A DNA stretch of 64,000 nt. Origin: Margaritispora aquatica (lineage: Eukaryota > Ascomycota > Leotiomycetes > Helotiales > Discinellaceae). Positions 1 through 64,000 of the stretch are shown piece by piece. The stretch covers positions 1 to 64,000 of the forward strand of contig VJWN01000011.1 of the NCBI GenBank assembly GCA_007644065.1. The letters are read 5' to 3'. Positions within the stretch are counted from its first letter, which is position 1; each line of letters opens with the position of its first letter. Below the pieces are notes generated by a model, which saw only the letters and a program-made list of their open reading frames with translations, ran no database searches and was not told where the DNA came from. The position numbers and the translations under genes are program-made.

Positions 1-267
1 CCACTATATACACCGCTATATACACCGCTATAAGCTACTATATAGACCGTTAGTTTAGTTATACACCGCTAGTTTAGTTACTGCCTTAGGCACCTATTAT
101 AGCCCTATATTACTAAAGAGAATAGCTCTCTAGTTTACTAAGTTCAATTCAAGTTCATTTGCCTTCACATCTACCTTACCCTAGAGTTCCACTTCACATC
201 TAGCTTACCCTAGACTTTTGTTTCTGATCAGGTCATTCCCCGACCTACGGTTTTTCCCTGCTTACAC
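1..267 (+). repeat. LTR-family A fragment, copy 1 (starts outside window)
   Basis: This stretch recurs as a reverse complement near 16722-16951 and, shortened, in the same orientation at 17738-17865. Shared landmarks are the repeated 'accgctagtttagtta' block, 'gagaatagctctc', 'aagttcaattcaagttc' and a terminal 'ccgacctacggtttttccc' followed by 'tgcttaca'. The CA-type end followed by RIP-degraded sequence fits the 3' end of an LTR running into element interior. Relative to copy 2 it carries an extra block of about 30 bp around 190-220 ('cacttcacatctagcttacc'). The left boundary is outside the window. Confidence 0.6.
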
Positions 268-905
268 ATATATACTCTAGATTATAGTTAACGTCTTTAT
301 AAACTATTTACTTTTATTTACTTTTTAAAATATACTTATTTTTACTCTAACTACTAGTATCTCTTCTTTATAGTTCTAGTATGTTTCAAAAGTAGAGATT
401 AAATCGAAAGGTGGAAGGCTATATACTTGTAATTTAAAAGTTAGATCTTTTATTATTATTTTCGAATTTTAAAACTTAAATAGTTTTATAGATTTTATTA
501 CATTTATTTCTATATTAACGTTTTTCGGAATAGTAATATTAATGCTATTTATAGCCCTTATTATATATTTCTCTGAGCTTTTTTCTCATTCTTTTCGAAT
601 AGTTTTTTAATATTTAAAGCTTTTATTTTTTATTTTAATCTTTTAAGTTATACTTTTAATAATTTCTAGTGGTTAGTTTTCTATTTTATTTTTATTTAAA
701 AATAAAGCATTTTTTATTAAAACTAATATTATAAATAACGATTACTTTTCGGAGTATGAGTATTTATATACGGTATATATTAGATACTATATAAGTTACT
801 AACTAAATATTTTATATAGTTCTATAGAATCGTTTTAAACTCTTTTTTATCTATTCTGTTCTTTCTTTATTTAATTATTATATATATAAGCCTTATATAT
901 ATATA
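268..905. repeat. RIP-degraded AT-rich repeat interior
   Basis: Very AT-rich sequence with CpA and TpG nearly missing and TpA dominant, typical of RIP-mutated repeats. No open frame survives. It lies directly behind LTR-family A copy 1, so it may be that element's interior, but no diagnostic domain could be read. Confidence 0.55.
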
Positions 906-1552
906 CTCTATTTAATGACCAGACGACAAACTGGCTGCTGTTTTCGGTATGTTTGATCGCTGCTTTCCGTAGCCAACTTGCCAAAATCTCGCGCTGCCCT
1001 AGCGCTCGCGTACCTCATTGCCAAGGCGGCATGGCATGGCGGTAGGATCCCTGCTATAGGAACACCCCAAAAAGTGGAGTGGGTTAAGTCATCATTCGGA
1101 AAACCACTTCTTTCATCCTCGTTCAATACTTTCTGATAGGGGGGGCAGAAACTGCTGCCCTCCATCTCCTTGTGGCTTAAGATGGCAGTCTTCCATATTT
1201 ATTCGTGTTCTCTCGCCGATATCAAATTTCAGAAGCTCACAAAGCTCTGACCGACGTTTATATCAAATAATTAGATATCCTAAGGCCAATGGTGCAATAG
1301 TAAGAGAGTGGAACGAGGGAGAGTACGAAAACATCTTTCTTGTAGCCATTGGGCGTATTTTGGAGAGTCACGGCTATTCAATTCAATATTTGACAAATAT
1401 GGAGTACAAAGTCATGTGGAACCTGGGAAACCTCAGTTTCAGATATAAACAATGCCTGGTTCACCCGTTGCGACATCAAAAACACCAGCCTAGCATAAAA
1501 CTGAAACCCCTCAAAATCTCCCAAGGATTCACTCCTGCCACAAACTTTGAGG
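906..1552. other. Intergenic, no supported gene
   Basis: Base composition returns to normal here. An 85-codon ATG-initiated frame on the minus strand (908-1165) has no recognisable motif, no spliced extension that I could find, and lies against the edge of a degraded repeat. I do not call it a gene. Confidence 0.4.
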
Positions 1553-2406
1553 TTAAGTAGCTCCAAGTGGCGCCTGGTGTGGCAGCGCAGGTACAATCAC
1601 TTCATTATTCACCTGGGAGACCCCATCTCTCACGCCATGGGCTTCGGGATCAGTTGGCGGCGCTTCCTTAGTAATTAAGCCAGGGGGACTGGTACTATGA
1701 AGCTATTAGCGTCACATCGTGATGAAAGGATTTGAGATGTGTTTGTATGACTTACTGGGATTTAGCTAACCGCCCATGTTTCACCTCTCGATATTTCAAG
1801 CACTCATAAGCTCCCTACGATAGGTAAGAGAGGCCAGACTATGAAGAGGCACCAGGTTGGGATTCAGACATACCAAGCACGCACTCAACAGGTAAGTCAT
1901 TGACACAATGAAAGAAAATGCAAGGACGCATTTCCAGGAGGAGCATCCAGCCCAGTTAATGTCCGCAGGACCGTGGACAACAATATTCTTCCTCCAAATT
2001 CCACCCCAATAAAAACCCCAGTAATTCCAATACCAGAAAGCGTCGCAAGTATGTATACCTGTAAGCTAAAGTGGTATCCGGATTAGCACTGCCAATACTC
2101 TCCTGCCCTAGCCAGCACGGGATAACTTACAGTTTCCATGAGGCAGAACGCGACAAGCCATGTGACGAACATGATGAAATCCATTGGAAACGCAAGAAAG
2201 GCATACAAGAGCGGTAGGACAAAAATAATAGAGAAAATAGTGCTGATTGAAGCAATAACAGTGGTATATATAAGCCGAGAATCGGTGGAGGCGTTAGCTT
2301 GTCCTACCATATAGAGAACTCGACCGATCAATCCCAAAACGATAACAGATGATATGCATTCTCCAATTCGGAGTATTACGTGAAAGACTCTTGCAGCAAC
2401 GCCCAT
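1553..2406 (-). CDS. MARVEL-like integral membrane protein, paralog 1
   Basis: Four exons give an exact frame of 222 aa: 2131-2406, 1874-2065, 1756-1814 and 1553-1694, with introns of 65, 59 and 61 bp. The ATG at 2406 is preferred over an upstream one at 2454 because it aligns with the start of the paralog at 12667. The chain has four hydrophobic stretches; the first ends in a G-xGR region and the third carries a 'FPMDFIMFVTWLVAFCLME' core, then a W/Y-rich loop ('CDAFWYWNYWGFYWG'). This matches fungal MARVEL-type four-helix membrane proteins, whose roles are poorly known (membrane apposition, plasma-membrane domains). Exons 1 and 3 have the same length (276 and 59 nt) as the paralog on the other side of the gypsy element. 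Family is fairly sure, function is not. Confidence 0.75.
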
Positions 2407-2997
2407 GATTAAATCAAAGTACCAGGTAGTAATCGGGGGGAAGTTAAGTATCAACTATGAAGAGATTTGACAAAGATGTAAGGAATTGCTTCGGGTTGAG
2501 AGTAAAGAGGAGTTATTGAGGAGATAGGTTGAGAAATTGCAGATTAAGAAATACCGAGACTCGTACTTATCAACTAGACATCAAGATCCTATTGGTGTTG
2601 CTGTGGCGTACTACGTATTTCCTATTGCCGAATTCGATTGGACTGAGAGCAACGGAAGCATGCGATCACATGCTGATGGCGCCAGACTGATCATGTTACT
2701 GCATGTGTTATTCACAAGATACGTAGGGATGCATGTGAAAGTAGGGAGACCTATTACTACTAGTGCTGAGGATAGTATATCTTTCTTACGAGCCTGGGAA
2801 TACAGATTTATGAATTATAGAGTATATTTATTTAAGCGGTGTAATAATCAGCAAATTAACAAACAAATTAATCTATATATGTTAAATTTTATAATATATT
2901 TTTCATATAATTAATTAATTAATAGTTTGAAAGTGTTGATATTTACAGGGCTTATAGAGCTGAAGCTCATAGGGCTTTCGGCTCCTGCCAAAACTTA
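2407..2997. other. Intergenic 5' flank of MARVEL gene
   Basis: Probable promoter side of the minus-strand membrane-protein gene. A 125-codon frame at 2537-2914 starts at a non-ATG codon, shows no motif and runs into AT-rich sequence, so it is not annotated. About 2820-2935 is AT-rich with runs of 'ttaattaa'. Confidence 0.35.
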
Positions 2998-2999
2998 TA

Positions 3000-3231
3000 C
3001 TCTACCCTCCCAAGAATAAAGTTTGTTCAGTGGAGACGCTAGGTAGCCAACTAGGATGTCCAGCGACTGATATATCATGTCAAGCTCACGAGAACCTTCT
3101 ATAGCCACAGTGACTAGGATAAAAGACCAACTTTTGGCCTGTGTAACCAGGTAAAACTGGTCCTCTAGCCATTCATAGCAGCGGAATCCAGCAAGACCCA
3201 CCAAATAAACTTTATTCTTGGGAGGGTAGAG
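3000..3231. mobile_element. MITE-like element with terminal inverted repeats
   Basis: About 25 bp at the left end (from 3000, 'ctctaccctcccaagaataa' then 'agttt') is repeated as its exact reverse complement at the right end (to 3231). Each end abuts a TA dinucleotide (2998-2999 and 3232-3233), which fits the TA target duplication of Tc1/mariner-type transposition. The 232-bp body has no convincing transposase, so a non-autonomous element is likely. A 69-codon frame across it is not treated as a gene. Confidence 0.65.
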
Positions 3232-3567
3232 TAGAGTTGAACTTATAGGGCATTCGCTATAGTCGAAGCCTAGGGACCTATGAACGGAGCCTACAAAGCT
3301 TTAGAAGCCTGTAAATACGGAGTATCTCCCATTATAAGATAATTTTCTCAAATAATCAATTCAGCTTATTTACTTTAAAGCATAATGGAAAGATTTTATA
3401 AAAAAAAAACTTTAATTCTTAACTATTATATAACAAATAATATTGCTCATAGGTACTAAGAATTCAGGTCCTAAGTCCATCTGGTGACTTGAATTCCAAA
3501 TCCATATCAGTAATCAATACATTGTGATTTCTCTGGTTCTATTTAAACCTTTTATTAGAGGGACCAT
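3232..3567. other. Intergenic, 3' side of small ET79-like gene
   Basis: Mixed-composition spacer with an A-rich run at 3396-3411. I see nothing else that can be named. Confidence 0.3.
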
Positions 3568-3957
3568 TTATCTAGAGATTTCATCGTGAAGCTTACCAAG
3601 GAGAAACACAACAGTGGCGTGATTTCCCTCCCCTCCAAAGACTTTGAGCCTATACCCTTCCGCTGTGCTTTTTGGACTGTACTTATTAGATCCGATGTAA
3701 GGAATCTTCCAGCCGAACGCCACTGTATCCGAGGGCTTCCCCCCCGCGACCCGGTAGGTAACAGACCCGTCTATCCCAGCCCCAATGCCATGTGCTCTGC
3801 AACGCCACATGCCACTCTCTCCTGCCAGAATCCCCTTAGGCGGTAGCGACTCTGGAGCCATCCACTCTCCCTCGTTGAGTCGCTGGGACTCGACGTCGAG
3901 ATTGAGCTCCTCGTTTGTATGGTTTATGACCACGATTGTCGCTTCCCTGGTAGCCAT
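3568..3957 (-). CDS. Small crystal-protein ET79-like protein
   Basis: Single-exon frame of 129 aa with a clear ATG. The pattern is an N-terminal beta strand 'ATIVVINHTNEELNLD', a 'GEW' turn followed by PP residues, a mid-chain 'ESGMWRCRAHGIGAGIDGSV' segment, an aromatic 'FGWKIPYIGSNKYS' core and a C-terminal 'GGEGNHATVVFLL' strand. I associate this layout with small beta-sandwich proteins annotated in fungi and Bacillus as crystal protein ET79-like, a group loosely related to aegerolysin-type proteins. No signal peptide or membrane segment is visible. Function is unproven: possible membrane-lipid binding, defence, or none. The reading frame is intact. Assignment rests on memory of the family pattern, so it is moderate only. 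Confidence 0.6.
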   Translation of the reverse strand: MATREATIVVINHTNEELNLDVESQRLNEGEWMAPESLPPKGILAGESGMWRCRAHGIGAGIDGSVTYRVAGGKPSDTVAFGWKIPYIGSNKYSPKSTAEGYRLKVFGGEGNHATVVFLLGKLHDEISR

Positions 3958-4689
3958 GTCTTAATGCGATAGGAATGGGAATAAAGTGATCGATTGATTT
4001 GATGACCTGAGAAAGAGCTCTGTAAATAGATGAATAGTAAAGATCTTAGGAGTAGGTAAATCTTTTTGTAGTGATCGGAGGATAAGTGGTCGTGTTTAGC
4101 AATGGAGCTATTAGGAGACCTATCAGGAGACCAATCGCTGGCTTGTTTGACGAAGGTTATACTTGGGAAATGCTTTGAATTCTGGATCAAATCTAGGGGC
4201 TATTTTATATGCAGGAAGGCCAAAACCAAACACAGGAATAGAAGAGGCTATATCGCGAAAGTTGATGGAGCTAACATCCCTTAAACCGTTCCATCCTTAG
4301 ACACCTGGCGACATTCTCATTGGTTTCTCTTCCGTCCATTGCGTTTCTGCTTTCCTTCTCTTGTAGGTGATAGCACCACTTTTGGGACTGCGGACTCTCT
4401 CGCTATGCCTCACTAATGGCGAAAATATCTTTCGCGAACTATGTGTACAATGGGATTTTAATGCTGCAGGATTCTCTAGTTTCATTGATTCCTGGAAGAG
4501 GAGCTGAGGTAATTTGAATCATATGCAGCTAACTCGAGTTTATAGGACTTAGCTCGACACAAGGATACCAGATTTCATTTACTATTGATGCCTCGTGAAA
4601 ATAGAAATATGTCGTGATCAGCAAAACAAAGCTAATGAAATGTGGAGGATGATGAGGTAGCGAATGGTCCATCAGACTTGGGCACTAAA
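3958..4689. other. Intergenic up to gypsy element
   Basis: Upstream region of the ET79-like gene, then unique-looking sequence up to the transposon target site. Short overlapping frames on both strands (about 60-90 codons) show no motif and are not called. Confidence 0.3.
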
Positions 4690-4693
4690 GCAG

Positions 4694-4814
4694 TGTAGTT
4701 GCAAAAGCGTCTTATTGTAACTACGGAAGAGATTTCTAATATAAAGGGGCTATAGGTCGCCTTACAGGTGACTAGACAACTGTAACTAGGTGCCTAAAGT
4801 AGCTAGTAGCTATA
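4694..4814 (-). repeat. LTR (left copy; 3' LTR on coding strand)
   Basis: 121 bp, near-identical to 11785-11905. It begins 'tgtagttgcaaaagcg' and ends 'gtagctata', the last being a RIP-mutated form of the 'ctaca' terminus. The central block 'ctacggaagagatttctaat' is shared exactly with the other LTR. Differences between copies are all C/T or G/A, consistent with RIP. Confidence 0.88.
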
Positions 4815-6999
4815 TTATCCCTCTTTTAAAGTAAATTCGTCCCTTGAATTTCTTTTATAGAATAAATCTTATAGATTCGTAGAACTTGTAGAATAGTAAA
4901 TTATCTAGAATAAGACTTATAGTATTACGTACCTTTTTCCGTAACTTAGTAACCTTATAAATCATTAAATATTTTGTAAATTATATCGTAGATTTAGAAT
5001 TAAGGTATATCTTACTCCGTAGATCGTATAATATATAACCTTTTTTTTTATACTATACTTATCCTTTTCTATAACTTTTTTAGAATATAAAATATAATCT
5101 TTAATTCTAATCTTTAACTTTAAACTTTAATTTTAACCTTAATTTTAACTTTAACCTTTTATAGTAATAGCTCTTTTTATAAAGATCTCTTTCGTTACTA
5201 GCTAACTAATAACTAACCTTAATCGTAATTACTATTAAGGTAGTATACTTTATAACGGTTAAGCTACTAGTTAACCAGTCCTTTCTATAATTGTATAATA
5301 TTCTAATCCTCGGCTTACTCGTAACGAGTATATCTTAGCAATCCTAGCTTATACTTGTAGAGTTCCGGGCTAGTACTATAATCGTATTACTTATAGGAAT
5401 ATTTATTAGTTTATCGATATAGTAGTTTACTTTAGATTAAATCTGTATAATAGTACGAGATTAATAGTAAAGTATACAAACTACTATTTTGTTACGGACG
5501 GTACTGCCTATAGTACGGTCCCTATTACTAGAAATACTCCTCCTCCTCTAATACTACCGGCTTTACTAGTCCCTACGGTTATTATAGCTATCCCTCCTCT
5601 TTAACTAATCTTTCTACGACTAGCTAGTTAAATAAGATAGGTAAGATAAAGTAGTAACGTTAGTTCGACGAGTTAAGGAAGTACGGCTAGCTTTATTACG
5701 GCTATTAGTCCTTCCGTAGTATCTACTCGGGATCCGGTTCCTCCTTGAGTTCCTTCGTCTTCGGGTTTATTATACGAAGCTTCCTCTTGTACTCTACCCT
5801 CTATCTAGTATTTTTAACCTCTATCGTCTCTGTTTTTCTTCTCTTCTCCGACTTTACTTACTGGCGGTTACGCTAACCCTTCTCTTAGACCTTCGCGTTA
5901 GTCTTCTCTATCCTTAGCGGATACTATAGTATAATATTCTAGACAAACTTACGATTAAATAATAGGTTAGTCCGTTACTAAGACTCTTAATTCCCGGGCC
6001 TTACGATAAGTTAAAGATAGCCGTCTAGATTATAAGGTTAGAAGTAGTACTTTCTACGACACTATCGTAGAGGAGGGTAAGGTAATAGACGTAATTCGTA
6101 AGGCTAGACTTCGTGATATTAATTCTCGGGCTTAGGCCTTATTATAGGTATAGCGGATTGGACTAGATATAACCCTTAAGGAGCTAAAGAAGGAAAAGGC
6201 TATATATCTAGAGGATTAGAAGGCCGATAAGTACTAGGGGTCGGACAATAATAATATAAACGGGGGAAGTAGTATTAGTCCTAGTCCTACTAGTACTCCT
6301 TAGTACCGTTATTAATACGGTTAGGTTCTAGTTTCGTCGTTATTTTTTAGTTTATTTTTATAGAATTAAACGTTAAGTTAACTAGTTTTCTAATCTATAA
6401 TATTAATTTTATTATCTTATAAAAAAAAATATATAAAAGAAAAATAAATAAAAAAAAAGATAGTTTCTAGATTTATAGCTTTAAATAGTCTGTATTATCT
6501 TCGATATTTTTAATTCTATCTAGATAAAAGTTTTTTTATTCTACGATAATTATATCTTTTAGTATAATAAAGGGGAGTTAAAGTACTAGGACACTTCCGT
6601 AAACCTTTCTCTTCCCTTTTCTTATTAGTATATTCTAGCCTTTTCTTATCGTACTATTAATATAGGTATAGTAGAGCTTATCTCCGCTTACTAGCCTTGT
6701 AATAACCTTTTTCTTTCCCTTAACTATAGCTATAAGCTAGTAGGTATTTAGGTACTTCTCCTTAACTACTACGAACGGCCTATACTAATTAAGGTTAAAC
6801 TTAGTCTTTATTTCGTTCTATAGTAAGATATACTCCCTTTTTTAAAAGCTTTTCGCCTCCGAAATTATATATTTATAGGTTTTTAACTACTGTTTCTTAT
6901 TTGCTTTTTCTTTTGTAGCAACGAGCTTATAGGCTTCGGTACGTAAAACTTTAAGAACGGCTAATCGATTAGTGTTATTTACTTAGACGTCTTGTAGTA

Positions 7000-9300
7000 T
7001 TAAGGTATTATCGTCCGTAAAAAGGCGTAGTTATCGTCCGTATAGTAACGAGAATAGGGATTATTTAGTCGTAGAATAGGTTCGGATCTAGGCTATAAAT
7101 AAGATTTTATCGATATACTCGTCCTATCTAGCCTTTATCTTACCGATAAAGTACTTCGAAATTACTTATCTAATAACTTTATTCAAAGACTCGATAGCTC
7201 TATTAGTATAGGGATAGTAAGCCGTAGTTCTAAAGTAGTGTAAACCGAGCTTTTTGAACGCGATTTTTATAGTAAGTACCTATAGATTCGCTCCTTAGTC
7301 CGTAACAATCTCTCTCGGTACTCCGTAGTTTAGATATAAGTCTATAATAAAGTTAGCGAGAACTTTTACTATAGTATCCTTAACGGCTTTAATAATTAGC
7401 TACTTCGTAGTATAATCTATAATAATAATAATCTATTAGTTTCCGTTCTTTATTAAAGGACAACGTCTAATTAGATCAAGTCCTTAGCGGTCAAATAGTT
7501 AGATCGTAGTATTAGTCTATTTACTAGAAGATACTAGTAGTAAGCGAATCTGTCTTTCGTGTCGTCTCTAGGCTAACTAATACTCCTTATAGTACCGGTA
7601 GAAATTATAGATATCCTTTTTTATTATTTTCTAGTAGTATTAGTCCTTAACTAGGTCGAATATTATAATTTCGTTAGTATATCTGTAGGTACGGTAGAAG
7701 GTATCTAGCGTGTCCGCTCTTAACTAGAAGAGTAAGACAATAGTCTAGGGGCTCTTAATATCGTCTCTATACTAGAGCTCGTCCTTAAATCAGAACTCGT
7801 AGGCTTATTCTTTAATAATCCGTTAGTTATCTAGGTTCTTCGGTTCTTCTCCTGTCTTTAAGTAACGTTATATTTAATTATCTAGGTCTATAGTATAGAG
7901 GCTTAGGTATCTTAAAGGTACGGAGGATTCCGTAGTATCTTCCTCTATAAGATTAGTCTTAGTCGAGTCTTCTTTAAAGTTAGGACGGCGGGATAAGGCA
8001 TCGGCGACGATTATCTAAGGTCTAGGTTTATACCGGATATCTAGATCGTAGGCTTAGAATTCGTCTAGCTATCGGGTAAGCCTTTTAGAAACAACCTTCG
8101 TAGTATATATATACTAGAGGCTAGTATAATCTGTCCGTATAATCGTAGTATAGCCGTTTTAGATATAATAGTCCTATACCCGAACTACGTCCTTAATAAC
8201 GAGAAGCTCCTTCTCGTAGGTAGGGTAGTTCTTTTTAACGGTATTAAACTTACGGCTATTGTATACTACAAGGTATTCCTTTCCGTCCTCTCTAACCTAG
8301 AGTAATTAAGTACCTCGGATAAAGTTAGAGACGTCTATCTCGATAATAAACGGCTTTATAGTATCTGGTTAATATAAGACTAACGAGCTCGAGATCTTAT
8401 CCTTTAACGTTTAGAAAGCTAACTTGTAAATAAAGTTCTAGTAGATAGTACGATACTTATATATACCCTCTATAATAAAGAGTCTATATAACGGAGTAGT
8501 AATATCTATAAAGTTATAGATAAACCGTCGATAGTACAAGTAAAGTCTAAGAAATTGACGAGCGTAGTATACTATCCTTGGTTATAGCTAGTTTTCTACG
8601 GCCTTGACCTTGTTTCGTAGTATCTAAACTTAACCGTTTTTTATAAAATATCTATAAAACTTTACTTTTCGTACTCTAAAGATATACTTACTTGGTTTTA
8701 CGTATAGACTAGTATTCCGTAAGATCTTAAGGACTTTACGGACGTAAACGAGATACTCTTTCTCGTTATTACTATAGATAAGGATATTGTCTAAGTAAAT
8801 TATAACGTAATTTCCTAGATACTTAACAAAGATCTTATTTATTATAGCTTAGAAAGTTAACGGTGTATTTATTAAACTAAAGGGTATAACGAGAAATTCG
8901 TACTTTCTGTCTTAGGTATTAAATACGGTCTTTTCGATACTGTCCTTAACTATTAGAAATTACTAGAATCTAGAGAGTAGGTCGATCTTCGTATAAAACG
9001 TAGCTCGTCTAACTTAGTCTAATAGTTCGTCGATCCTTAATAAAGGAAACCTATCTCGAATTGTCTTTATGTTTAGGGCTTAGTAGTCGATATATATACG
9101 TTAAGTCCCTCCCGGTTTTAGTACGAATAAGACTAGAGCTCTCTATAAGGAGGTTAATAGTCGTATTAACCCTTTCTCGAGGAGGTCCGTAATTTACTTT
9201 ATCTGTTTAATAAATTAGATTAGGTTTAACTAGTAAGCTCTAATATTAATAGGCTTTTCGTCCGTAGTATTAATCTTGTATAAGACTCCGTAGACTATAA
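7000..9300 (-). pseudogene. gag-pol relic: reverse transcriptase and integrase
   Basis: On the minus strand, reverse-transcriptase remnants surround the YLDN box at about 8770-8808. Further along the coding strand (lower coordinates) lie integrase remnants around 7195-7520, including 'GLHYFRTTAYYPYTNRAIES', the conserved stretch of the DDE core before the catalytic Glu. Order RT then integrase places the element in the Ty3/gypsy group. The frame is broken by many TAA/TAG codons at expected Gln and Trp positions. Limits are approximate; gag should lie above about 9.9 kb. Confidence 0.75.
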
Positions 9301-11397
9301 CTTGTATACCGTAAAAGAGTTCGGTCCGTAGGATATTAGTATATCCTTCGTAGATTACGTAGAGTTATTCTTATAACTTAGTCTTTATAGTATCCTACTT
9401 CTTTCGTTCCGTAGAATTACCTAGTTTAGTAATAAAGTAAAGGTAACCTTCGTTAGTTCGCGAGAGTATTTTCTTTATCCGGCGCTATTATATAACCTTA
9501 ATATCGTTAGTAGTCGTAGAATCGACCGATAGTAACTCGTAGAGTCAAAAGGTAAGGATTATCTAGGTATTATCTAGTAAGATCCTATACTATTTTTTCC
9601 CTTATTAAAGTTTAAGTCCTCCTTAATTACTATAATCTACTTAGGCTCTCTATTACTTCTAAAACTTTATTCCTACGATCACGTCGTAGGGTTTTATATT
9701 AATTACTATAAAATTAACGTATTCTATAAATCCGGCTCGGATTCCTACGCTATCTATTACTAGTTAGTAGTAAAAGGTTCTTCTAATAGACATCGTAGTC
9801 TTATTTACTATATTTACTTTTCTAGTTATAGTATCGTCTCTAGGTATTTAACCTACTCTTCTTACTACGGTAGTAGAAATATAACGGGTCGAGGTTCCTA
9901 AATTAGCTATTACTAATACTAGTATACTATTAACGACTCTAGCTAGGACGATTAAGGCGCTATCCCGCTTTTTATTCTAAATAACGTCAAGTGAAAAGAG
10001 GTCGGTAGTCTTATTCTTATTTATAGTATTACTCGTCTCCTTTAACGGCGTACTTAGTTCTTTCTCTATCTTTATCTCTAGTAAGATCTCGTATTTCTAT
10101 ATCTCTTTAAGTAGATTCTCTTCGTAGTATAACACTACGGGAGGTAATATCTTCGTATTATTACGCCGATTTTCCTATAATTAGTCTTCCGCCGTAGTAT
10201 TATCTTTAAGGCCGATAGCTTTACTAATATCGTCTCGGGTAAGTTACTCTAGTTCGTAGTAAAGTATAATATTTAGGTTAAAGCTTTAGCTTTTTAACTC
10301 TAGCCTTTTCTATTTTCTAAATTATCTCTACTTTATTTCCTTTTCTAATTTTAAAAGTTATCGAGATAACCGTATATATTATAATCTTTACTATAATAAT
10401 AGTATTCTTTTAGTCTTCGTTTATAAGATCTAAAGGATCCGTAAGAACCTTTTCCTCGTCTATAGCTATAGAAGTTTCCTCGAGTATTATTATTCGAAGG
10501 TCTTTCTCGGTTATTACCGCTATAGATATAGAAAAGTCTTTCTATAATCTCTATAAATTAGTTAGGGTCTTTCTTTTATATTACCTAAAGGTCGTCTATT
10601 AACTCTATTTGTCTAAACTCGTCTAAGTTCTCGGGATCTCTTTCTTTTTAGTTTATCTAGCTTAGATCTATTAGATCTCCTTTATCGTAGTTTAAGTACT
10701 AACGACGAGGTTATTAGTACGGAGTCTAGTTACTACTATAGTTTGATCTTCGGCTCGAGATAATTCTTTTAGCCTTAAAAGTAAAGAGTATTACCTTTTA
10801 TAAGTTCGTAGGATTAGTTCGCTTAATATCTATTTAAGACCGATCTATTAGTCTTTCGATATATAAAGATAAAATAAACTTAGTATTAATTTTGTTTTCT
10901 ATTTCCGAAATAATCTTATAGAACTAGTCGTTATAGCTAGAAATTAACTTATCTTTAACCCTAGCTTAGCTTAGGTTTCTAAATCTCTAGAATAGCTTAT
11001 TTATAGAAAGTTTGTCGTTATACTCCGAATAGAATTTATTAACGAAATCTTTCTACGACGGATTAGTATCGTTATACCGTATAGTTATAGTATAGTACTA
11101 AGTACTAGCGTACTCGGTTAAGTATAAGGAACTTACTAATGTCTATAGCTCCGGATTATAGTTACTTTCTACGTACTAACGCTATACTTTAAAGATCTAG
11201 TTACTTATAAGGGTCGTGCTCTTCTTTTGTCTATTAAACTAGAATAGTAGTATAACCTTAGATTACCTGAACTCTAACCTCTATAGATTCTCTATAGGAT
11301 AGGTTTCTCGATAGTACGAGAGAGGATCCGTAGTATTAATAGGTTAGTTTTTTTACTGTCTTTTCTACTCTTGTCTTTAGGCTCTATTGTAGGCTTC

Positions 11398-11540
11398 TTA
11401 CTAAGCGGCCTAGTAGGCGGCTTATTAAGTAGCGTAGTAAGCTACTTATTAGATAGCTTCGTAAGCTGCTTGCTAAGTAGCTTCGTAGCTTGCTTGCTAA
11501 GTAGCTTCGTAGCTTGCTTACTAAGCGGCCTAGTAGGCTA
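11398..11540. repeat. Minisatellite-like repeat in the gag end
   Basis: Imperfect tandem units of roughly 16 and 31 bp built from 'gtagcttgcttgctaagta' and 'aagcggcctagtaggc'. On the element's coding strand it would read as a Lys/Thr/Leu-rich low-complexity segment ('KQATKLLS' repeated). Probably a repeat expansion in the gag-proximal part of the retroelement. Confidence 0.6.
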
Positions 11541-11784
11541 CTTCTTGTTATAGTCTCTTATTTCCGAGCGATTAGTCCGGCACTTCTATATCTATATATT
11601 GTAACGTAGCTTATTAAACTGATTCGTCCGTCTATCTTAGCGTCTACTAGAATAATTCTATTAGATAGTCTAATATCTTTGTAATATTACTAGATTTAAC
11701 GTACTACTTCGTAGTACGGGCTTTGTAAACTAGAAAGGTTCTCTAGATCGTATAGGTTGTCTTAAAGTAAGGAAATACTACTAA

Positions 11785-11905
11785 TATAGTTGTAAAAGTG
11801 TTTTATTGTAACTACGGAAGAGATTTCTAATATAAAGGGGCTATAGGTCGCCTTACGGGTGACTAGGCAACTGTAACTAGGTGCCTAAGGCAGCCGGCAG
11901 CTACA
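11785..11905 (-). repeat. LTR (right copy; 5' LTR on coding strand)
   Basis: 121 bp matching the left LTR base for base except for transitions. It starts 'tatagttgtaaaag' (TG terminus mutated to TA) and ends 'ggcagctaca', followed by the GCAG target duplication. Confidence 0.88.
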
Positions 11906-11909
11906 GCAG

Positions 11910-12666
11910 AAGACCTGAGACCTGGGAAATCAGTTGCGTTAATCCACCATCACGTAATTATCATGAACGCAGATCTAAATGTGCCTATCCAGATAGAGAA
12001 CTAATAAAACTCCAGTACATTGGACACAACGATAAAGGAGCTGTAAACAATAATATATTTGCCCCGATCACATGCTTCTACTCGTAAGCCACGTTGATAA
12101 ATGAGTTCACTAGCTGCAGCTGGTTCGTGTTGAACATAAAATTTCGATCATAATGTAGGTGATCGAACAATGCCCATGCCGTCTTTACAGCAGACCCTCT
12201 GGCTCACCCTCGAAAACATTGGTCAACATTATGCAAATCGTTAGGTTAGTCCACCTTTTACCTAACAGTCTGATACATCTTGACCACCCTAAGACTTAGT
12301 GGTTTACAATGACCCTATCGATGACACTCGAGAGGATCTTCACAAGCAACAAACTTCGTGCAAGCACAACCGCGAGAGAAATGATGTGTCATACGACTAT
12401 CAAGATGAATCCAGACCAAACAGCAGATTCGCATGCATCATTGACTGGGTTTGAGGAGACGGGTGTGGGATGACAAGAGTATCCTACCTCGCACCTGTTT
12501 TGCGGCTTTGTGAGCTTCCTGGCTAGTATCCTTCCAGATTTTGCATTACAAAACTTCAAATAACTGCACCATAAGTCCACAGATCACTGACAAACCATCT
12601 AAATAATCTTTTCGCTTTCAAACTGATCGATCCGTAACATCACTGTCTCAACTCTCTCTCACCACT
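11910..12666. other. Intergenic, 5' flank of MARVEL paralog 2
   Basis: Non-RIP sequence between the transposon and the next gene; likely includes the promoter of the plus-strand gene starting at 12667. Short frames here lack motifs. No RNA gene was recognised. Confidence 0.35.
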
Positions 12667-13460
12667 ATGGGGACCGGTTCCAAGGTTACATCGGCGTGTT
12701 TTCGCGTCGTTGAGTTTGGAATCTCCTGCATCATACTCGGTATTCTTGCGAAGTTCATCTATGTCCTCAATCAGGGCAATGGCTCTGCGGATTCACGGCT
12801 GGTCTTCGCCATATCAATGGCTGCCATCAGTATCCTATTCTCTATAATCCTTGTTCCGCCTTTGAAATACTCATTTTACTGCTTCCCATTGGATTTCGCC
12901 TTGTTTATCTGCTGGATAACGTGCTTCGCTCTCCTCGAAGACGTGAGTCTCTTTTCTTAATTGCAGTCCCTCTCCAGCTCTCATGGAATTTCATTAAAGA
13001 TACTAACATCCAGTATAGCTCTCCGGTACGCACACTTGCTCGTCATACTGGTACGACCATTACTGGTCCTTTTATTGGAGTAACGCCTGGAAGCTCTCAA
13101 CAGGCACGGTCGTTGTCACAAATCTCGGCTGTTCACAATGGAGAGTAGTGCTTGCTTTTAGCTTCATAATTTCATTCTGCTGGCTCACTAACGGGTTCCT
13201 GGTACGCACAATAAGCTATTCTGCAGACCCTAGACGCTTTGTATGCACTGACATATAACGACAGAGCTTATATGTTTGTATTGAGTATTACAATCTGGGT
13301 TATCGGACCGTGACTATCGTGAGGTGAGTTGGCTTCTACCAAGCATTTACCTCCCGTATTCTAATCTATATATCTCTCTGCATCTAGAAAATGCAAGTGG
13401 TGGAGAAAATCCAATTCAGAGAAGCCGCGAGATGTTGAAAACCACCCAAGTAGCATCTAA
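12667..13460 (+). CDS. MARVEL-like integral membrane protein, paralog 2
   Basis: Four exons give 196 aa: 12667-12942, 13019-13201, 13265-13323 and 13388-13460. A 'tactaac' branch site precedes the first acceptor. Four hydrophobic stretches and the W/Y-rich loop 'SSYWYDHYWSFYWSNAW' match the protein encoded at 1553-2406. The aligned core includes 'FCFPLDFALFICW'-type residues and 'VVLAFSFIISFCWL'. Exon lengths 276 and 59 and all intron phases are shared with that paralog, so the two arose by duplication. The C-terminal tail is short, basic and unlike the paralog's Pro-rich tail. Likely a plasma-membrane or endomembrane protein of unknown role. Confidence 0.75.
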
Positions 13461-14319
13461 ACCAGTCCTCAGCTTCGATTCACCAGACAATTGCTTGAAC
13501 CCTGATCTTATCTTCTCTTTCCGTGTTTTCAATGACGTTTTCGTTTCGGTGGATGGTCTCATGAAGTTCCGCGATTCATCTGAAGGTAGAAGATATTGCT
13601 GGCAGTAGTATCATTGGTCAACGAGTCAAATCTTCAGAGTCTGCTTCCAAGAAAAAATATTGTCAGGAATGGCATGTGAAATAGGGGTGTCACGTGATAC
13701 ATATATGACACTATGTCAGGTGATATAGAGAGTTATGGTTCTATATGTCTAGCCTCCGACTAGGGTCCGGTTACTCGCTTTTCGTATAGTGACAGGAGAG
13801 GGGAATAACGTTAATAGGAGTAGAGATTAGTTTGAGTAATAAATGTGATTCTTATGAACGCTTATTCTTACTACCCTATTAAACGAACCTCACAAATATT
13901 GTAAAGTATATTTTTATTTTTATTCTTAATTAAAATCTAAAAATTAAACTAGAATAGGAGATTATAACTAGTTTTTATTTAGCAAATCTCTTTTAACTTT
14001 AATTTATAATACGTTGTTGTTTCAAAAAAGCAACATAAAATTTAATATAAAAATAAATAATATAACTTAGAATTATATATGACTTTTTGTTAAAGAGGTA
14101 TCAAACGGGAGCAGGGAAGCAAAGAGAGCAATGAGTAAGTGTTCTCATTCTTAAAGGTTATAAGAGGTCGTCACCGAGTCGAGATAGATAAGCTCTTAAC
14201 ATTTAAAAAGTAAGGATCAATTCTGTATTAATTAATTACAATACAACTATCAATCACCTAAATTGTTGCCTTAATATTTTCTCCACCTCACACTTTCAAA
14301 TACATGTAAACATGCGTTA
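13461..14319. other. Intergenic; possible LTR fragment
   Basis: From about 13689 the sequence begins 'tgtcacgtgatacatata' and runs to 'cctcaca' near 13893, an arrangement typical of Copia-type LTRs. I found no target duplication or second copy, so this is only suggestive. About 13895-14080 is AT-rich. Confidence 0.3.
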
Positions 14320-14862
14320 TCAATGCCGCCCACTATCTGCAATCTTATCCAATGCAGCTCCTTGTACCATCGCTACTGCTATATGCCACAGGGGGTGTTT
14401 GTGTGGATTGACATCCAGCAGAGTATCGATGGTTGCTGCAGCCACCGCCACGCTTGCAACTCTGAAGCCCTTCTCGCCAACCCAATGCCCTGGATCGTTG
14501 CGCATCCGGAATGCTGCAGTGGCAGCTGCACTGATAGCTTTCTCCATGGCTTGCTCGCTCTTGCTTCTGTTTCTTGGGATAGGAACTCCCAAATTGCTTG
14601 TGAACCGCGCTGGTGAGGTGCTGCGCGAATACCGGGGGCGGGTTGATTCGATCCTTAGACTGTGAACGCTCTGGGATCGTGCACGCTCGTTCGATCTTCG
14701 ATGTCTAAGATCCACAGTACCGCCCGGTGGGTTTGAATCAACGAGTGGACGAGTATAATGATGGTGGTGGTAATGACCTTCATTATTATCGTAGTCTTCG
14801 GAGTATCGCCTATGTCGTTCTGGTTGTCGACCTCGGGGTAGCCCATGATCAAGGTTTGACAT
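14320..14862 (-). CDS. Conserved fungal hypothetical protein
   Basis: Frame of 180 aa from an ATG at 14862; a longer frame upstream lacks support. The N-terminal two thirds are polar and Arg/Ser/His-rich, including an HHHH tract at about residue 34 and RS-type dipeptides. The C-terminal third has an alternating Ala-rich segment ('KAISAAATAAFRMRNDPGHW', then a 'GEKGFRVASVAVAAATID' helix), which I recall from small conserved fungal proteins related in style to DUF3824. No catalytic motif, signal peptide or clear membrane helix. Function unknown; a membrane- or wall-associated role would be a guess. Confidence 0.6.
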   Translation of the reverse strand: MSNLDHGLPRGRQPERHRRYSEDYDNNEGHYHHHHYTRPLVDSNPPGGTVDLRHRRSNERARSQSVHSLRIESTRPRYSRSTSPARFTSNLGVPIPRNRSKSEQAMEKAISAAATAAFRMRNDPGHWVGEKGFRVASVAVAAATIDTLLDVNPHKHPLWHIAVAMVQGAALDKIADSGRH

Positions 14863-15648
14863 CTTGAAAAGCGTGAGTCTGAGCTTTGATGAAGTAAGGC
14901 TTAGTATGAAATTTATGTTGGATCTAGCGGGATTATTCGCTGGTTCCAGTGTCAAAACTGTGCTGGGCTTTATGAGCAAATGAGAGGTCTTTATAGACGA
15001 AAGACGGAGAATGAGGCACTTGCAAATTTTCAGTTTGCTCAAGCCATAACATGTTACAGGGAGGATGATGCTTCCACACACTAATAGAAGCAAATATTAC
15101 GCAAGACCAACGAAGCTAGTATAATATATTGCTAGAGAATACACATGCAAATCATAAAATGAGAGTTTAAATTAGACTACCAGGATGGCTTTGCCGCAAG
15201 TAGTCTTGGTAGCTTCGGTTTCGGAAGACTCTTAGTCATATCCGAATAGTTCTACAGTTCCCAGCGCTCCAGTTACCGGTCCCTAGATTCCGGATTCCCC
15301 GGTTGATCCATACTTGCATGTTACCCAAATTCTAGACACTTCGGCTTACCCATACATCGTACTTGGTAGTTGATGAAATAGATACGGTCAAGCATTCTAA
15401 ATATTTCTTCTAAAGTAAAGGTTTCTAACCAATACGCCAATTAGATTCCACGAAATACTACTTGAACAGGAAATCTACTCCTAGTGTCTTGACGCAACTA
15501 TTACCCTAGTATACCAGTATGCTCCACCCAAGATCACAGTCTTATTAGATTTTGTGACACATCGCATATGCAGCCCGGCCTCTAGGACCTTGGCCAACCT
15601 GACTGAATTGTTAGGAAATCAATCGTTTGACGGGCCGGATGTAACGAC
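14863..15648. other. Intergenic with a dispersed-repeat segment
   Basis: 5' flank of the hypothetical gene. The part 15425-15525 is similar to 40988-41085 (described separately). Nothing else recognised. Confidence 0.35.
15425..15525 (+). repeat. Dispersed repeat, copy 1
   Basis: Shares an ordered set of short blocks with 40988-41085: 'accaata', 'ccaat-agattc', 'gaaatactacct'-like, 'aggaaat', 'ctccta', 'gtct-gac' and 'gtatac-agta'. Copies are diverged and about 25.5 kb apart, same orientation. Origin unknown; possibly an old transposon fragment. Confidence 0.5.
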
Positions 15649-16721
15649 CCGATCGTTAGTCTAAGTAAAAGGTAAGGATTTAGAGTACGCTAGATTATCC
15701 GTAATAATCCTAGGTATATTACTAATAATTATAAATTACTATTTAAAGTTAAGTACGAAGCTCTTATCTAAGAAAACCTATTTATTATATAGAACCTTTA
15801 TTCTTTTAGAAGCGCTAGGCTATAGAGCGCTAGAGCTAGAGCGCGCTCCTACTATAGTGTACCTGCTAAGGTCGCTCTATTACGTAAACCCTCGGCTATC
15901 CTCTATAATTACGTTAGCCTAGTCTCGTGACCGAATACCCCTTTGCCTATAGCTTTTCTATATAGTCTTAGGCTATCGAGCCTTAGGGCTATAGGTTAGG
16001 TAATTCGTAATACTATCCCTTTTCTAGCCTAGCGTCGTCCCGATACTTTTAACTATAAATAATAACTATATATAAAATAAAATCCTTTATTTTTTTATTA
16101 TAACTTTAATATCTTATAAAAATATTCTTAACGTTTTTATCTAGCTATTAAAATTAAACGGTCTAATCGTTTAATTAAAACGTATTTTTCTATATATAGT
16201 AATCCTATAAATACTTTTTAGATTTAAATAAAAGTACTCGTTATTCTAAGTATATTCGAATAGAAAAATCTTACGATATTAAAGATTATCTAAAGATTAC
16301 TATTTATAATACTAATAAGCTTATATATTGTTTCTTTTTTAGTCTTTATCGGTAACCTTTTATTACTCTTTTTAGTCCTCCCTCTAATCCTTTTTCTAAG
16401 TCCTCCGAGGACCTAACTTTTTAGTCCCTTAGGCTTATAATTATCCCTTTTATTTAGTAGATATTATTTAAGATAAATATAGCTAAGATATTTTTTTAAG
16501 TTAATATCTTTAATCTTTTTGATCTTATCTAGATAGATCTAGGTTTTAATAGTAGAACTTTATTAATAACTTCTAGGCCTTAGTTAAGCTATTAATATTT
16601 ATTTTTAGTTCCTATAAATTCTCGAAATATAAATAGTCTAACTATTTAATTAAATATTTAATCTTTTATTTAACGTATTTATAGTCTAGAATCTTTTTAT
16701 ATTATACTTTTTAGTTAGATT
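15649..16721. repeat. RIP-degraded retroelement fragment
   Basis: Starts with 'tgtaacgacccgatcgttag', a sequence form often seen at gypsy LTR ends, and continues as TpA-rich, CpA-poor sequence up to LTR-family A copy 2. No coding domain can be read. It includes a locally GC-richer island around 15810-16040. Confidence 0.5.
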
Positions 16722-16951
16722 GTAAGCAGGGAAAAACCGTAGGTCGGGGAATGACCTGATCAGAAACAGAACTCTAGGGTAAGGTAGATGTGAAGGCAAA
16801 TGAACTTGAATTGAACTTGGTAAACTAGAGAGCTATTCTCTTTAGTAATATAGAACTATAATAGATGCCTAAGGCAGTAACTAAACTAGCGGTGTATAAC
16901 TAAACTAGCGGTCTATGTAGTGGCTTATAGCGGTGTATACGGTGGCTTATA
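16722..16951 (-). repeat. LTR-family A fragment, copy 2
   Basis: Reverse complement of copy 1 at 1-267, including 'acggtttttccctgcttaca' at its 3' end and the 'accgctagtttagtta' block. It lacks the extra block of about 30 bp present in copies 1 and 3. Differences are mostly C/T transitions. Confidence 0.65.
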
Positions 16952-16988
16952 CTGTCTAACTAATAGTAGGGCTAATAATCAATAATAC

Positions 16989-17479
16989 TATAGTAGTTTT
17001 ATACTAACTATAATAGGAAAATAAAAACTATAGTATATAAGCTTTAAAGCTAAATATAACTATTTTAATATAATAGCTTATTTAAACCAATATAGATTAA
17101 TTAGTTAAGTTTTTATATAAAGGGCTCGCGGTACACTCTCTAATACTAATTCGAGAAATAAGATATAGAATACTAGATATACTTTTATCATTATTAATAG
17201 TAGTTTAAGCTTATAATTTATAGTTTTTTAACTTCTAATATTTTAACTTTTAATATTTTAACTTCTAATATTTTAAATAGTCTAAGTTTTTATAATCTAG
17301 TTTATAGTTAGATTGTTTAATTTTATATTTTTTCGAAGTAAATAAACTGTATCCTTTTTTTTAAATATAGATTTTATTGTTTTTAAATAAGCTATTATAT
17401 TAAAATAGGTATATTTAGCTTTAAAGCTTATATACTATAGTATCTTATTTCCTATTATAGTTAGTATAAAACTACTATA
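16989..17479. mobile_element. Inverted-repeat (MITE-like) element
   Basis: About 100 bp at 16989-17095 recurs as its reverse complement at 17380-17479 with few mismatches, giving a 491-bp element with long terminal inverted repeats. The outermost matched bases are TATAGTAG, so the target duplication could be TA. The centre holds three 'aacttctaatatttt'-type 15-mers (about 17227-17275). There is no transposase frame. The sequence is RIP-like (TpA-rich). Confidence 0.6.
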
Positions 17480-17737
17480 ATATAGTTAGTTAGGGATTCC
17501 AAGTGTTTTTTGGACTGTACGGCTACTAGGCCTAATCGGGAATAGTACCGAAACCGAAGGAAACTGACAGAACCCGACTCGGAGTTTTCAACTCTCCAAC
17601 TCGGACTCCGAAGTGGGTCTAACCCTACTATATTTCTAATACTCGGTATAATTAATAATACTAATTTATAATAATCGGATAGATTAATTATACCGATTAC
17701 TATCTTAGGTATTTAGTATAGTTCTATATAGCTAGAG

Positions 17738-17865
17738 AGAATAGCTCTCAAGTTAATCAAGTTCAATTCAAGTTCGTTTACCTTCACACCTAGCTTACCC
17801 TAGAGTTTCCACTTTACATCTAGCTTACCCTAGACTTTTGTTTCTGATCGGGCTATTCCCCGACG
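17738..17865 (+). repeat. LTR-family A fragment, copy 3 (truncated)
   Basis: Same orientation as copy 1 and, like it, carries the duplicated 'agcttaccctaga' block that copy 2 lacks. It ends abruptly at 'ccccgac', where the 9-bp tandem array begins. Confidence 0.6.
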
Positions 17866-18097
17866 TATAAAAAGTATAAAAAGTATAAAAAGTATAAAAA
17901 GTATAAAAAGTATAAAAAGTATAAAAAGTATAAAAAGTATAAAAAGTATAAAAAGTATAAAAAGTATAAAAAGTATAAAAGTATAAAAGTATAAAAAGTA
18001 TAAAAAGTATAAAAAGTATAAAAAGTATAAAAAGTATAAAAAGTATAAAAAGTATAAAAAGTATAAAAAGTATAAAAAGTATAAAAAGTATAAAAGT
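17865..18097 (+). repeat. 9-bp tandem array (gtataaaaa)n
   Basis: About 26 copies of 'gtataaaaa', with a few 8-bp variants (gtataaaa) near 17978 and at the right end. The array starts exactly where LTR-family A copy 3 breaks off. Confidence 0.92.
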
Positions 18098-19690
18098 ATT
18101 ATTTTATACTTATTCTATATAATATCCCGAACTTTTTTTTTTCTGAAAACTAAATAGTTACTGAATTGTATATAGATAGACCAGCCGTTATATCATTTCG
18201 GTATCGGAATCGATTATAATATCAATAATAATACTATAGTTTTAATGTTAAGTAAATATATAAATGAATAACATAAAGAAATTTAACTCATAAACCTTTA
18301 TCTATATATACCTCTCTAGACCTCAAAACTAAAATAGAGTCTAATATAGAAACAGCTTTAACGACGATATAAAATTATACTAAAGCTTAATCGGTAGCCT
18401 ATTATACCTAACCCTAGGTACTAGACCCGACATAGTATATGGTACTATTAAGCTTTCCCGTTCTGGTTCTAATCCTTCTAAAGAGTATATAGATCAAGAC
18501 ATGAGATGAGTACAATGCTGGAAATAAGGTTCCGAATATAGACTAGAACCATCCTTGTACACCACCAGTTGTGCAAATGTTTTAAAGCATAGGGTAGTTA
18601 GAACAGATTTCTGAAACTAGTTTAAATAACAGTCGTATCACGGGCGCGAAAGATAATGTATGTCACAGTGTTGGTTTCAAAGTGTTATGATCTTCATCAT
18701 AGACTTATGCAGAGCCCACTAGAGGGTACTAGTATGCAACAAGTCTGAGAAGCTTGAACGAGGAAGTTAGTAAGTACAGATGGCACTTTCGCTAACTTAG
18801 ACATCCTCTAATTCATACTACGGACACTACTCTACTAGAATGGCTCAGAACTTCTTATAACTCCAAGGAAACGTACCTGTGGCTTCACTTCCAATATAGC
18901 CTTGCTCCCAAGTTCGTCACCCGAGCAAACCACATTAAAATTGATTGCAAAAGCTCGTGACCATTTGGCAAAATCTAGATTTAAACCCGTTTACCTTTCT
19001 TTTTCTTTCTCACTTCACCTTTCTTTTGAACTAATCTGTAATTCTTCACCGATAAAAGACAGTCCAACCACAATACTTATATTCTAGAGATCTTATTGAT
19101 GCGCTGATTATATCCTTGATTCCGTGCACACCGCTATTGCCAAACCTACAATAACTATTCTGTTGAGGGCACTCGTCCAGGACCTGCATTTCTCGGATCT
19201 ATATCGCTAGACTATTGAAACTCATACAATGGTATGGACTGAGGGCTCGTGGCCAAAGACCAATGATAACCGAACTGTTGAGTAAAGAGCCAAGTGTATT
19301 CGTATTATAGACAAAGTTCCTATCCCTAGAGGAGAGAACATCTAAGGTCGGGTTCTCGTAATATGGTTATATACGATCGGGATAATAGTTTCGATTGCTT
19401 TATTACATTGCTCTTTTTATCTTATCTAGCAGGGCTTATGAGAATTATATACTAGATAAAAAGTTCGTACAACTTACTATAGATAGTTAGAGGGATGGGA
19501 ATATCTTTTATATCTATTGATTTATTGTCGCTTTAACGAATTAAGAGCTTAGTAACCTTTATAAATACGTCCCGAGATTCTCCACTGTCCTTTTAAGTAA
19601 TCTCATCACCAGCCAGGCGGCCGCATATACAGTGATACCAAGTCAGTCACCACACTGACCGCTCAACCATAGTGCACACAGTAAACCCTC
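18098..19690. other. Intergenic, no recognisable gene
   Basis: AT-rich to mixed sequence after the tandem array. Short frames only; none has a motif. Parts of 18.1-18.5 kb and 19.3-19.6 kb look RIP-affected. No tRNA or rRNA was seen. Confidence 0.4.
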
Positions 19691-19699
19691 TACTACAAC

Positions 19700-20400
19700 G
19701 ATCCAGCTGAACTAGCTGTAGCGACAGCTTCTTTGCAGTCCAGTTGCTCTTTTTGTAGCACAGCAACCAGTACTTCTATTGCATCTCTATCACCAGCTTC
19801 CTCGATAGCAGCTGCACCGAACCTAAATCTTCTCGCGGGTGGTGATTTTGAAGGCTGCAACGGATGGACATTGTATGGCTAGACTGTTTCCTACAGCAGA
19901 TATACTGAAGATATGCCGGGCTATTTTGGGGATATAACGGCAGATCAGGTTGGCGCAACCGCAATGGCTGATGCTACTGCGGCCCAGAGCTGATCAGGGT
20001 AGCCCCATTTCTTCGTTAATTTGCTGTCCCCCAACATATCTTGCCAAATCCAAGCTTTTCAATGGGGAAAGAAACTCACCAATACTTTCCCGCAATCTCT
20101 TTAAATTGGGGTCCTTCGATCCAAACAGCCCATTCGGATACCAAATGTATCAATGAGTATCCCTGAGTGAAGGCACCTTCTCCGTCTATATCATAACAGA
20201 TACTCCATCCCTGCTCACTGACTGCACTGTCCAGATCGGTGGTGGACTGAACGGCCGCAGTGGGAACCTTATAGGTTAGGTTAGCAGCGAATGGACCAAG
20301 TTGGAATGGAGATTCACTGCGCTCGTAGAAGGGCAGGATGATATGATTATCACAATGTTTGGTTGTACGCAAAGCGCTACCATCTTTTAGGCAGTGCGTA
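19700..20400 (-). pseudogene. Unrecognised coding remnant, spliced
   Basis: On the minus strand an open segment at about 20076-20400 reads like true protein ('LPFYERSESPFQLGPFAANL', later 'ISLVSEWAVWIEG'-like residues) and ends at a plausible GTGAGT donor. Downstream, short in-frame pieces such as 'WGYPDQLWAAVASAIAVAP' and 'AAAIEEAGDRDAIEVLVAVL' also look coding, but I could not join them into one frame or find an ATG start. Either a multi-exon gene with unusual splicing or a decayed one. Family not recognised. Confidence 0.3.
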
Positions 20401-20782
20401 TGTAGGGGCTACATAGGTTGTTTCATATTATTTTCGGGGGTGTGTGGTAGGGATAAGGTGGGAAATTGAAACTTTGGAGAGGTGAGGGGAGAAGGCGCCA
20501 TTTGTTATTTTTTGGCGTAGATATTTGTATAGCCAAAGAGTAATTTTAATCATCTTGTTATATTAATTATTTCAACTTTCAATTTAAAGTAATTTGTAGT
20601 AACTCATTTTATATTTGGAATAAAGAAAGGGTAATATAAATAAGTTTACTTATTTTCCTATCTATCTTCTTGTTTTCTGTCTAATTTGATAATTGGTAGT
20701 AGTGCTAGAGCTAGACAACTAACTCTACTCGGAATGCATTACTCTCATATCGCCTCCATGAATCCTTCCTGGCTTCACGGCT

Positions 20783-23329
20783 TCACCGAAAATCACCTTT
20801 CCTAACCCTTAATACCAGCTCGACATGTTCCAGCCCCAGAGGAATATTCTGCTGCTTAGACAGCAAACGAGCTGTCTTAACAACATTCTTGATCTGTCTC
20901 CCATTGATCTCATGATTAGCCGCCAGGGTCTCAAGATCCAAATCACTCAGGCGACTGCCACTACCACTTCTCTCGCCATGCTCTGCATAGTTCGCTCCCG
21001 CCATGCTACGGACGAAAGTCTTCCAGATATGCAGCCTACTTGCAATGTCCAGGGCTGGGTAGTGGATGATGAGATGAATACGCGATTCAAATGCGGCGTC
21101 GATGTCGTTGAGGCGGTTGGTGGTAAGGAACATGACACCTTGGTAGTACTCGAGTTTCTTCAGGAAGGCTGGGTTAAGAGTAGAGTTTAGTTAGCTTGTC
21201 CTTTCATTATTTGGAATAACTAGAGTCTAATCTATACTCGAGAGAAAGAAAGGAGGAGAGTGAAGGAGAGAGACAAAGGGAAGAGCAGATGGAACCACTC
21301 ACTCGAGATGAGACGATTACGTCGTATATCGGCAGTCGTGCGGGCTTCGAGGAACACGTCACATTCATCGAGGAGCAGGATGGCATTCCACTTGCTGGCG
21401 AGCTCCAGGACTAACTCGAGGGCATCTTCGACTTCGGGGGCCGTCTCCCCGAGTTCGCCTGCGCTCATTGAGTACAACGGTTGATGCATCTCCTCAGCCA
21501 CTAGATAAGTGAAAGGAAATTGTTTAGCAGAATTTTTTTCATGACTGTCCTATACATTAAGACGGATGCTGGCTAGCATCATGCTGGGTAGATAGAACGG
21601 TTACTTGACGTACCAGATTCTGCCGTGAGCGTCTTTCCAACGCCGGGATCTCCACTGAGTAACATGATAAAACCTAAACCTGTGCATATCATTCTGTGCG
21701 TTAGTCAACGAGGACTTCTTCTGGATTCGCGACTAAAATTATCAAGGAAGGAGTCCTGACCTTTTCCGGTGATAATATCATCGAACCCATCGTCGCGGGA
21801 GAGTTGCTCCTGAACAAAAGCACGTATGATGTCCTTGTAGCCATAAGGGAGGACAAGTCTGGCGAAAGCATTCTCGCTCCAGCCTATTGGGCCAATTTTC
21901 TCAACATCGAACTCAGCTATAAGCAAATGAATATTTAACGTCAATTTAATCCAATACATCCAATTCCGTGTAACATATTTTTATGAATCTGAGCTGCTTA
22001 CCCCATGATTTCGATGTAAGACAGTAACCTCGCGCAATAGGGGTGCATAGCAAGAGTTGCCTAGGAGATAGAGCTTTCGCTGGTGAACGAAGTCAATTAC
22101 TGCTCTGATGTTTCTGACTGAACAGGCGGGAGGAGTGGCTTACGGCGAGCTGTGATATCATTCTCCCAGCACTTCATACACCTTACCAAGGCATCTTGGT
22201 ACTGTCGAAAAGCCTGGCTGGTTGCTTTATACACGACGTTATAATCTGCGCCGAGTCCGTTGCCATCATCAGCAGAAATCAGATGCGAGTAGGCATCGAT
22301 GGGCTCGAGATTCGGCCCAGGCATGCCATGAATATCAAACGTGTGCGGATCGATGATAATCCGACCGTTCTCTACCTACAAGTGCAGAAGAAACAGGACT
22401 TGGTAAGTTTTAAATTTACTAGTAAAGCTAGCAGCATACGAATGAAACTTAATACATACATGGCGTTTCCTCGCCTGCTTGGACGATCTGGCCGTGTAGA
22501 AGCCCGAGTATGACAAGTGGTGAACCCCGCTGAGGCTCTCGAGCTTACTACCACGCGCATAAATTCGATCCACGAGCTCCCCAGCAGAGGGATGGAGATG
22601 GACAGGGACGGCATCGAGTTGAACGAGCCTTTTCACTCCGTGGAAGGAGTTGATCTCAATTGAAGTCTCGACGTAACCAAACCTTGACAATCCGTCGCAA
22701 TCAACATACCGACACTCCAGGGAGAAAAACTCTCCGCTCATGCTAGCTCCGTATCTACTTTCTCTGAGCAACAAGATGCGGTCTTGTCCGTCAATCGATG
22801 TGTAGATCTCCATGCCCGGCGCGAACAGAGTCCACAAATGATCAAAGCTGATGACTTTGTTCTTGACGAAGTCTTGCATGGCCTCGATGTGAGGCAAGAT
22901 CTCCTTGCTGAGGACCGCATAAAGCAAATCGAGATGCTTCTTTGCCTCCGGGTCCTGCTCATCTTGACGCAACTTCTCGAAAAGGTGCCATCGATAATAA
23001 AATGGATGAAAAGGGGCTGCGAACGTCAATTGTTTAAGCTGGGTATTTAGACTCTCATAGCCCTCAAATGTGCGATCGAGCACTGTCTTAACTAAAGGGC
23101 TCTGGACAGTGATGGAGTGTAGTGCGGCTTGGTTGTTGTTGCTGGGATGCGGCTCATGGCGCACGATGAGAGCACACTCCTGGGTATGGGAGCTGGCTTC
23201 AATGTCGGCGTGGTCATGGCCTGGCTTCCATTCACCCCAGACTGATCGATCGTCGGGTCGGTACAATTGCTTTGTCTCTGGTCTCATGCCCACACTGAAC
23301 TCGGGAGTGTAGTCGGCATCGACACTCAT
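20783..23329 (-). CDS. AAA+ ATPase with N-terminal DUF7025-type domain
   Basis: Multi-exon gene. The first exon (22460-23329) encodes a domain matching the fungal DUF7025 pattern: 'FAAPFHPFYYRWHLFEKL', a 'WTLFAPGMEIYT' segment, then a 'DGLSRFGYVE' turn. Intron 22376-22459 is clear; the next junction near 22100 is uncertain. The C-terminal part is an AAA+ module: 'FARLVLPYGYKDIIRAFVQE', Walker A GDPGVGKT (about 21620-21650), Walker B ILLLDECDVFLE (about 21370) and 'MFLTTNRLNDIDAAFESRIH' with a sensor/arginine-finger region. The family is widespread and multi-copy in fungi; substrates are unknown. It lies head-to-head with ATP-grasp ligase 1 across 1.2 kb. Whether it belongs to the cluster is open. 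Confidence 0.8.
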
Positions 23330-24520
23330 CTCGGACTAGCAGCTGTTAACAATCTCACAGTCCAGAGACTAGAACTCACCAGGCTAGAAGACGACGACCT
23401 AATACTGCGGTGATATTGCAGAGAACTGCCTCCTTCTGACATGTCTGGAGATGTGCTATAAAGTTACTTCCCTGTGATATTAACGAAGAGTATAATAACC
23501 TGAGTATGTTTATACTCTGTTAGGAGCGTTGTGTTATCAGAATTTTCGCTTGTCTTCAAGGACAGCCCGAATGTCACTCATTCTGATGTTACGGCTAGCT
23601 TGTCAGCTTGCAGGTCGTTTTCCTCGACACGTGCAACGCCCGGTTAGAGGTGTGCACAGACTTTTTACTTGCTAATCCAAGAATTTGAAACCTTAATAAC
23701 TTTGTAATTAATCGTCCTATAATTATTCCCTTCGTAGGGGTTAGGCAGGTAGATTGTGTGTATAAGTCGTACTAATTACTTTACAAATTTTAAGACTAAT
23801 CGGACAACTATAGCTAGGGTGCATGAAGCTTTTGGAGCCTCCACCTCTCCCCCTGCATGAGAGACAGCATTATTTTGCGCTGGCAAACCTCTCATACGGA
23901 CTTCCACCTCCGCACAACTCGAACTCGAACGACATGGTCTCTGACGTGAGAGTGGTTTCTGACACTCCCACCCGTAAGGTAGTCCCGAAGCCACCTGCAC
24001 CTGGGCAGGTCCCATGCAAAATCCCGAGATCCCTTACCTTGCAGCACAAACTAAGGCACGATCTACCGAGGTAGAGATTTCCTAGCTGCATGCCCATGTC
24101 CATGTCCATGTCCATGCCCATTCTAGTTCTACTCCGTGCCTGCTGAGCTGCTAAGTGCGTGCTGACTGTGGCAAGATTTTACGACTCTACTAGGCATGTA
24201 AGTCTGATATGCAGGGCAGCCTGGGCAGGGCAATCGAAAACGGCTCGGCTAAAGTACCTAGGCCTACTTTTATATTCCTTGTATACTGAAGAGGATCGAT
24301 TGCTTACTGTACCTCGTGCTAAAATGTATACTCGATAGTAAATTTTGGTATGATTACGAAGGTAAGCGACTGGCCATCTTCGGGGTGGAAAGGTAGGTGG
24401 CCACACATTCTTCCTGACTGTAGGTATCATTTGGTCACTGAATCGTTTCAATTTCTTCTGTACACAGCAGATGCTCAGTCTTTTCCAAAGGTTCATCCAA
24501 ATAAACTCTTTCTATTCCAG
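23330..24520. promoter_or_regulatory. Divergent intergenic region (AAA+ / ATP-grasp 1)
   Basis: 1.2 kb between two divergently transcribed genes, so it should hold both promoters. A small 6-bp repeat 'atgtcc' (about 24097-24118) is visible, and a pyrimidine stretch lies before the ATG at 24521. No specific factor site can be assigned. Confidence 0.35.
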
Positions 24521-26600
24521 ATGGGCGACCTTAGTCTCAGCAACCGACACATTGTAGACGAGATGTCTGGAATTATTGTTGCCCGGAATGCGGATGGTCA
24601 CGAAGGTGAGTTCTCAACCCAAAATTTCTCCCTGTCGCCTTTCTAATATTCATGTAGTGCATGTACAATGTTGCTGGGATGTCAATGATACCATTACCGT
24701 TGATACTTCTAATTCGACCTTGTGGCAATCCGTTGACATCTTTTTCACCAAAATATCAAAACCTCTCACTCTCCCGTCTTTCAAAGGCATGGAAAATATC
24801 CAACTGCTGGTCGAGCTTTGTGAGAATGAGCACCACCAGCTCAAACCACTTGATTTCGGATCTACAGAGGCGTTCGCTTTTATGCTCAGTTGCATTTCAA
24901 GCGCGGTCTATGAGAATGAAAGTTTCGCGAGAATCATTGTGCCCAAATCCACGGGGTACATTGTCCGTTCCGACATTATCCCCCTACGTCTGCTAGATTG
25001 CCAATTAGTGGATAGCGTTGCGAGCTTTTCAAAACCGCTTCAATTCTTCCAAGGTGGACCCATCGGTGTCGAGAACTTGCGAGGACTTCCAAACGCCTTC
25101 AGAGCATCCGTTGGAGGGTTACTCCTGAAACCGACCACTCAGACCGGCAGTGACACGATCGAATCTCTGCGAAATTTTCTTGATCTCGAATTGCAGAATC
25201 GGCTGTCGTTTCCTTGGCTGTCGGAGCAAGTACTGAAACCTCAAACCTTGGCTATTGTCGATGGCGGCATCTCTGGCCCAGATCATGGTGGCACGGGAGG
25301 TAGCATTTACACAGCAGCAGCCGCTCTGGGTATTGACATGGTCGTATTCGATAGCCCTAATCACTGGGTAAATGGTCCACGATATTGCCACTGGCGGAAA
25401 GCCACTGTTCCTCTCGAGTGTCCGCTCGAGCCCGAAGCCGACTTCGTGGGTAAAATTGTGGATGCGGTGCGCTCGTACAAGGGTCAGATTGATGGCATTG
25501 TGACGTTCCGCGACCATTACAAGCTCTTCGTTGCGGAGGCCGCTTTGCAGCTCTCATTGCCGACTTATCCTCCTTCAGCATATGATATCGCCACTGATAA
25601 ATTCAAGACCAGTGTCTTCGAGGGACACCACGCATATCGTGCTTCTAATGCAGAGGAGGCTTCCAATATCGTGCAAGAGCACAACCTGGAGTTTCCATTG
25701 ATCATAAAACCTACGAATGGATTCCTCTCCGAAGGCGTGTTCAGAGTTGAGAACCTTGCGCAACTCAAGGCCGGTGTGGGCGGCATCAATACTGAGCGAC
25801 ATGGCAAAGATTTCGTGATCGAGAAGTATTGTGAAGGACCAGAAGTTGATGCAAACTTCGTCCTTTGCGACGGGGAGTTGTTATTCTTCGAGGCATCCGA
25901 TGACTTTCCCAAGACGGGAGATGCTAATAGTCAAGGGAACGTCCACAGCTTCATCGAGCTGGCGAATGTGCTCCCATCCAAGCTTCCGGATTACGAGCTT
26001 GCCATTCTTCGAGACTCCCTACATCAGAGCCTTCTTAGAATGGAATTCCATGATGGATTCTATCACCTCGAAGCCCGGGTTGAGAATTCAAGCATGGAGT
26101 ACACGACGACCAATAACGTCCTTGATCTGACCGAGCGCTCCGTTCCAGCCAAAGGAGCACCATCTGCTTGGTTAATCGAGGTCAATCCACGACCACCGGG
26201 AATCCAGGCTTCGGATGCGGTAAAGCATACCTATGGTCTTGATTATTTCGGCCTCGCCTTGCTGTTTGCTGTCAACGACAAGCTTCGGGTCAGGCAGCTT
26301 TCGCATCCTTGGGCACAAGGGGCTCAGTACTGGTGCGAGATGGTGTTCATCCCCGTCGAAAAAGGCGGAGTATATCAATCTGGAAACATTTGTGTGGATG
26401 TCCTTGAGAGGCGTCCTGATCTTGCAGCTCATGTCTCTGGCAGCTTCTGCTTTCTGAACAAGGGAGATGAAGTGAAAGATCCTTCGACCGGGATTAATTC
26501 TTGGGTGGCGTATTTCATTGTTTACTCTCGAAAGAGCCGAGCAGATGTGTTGGAAATTGCGGATTGTGTAAGGCGCGAGGTTCAGTTTTCGATTGTGTAG
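24521..26600 (+). CDS. ATP-grasp amide ligase 1
   Basis: Two exons (24521-24605, 24658-26600) give 675 aa; the start ATG follows 'ctattccag' and the phase-1 intron position is shared with ligase 2. ATP-grasp features: nucleotide-binding lysine in 'FPLIIKPTNGF' (about residue 379), 'KYCEGPEVDANFV' (about 418-430), metal-binding 'HLEAR' (about 500) and 'WLIEVNPRPPG' (about 533-543). Enzymes of this type form an acyl phosphate from a carboxylate and ATP and then an amide bond, as in carnosine synthase or L-amino-acid ligases. The N-terminal 300 residues are a poorly conserved pre-ATP-grasp region. It is divergent from the AAA+ gene and convergent with the halogenase. Substrates unknown; a dipeptide or aryl-amide ligase is inferred. 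Confidence 0.85.
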
Positions 26601-26694
26601 GTACCTAGATGATGTGTTGGGTTTGCCAGAGCTGGGAATGGGAAGAAAATTGAAAATTCAGACTTTTTTTCTTCTTAAATTCAACCGAGTAATC

Positions 26695-26730
<36 letters not shown>

Positions 26731-26977
26731 ATCCAGTGAATATGAAGAATGAGCTTTGAAGTCTGTTGTGATATGATACGCCGAGATACTATACAGCAGC
26801 TTTGTTCGTGACGATACAGCGAGAAGAATGGGAATCGCAAACAGCTTTCCTACCCGCACTCTCAACAACACCTCATCTCACAAAAAACTGACAATCATGA
26901 CAAATTCTTATATTCCTGTCTCAAATTCTATAGACTCTGCCTCTCAACTGCTAAGTTCAGAAATACGTCAGTTTCAG
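26601..26977. other. Convergent 3' region with poly(A) tract
   Basis: Short spacer between the 3' ends of ATP-grasp ligase 1 and the halogenase. It includes an uninterrupted A run of about 31 bases at 26698-26728, which could be a genomic microsatellite or the tail of a retroposed fragment. Terminators for both genes must lie here. Confidence 0.5.
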
Positions 26978-30517
<3,540 letters not shown>

Positions 30518-32560
30518 TTATTCGATAATTGGCACCCATTCTTCGCGAATCTCCTCTATCTTCCTGAGTAGCTCCTTTCTCCCCGTGCTACTTTCGACGA
30601 GCAAGCATGCATGGAAGCTTGTCTCTACCGCATCCGGGGAAACAACGTATTCGCCCGGCTCATAGTAGTTGCGATATATTGAGATGCTGTTCATCAGAGA
30701 TGGTTTCCTCTTGGCTAGAGCGATGGCAGGATTCTCTGACTTGAGTATACCACCTTTCTCAGGCATAAGACTGAGAACTGCCATGCACGGCTGGACTTCT
30801 GGGGAGAATGGTACGGCGAGGGCCCTGAAGCGTTTCTCGTCCATGACACACCGAAGCACATGGAGAGCGTAGTAATCTACACCATGTGTCCATGTGGTTG
30901 CGTGAAGGGGGAAGTATCCAGGAGGACGAGGGTTTACTTCAATCATGAAGGCACTTGGCTCGCGATCTCGGGACTGGAGAGATTCCTCAATCACAAGATC
31001 GATTGTGCCTTCACTTTCGACATACTTGGCTGTCGAATTCTTCACCCGGGCTTCACAGTGAAATACCCCCGTGTGGAAACCCATGCGTGCCAGTGAGTCT
31101 CTTAGACGGCTGAAGAGCATAGCTTTCTCATTCTCGGGGATTTTAGACGGGAACATTAAGACAGTCTCCTGGAAGTCGGTTTGCCCTGTCTTGTCACTCA
31201 TGTCTGCATTGCAAGGGAAGTCGTCAGAAATGTTTCCGAACACAATGTCGCCATTCCAGAGAGCAAAATTAACGTCAACTTCCGGCCCATCGATGTACGG
31301 CTCCACCAAAACCCGAGATTGGATCGGCGTGTCACCAACATGCCCCAGGACTTTAGAGTGGGCTTTGCGTACCGCTGATCGGAGTTCTTCCTCGTCTCGT
31401 GCTTTTGTTACACACAAGCTGCTCCATCCCGTGCATGGCTTGACGACGATGGGATACTCGATATTGAGAGGATTCTCGGAACTTCGAAGCATTCGATCTA
31501 GCTCATTGTAGTTGTCCACGGAGAATGAGCTATTTGCCTCAGCTTCCAGCATGCGTGAAGCGTGCTTATTTGTCGCGATGGAGAATGACAATGGAGAACT
31601 CGTAGGAAGTCCAAGAAGCTCGGCAGCATGAGCGACTTGGGTAGAGTAGACATCGTAACGAGTGAAGATTCCATCCAGCTTCAGGCCCTTGGCGGCATTT
31701 ACAATGCGTTGTGTCAGTCCGTCATCGACATTAAGGTCGATTGGGTGGAAAGATTCACGCAAATACGCCAGTGGTCCTTTCGGGGAATGCAAAAAGTGCT
31801 CTGGCCGGTCAAGGATCACTAGATCGACACCAAGACATCTAATGGCTTCATATGTAAGAAGCTCGGGTGGTGGACAGTGCACGAGAGCCACTCTTTGTCG
31901 TGGGATAGGATCTGGTAGTAGGAATTCGAGGGCGAGTCGGTAGCGAAATTCATTCTCTAGAACTTCCATCGCATGGCCAACAGTGTCAAAGTCGGATGGA
32001 TTGACCAATACAGCGCCGATGCAATTTGAAAGGATATTGTAAAGCTGCTCAGGTTCATGTCGTGGTTTCTGATTTGGGAAATGCTCTATGAACTCTCTTG
32101 GCTGCAAGAAACCAGACGTAGCATCTGATACGGTGCAGCCATGCATCCGTAGTTCTATAATGTCCGATCTGGCAACGAAACCATCTTGAGCAGGCAAGAT
32201 CAATTTAATTCCAATTGGAGTTGAGGCCGGGTTCTTCTTGAGTGCATGGGAGATGAACGCCTTCACTGTGGAAGTGTTGGTCCCCAATCCTTCGCGAAGA
32301 TTATCAGGCCAGATGAACTCTGTTACGCTCCCTGTTTGTAAATCGCCAACGTTTGCTGTTGGTTCAATAACAAGATCAACGGTTTTGCAAACAAAGGCTT
32401 CGTAGTGATCATTGAATCGCCATTGAAATGAGAAGGTTGAGGCTGCTAAATACTTAGGACGCGGCAGACAACTCAACTGAGTGATGGTGGACTAACCTCG
32501 ACTTTCTCCATCTGGACTAAAAAGTGAGTCGATTACACCCCAAGTGACTTGAGATATCAT
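30518..32560 (-). CDS. ATP-grasp amide ligase 2
   Basis: Two exons (32497-32560, 30518-32442) give 662 aa. The long frame has no ATG near its start; the first exon was found upstream and joins through a 54-bp phase-1 intron at the same place as in ligase 1 (after a DGxx motif). Motifs: 'YPIVVKPCTGW' with the nucleotide lysine, 'YIDGPEVDVNF', 'FHCEARV' and 'FMIEVNPRPPG'. The organisation and C-terminal 'LMPEKGGIL' stretch mirror ligase 1 ('IPVEKGGVY'), so the two are paralogs of moderate divergence and opposite strand. Likely a second amide-forming ligase of the same pathway, acting on a different substrate pair; this is inference. Confidence 0.85.
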
Positions 32561-33410
32561 TTTGATAGAATATTACACACTGGAAGATGTGAGTTGGCTC
32601 ACAAGGATGAAAATGGTGAATTCTTCTTGATTCAACAAGTCGGTTATAGGGAATGGAATCAGACAAACAAATAGACCGGGGAGGTGCGTGTACTGCAGAC
32701 ATTCGTTGTGCAGAACCCTAGCTTGACTGTCCTTGACCGCCTTCGAATAATCCTCGACTTGTTATCTTTGTTCTATAAGGCAACATCTACTAAAAATGCT
32801 CTCATTTTTCCAGCCAGGGAGGTAAATTATGACTAGGGTGTAATTTTACTTACGGGACTTACCCCTCCCCTGAAAACCATGTCAGCTCCAGTGATTCCAT
32901 GTACACTTCCGACCTGAAGCTCCATGCATGCATGGCATTGGGTATTTTTACGTGAGATCTCTTATTCCTCGGCAAAACTTTCGTGATTCGTTCTTCCCAC
33001 GGCCTTGTCCCTCGACAGTAGCAAGGAACGGTTCATGCAGCATGGATTCAGATGGCTTGATTCTACTGATACTTCGCTACATGCATTCCAGCTGCTACAT
33101 ACACTGCTGCTTAATTGATATAACATACCTCACGTAAGCCTGCCTGGAGATGCTACCTAGGTACAGTAAGTAAGCTTTGGACTTTCTCTTTCTGGAACTC
33201 TCTCCGTCTTGGCAGTTTCTCATAGAACATGTGCGCCATGGAAAACATAATTGGAACTCGATGACTAGTATGGTGGCAATTCTAGCATAGGCCAGGAGGA
33301 GTATTTCGATGGGGGTGCGGAAGAGCTGAAAAGTTGAGAGGAGATAATATCTCAAAACTTTTGACTTATTGGAACGTGTAGGATAGGATATGAGTATCAA
33401 GTAATGAGTA
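32561..33410. other. Intergenic, ATP-grasp 2 promoter
   Basis: About 850 bp between the start of ATP-grasp 2 and the end of the S9 peptidase. It includes 'gctacctaggtac' (about 33150), one of several TACCTAGGTA-type motifs in this half of the window. Confidence 0.35.
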
Positions 33411-35599
33411 TCAAGTAATGAGTGTTCTTTTGTACAAAGCCTCCTCATCTTCGAAGCACTTCCTCACGTTCTCCTCCTTCCTGAAACCGTGGCCTTCACC
33501 CTCAAAAACGATCAAGGTAACATCTTTGCCTCCATCTTTCATAACCCTCTCCATTTCCAGCGCTTGTTGCAGCGGCACAACGGGATCCTCGGATCCCTGG
33601 AGGAGCACCACTGGAGCAGTGATCTTCTCAGCGTGAAAGCAGGGACTCCTCCCTCTATAAATCTCTTCCTTTTCCTCATCTGAGGTGTCCGGAGGAAAGA
33701 GGAGGTTGAAAATGTAGTGTGATTCAAATTTATGTGTGAATTCCATGAGCTTCTTCAGGTTCCCAACCCCAAAGTAAGAGCACCCGGCAGCGAAGACTTG
33801 AGGATAAGAGACGAGTGCCTGAAGAACCGTGTAACCGCCCGAGCTCGCCCCTCTGATCGCGACACGTTTCTTGTCAATAAGGTTTTGAGATGCGAGGAAG
33901 TCAATGCAAGAGACCGTATCCTCGACGTCTTTGATTCCCCAGCCTAGATGAGAAGGAAGTTAGTGAATCATGATGACCTTCCCAAGAATATCCCTAGAAA
34001 GAAGGAAGGAAAGTAAACGAGATCAAACTTGATAGGAGGAGGTAATGAAGAATCAAAACATCAGCGATCACTTACTATAGTCAAGATCATCACGATATGC
34101 ACGCCCAAATCCACTCGAGCCTGCGTAATTCACGTGTGCAAAAGCATATCCGCGTGAGGTGAAATATTGCGCATCCAGACGGAGGGCAGGTGGGACATGC
34201 CCCGTTGGGCCACCGTGAATATTGATGATCAGAGGAGGTAATGAGCCCCTAGGGGCCTCGAAACCAGGGTTATGTGGGGGAACAAAGATTGCGTATGAGG
34301 GTCTGGAGAGATCAGTTCCGTGTGTACGAGGAAAAGTGATTGATTGCGAAGGAGAGAATATTTCTAGGGGCAGGTCTATGGTTGTCGAGCTCTTGAGAAT
34401 CTGCTTTTCCGAAGGCCTGGTAATGTCAACGAGATAGAGGGCTGGCGGCGTTTTTGTTGTGCCGCCTATGACCGCAAATGTGGTAGGAGAGACAGATCGG
34501 ATACTGTTGAAATCCGCATGCACAATGTCGAGCGGGAGTTCTGTGACAGATTTTGTGATGATATCGTATATGATGATTCCGGTGGCGCCTTTATTTGTAT
34601 ATGCGATTACGAGAGTATTCTCATCCAAGAAATCATACGTAGAACTATCAAGATTTAGTTTCGAATGCTCACGAGAAGTTCAAAAAGGCACTTACGTTCC
34701 GGCATACCATTCTATTTTCCCCATCTCCACTTCCTCATACCCTTTTAAATGGATATACTCTACGCTTTTTGATGTCAAGTCATACCGAAAAAGCTGCCAT
34801 ATTCCATTCGGCTCATCAACAAACCAAAGTGACCCATCGGGACTCCATCGTGGTTGGCAAACTGCAGACTTGAGCGGTTTACCAGCAAGATGAGTCTTAT
34901 TGATCGGTACTCCATTGACCCAATCTGCAACGAAGACCTGAGCTCCAGTCCATGGCATATCAGGATGGTTCCACTGGGTCCAGGAAATATTCTTCCCATC
35001 CGGACTGAATCTTGGATGAAAGTAGAAGTCTGCACCTTCGACTACTACTTTACTAGTCTTGGTCTTGGTATCGAGAAGCGCAATTGTGTTCACTACTTCG
35101 CCATCCCCCCGGTGGAGCTCTTGAATGGCTAGAATCAGCTCCGGTTGAGTGGGTGAGGGACTGAAGTCGGCGTAATAGATCTTTGTAGACACGCTACCAG
35201 CAATTATCTCCTCTACCTCCCCAGTGTTGGATAAAAGGTAAACTCCTGTCGTATTCACATCTGTGAATACAATGCATCCATCTGGACGAACAGCTGCGGC
35301 GCCACCTCCATAGGTGTGGACTTTTGACCTGACATTGAATTTCTGGGGTAGGGCCTCCTGACTTCCTTCTGCATTGAAACGGACGATGGCCCCACGGCCG
35401 TTTTCTGCTGGTCGATTCTCAATGATATATACGTCTTTTGTTTTCGGCTAGATTGCGTCAGAATATTGACTGAACAATATGGCAAAATGCTTACGTCCAC
35501 CATCAATCCAGCGAAAAGTACCACGCCAGCAGCGGGGATGGACGACGTGATTTGACTTGTCCATGTACCGAATGGCGCGATTTTCCTTAGAGATGCCAT
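33411..35599 (-). CDS. S9-family serine peptidase (acylaminoacyl/dipeptidyl type)
   Basis: Four exons (35495-35599, 34696-35447, 34076-34644, 33411-33943) give 652 aa. The N-terminal half is a beta-propeller-like repeat region ('VRPDGCIVFTDV', 'FHPRFSPDGKNISWTQW', 'CQPRWSPDGSLWFVDE'). The C-terminal half is an alpha/beta hydrolase: oxyanion region 'NIHGGPTGH', nucleophile 'RGASSGGYT', Asp in 'GSEDPVVPL' and His in 'GEGHGF'. This matches S9C oligopeptidases. No signal peptide, so cytosolic. In a peptide-forming cluster it could trim a precursor, cleave a protecting residue or degrade a toxic intermediate; the sequence does not decide between these. Confidence 0.85.
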
Positions 35600-36321
35600 T
35601 GTTCTTGCTGCTCACAAGGATTTTCGGCAGTGAATCGCTTTGAAAAATAAGGGTATAAATTCACGCAGGAGTCCGCTGATAGCGAAAATATTTTGAATAT
35701 CAAGCAAGATACCGACACCTGCGGAGTAATTGAACCGAGAATGTCGATTCTGGTACAAGGTATAGGGTGAAGTAAGCTGACATAAGGGCGGTGAGTTTAG
35801 ACAATATACGGTACTGGGACTGGGATATATAGTACCTGGCTGGTTGCTGAGTACCTGTCTGTCCTATATCCTATCCTATCCTTACCTAATTAAGTGATTT
35901 TCTCGGTAAACCTTGTTGACCCCTGGATTTATATGGCTGCAAATTAAGTGGAGCCCGACCCGCTTGTAGACAGCTGCCTTACTAGTAGAGCCCAAACTGA
36001 AATACCTTTTCTGCCTACCTAGGTAGGCAGCCATTCATGCGCGCGGAATAGAATGGATTCATTGCACCATTGCATCACATCTCCTCCAGCGAAACTCGCT
36101 TCCATTGGCGTTGATTAGGTAAAGAATCTAGGCCAGGGGAAATTCTATTGTTTAGGTGCCGAGGTACAAGTACCTACCTACTTGTACCTATCTACTTGTA
36201 CTTATCTATTTGTACCTATCTAACACCTATATAACTTCGTTTTGTCCTAGATGAGCAGTGAGTGTTCCACAAAGTATTTCCATTTGTCATCGCCTAAAAG
36301 AACTATCCATTTGACAACCCA
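35600..36321. other. Intergenic with a 20-bp perfect palindrome
   Basis: Upstream of the S9 peptidase. Contains a perfect 20-bp palindrome at 36011-36030 (half-site 'ctgcctacct') and, at 36165-36235, repeated 'tacctatct' / 'ttgtac' units. Either simple-sequence drift or a regulatory site. Confidence 0.45.
36011..36030. promoter_or_regulatory. Perfect palindrome, candidate regulatory site
   Basis: Half-site 'ctgcctacct' followed immediately by its reverse complement, centred on CCTAGG, about 410 bp upstream of the S9 peptidase start. Similar CCTAGGTAGG cores recur in several intergenic gaps of the cluster. A dimeric zinc-cluster factor could read such a site, but this is only a suggestion. 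Confidence 0.3.
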
Positions 36322-38313
36322 TTAATGGAAGTGTCCAAAAGATGCTTTATCCACCGGTGTCTTCGAGATGCTCAATTGTCTAACTGACCCCTCCAGAACC
36401 GGACAATGGATCAGATTCCTTCTCTGTACCTTCCCCGCAAAGCTGCGTGGGAAATCGTCGGTGAAAATCACGCCACCTATAGGGACACAATGCTTCGGCA
36501 GCGTCGTTGCGGCGAAATCCACGACTTCTTGCGCCGTGATACTTGCACCCTCCTTCCGAATCACGTATGCGATGATCTCGAGGTCGAGTTCGTCATCTCG
36601 AGCGACTGTGGATGTCACGGCGGCTCTCTTGATCAAAGGATGTGTCATTAGCACCTCATCAACATCAACGGGGAGAATGGTCTCTTTCCCAATCTTGATG
36701 AGTTCAATATAGCGGGCGTGTAGCACTAATTGGTTGTTGCTCGGATCTATGTATCCCTTGTCTCCCGTCCTTAGCCAAGGTCCCTTTCCATCATCGTCTG
36801 GAAGGAATGTCGCTGCTGTTGCGGTCGGATTATTGCAGTACCCAGACATCATTTCTGGAGTACGGACACAGATCTCGCCGGGATCGTGAATACTAAGGGG
36901 TTTCCCCGTGTCGATATCGATAATTCTGGGGATCTAGTGAGCTCTCATGATTCTTGACATCGAAAGCCTTGCCACTTACTTCAATTCGACCTTTGGGGTG
37001 ACAACGCCACAGAAACCCAATTCCCAAGGGGTATCGATGGGGGTCATAGATACGATACCAGCTTCGGTGCTTCCGTACCCAGTTCTGACACGAGTGTAAC
37101 TGGGGAGGAGCGCCATAAATTCTTCGACTGATACTTTCCGGGAAAATGTCCCACCGACCAGAACGGTGCTCAATGACTTAAGGCAGTCCTTGGACCGGAG
37201 TCCGGAAGTGATTGTTTCTGTCATACTCTCCATCATCGCGGGTGACAATTGGATCTGGCTGATGCTTCCGGCTTGGATTCTGTCGAGAAATGTTGGCGCA
37301 TCAGTGACAGATGTCAAAGCCATGGGCAAACGGCCTGCACAAGCTTGTTGGCACATATTAAGACTGCTAACGTGGGAAAGTCCGATGTTCTGAAGCCATG
37401 CTGTATCACGTGGGTCGGGGGCAAAGAGGGGAGCATCCAGTCTTGCTAATTGAGCAGCTTGGGAAATATCAATCGCCTTGATATTTCCTGACGTGCCACT
37501 GCCGAATGATCGGACGGCTATCAGTTTTTTGGGATCTTTGCCTTGGTACGGATTCTTCCACCGACTCTCATCGGCACTTAGCAAGCTGCTGAATCTTGGT
37601 AAACGCCCAGAGTAGGGGGTTATCCCTCCAGGTGGATCGAATACCAAGATTCGAGTTTTGTCGATTTTCCAACCTGGGGCAGCCAACAGAATCTCTGTTA
37701 GGAACTCGGGGCTGACGAAGAGCCAGTTCACTTGCGCTGCTTCAATGAAAAGGCCTGTAGAGAAGGGAGTTAGTAAATTTCTTCTTCAATATCTTTAGGG
37801 AGTGGACGAATAATTATGTCTCCTGTTCTATGAATTCTGGAAAGGGAATTGGAACGTAGAAGAAACAACACCAGATTGGTGAAGTGGCGTATGAAAGAAT
37901 CAGCTATTCTTACCTGCCTGGTCAAGCGGAGTTGTTGGGAGGGGACAAAAAGTTGCACCAGCTGCAATCACGGCATCTCCGAGAACATAGTAATGAATTT
38001 CATTGACGCTGAGCAGTCCAACAGTATCGCCCTCGACTAATCCAATATCGTGCAGCCCGACAGCTATACGTTTCGTCAAGGATGCATACTCCAACCATGA
38101 AATTGACCGAGGTGGTCGATCGGCGTCAATCAACACCTGCGCAGAAGTTAGGAGAAAGTTGGCACAAACTCGAATCCATGAGACTTGCCGCAGAAGTGGG
38201 ATCTTTTGGTGGGCTAGAGAGCATACGTGTAGTATAATCCATCTTCCGCTGTGTGTGAACAAGAAGTTGGGGGAATTGATGTGTACAGGATGGGATTTTG
38301 AAGGGAAGTTCAA
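36322..38313 (-). CDS. AMP-binding acyl ligase (4-coumarate-CoA-ligase-like)
   Basis: Adenylating enzyme in several exons. Seen: 'LIDADRPPRSISWLEY' (N-terminal), P-loop 'SFGSGTSGNIKAID' (an atypical SGTSGxxK), 'LSTVLVGGTFSR', 'RTGYGSTEAGIVSM', 'WLRTGDKGYID' and the C-terminal lysine in 'FAGKVQRRNLI'. Final-intron and middle-intron junctions are clear (VELK/IPRII and DQAG/LFIEAA). The 5' end is uncertain: the plausible first exon ('NSPNFLFTHSG') opens behind an in-frame stop without an ATG, so a further small exon, a non-consensus junction or 5' damage must be considered. Role inferred: activation of the aryl polyketide acid or a fatty acid as adenylate or CoA ester. No carrier or reductase domain is fused. 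Confidence 0.75.
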
Positions 38314-39205
38314 GATGGGATAAGCAGTGAGGTGTGTATTTTACCTTGTAGGTAGAACTGTATGTAAATATATATGCCGATAAATAAGCCTTCTCCTTGT
38401 GTCAAAACATCACGGTCGTAAAGGCAAGGGCCGCCGGCAGATTCAGGTTGGTTCTTGGAGGATGCTGCAGCAAGAACCCTGTTCTTACACATCGGGGGTA
38501 CCCCTTGTCTTTTGTTTCCCTACACCTGCAAACTCGTTGCATCGTGTACTCTGATATCACGTAAGAATTCCATATCGTGGGTCTCACGGGTCTCACCGTC
38601 TCGAGATTTTTCGACTGCCTGTCTAATGGCTGGGGTTTAGCGAAAAAAGTGGAACTTCCGAATATGGCAACGGGAGAATTACCTCCATATGACTTTCCTT
38701 AACTACTTCCGTGGATACAGTAATCCTTCTAGCAAAAGAGCCACATACGCAAGCAGGGGGTTCATGCAGGACCTTTTTGTATCTGAGTAATCTATAGCTT
38801 GGTCTCACCACCTTGCCTAGGTAGGTAGGTAGGTACCTTACCTACTGGTTGGCAGGATACTTATTTTGTTTAATATAATTGTTAGCTTGTAGTTGCCTAG
38901 GTAAGGCAAAGAACTCCAAATTTGAAATATTCTCAAACGATAACATCATAATTAAGTAAATAGTATAAAGTATTATTGAAATTGCTGTATAACGAAACAA
39001 TGAGTTGCTTTCTCAATTGCAGAGAGAATCAGATATATAGCTCAAATGTTTTTTTTTTACTCGCAACATATCGTGGAAATCAATAGACTGCTCTGCACAA
39101 ATTAAACTAATGATCGTGGAAACTTTTTCATTTCAAGGGCCAATGGTTATATGATCGCATAAACAACGACTTCACTTCTTGATTACGCTAAACTTTCTAC
39201 CTCTC
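38314..39205. other. Intergenic with TAGG microsatellite
   Basis: Contains 'cctaggtaggtaggtaggta' at 38816-38835 followed by 'ccttacctac'. If the acyl ligase has an unseen first exon, it would be in 38320-38600. Otherwise AT-rich spacer. Confidence 0.4.
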
Positions 39206-40225
39206 TTAACCCCATAGCGCTGGCGTTGCAGGATTTATTATTGAGCCTGTGTATACCAAACCGTCTTCTCGGTCTTTCTCCAGAGGCAAAACGCCATCGA
39301 GGTCAACATACTCACAATACTCTGCAAGGAGCAAAGACGGCGCTATCGCCAGCGAGCTGCAAGCTCTACAACCTACCATGACTTTAAATCCCAGAAGCTT
39401 GGCCTTCTTAGCGACTTCAAGAGCCTCCGTGAGGCCGCCTGTTTTGTCAAGCTTCAAATTGACTCCATCATATCGATCGCGTAGATCCTCAAGACCCTTC
39501 CGATCGTGCACGCTCTCATCAGCGTAGATAGGAATCGGGTGTTCGAAGCCACGCAGTGCATCATCAGCACCAACTGGAAGAGGCTGCTCGATCATCTTGA
39601 CGCCCAATTCAACGCAGATCGCCAGCAATTCGGGCATGTCTTCAGGCTCCCAAGACTCATTCGCATCAATGATCAGAGTCGCAGACGGCGCTGCAGCCCG
39701 AACTGCACGGATTCTTGCTTCGTCTTGCTTTCCGCCAAATTTGACCTTCAACAACGGCCGTGCTGCCTCGCGGGCAGCACTGGCTTTCATGGCGGCTGGA
39801 GTGTCGAGAAAAAGAGTGACTGCTGTTGTAACTGGAACGGGCGCGGAGAGGCCAGCGCGCTGGAAAGCGGAAATTCCAGTGTATTTTGCTTCGAGGTCCC
39901 AGAGCGCACAGTCGATGGTGTTACGTGCGGCACCAGCCGGTAGAAGGGTCTGCAGATATGCTCGGTCTGGATTGTTCTCGATCAAAGGCGCCACCGAGGC
40001 AATAGTTGCGAGAACGCTCTCTACCGACTCGCCATACCTCTCTGAGGGCACTCCCTCACCTCGGCCTATGGCGTCGCCGAAGCTCAGTGAGACTGTGACG
40101 ACTTCTGCTTTGTATTGAGTGCCGCGAGCTATGGAGGATGGGATTCTCAGAACAAAATCTTCTGCTTGAGCGTGGAGCTTTGCGGCGGGCAACAACCTAT
40201 TGGACTGTTGCATATTTTCGTTCAT
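39206..40225 (-). CDS. Dipeptide-epimerase-like enolase-superfamily enzyme
   Basis: Single exon, 339 aa, ATG at 40225. Residues of the L-Ala-D/L-Glu epimerase group are all present: base pair K160/K162 in 'LLKVKFGG', metal ligands D188 ('IIDANESW'), E213 ('MIEQPLP') and D236 ('YADESV'), second base K258 in 'NLKLDKTGG', and the C-terminal substrate-specificity segment 'DLDGVLPL' (308-315). These enzymes invert the alpha carbon of an L-Ala-L-Xaa dipeptide or related N-acyl amino acid through an enediolate. In bacteria they serve peptidoglycan recycling; a fungus has no such pathway, so a biosynthetic substrate made by the ATP-grasp ligases or NRPS is a reasonable inference. No targeting signal. 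Family call strong; substrate unknown. Confidence 0.87.
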   Translation of the reverse strand: MNENMQQSNRLLPAAKLHAQAEDFVLRIPSSIARGTQYKAEVVTVSLSFGDAIGRGEGVPSERYGESVESVLATIASVAPLIENNPDRAYLQTLLPAGAARNTIDCALWDLEAKYTGISAFQRAGLSAPVPVTTAVTLFLDTPAAMKASAAREAARPLLKVKFGGKQDEARIRAVRAAAPSATLIIDANESWEPEDMPELLAICVELGVKMIEQPLPVGADDALRGFEHPIPIYADESVHDRKGLEDLRDRYDGVNLKLDKTGGLTEALEVAKKAKLLGFKVMVGCRACSSLAIAPSLLLAEYCEYVDLDGVLPLEKDREDGLVYTGSIINPATPALWG

Positions 40226-41537
40226 ATTTTCGTACTTTTAGATGTTTGCACCAAGCTACAGGTGACAGATTTCATGAAAGTAAGCTGAATGAATAGTCAG
40301 TGTACGTGCCTTCTCAATTCCATTCTCCTGGAGATCATGCAAACACCCGAATAAACTCACCAATATCTGAAAATATACCACGGCAAGAAACTAGCCTTTC
40401 GGGATAGGAATTCCTTTCGTGTGAGAACTCTTCATCAACGCAGAATAGTTATACATACCCTATTCATGCACCGTACATTTTAGGGTACTTTCGTATTGCA
40501 AACACTAGGATCTCACCTAGCCTTGCTGGTTCGTGACATTGCAGAAGTGAAAACTTCCAAACGGAACTAACCCAATTAAGCATCTTACGTGGAAAGGTAA
40601 GCAGGTCAGGTATATAAGATATCGTACGACAAAAGAACGAGATGATTCCCCTACAGCTGGGATTTAGAATCCACTCGTGACATGCAAAGAGGTGGCACCG
40701 GGGGGGGGGGGAGGGGGGAGTGGAGAAAATGGAGAAAGTTGGCTCCACATGTAGGATGTACTCCGTAGGATGATCTCCGTAAATTAAACCTTGAAATAAT
40801 ACTGTAGCTGGTAGTAGCAAGGATACCCTACACCGATAGGTACACTCTCCGAAGTGTACGAAAACTCGGAAACACTTTGGTATTTTAAATAAAAATTCAA
40901 CTTATTCTAACACATTTAACATTACTCTTATACATACTGCGATAAAAATGCAGCCAAGCCTTCTAGCAGCTTCGGTATAGCAAGGGTATGTTGACCAATA
41001 ATCCAATCAGATTCGATGAAATACTACCTATATAGGAAATATCCTCCTAAAGTCTCGACTGCATTACTTCCCCGGTATACAAGTAAACGGGGGTAGAGGT
41101 GCCTAAAGCTCGCTAAGGCACGTCACCTACCTATTTGAGACAGTGGAGCCCACCTGGGCAGTGGTTCGTCCCGACCCCTGATTGATCCCGTCACTGAGCC
41201 GAGGCAGCTGATGGCATCGCGATAGTGGCTTACTGTGCGCAATCTGGCTGTTCTCCAGAGGTAGGGCAGGGTCAGGGTCAGGGTAAGCTTCCAGGGACAG
41301 TACGCCGTCAGCTTCCAGTGGGCTTGGCATGGCTTGGCACGCGCCCTTCATCCCGTATTCGCTTACATCGTCAATTGCAAACCAACGTCCGTTGACAACT
41401 CACCTGGATCAAACTCACCAACTCACCAACTCAACCTTCGACAACCTCTTCACAGTTTCGACGTCAAATATTGAGGTATCGAAGAGTCTGATTGTGCTTT
41501 TGCATACAGACTGTCGAACTATTGCGACATCAGCAGC
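40226..41537. promoter_or_regulatory. Divergent region (epimerase / MFS) with repeat fragment
   Basis: 1.3 kb between two divergent genes. It holds a poly(G) run at about 40699-40711, the dispersed repeat copy 2 at 40988-41085, and 'cagggtcagggtcagggta' near 41267-41285. Probable core promoter of the MFS gene lies in 41330-41537 (pyrimidine-rich, 'caccaactcaccaactcaac'). Confidence 0.4.
40988..41085 (+). repeat. Dispersed repeat, copy 2
   Basis: Same order of blocks as 15425-15525, e.g. 'gaaatactacct', 'aggaaat', 'ctccta' and 'ggtatacaagtaa'. It sits inside the otherwise gene-rich cluster, so repeat material has entered it or pre-dated it. Confidence 0.5.
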
Positions 41538-43332
41538 ATGAGTGACCAGGACGACATCTCAGCTTCCAAGCTTGAAGATGGGAAGATAGCATCCCCATCC
41601 GCAAATGCTCAGAGTAGCACTGAGAATAGTACTGAGAGCCCGTCCGACAACAAGCACGGGAATGATTCACTTGAAGTCGAAGCTGCTGAACCCCCTCGCG
41701 GCAAGTTCCGCACCATAGGTATAGTGCTCATGTGCTGTGTAAGTTACTCAAGAAACCCATGATCGAATCTTCGTTAACTCCCAATGCTAATTTTCATAGC
41801 TTGTTCTCTTCATCTCAGCTCTCGATCAAACAATCGTCGCCACTGCAATCCCTAGCATCACCAAAGACTTACACTCTGCTGCGGGCTACACCTGGATCGG
41901 TGCCTCCTACTTACTGGCTATGTGTGCAGCCAATCCCATGTGGGTTCGAATCAGCGACATCTGGGGACGCAAGTATGCAGTATTGGGTGCGATCACCGTT
42001 TTCTTCATCGGTAGCACAATCGCAGGAGCGGCCGTAAACATGCCCATGTTAATCTCGGGGCGAGGAGTGCAAGGTCTGGCTGGTGGAGGGATAATATCCT
42101 TGGTCAATATTGTTATCTCAGATCTCTTCAGCATGCGACATCGATCGCTGTATATCAGCTCAACGGCACTCGTCTGGGTAATTGCTGGAACCACTGGACC
42201 TGTTATTGGAGGAGCCTTATCGCAGTATGCGAGTTGGAGATGGTGCTTTTGGATTAATCTGCCAATCTGCGGGCTTGCTTTCTTCGTCTTACTGTTTTTC
42301 CTCGACATGCACAACCCACGTACCAAGCTCCGCGACGGCCTGAAGGCTATCGATTGGTTTGGAACGGTTTCCATGGTAGCCGTAATCTTGCTGCTGCTCC
42401 TGGGACTCGATTTTGGCGGCGTGACATTTCCTTGGAATAGCCCAACTGTTATCTGCCTAGTAGTGTTCGGAGTGGTCTTGGTTGGTTTCTTCCTCTACGC
42501 CGAAACACGCCTTGCTAGATATCCCCTGATTGACTTGAGGATTTTCAACGACTGGTCGAATAGCGCAGTCCTTCTTATCGGTTTCACTCATAGTATGGCT
42601 ACACGAGGTTCGGAGTACTATCTTCCCTTATACTTCCAAAGTGTGCAGCTTGCCTCACCTACCAAGAGTGGTCTTCTGATCATGCCTATGATGATCGCAG
42701 CGGCGATTTGCGACGTCCTGGTCGGAGTCTTAATCCACCAAACCGGACGCTACGTGGAACTCATCTGGGCCGGAACAACGTGCTTGACTCTTGGAACAGG
42801 GCTGTATGTTATTCTGGGAATCGACACCTCACTGGGGAAAATCATTGCTTTTGAAATCATCGGTGGTATTGGCCTTTCGCTACTCCTGACTACACCTATG
42901 ATTGCAATCCAGAACAACGTCAGTCAAGCCGATACAGCGGTGGGAACTTCGACATTGGGCTTCACGCGAAGCGTTGCGAGTTCCTTGTCGCTTGTACTCG
43001 GTGGTATTGTCTTCCAGAACAGTCTGTCTCAGAAGCATTCATCTCTTGTCGCAGCTGGCCTGAACGAGACATACCTCGCAGCTTTCGAAGGCCACGATGC
43101 AGCGGCCAACGTGGATCTGATTGGCACTGTTCCGGATCTGGTGCAACGCGTGGTGGTACAGAATGCCTACGCTTTTGGCATGCGTAATATGTTCATCCTA
43201 TACACTGCCTTTGCGGGCATTGGACTACTCGCTAGCCCTTTCGTCAAGCAGCGACACATGAGCACCGAGCACACTGAGACAAAGACGGGTATCGAGAATA
43301 TGACAAAGCATGAGCGGAAGACGCAGAAGTGA
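41538..43332 (+). CDS. MFS multidrug-type exporter (DHA2-like, 14 TM)
   Basis: Two exons (41538-41738, 41800-43332) give 577 aa. A hydrophilic Ser/Glu-rich N-terminal tail of about 55 residues is followed by transmembrane helices. The drug-H+ antiporter-2 signature 'LDQTIVATAIPSI' lies at about residues 75-87, 'RISDIWGRKY' follows in the first cytoplasmic loop and 'GRGVQGLAGGGI' marks motif C-like helix. Helix count by eye is about 14. Such transporters usually export the product of the cluster and give self-protection. It is divergent from the epimerase gene and 2 kb upstream of the NRPS. Confidence 0.9.
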
Positions 43333-45319
43333 TGCACTATCAAACATACAAATAGACAAACACAAAGCTTCCTTCTTGCAGTGCAAAACACATCACATAT
43401 CTACATATTGAATAATGGTAAGATACGCAAACCGCATTTCCTAACATATTGTACTGACTTGGAAAAGAAACAGCATGATAGTGTGCGAGGACTATTAATC
43501 AACCTTGATAGTATTTGGGACACTCTACAAATGATTGATTGAGGTCGGAGTTAGAATGAACCAAATTGGATGATATAGAGTATTGTGGAGATAAATCAAT
43601 TGAAGGAAGAGGTGTCATCGATCTTGAGTTGGGGGGGGGGGGGGGGGTTTGCGTAATATATATGAATGAATCTTTACAATTTCTACATATCATTTTTGTT
43701 CTCGTAACTGTGTATTTGGTATAATTAACCTGAGACCGCCCGTCCTTATGGTCCTCAATTCTACCATATCCTAGGTTCTGCAGACCTCACTTAACAAAAC
43801 ACTTGCTTATTTTTCAATTTGACAGATAGTGGAAAAAACTTTGAATCCATAATAACATGAGATTTGCACAGATCATTCAAAGGCATTCCTTCTGGGTTTT
43901 TTTTCTTCTTTTTTTCTTCGCAGCTCACTACCCCTTCTCCAATGTTGTCAATCTTCCTGCCACCTCAATCGTTCAACCTTGCTCTGTGTAAGAGACAGCG
44001 AGGCGCAGCAGCGATCGCCACTCAGCATGACCTTGACAGTCATGGGGGTCCTACCAATGCCTACCAATGTTAGGTTCTCAAACGACAGGAGTGTATATAT
44101 CATGCATATACCCCACTGTACATCCAAACACAACACACAACAATAACGTACCCTTCCGCCAGTGAAACATACGAGATATCCCTGAGGCCGTTTCCCTCAC
44201 CTGCATTCGTAGCTCCCCCGCTCGGCACTTCAAACAGTCATTGGCCCTTTATGCACAGTTGTGGGTGATCCTGAAGCTAGGCCCTTTGGAATTGGCGCTC
44301 CGAGAAAATTCACATTCCATCCGACTACTAGACAGTGTTGAATTTCATAGTTCTATTTAGTTTCACATCTTAAAAATCTGGGTTGACAGTAAGCTAATCT
44401 TCATAAACGTAATTAAATTTGTAGTTACAGCGATAATTCCCCCTTATGTACGCTTTTTGTCCATAAGTTTAGAAGTATATATTATAAAAAATTGATTTCA
44501 TAGACATTTCTCGAGACTTTCCGCTGTTTTATTCTTTACAAAATTTATATAAGAGTATTATAATCTTATAAGTAACTAGGTTTGTTGAATTTTTTTTTCA
44601 CATGGTCTAAAGAAGAAGTATATTTTGAAAACTTTTAGTTTATTTTTTAGCCTATGGTTACCCTCTTAGAGGTTAAAAGTAAGCCTTACGACACCCCGGG
44701 ATTCTTGCTGGAGAAATTCCACGCGATGCCTGTCGATCTTCATGTCGGAATCGCTGTCCTTGAGCTTTCACAACCCCTGTTGTCAAGCCACATCAGGAAC
44801 GGTGTGAGATGTCTTCCAAGGATCTCTTGCCTTACCTCGGCAGGAAGTCGGAGTGCCTGTCGTGCATAATGCCCATATTTTTCAAACAGTGAGATTGTAA
44901 GACGAGTGGATACAAATCTCCCATCAGCTGATCTGTACATGCGCTCAGATTTCCTGGTCGCGCAAGCAGGATGCAAATTTTGATCATGGGGAATCCTCTG
45001 AATGGGTCCTTGTACGAAGGAAGATTCCACAGTCTAATAGTTCTGCCAAATGATTCTCACTTCCTGCCACTTCGAGGAGTTACTTACGAAAATCCAAAAA
45101 GAGAAAATCTTGTATAAAAATACTAACGGAGTCCGACGATGTTACCATCTCGTAAATAGTGGACCCACTGTATATGTACTCAGTATTCAGATATGCAACA
45201 AGTAGGCGACCGTTCTCAGTTTACTTATTACAGTAGAAGAACGGAGAGTTGAATGTCTCGTGATTTTGTCTCTCTTCCTTGTAGACTTTGCAAACCATCA
45301 ACGTCACCAAAATTTGAGA
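43333..45319. other. Long intergenic region between MFS and NRPS
   Basis: 2 kb. A G-run lies at 43631-43647 and a T-run near 43898-43916. About 44330-44650 is AT-rich. A 96-codon minus-strand frame at 44740-45030 reads protein-like ('QALRLPAEVRQEILGRHLTP') but starts at a non-ATG codon and has no family I recognise; it may be a gene fragment. The NRPS promoter should lie in 45030-45319. Confidence 0.4.
44740..45030 (-). pseudogene. Possible gene fragment, unrecognised
   Basis: Open frame ending at a proper stop, with balanced composition unlike the AT-rich sequence on its left. No ATG at its start, no domain recognised. Could be a terminal exon whose partners were lost, or chance. Confidence 0.22.
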
Positions 45320-48171
45320 ATGCCCACAATGGTTGATGATACAACACCCTCAGAAGAGTTGGTCCTCGAGTATTGGGAGACCTTCCTGCAGAACTTCAAG
45401 CCGTGTCACTTCCCGACACATCATAATGAGCTCCCTGCACTTTCAAACAATTTCCAAGAAACCACTGTCGACTGTGAGACAAATACCCTAACTTTTCAAG
45501 ACTTCTGTTCCCGGCAAAATGTCACACTTGGAAGTCTTTTCAGAACCGCCTGGGCCGTTATTATCAGCTATTACGCTGGTGTTGAAGACGTCTCTTTTGG
45601 ATACTCTAGTGGTGAGGGAACGTCACCAACGGATGGCGAGCTCGACAGAATCTTCATCTGCCGGACACAAATTACAGCTGAGAGTGTACTGCCACAAGTA
45701 GTTAAGGTGATGAAGAGAAACTTCGATGACGCCTTGGTATATCAAGAATACCCCATCACAAAGGTTCAGAAACTTCTGGGGCCTGGAATTCTGCTACCAT
45801 TTGACTCCAAGCTTCATATTCAGAGTGTTGGGGGATTCAATCTGGATGGCTCTGCGATTTCCACCCATGGAATGAAGGTTGTAGACTCATCAAAAGTAAG
45901 AATCTCATCTTATCAGCTCCAAGTTGATTTAAAATAGACAAAGCTAACAAAACTACTCAGTATGATATTCTAGCCAGAATACTGATCAAAGATGATGGTT
46001 CTATCGCAGTGTCTATTCGTACACGCACGTCCAAATTCTCCGCCTCTCAAACTGCCAGTCTTGCCCATACCTTGGTCAAAACAATGTCTGAGAGCATCAA
46101 GAGCCAATCCCAAACCATGATCGGAGACCTGGATATCTTCACCCAGCGTGATTATCAGCAAATCATGAGCTGGAATAAACGCCAGCCCGATGCCGTGGAT
46201 TCTTGCTTTCATCAGCTTTTCGAAGAGATCGCTCGAAAAACGCCAGACGCTGCAAGTATTTGTTCATGGGATCGTAACTTCACTTATCACGAGCTCGACG
46301 AGGTTTCAACGAAGCTAGCAAACCATCTGGTTGGTTTGGGCGTAGGCCCGGAGTCGCTTGTTCTCATTTGCTTCAACAAATCTTCGATTGCGATTGTCTC
46401 TTTGTTGGCAATATTCAAGGCTGGTGGTGCTTTTGTAGCAATGGATCCTTCGTATCCGGCAAGCCGCATCCAAGCTATTGCCACAGCTACGAAAGCCTCG
46501 ATAGTCGTTGCCGAGCCAGCGCAGAGTCATCTGTTCGAGGGTATCGTGGAGCATATCGTCTCTCTTGACCACAATTCAATTGAAGAGCTGCCACTGGCGC
46601 CTAGCAAGGGCAGCGATCAAGTACAACCATGTCCATCAAATACAGCTTACGTCGTTTTCACTTCAGGCAGTACTGGAGCTCCTAAAGGAATCATGGTGGA
46701 GCATCGTGCTCTTTCCACTGCCGCGATTTCCTTGTCCGGGCCAATGCGAGTGACGGCAAAGTCCAGATTCTTGCAGTTTGCCGCGTACACTTTCGACCTC
46801 AGCTACGGTGACATCTTCGTGACACTCTCACAAGGAGGATGTATTTGTATACCATCTGAGCACGAAAGAGTCAACGAGCTCGCAGCAGCAATCGTACGAA
46901 TGAATGTTAATACTGCCTGTCTCATACCCAGCGTGGCTCGTATTTTCCAACCTGAGGATGTCCCATGCCTCAAGACCCTCTTGGTGGGTGGGGAAGCGCT
47001 TGTACAGGAGGTCCTCGACCTCTGGGCCACAAAGGTTGATCTTGTTCAAATGTACGGACCTTCTGAAGCTACAATCTGGTGCACTGCACAGCCTCTGCAG
47101 AGACCTGGCAGCGCAGCTAATAACATAGGACGAGGCCTCGCAGCGCTTCTCTGGATCACCAGTGTCACAAGTCACGAGCGACTCTGCCCAATTGGATGCA
47201 TCGGTGAGCTGCTCATAGAGGGACCTGTGCTGGCTCGCGGCTATCTCAATGCCCAACAGACCGAACTCGCCTTCATCGAGAATCCCAGCTGGGCAGAGGT
47301 CAGCCCTGGCCAACGTAGACGGTTCTACAAGACCGGAGACCTTGTACGGTACGACGTAGATGGCACGGTGAGGTTTGTCGGCCGCAAGGATACGCAGATC
47401 AAGTTTCATGGTCGACGTATCGAGCTGGGAGAGATCGAGTACCATTTGTCCTCGCACGACCTGCTTAGACAATCCATGGTCACCTTGCCCTCCAAGGGAG
47501 TATACTCTCGACACCTTGTAGCAATTATAGTCCTCAAATCGAGCAGCAAACCATCTGGAGGTGGCTTGGGTCAGATGAAGTTGATTACGGATATTTCTAA
47601 AGAAAAAGCTGCCTCGGATATAGCGAAGGTCAAGGACTTTCTATCCGTGAAAGTCCCGTCTTACATGCTCCCTCAATTTTGGGTGGCAGTGGAAGAGATT
47701 CCCTCAATGATTTCGGGAAAGATGAACAGGGTCGTGGCCAAGAGCTTCGTGGAGAGCTTGACGGAGGGCGCTGCCAAAGAGATCGTCAGTAGCAGCAGAA
47801 AAAATACCAGCCGCGAGTTTCATGATACAATGGAAATCCGCCTCCGAGATATCTGGGCCCGGATCCTGGATAAAGAGATCAAAGATATCTCAGTCGATGC
47901 TAGTTTTTTCGACCTTGGAGGTGATTCATTTTCGGCGATGGAGCTCGTCGCCAGCTGTAAATCAGAGGGTTTTGTTCTCACGGTGCAGGATATTCTAAGC
48001 ACCACCACGATTCGACAGATGGCTTCGAGTATCAAACTTTCCACTCAACCACGCGTTGATGGACAGGTATCTTGCAATACCCAGGATCACTCTGCTACCT
48101 GTAAGGTATTGAAGTTCGCACCCAGTTGGTGGGATCCTGGTTGCACACCTGTTGCCACCGAGCTTATGTAG
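45320..48171 (+). CDS. Single-module NRPS: partial C - A - T
   Basis: Two exons (45320-45895, 45961-48171) give 928 aa. Residues 15-260 are only a condensation-domain C-terminal half: it opens with 'LEYWETFLQNFKPCHFP' and no HHxxxDG motif is present or found upstream. The A domain is complete: 'VFTSGSTGAPKG' (A3), 'QMYGPSEATIW' (A5), 'YKTGDLVRYD' (A7), 'RKDTQIKFHGRRIELGEIE' (A8) and 'SGKMNR' (A10). By alignment to GrsA I read the pocket as roughly D-L-G-L-L-G-M-I-W, which I cannot match to an amino acid. The T domain has 'DLGGDSFSAMEL' with the phosphopantetheine Ser. No TE, R or E domain follows; about 75 residues trail. Partial C domains at the N terminus are common in fungal initiation modules. 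Likely loads one amino acid for transfer elsewhere. Confidence 0.88.
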
Positions 48172-48796
48172 GAACTTTCGTCTTTCGTTGAAGATGGCAT
48201 GTGGCGAGGGGATTTTCTTTTCAGCACAAGACTTGTATATGAAATATTTCAATAGAGACACCGGTCAAGAACCACACTCAATAAGAAGATTTATCATTTA
48301 ACATTGGTTGAGATTCGCATACTTTTTATTCCGTGGTGTTTATTAGCTGCAACGGTGAGATTGAAGTATTATTCAAACTCTACATGTTGATATCTCGCAA
48401 CATTTTCTGGCACCAATCTAACTTAAACTTCAGTTCAACCCTGGAGACTTGCTCTTTCTTTGTGCTCGTCAAGATAACTGGTCACCACAACACCTCTTGG
48501 AAAGTCGCCTAAAGCCAATGAAAACAATGAAGCCATGCTGTAATGGATAATTGTGGATTTGAACGATAGGGAGGAAATTTGCTCTTTTATTGCGAACTTC
48601 TCGTGAGTCACTTAGTTCAGTGACACGGATTTGTCTTCATCAGAGCATATACCTCAACGGGCTGGTGAGACGATAAACTCTTGAGATACGGCATTGGCCC
48701 TCTCTGCAATTTCGATTTCTTTCCCTTTGAGCCTAATACTCGAAATATAAATAATTTCGTTCCAATGGCAAACCTCTAAAAATAGTGCATCTGACC
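48172..48796. other. Convergent 3' region
   Basis: Spacer between the 3' ends of the NRPS and the fused PLP gene; both terminators must lie here. No further feature recognised. Confidence 0.4.
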
Positions 48797-51700
48797 CTAT
48801 GGCGTGGTACATTTAGATATTGGGGTCAAAAGCTCCTCGAAGACAGCAGCGAGAGACTCGAACGCTTGAGTGTCAATTTGATGATGGCAAACGACCCGAG
48901 GACCATCTAGAGTGACACCACGTTTCTTTGCTGTCTCAACGAGTGTGGTTGATTGAATGCTAGCTGCTTCGAGGTCAAGCCAGACCAGGTTCGTATCGAC
49001 GGGCTTGCCCAACTTCCCGCCTCTCTTCGTCCACTCCTCAGCGACTCTCTTAGCCAGCTCATGCACTCGACCAAGAGTTGGGCTCTCGATCTCTGCGCTG
49101 GTTCCGAAGTTCTCAAAGAGCGCTTCGCGTGCAGCAGCTGTCATGACCCCAGCTTGTCGCAACCCACCACCGATCCCCTTGCGCGTTCTTCGCATGTGCT
49201 GGATCAACTTCGCATCTCCGAGGACCATTGCACCCATGGGCGCACCCAGGTTCTTACTGAAATCGACAGACACAAGGTCAACAAGTGTACAATATTCTTT
49301 GAGCGTTCCAGCACCGGCTGCGACTGCTTCGAACAGTCGTGCTCCGTCGAGATGGGTCTTGACTCCGTTCTTTCTGGCCCAGTCTCGGATGCGGCGAAGC
49401 TCATGTACAGGAATAATGACTCCCCCCGTGGTGTTCTCCATGGATACAATGCCGGTGGGACATTTGTGAATATCATCGGTGAGAATAGCATGTTTCTCCA
49501 AGTCCTCCACCCGCAGATATTTACCATTGGAAGGTTGGACGGGTTGCGCCATCCCACCGCTGAGGATTGATGGCCCACCACCCTCGTAGTGGATGGCATG
49601 AGATTCGGAATGGAATAGGATCCCACAGGGTCTCGTAGTTACCAAGGCATGTAGACAGAGTTGGTTTGCCATTGTACCAGTGACCACGAACATGCCAGCT
49701 TCTCGTCCGGTGATATTAGCAACATGAGCCTCGAAGTCGAGAGTCGTCCGGTCCTCCCGGAATACATCATCCCCAAGAGTCGTCTCCACTATGGCTGCAA
49801 GCATGCGAAGACTTGGACGGCTAACCACATCGCCTGTGAATTATGAGCCTCTTTTGTCTAAGCTATCGGCGACGGGGAATTACTCACTCCTGAAGTCGCT
49901 TCGGGCAGGGCCTGGACGACCCCATTCGATTGATCCATCCAAAGAACGAAGTGCCTTCACGGTAGATGGCTTAGCAACCTTGGGACTTGGAAGTGACTTG
50001 CACACCCCATTGGTCACCCCATTGATTACTCCATTAGTCTCAATGTGCTTTCCCAAAACTTTATGCGTTTCAGATTCCTCGATCTGCTTCAGAGCTTCGC
50101 CGAATTTCATCTTCAAAATATGCTCGTCTTCCAAGCCGACACTAATTCTGATTATATGCTTCGCCATTCCCTGCGACTCTGCCCAGTCCAGCTCGAAAGC
50201 GTGTGCAAGCTGAGCATAAGGTAGCACGAGGGTAAAATTAGTCCCAAAACTAGGGCCTTTGCACAAATCCACTGCATTGTAGAACTTGATGGCAGCGTCG
50301 GGGTTTTTGAATACGAAGCTGATCAAAGATCCGTAACCTCCGTTTGGGCGCCGAAACTGTTCGTAGAGGGGCGCGCTGGCTACCATGGTAGGGTAGGAAA
50401 CGCAGGAGATTGAATCGTGGCTCTTGAGGAAGATGGCGATTGCTAGCGCATTCCTGCTTGCTCGTTGAACACGAGCTGGAAAGTCGAGACAGTTCTGAAG
50501 AAGCACATTTGCATCAAGAGGAAATAAGAGATCCTCGTGCACACAGCTAAGTTTTGTCCGCAAACTTTCGTAAAACGGAGAGTTGGCGTTGAGAACAATG
50601 CTGTAAGGTACGGATTAGCTTCTTAATAGCAAATCGTATGGATGAAGAGCGTGAGTTTACCTCCCTGCCATGACATTACATGCTCCGCTGAAAATCTTGG
50701 TGAGACTTGTGATGACGAGATCGACATAGGGCAATACATCCACGTTGATAAAGGTACCAATCGTTTCGTCACAGACGACAACGAATTGATATTGATCTGC
50801 TAGCTGACGGATACGACGCAAGTCCGGTGTAGCACATAGCGGGTTTGATGGAACTTCACAGAAAAGACATGCAATCCTATGACCAGATGCTAGTTTGGAT
50901 TCCAATTGATCTAGTTCTTCTGACTGGCCTTGGGAGAGGAACGTAAAGCGCTCGTACCCGCTTGTCTGGACACACTTTGGCGTCGATCCGTACGGCCATC
51001 TAGACTACATAGTCAGTCTCGGCCTCAAGCCTCCACCCACATCAATCTGGGATACAACTTACCCAAATACCACCGCCTCAGAGGCATACGTGGAAGAAGG
51101 GACGAGTTGCCTTGCCACGGTACCAATAGCACACATTCCTTTGGGGTAAAGAAAAACGTCGTGTGACTTCACTGGGTTTCCACTCTGCTTCTGAGGCGTA
51201 ACAAACTTTGCGATTAGCGCCTTGAGTTTGTTATTGGTGGTGCTGGCATCAAAATGATCCCAGGATGCTGGAGGAACCTGCTCAAGGTCACGAGACGTGG
51301 CACAAGTTTGCAAAGGCGAGTCTTGCGCTACCGAGTGCATGAAGGGAAACCTGTTGAGGCAGAACTCTGCATGTCGACTGGAGATGCCATCCCCCATGAA
51401 GCCCCAAAATTCCCTGACGGAGTCCGTCAACTGTGCTGGAAAAAGTACAACATAGAAGCGAGCCCATGTCGCATTTTCTTTCGATGCTTGCCCTGCTAGA
51501 CTGAATGACACTTCCTGGATTGGAAATGCCATTTCATCTGTGGTTTTACGAAGGTGCCCACTGCATCGCTTCATAGCATCCTCAGAGGGGAAAATAGCAC
51601 AACGTGTGTTTTCAGCGGCATTAACTCGTTCAAGTACAGCCTCATTTAACTTCTGGACGCATGCGTGTTGGTAAAACCTAGAGCAGAGAGTAAGACACTT

Positions 51701-51834
51701 TTGTTTTCAGACTTATAAAAAGCACGGGAGGAGTTCTCTTGCCTTGGATAATCGCTTTGCAATTTCCCGTGGATTTTCTCATCGCCCGCCATATAATCCA
51801 CTATGTTGTCCCATGTTGGGAGGGAAACACTCAC
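48797..51834 (-). CDS. Fused PLP enzyme: cystathionine-gamma-synthase-like + threonine aldolase-like
   Basis: Five exons (51743-51834, 51063-51677, 50661-50999, 49888-50600, 48797-49833) sum to 2,796 nt, exactly 931 aa plus stop. The first intron is GC-AG. Domain 1 (about 1-560) resembles the fungal STR2/met-7 cystathionine gamma-synthase type: start 'SVSLPTWDNIVDYMAGD', 'VVVCDETIGTF' with the pyridine-binding Asp, and PLP lysine in 'ITSLTKIFSGACNVMAG'. Domain 2 is a low-specificity threonine aldolase: 'SDFRSDVVSRPS', 'TLGDDVF', 'KTHLDGARLFEA', PLP lysine in 'VDFSKNLGAPMG'. The DFRSD motif is cut by the 54-bp intron 49834-49887: DFR and the first base of S come from the gamma-synthase frame, so the aldolase cannot start by itself without losing it. 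Expected roles: C-gamma replacement on an O-acyl-homoserine, and aldol/retro-aldol at the alpha carbon. Divergent from the PKS. Confidence 0.85.
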
Positions 51835-53198
51835 GGCCTATGCAATCTCATAAGCTTAAGGTTTAGGATGCCAGCCAGTGAGTACTGGTTTGGCAATACA
51901 CACATGTATGTCCTTTGGAGGTAAAGATTCCCCAAGTGGGAGAGAATGAGGCCCGAACGGAATGGTCATTGCCATTTTCAGTGAATGATAGGTAGGAAGT
52001 GTTGAACCCGAGTGTCTCAGACAAGGAGCAGATAGTCAGAATAGCAAGAACTTTGTGTGAACGTTGTGTGAACGTTCTGTGAACTCAGCATCCCAAGTGC
52101 TGCCCTGTTATATGCAAATACCTTCTCTTAGTATTTTCACTCAGGTGGTTCAAGATCCCAATCCTAGTCCCTCTTTCGCTTACCATGGGAGGAAGTTGAG
52201 TAAGCTATCTAGTTAGTTCTTGTAGCTTACTAAATTCATTCAGAACTAAATTCAAGAAAATATATAGATGTCTTAGTAGTTCTTATTTAATCCCTACAAA
52301 AGCTTTCCCTCCTTCTGCATGGGGGCATGTTTGAGTAGCTTTGCAGGTAGTGGATCTCTGACTGTATCTTTCATCATCGTATAGGGTATGTGTTTTACCC
52401 AAATAGTGATACTTTCCGTGGTGGGGCAGATGCAATGTTGGATTCACCCCCTGAGGATGGTGTCAGATTCCTCCCTTGCCCACCATCGTAAAGTGAGTAT
52501 ATCCCCTGGTCTTCAATCTTACCTCCGTAGGGCTCATCTATCGAGTACCCATCAGCATATAGTACCTACCTTACCTACCTACTCACCGCTCAGGACTTAG
52601 CCGGGTGGGTAAATGCATGGAAGACCGAGGTCTATTAGGCGAACCCTGAAGCGAAATGCACACCCCTGAGTGAACGGAACCCTGGTGGCTACCCTGGTGG
52701 CGTGGCTGCCGGGGACGGATGAGCCCGTCTACAGGTGGATTCAGAGTTTGAGCGCTAGAAAAATTTCATCGTCTTACTGTATCAGTGTATCAGTGTATCA
52801 CAGGCTTCATATGGCTGAAAGTATGGTGTGACGACTTTAGGTAATCTTACTGAACCGACCTAAGGTATAGCTTCTGTATTTACAGTATTTACAGTATTTA
52901 CAGTGACTTCCAGTGATGTAAGCCCCTCTCTCTTACCGATTGGGACCTTCTGGGTACCCAGGTAGGTAGGTAGGTAGGTAGGTAGGTAGGTAATCTTCTT
53001 ACCTTGTTACCTTGTTCCGGCGATGTTTGGAAGCGGCATCTGAAATGTTAATGTCAATGAGCCCTTGTGATTAATTCCCTTCCCTTCAACATAGAAATAC
53101 TTACAGTTTGTCTTTCTCTTTGTTTTTCTGTTCTGACATTCTCCCTCTCCATACATAATACATTTTTGTACATTTTTGAGATACTTAGCTTTGTCGCC
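51835..53198. promoter_or_regulatory. Divergent promoter region (PLP fusion / PKS)
   Basis: 1.36 kb between the two divergent biosynthetic genes. It holds (ggta)n at 52961-52992, 'tacctaccttacctacctac' at about 52561-52580, and short repeats 'agtgtatc' (52783-52800) and 'acagtattt' (52877-52900). A GC-rich patch occupies about 52600-52750. Shared regulation of both genes is plausible; no specific site is proven. Confidence 0.4.
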
Positions 53199-56100
53199 AT
53201 GCATGAGACTCACCCAAGAAATGACTCTCGAGAAGTGGTCTCCCTGTTGTTTGGTCCTCAGGGTTCCATGACATCCGACTCCATGCAAGAAATGCGATCA
53301 TTTCTTCAAGAGAACCCCGACTTAGAATTTCTTTTGAGAGCCATTGCAGAGCTCCCTGCATTATGGCCCGACATTTTGGACGTCTGTCCGCAACTCGATC
53401 GCGTTCCAGGAAGGGAAAAGTTGACTGACCTTTGCAACTTTTTCCAAGGACGCGAACCTTTAATCAACCTTGGAACTATCGACAACCTCATCCTCAGCCC
53501 GTTAGGCGTCATTTCTCAGATAATCGAGTTCTGGAAGCTCAGCCATGGGTTTTGCGGTGGCCCAGCCATTGAAGGGCAATTCTCAGAAGTTCAGGGTTTC
53601 TGCCTGGGCTTCTTGACTGCGATTGCGGTTTCTTGCTCGAGGAATGAGGCGCAATTTCAAGACCTTTGTTGCAAAGCTGTAAGGCTAGCTTTATGCATGG
53701 GAGCTTTGGTCGATGCCGACGCGCTGCAATATTCGGAAGCACAGGATTGTGCAGTGACTATTGCAGTAAGATGGAAGTCAAGTACGCACTTGCAGCATTT
53801 GGAACATACATCGAAACTATACCCAAGAGTCAGTGAAGGAAGCACTACCACAAGTCAAGTCAACAAGCTGATGATAGAAACAGGCTTACATATCTTGTAT
53901 CACCGATCCAAGAACCGCAACATTCACCATTCCCGAGTCGGAATCTGCCCTGTTCATGGCAGATCTGGCCAAGGGCAAAGTACTCTCAATGCCTTTATCC
54001 CCACGAGGGCGATGGCACAACCGGAATAATCTACATGGATTGCAGGCCATCTCAGCCCTTTGTGAGCGTGATGAACGATTCAGGTTACCTAATGCCGATG
54101 CATTAAACAACCCTTTGCTATCTAACATCAACGGAGAGCAGATTAGGAAGGGTGCATTGCATGGCATTGCCCTTCACTCCATCTTGACTGACCAATCACG
54201 ATGGGATCTGATGTTTGACACTTCTTTCGATACAATGAGATCGGCGAGAATCGAGTATCGTTACATCAGCATTGGAGAGAAGGTCAACGTCCCCCGAATG
54301 GGCAGCGAGACCTCCAGTCCTGGATTACCACAAGCAATCGTTAATGGTAGTGAAAATTATGGATCCTGGGATTTGGACGACACAGACCTTCCCTCCCTAT
54401 CATCTTCCACGCAGCGAATGCCGAACGGCTTAAGCGCAGAATTAGACCTCGACCTCATCCCCGAATCGGCAATTGCAATAATCGGTATGGCTTGCAGATA
54501 TCCTGATGCCGACTCGATCGAGGAATTCTGGGACGTGATCAGCACTGGAAAATGCGTGATCAGAGCCCTGCCCGAAGATCGTTTCAAGCCCTCTGAGCTC
54601 GTCCATGAACCACGGGGTCCTTTCTGGGGTGGCTACGTTCGACGGACGGATCTCTTTGATCATCGTTTCTTCGGTATTTCCGGACGAGAAGCAAAGTCTA
54701 TGGATCCTCAGCAACGAATGGCGCTCGCCGTGTATGTATACTCCTTCAGCTTCTGTTGTGAGCTAGATTCCAGTGTTTGAAATCGACTCGGAAGCTCTAA
54801 GACCTTCTAAATGCAAATATCCTATTGTAGATTGATACTGACTTTGAGTTTTGTAGTGCCTATGAAGCCATGGAATCCGCGGGGTATTATGGCCTTCACT
54901 CGGATGGATTTGACGAGGATGTAGGATGCTATCTTGGTTCAGCGAACGATGATTACTTTGACAATGTCCATTCATATCCGGTGAATGCTTTCTCCCTCAC
55001 CGGTACTCTAAGATCGTTCATCAGTGGTCGAGTGAGTCATTGTCTTGGGTGGACTGGGCCCTCAATGGTTATGGACACGGCATGTTCTGCTGCTGCCGTG
55101 GCTATTCATACCGCTTGCCAGGTGAGTTATACCCTACTGTTTTAGCCTCAATTACTAAATTTCTAGGCACTTCAAACAGGTGATTGCTCTGTTGCCGTTG
55201 CGGGAGGGACTTGTTCCATGTCCAGTGGCAGGATGACCCAGAATCTTATCGGCGCCGGCTTTCTCAGTCCTACCGGAGCGTCCAAGGCCTTCGATATAGA
55301 TGCTGATGGTTATTGCCGTGCCGAAGGAGCAGGCGTCGTAGTATTGAAGTCCCTGAAGGATGCAGTGCGGAACGGGGATTTTGTCCTCGGGGTCATCACC
55401 GGTTCTGCCGTCAACCAAGGCAGAAATGATACTCCTATCATCGTGCCAGATGGACCATCTCAATACTCTCTTTATCAGAAAGTCCTAGCCAGGGCCGGAA
55501 AGAGCGCTGCAGATGTTACCTACGTGGAATCTCACGGGACCGGAACGCAAGTTGGGGATCCGATCGAGTTCAGGAGCATTCGGGAGGTATTTGGTGGACC
55601 CCATAGAAAGGACGACGTATACGTTGGCAGCGTCAAGGATAACATTGGACACACTGAAGCATCGTCGGGAGTCGCATCACTGATAAAGACGATATTGATG
55701 ATGCAGAACAGGACGATACCAAAATTAGCCAACTTCAAGCGGCTCAATCCCAAGATTGAGCCACTAGGGCAAGATCACATTCTGATACCAGAACAATCGA
55801 GAGAGTGGAAAGCCGATAAACGCATCGCGATGATCAACAACTATGGGGCTGGAGGCAGTAACGCTGCCATGATTGTTGAAGAATGGGCATCGTCTCCTCA
55901 AACTCGACCCCAACTTTCTCATCTTCCCATATTCATCTCTGGCAAAACACCCGAAGCCGTTCGCTCCTACTGTGACCTTCTGAGAGCATCCTTGAGTGGA
56001 AAAGACTTGGTCGATATTGCCTACAACTTATCCATAAAACAGAACCGAGATTTCGAACACTCACTGATCATCACAACTGCTGGAGTCCAGGAGCTTTCTA

Positions 56101-59100
56101 GTCAACTTGAACAGGCTGCGGCTGGTACTACGGCGCTTCAGAAGATTCCAAGGCAGAAACCATTCGTCGTTCTCTGTTTTGGGGGCCAGGACGGGAGGAT
56201 GGCACATATTTCCAAATCGTTGTACGATAACAGCGCTGTTCTACAACACCACCTAGTAAGTGGAATTGCCACTCGGTTCCCTTTTGGATGTGGCCCTAAA
56301 TATTGAGCCCTCTCAACTTTTTTCATTCCTGAGTAGAAAGATATTTGGTTGCTAATTTGATTCTCCTTGTAGGCCGAATGCGAGTCAGTCCTAACGGAGC
56401 AGCTATCTCTTCCCAGTCTGTTTCCAGTAATCTTCGAGGCATCTCCCATCAATGATATCGTCACACTCCATTGCGTCCTCTTCGCGATTCAGTACGCGTG
56501 CGCCAAATCATGGCTCGATTGTGGTGTGAAGGTCGATAGGCTCATCGGGCACAGTTTCGGACAGCTGACTGCCCTGTCTGTCTCTGGAACTCTCTCTCTT
56601 GCCGATGCGATCAAGCTCGTCTCGGAGCGCGCAAAACTCATGGAGGCATATCTCGGCTCCGAGAATGGTCTCATGTTGGCCGTTGAGGGCGAAGCGTTGG
56701 ATGTGGATCGTCTCCTTGACCTCGCTGCACAACAGTCTCACCACTTTGAATTTACTGCCGAGATTGCATGCTATAATGGACCTCGTAGCTTTGTTATTGC
56801 GGGCAGTGAGAGCTCAATTCAAGCCATTGTGGAAGCGTCAGAGACCGTCTCAACCACTTTCCGATTCAAGCGTTTGGAAAATAGTCACGCATTTCACACC
56901 CAACTTCTTGATCCAATACTTCCTCAATTCCTCGAAGCAGCTAACAACGTCCAATTTCTACCACCTCAGATTCCCATCGAAGCATGCTCCAATGAAGACG
57001 ACTGGTCTAAGATCACTGCAGAGAAGATTGTCCGACATACTCGCATGCCTGTCGACTTCATGAGTACTGTCAGAAAGATTGAACAGCAGATCAATGAGCC
57101 TATCACCTGGCTGGAAGCAGGATCAGGGTCCCCAATCGTACCCATGATTAAGCGTGCCGTCAACTCCAACTCCAACTACAAACATACGTACATTCCCACT
57201 GCTCTCCAAGGCTCACAGGGCCCAGCCAATCTCACCAAGGCCATTTGTCGTCTCTGGTCGAACGGCGTGAGAGCGCAATACTGGCCGTTCCATCGCTCCC
57301 AGCACTCGTCATATACTTGGATCAATCTACCTCCATATCAATTTGCCAAGACAAGTCATTGGCTAGAGTACAAACCTCGGGTTGCAGTTGTTGAAGCACC
57401 TTCCACTGCAACTGCTTCTACAACCACGCCTGTGAGCTTGGACCTGGTTACACTTCTTCCCAATCAACCTGGCCAGAGCGAAACGCTTTTCGAGGTCAAT
57501 CCCAATCATGAGCTTTACCAGCTCAACACAAAAGGACATGAAGTTGTTGATCAAACTCTCGTCCCAGCTTCGTTGTACAATGAATTTGTCCTCACGGCCT
57601 CGCGGATGCTGTCGAATACTTCGACAGGGTATGTACCGCACATTTCTAGCTTGTCAATGTCCTCGCCTCTGGTCGTAAATCCCGTCGGACGAGTTCTGCT
57701 GAAAATGGTGGATAAAAGCCTGCAACCAGGAGCATGGGATTTCATCCTGTGCACACAAGCCGAGAATACCGATCCACTGACTCATGCAACTGGATCCATC
57801 TCCATTTCGAATCCTGCCATTCCCGTGTCCATCGGTCATTTCCAGGCTCTCCAAAGCCTTATGCTTCATCGGTGTAAAGAGATCGAAAGCTCTCCTTTAT
57901 CAACCGGTTTCAAGGGTCCTACTGCCTACCAGGCTATGCGTCGGGTGGTGACCTACCTTGATTACTATCACGGCATCCAGAAAATCTTTGCTCTGGGCAA
58001 TGAGGTGTCCGCATATATCACTATGCCACCTGCACGACCAAGAGGCATGGGAGTCGGTTTCTGTGATCCAGTCCTTGTCGATAGCTTCACTCAGGTCTCC
58101 GGCATTCTCGCCAATTGCTTCTCACTGCCTCAGGATGGCGGCGGTGGTGAGATGTGGGTTTGCAACTACATCAGTGATGTGGTTTTCACTCAGCGGTTCA
58201 TTGAAACCGCAAGGGAGGAGAACAAGACATGGCTTGCTTACTCCAAGTTCGACATACCGACTCCTAAGCACCTGAAGTGCAACATTTTCATTTTCGAACC
58301 GGAGACTGGGGATATTGTGCTCACCATTATGTCGATTGAATTCCAAAAAGTCTCGATCAAGTCGTTGAAGAAGGTCCTGGGGAAGTTGAACGGTCAGAAG
58401 ACCCCAGGTAACAAGAACCCTGTTGAGTGTTCACCCGTCAAGATCAGTTGCCGTCGTACAGAGACAAAAGTTGTGGCCTCTGATCCAACTCTCTCTGCAG
58501 TTGTACCTCAGCCAGCGCAGATCCCAACAGTTGCAAGAGTGACAACAGCGATTACTGCTGGTAATGGCCTAGAATCTCTACAGAAGGTCAAGGAAATGTT
58601 GAGGGACGTCCTAGAGATTCCCATCGATGAGATTACGCCGGATGCATCTCTTGAAGCACTTGGCGTTGATTCTCTGCTTGCCACAGAACTATTTTCGGAA
58701 ATCAACAGCCGCTTCGGTATTTCGATCTCACACTCGGAATTTGCGATGGTCAAAACTGTTCAGGGAATATCTCAACTGATACCCCGATCGAGACAAACGC
58801 CAACTTCCAAGTCTCCTTCAGTTCAGTTTCCTCACTCTCAATTAAGCAGCATACCCGCTGCGATCCAGCAGCAGACAGCTCAGAGACCGCAACTACCAGT
58901 GCAAGACGCACTTCGGCCAGTTCAGAACGCATCTTCACCATTGGAGTTGGTCAGGGAGATGTTAGTTGACGTTCTGGAAATCCCTATCAAGGAAATCGAA
59001 CCAACCGCCCTTCTTGAAAATCTTGGTGTAGATTCTTTGATGGCCACCGAGCTCTTTTCGGAAGTGAACAAACGATTCGGGGCATCAATTTCACACCATG

Positions 59101-60322
59101 AATTTGCCCACGTCTCAACTGTCCGGGATCTTGCCCAGCTGGTCGCCTCTTCGACTTTGCCTCTAGCTTCCACCTTGACACGCCGGCCTACGAGTTCCTC
59201 TGCCGCCACGCCGATCAAGCATTTGACTCAAACTGATATGGAAACGATAGTGTTCGCCGAACGAGATGGCACCGCGCTGTCAGCTGATATATATTATCCT
59301 GAGGGCTACGTCGACTGTGGCAAGGCCCTTCCCATTGGTGGGTGAAAACATCCTTTCTATGTTGTAGAGGAATGAAGAATTGATTTTCATTTTTTCGAGT
59401 AGCTCTTATGATCCATGGTGGAGGACACGTCATATCCACTCGAAAAGATATCCGTAGCGACCAGACTCAGATTCTTCTGAAGTCTGGCTTTCTCCCAGTG
59501 AGCGTCGATTATAGGTTGTGTCCTGAGATCACGATCCAGAGAGGAGCCATGCAAGATGTCCGAGATGCTCTCTATTGGGCACGAAAAACCCTGCCAACGT
59601 TATCCCTCAGCCGTCCTGATATTAAACCTGATGGAGAAAGAGTCGTAGTCGTGGGCTGGTCATCTGGTGGACATCTCGCCATGTCATTGGGATGGACCGC
59701 TGCATCACTAGGAATCAAGCCTCCAGAAGCAATCCTGGCCTTCTACTGTCCCACGGACTACGAAGACCCCTTCTGGGCCTCACCAAATTTACCTTTTGGC
59801 CAACAATCCATTCCTCCACCTGGGCCAGGCTACAATTTTCTCTACGACGGACTGGCGGATAAACCCATCGTGGGGTACACTCCAGATTCGTCGAAGCGTG
59901 CACTAGGTGGCTGGATGTCGCTCGAGGATCCGCGCTGCCGCGTGATACTCCATATGAATTGGGAGGGCAAGAGCCTGCCTGCGCTCATCAACGGGCTCAA
60001 TCGTACTGGTCCAAGATCTGTCACTAATCCTCCATTCCCGTCCGTCGAGCAGATCCAAGCCGTCAGCCCTCTAGCACAAATCCGTGCTTGCAACTACAAG
60101 ACCCCAACGTTCTTCATCCATGGAACCCGCGACGATCTTGTGCCTTGGCAGGCGTCACAGAGAAGTTATCAGGCTCTAAGAGAGAGAGGTGTATCTGCTG
60201 GGATATCAATCTTGGAGGGCGGTCTCCATCTGTTTGATCTCTACCCAACGAGTAAGAGGAATCCGATTGCCTTGAAGGCGGTGAGTGATGGGTACGAGTT
60301 TCTCAGCAAGCATGTACAGTAG
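53199..60322 (+). CDS. Non-reducing PKS: SAT-KS-AT-PT-ACP-ACP-esterase
   Basis: Six exons (53199-53828, 53884-54731, 54857-55121, 55167-56255, 56373-59337, 59403-60322) sum to exactly 2,238 aa. SAT with GFCLGF at about residue 128; KS from '[12 protein letters not shown]' with DTACSAAA, '[12 protein letters not shown]' and '[12 protein letters not shown]'; AT with '[13 protein letters not shown]'; PT with His in '[12 protein letters not shown]' and Asp in '[14 protein letters not shown]'; tandem ACPs '[12 protein letters not shown]' and '[12 protein letters not shown]'. The C-terminal domain is an HSL-type hydrolase: 'MIHGGGHV', '[12 protein letters not shown]', '[10 protein letters not shown]', 'EGGLHLF'. 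There is no methyltransferase, reductase or Dieckmann-type TE. Expected product: an unmethylated aromatic polyketide released by hydrolysis or transfer. First donor is GTCAGT, weaker than the others. Confidence 0.93.
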
Positions 60323-62914
60323 AATCCCGTGGAGTAGATGAGTGATGATGGAATATATAGCAGGAATCATGTCGCTCGTTCTGACCTGTGGGTATTACTT
60401 AGCAAGGGACACCTTGGTCCAGAACCATCATCATTCTGCCAAGCAAGAAGGTACATGATTCATGCCTATAAGTGCTATTAGTGAACCGAAGCTGTTTGAA
60501 GAACAGCTTCTGGTTATAAAACCTCTGGACCTGGCCAACTACTGTTGGCTTAGGCTATGCGGAACAATAGCCTGTACCTACATTCACACCACCAGGTAGG
60601 TAGGTATTCCGTCGTCATGTGACCTTCTTCGCCTGTCGTACTCGTGGACATAATAGTATCTCGGACAGATAGAGGCTTCTTGAAGGAGGTAATCTCAGCG
60701 CACGGCGACACAGAAATAGGAGTTACTCAACTTAGCCGTTGACTCGGGATTCGACCTAGCATTCTAGGAGAGGGAGGATAGACAGGGTAGTGGAAGATTC
60801 GGGCCCGATGCGTCAGTCGCGTCGTGAACGGATATTGACGACCAAGGCACTAGAACCGCAAATAATGAAGCATAGTGGGAACGTAGCTGACGGCAACCGG
60901 TTCGCAACCTTGAGCCAAAGATCTAGTGAAGCTAGGAAATATCTCACTCAATACCAGATTAGAATCTTGGGTGCAGAAGATTCCGTTCGAAATTGGGTTC
61001 AAGAGCACCTTGAGAGGATAGATAGGTGTACCTTACCTGGTACCTATTTGAGCCAGTGGAGCTGGACAGGCGATGCCAAGGAGGAATTTGGAAAATTGAA
61101 AACTTGGGAGCAAAGTTAATGTCGTATTTTCTGCTGCTCCAATTTGGTGTTTATTTTCTCTAGATTTAGATTTGGGATATTAAGTAGTTATAGATGTTGA
61201 CATACACCATGTTTCTGTGTTTGTGTTGTTTGAATGGGTAGAAGCAAATTCGGAAGAAGGTTTTCTGTGCTGGGCTTTGAACAAAAGCCACGTGAGCGAT
61301 CTTGGTGCCGGAAAACTTGGCGAATCCGATCACGAGGTGCTGGAGATAACGAGCTTGGGGCGGTGGGGTGGGCGTGGACTTTTGTCAACTTCAACAGCTC
61401 CAACTTGAGGAGAATCTCGAAGTGAAAGATGAAGATGAAAAGATGAAAAGGCTTTGAATAAGACTTGTGTAGGAACTTACCAGTCTGGGATTGCATTTAC
61501 GTTAGATGAGGCAGCAGCAGCAGATAGCTCACATAATTACCTAAGGTACTTTACTTCTCCAACCATGTTGATATACCTTCAGCTTTGATTATGAAATGCT
61601 TTATTTACACCCTTTCCTCCTAATCGTGACCGGCTTCAATTACAATCAGCTGTTGTGACTAAGGTACCCTACCTTCACTTTTATTGATTGGGGGTCTTCT
61701 GGTTCATACTTTATGGTGGGATACCTATGCTACCTATTCCACCCATTAAAGGATTAAAAGTGGTGGAGTTTGGTGTGGAAGTAAGTGGCTGATAAAAAGA
61801 CACGAGGACTTAATATGGTGGCGCCATTTCTCCTGAAAAAAAAAGAAAAAAAAAGAAAAAACGAATGCGTATGGAACCTTCTCACTTGCTGTGTTCATGT
61901 TCAGGCAGAGCCGCAAGGTAAATCAGCCTTAGAAAAGGAATCAAAGAGCCTCACCCCCATAACGTACGAGCAAGACAGGCTGCCTCCGTATATTTGCAAG
62001 CCATTCTCTGATTCTCGAAAAGAAAAGAAACATTTCATTTCGGCTTTCGTATTTCAACAAACAAGCAACACTTGGTGCGGGATCACGATACCTACCGCCT
62101 TAGCAAAAGACAGTCAATGCCGAGTATTAATAAGACATGGTTTCATAATGACCCAATGAGCTCTTTCTGATTCCAAAACGTCCATAAATATTGAACATTG
62201 ATTCTCCCCATTTCGCCTATACTATTCCTGTCCAGTCCGTTTAAGCTTTCCTGGGGAGAAACTTAACCGTTCGTGTTGCTCGCCCCTTTCACATGTCCGA
62301 ACTCTGAATTCTAGCCTACCATATGGATTTTCAAGGTAAAATAACTAGGGTTCAGAGTTCAGAGTTTGGGCTCGTGGCGATGGTGGGGATGCTTTTGGTT
62401 TTCCCAGGGCTGAGGGTTTTCTTCTTCTGCTAAGACATGTGTATATTTGTTGCCAACGCTCTTTTAGGATGACTGGGGGGTATAATGAAGCAGTACCATG
62501 CGCCCGCGTTTAATGTGGCCTTGTACACGTTACTTAGCACGGTGAAGCATTGTACGTGTTCGCTCAATAACTGGGAGAGGTATCAAAACCAACTAACTGT
62601 ATTTTGCATGATTGAAGCGGCATGCAAAGCCATCCATTCCTTCCACCTCTGTGACCTTGAGCTTCTTAGAGTCGCTTGTGATAATGATCATACCTTGCAT
62701 AGTGGCTTGCGGTCGTACGACAATAATCTGATGCTCTGTTTTCGTTGTACAGCATTGACGTTTGCTCAACCTTTAGCTGCGGGCTGAAAGCCACTTGAAT
62801 GACTCGGTATGGATGATTGATATATAAAGCGCTTTGCACCGCATAGCATTTTTTTTTCTCGCAGCTATCGGCATCACTCTTTTCTGTCAGATACCTTCTC
62901 ACCTTTTGCCTATC
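60323..62914. other. Intergenic region right of the PKS
   Basis: 2.6 kb without a supported gene. Frames of about 100-125 codons at 60790-61119, 61785-62159 and 62485-62787 either lack ATG starts or any motif. 'caccaggtaggtaggtattc' occurs near 60591-60610. The catalase-peroxidase promoter is at the right end, with a TATA-like 'tatataaag' at 62820-62828, about 90 bp before the ATG. Confidence 0.4.

Positions 62915-64000
<1,086 letters not shown>

Follow-up and report, generated by a model that had tools for sequence, protein, structure and literature searches.

Genes of the locus

The window, by which we mean the whole stretch of 64,000 nucleotides of Margaritispora aquatica DNA analysed here, comes from an assembly of a 42.4-Mb genome in 49 contigs. 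On its minus strand, between 51975 and 48797, lies a gene in which a gamma-substitution enzyme is fused to a second PLP enzyme. Its main neighbours in the window are the following:

24558..26600, plus strand: ATP-grasp ligase A, an open frame; in protein P0001 of X. multiplex the fused halves are followed, as annotated, by an ATP-grasp part with 65% identity to it
30518..32491, minus strand: ATP-grasp ligase B, an open frame, closest among solved structures to L-amino acid and alanine-anticapsin ligases
39206..40237, minus strand: enolase-superfamily enzyme resembling dipeptide epimerases and N-acyl-glutamate racemases, one open frame
45206..48171, plus strand: part of a condensation domain with adenylation and carrier domains, in two frames, adjoining the fusion gene
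53067..60322, plus strand: polyketide synthase pieces with SAT, KS, AT, two carriers and a C-terminal hydrolase

The two ATP-grasp ligases are 31% identical to each other and both have amino-acid ligases as their best solved relatives, namely the L-amino acid ligase BL00235 and BacD. Reducing domains were sought in the five polyketide synthase pieces and gave no match, so that the synthase at 53067..60322 is probably non-reducing. The window also holds an S9 peptidase, an MFS transporter and an adenylation protein, the last of these 60% identical to the part annotated ahead of the gamma half in P0023 of Ophiocordyceps. Since ligase A matches part of P0001, and the adenylation protein matches part of P0023, the comparison suggests that the ATP-grasp, adenylation and fusion genes travel together. 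P0023 itself (Ophiocordyceps polyrhachis-furcata, 1159 aa), annotated as an adenylation-carrier protein linked in one chain to the same gamma-substitution enzyme, may be a chimaeric gene model.

The frame at 39206-40237 scores 420 bits against a cut-off of 400 with the model for N-acetyl-D-Glu racemase DgcA in NCBIfam, whose families are bacterial and archaeal, and the epimerase-like gene has possibly been transferred. A further frame on the minus strand, at 27312-28370, resembles flavin-dependent halogenases, lying above the Pfam cut-off for Trp_halogenase and below the cut-off of the CmlS model; in view of this frame, the cluster product may be halogenated. Positions 1-20000 of the window, which adjoin the cluster, are AT-rich (31-42% GC, against 46-50% elsewhere) and contain three stop-to-stop frames of at least 150 aa. 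In the 20 kb beyond the window on one side, the large ORFs presumably encode a catalase-peroxidase and general nuclear proteins.

Structure of the fusion gene and its recurrence in other fungi

Exon joints were picked by splice signals and by the sequences of relatives, which gave a gene of six exons encoding a protein of 956 aa. Its parts, all on the minus strand, are as follows:

51904..51975, minus strand: exon 1, with the ATG at 51975; its product is MAMTIPFGPHSLPLGESLPPKDIH, and a similar stretch is found in P0012 and P0014
51743..51837, minus strand: exon 2, AVSVSLPTWDNIV...YPR, with the conserved motifs SLPTW and YPR
51063..51677, minus strand: exon 3, gamma-substitution half, with the motif LYPKGM (Y233)
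50661..50999, minus strand: exon 4, gamma-substitution half, with D338 and the PLP lysine K362
49888..50600, minus strand: exon 5, a single uninterrupted frame with the end of the gamma half, the linker and the N-terminus of the racemase half
49973..50071, minus strand: approximate seam zone within exon 5, about residues 551-583, including NGVINGVTNGV
49834..49887, minus strand: intron 5, of 54 bp, which splits DFR-SD at a position apparently common to stand-alone racemase genes
48797..49833, minus strand: exon 6, TOXG-type alanine racemase half, with D774, R777 and the PLP lysine K805

The five introns measure, in order, 66, 65, 63, 60 and 54 bp, and the second (51742-51678, minus strand) reads as GC-AG, that is, with a GC donor. 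The initial annotation had proposed one coding frame in five exons from 51834; the single frame stands, and the gene has instead six exons and begins at 51975. The GTG at 51834 was rejected as the start, because the TAG that closes the upstream frame is part of the acceptor and the ATG exon at 51975-51904 precedes it. The exon 1 product, ...PLGESLPPKDIH, runs on into AVSVSLPTW, which may be compared with the start of the relative P0012, ...PLGESLPPKNVHAVSVSIPTW.

That two PLP enzymes share one chain, as had been claimed, was borne out. Of the four upstream pieces searched with Pfam, two matched Cys_Met_Meta_PP (PF01053); the final exon matched Beta_elim_lyase (PF01212). Both sets of PLP motifs are intact: K362 and K805, and D338 and D774, are all present in the 956-aa protein. 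From the motifs in which they lie, we take the two lysines to be the PLP lysines and the two aspartates to be the PLP aspartates. The 54-bp intron at 49887-49834, with its GTGAGT/CACAG ends, was likewise correctly recognised at the outset, in that splicing restores DFRSDV and read-through leads to a TAA at 49882-49880. The fusion is confirmed as real in the sequence.

The split DFRSD motif had also been regarded as the junction of the two halves, and here the annotation has to be revised. Exon 5 already encodes the N-terminal stretch proper to the racemase half (PSTVKALRSLDGSIEWGRPGPAR), after the end of the gamma-synthase and with no stop, which places the seam in that exon at about residues 551-583, the bounds being drawn from stand-alone proteins. 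The seam lies some 85-185 bp upstream of the split motif, in uninterrupted coding sequence with no in-frame ATG, and there is no methionine in frame from residue 538 to residue 622. Named stand-alone relatives start with the same stretch and apparently have the same intron, which is why the intron was rejected as the seam; the stand-alone relative P0141, for example, begins MPEFLDSPKSVKPSTVDVLQSLTGTIAWGRPGLARNDFRSDV, where the corresponding window stretch is KPSTVKALRSLDGSIEWGRPGPARSDFRSDV. P0134, which has a stand-alone-like start, carries an insert at the DFR|SD intron site, and the annotated starts of P0129 and P0130 fall just before GDV, as expected of an unspliced exon. The intron therefore seems to be a feature of the racemase gene.

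The same two-domain architecture, which the annotation had proposed to seek in other fungi, was found there. A protein-database search with residues 600-956 as the query, under length limits that admitted long proteins only, scored 7993 candidates and gave 11 matches, at least three of which also have PF01053. These three, P0003 of Chaetomidium leptoderma (958 aa), P0002 of Xylaria hypoxylon (888 aa) and P0001 of X. multiplex (1595 aa), are the same fusion, with the same domain order; identity to the window protein is 72-73% over the second half and 63-64% over the first. Since three annotated proteins of other fungi share both domains and order, the fusion is not due to chance. The eight long matches for which no PF01053 is listed (with partial domain lists for four) were not counted as fusions; in several of the long matches the aldolase domain is combined with domains of other kinds, which gives them the look of chimaeric gene models. 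The search with residues 1-600 gave 1439 matches, and among the 120 listed are the three fusions; the best two by E-value among those listed are stand-alone proteins. A fifth case is P0015 of X. digitata (600 aa), in which the gamma half leads into the racemase N-terminus ...NPSTMKALQSLDRSIEWGQPGTARNDFR and the sequence then diverges at DFR. The linkers of the window protein, P0001, P0002, P0003 and P0015 differ in length or sequence.

The trees of the two halves bear on the origin of the fusion. In the racemase-half tree two changes are needed among four fused and five stand-alone rows, or three if P0152, whose annotated start lies inside the domain, counts as stand-alone; a single fused clade was not rejected for this half by the AU test (p 0.291). 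In the gamma-half tree the five fused rows fall together with support of only 72/80. An unfused pair occurs in Arthroderma uncinatum, with the gamma enzyme P0013 and the racemase P0137 both on contigs of 5310634 bases, and because of this shared length the two probably lie on one contig.

Affinities of the two halves

The gamma half has the PF01053 domain, a long N-terminal region, and the PLP lysine and aspartate. Its best solved relative is CndF (8zif, with 481.5 bits; also 8zij and 8zil), which matches over residues 12-546 including the PLP lysine and aspartate; the second-best is BesB (9aua), with only 134.5 bits and an NCBIfam name that has it act on a chlorinated amino acid. An AlphaFold model was made of P0003 from a 24-row alignment (mean pLDDT 76.7, pTM 0.57, with low confidence at 16-54 and in much of 558-590). 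It superimposed on CndF with TMt 0.90-0.92 at 42-43% identity, and on threonine-aldolase structures, among the 50 rows listed, with TMt 0.81-0.88.

In a tree of 71 rows, CndF not among them, the gamma half falls in a 15-row clade with support 100/100. Its unfused members come from Coccidioides posadasii, Arthroderma uncinatum, Aspergillus flavus and Coleophoma, among other sources, and KGM replaces the TGM of CndF in 13 of the 14 clade rows shown. Nine rows for which a role in methionine synthesis was assumed, several of them carrying the name cystathionine gamma-synthase, are set apart by a branch of 0.9 with support 100/100; the gamma half is 38-40% identical to three of the nine and does not group with them. 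According to the sections of PMC10367076 consulted, CndF, Fub7 and AnkD act through a vinylglycine ketimine, to which a nucleophile is added. The first half is probably an enzyme that builds an unusual amino acid; with 42-43% identity between CndF and the P0003 model, and KGM in place of TGM, its nucleophile is not readable from the sequence.

The second half had been called a threonine aldolase, an assignment that comparison with fungal racemases did not support. The tree for this half had 71 rows, made up of 64 of the 120 listed matches, four fusions and three paralogues from the same genome. The fusions and TOXG lie together in a clade of 34 rows with support 100/99 on a branch of 0.48, and the other 37 rows, including the three paralogues (45-49% identical to the window half), lie outside. 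Besides TOXG of Alternaria jesenskae, which is not the TOXG said to have been assayed, the clade holds a partial Bipolaris zeicola protein and proteins named cocA, aveF and uncE; no papers on the last three were found in the open-licence literature. The window half is 77% identical to A. jesenskae TOXG, 74-75% to cocA, aveF and uncE, and 80%, over 289 columns, to the B. zeicola protein. Fifteen diagnostic columns separate the clade (33 rows, the window left out) from the 37 other rows, and the window half has the clade residue in all 15. It shares with TOXG, cocA, aveF and uncE the same N-terminal stretch, but those are stand-alone proteins of 383-398 aa, whereas the window half is fused behind a gamma-substitution enzyme.

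With the low-specificity and L-allo-threonine aldolases (1jg8, 3wgb) the half has the fold and PF01212 in common, but it groups with TOXG and lies below the curated NCBIfam aldolase cut-offs, at 180.8 of 312 bits for PRK10534.1 and 218.2 of 230 bits for the GntG family. The named racemase P0132 matches the same models, also below their cut-offs, with 190 and 227 bits respectively. Source labels disagree within the clade: among its 30 listed matches (P0129-P0158), seven are labelled threonine aldolase and six alanine racemase, the latter including HC-toxin alanine racemase, cocA, aveF and uncE, and the three closest among those listed, which are metagenomic and 85-94% identical, are labelled threonine aldolase. 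P0176, P0185 and P0247 are labelled alanine racemase, yet lie outside the clade. The labels therefore do not decide between racemase and aldolase, and it should be borne in mind that the activities of the threonine-aldolase-like rows in the tree were taken from labels alone.

The extracts of PMC3729494 consulted call the alanine racemase function of TOXG established, stress its similarity to threonine aldolases, and remark that without experiment it would reasonably have been annotated as one. Deletion of TOXG in Cochliobolus carbonum led to loss of the D-Ala form of HC-toxin, according to the extracts of PMC6168864 consulted, where SimB is given as a second proven fungal alanine racemase, only 42% identical to TOXG; racemases are therefore not confined to the TOXG clade. 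The same extracts include, in the reference list, a title that presents the T. inflatum enzyme as a model of catalytic promiscuity. The second half is thus most likely an alanine racemase that looks like a threonine aldolase; we set the latter name aside in view of the tree and the diagnostic residues, and some aldolase side activity may be present.

Proposed role and alternative readings

The reading that we favour, and regard as reasonably probable, is that the 956-residue protein is a bifunctional enzyme that provides the assembly steps of the cluster with a gamma-substituted L-amino acid and with D-alanine. The N-terminal half (about residues 1-550) would remove the gamma-leaving group of an activated homoserine to give a PLP-bound vinylglycine ketimine, and would then add a nucleophile at its C-gamma to form a non-protein L-amino acid; the C-terminal half (about residues 580-956), of TOXG type, would make D-alanine. 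Made together, the two amino acids would probably be joined or loaded by the two ATP-grasp ligases and the adenylation-carrier protein, and then attached to the polyketide product. For this scheme we infer both substrates, a dipeptide step carried out by the ATP-grasp ligases, and a protein that stays in one piece.

The two halves might instead act in sequence, as a single-chain synthase whose product is a gamma-substituted amino acid of D configuration, the racemase-descended half inverting the L-product of the gamma half rather than alanine. The product would be passed between the two PLP sites and then to an ATP-grasp ligase of the polyketide-peptide cluster. A two-step sequence of this kind would favour direct fusion, and Arthroderma has the two enzymes as separate proteins, probably encoded on one contig; but 77% identity and all 15 diagnostic residues link the half with TOXG, which is known to act on alanine, and we think the sequential scheme unlikely.

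Decidedly improbable, in our judgement, is a true threonine aldolase half, which would split a beta-hydroxy amino acid into glycine and an aldehyde, the latter being taken up by the gamma half as its carbon nucleophile. The fold, the aldolase type of the Pfam and NCBIfam matches and the labels of the three closest listed matches agree with it, as do those sections of PMC10367076 that describe the fungal gamma-substitution ketimine as taking diverse nucleophiles. Against it stand the position of the half in the TOXG clade, apart from 37 other rows that include its own paralogues, and scores under both NCBIfam aldolase cut-offs, as for racemase P0132. The aldol chemistry first proposed for the fusion lost its main basis once the half was placed with TOXG.

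That the locus holds two separate genes or transcripts, and that the fusion is an artefact of gene prediction, we consider very improbable indeed: both halves do have stand-alone versions, and several long matches seem to be chimaeric models, but exon 5 reads from the gamma half into the racemase half without a break in the frame and with no in-frame methionine separating the two, and the fusion recurs in four proteins of two other genera, Xylaria and Chaetomidium, counting the truncated P0015.

Both kinds of enzyme were already known, and what is new is their fusion, which is present in databases as unnamed or generically named entries. The architecture had been flagged as unfamiliar, and a search of the open-licence literature likewise found no description of it. 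The fusion links two enzymes whose roles were unconnected in that literature, allows the function of unfused pairs in other fungi to be predicted, and, where the favoured supply of two amino acids is concerned, indicates which two building blocks should be sought in the cluster product. It matters also for annotation, given that close relatives of the racemase half often carry a threonine aldolase label, and the fusion protein is of interest as a two-site PLP catalyst.

The pairing of racemase and gamma enzyme is not universal, since the HC-toxin genes named in the extracts of PMC3729494 consulted include TOXG and no gamma-synthase. A plasmid search with a piece of the gamma half gave 249 records, all with less than 60% identity. 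P0016, we infer, comes from the Aspergillus flavus strain AF13, for which an excerpted source locates TOXG on chromosome 4.
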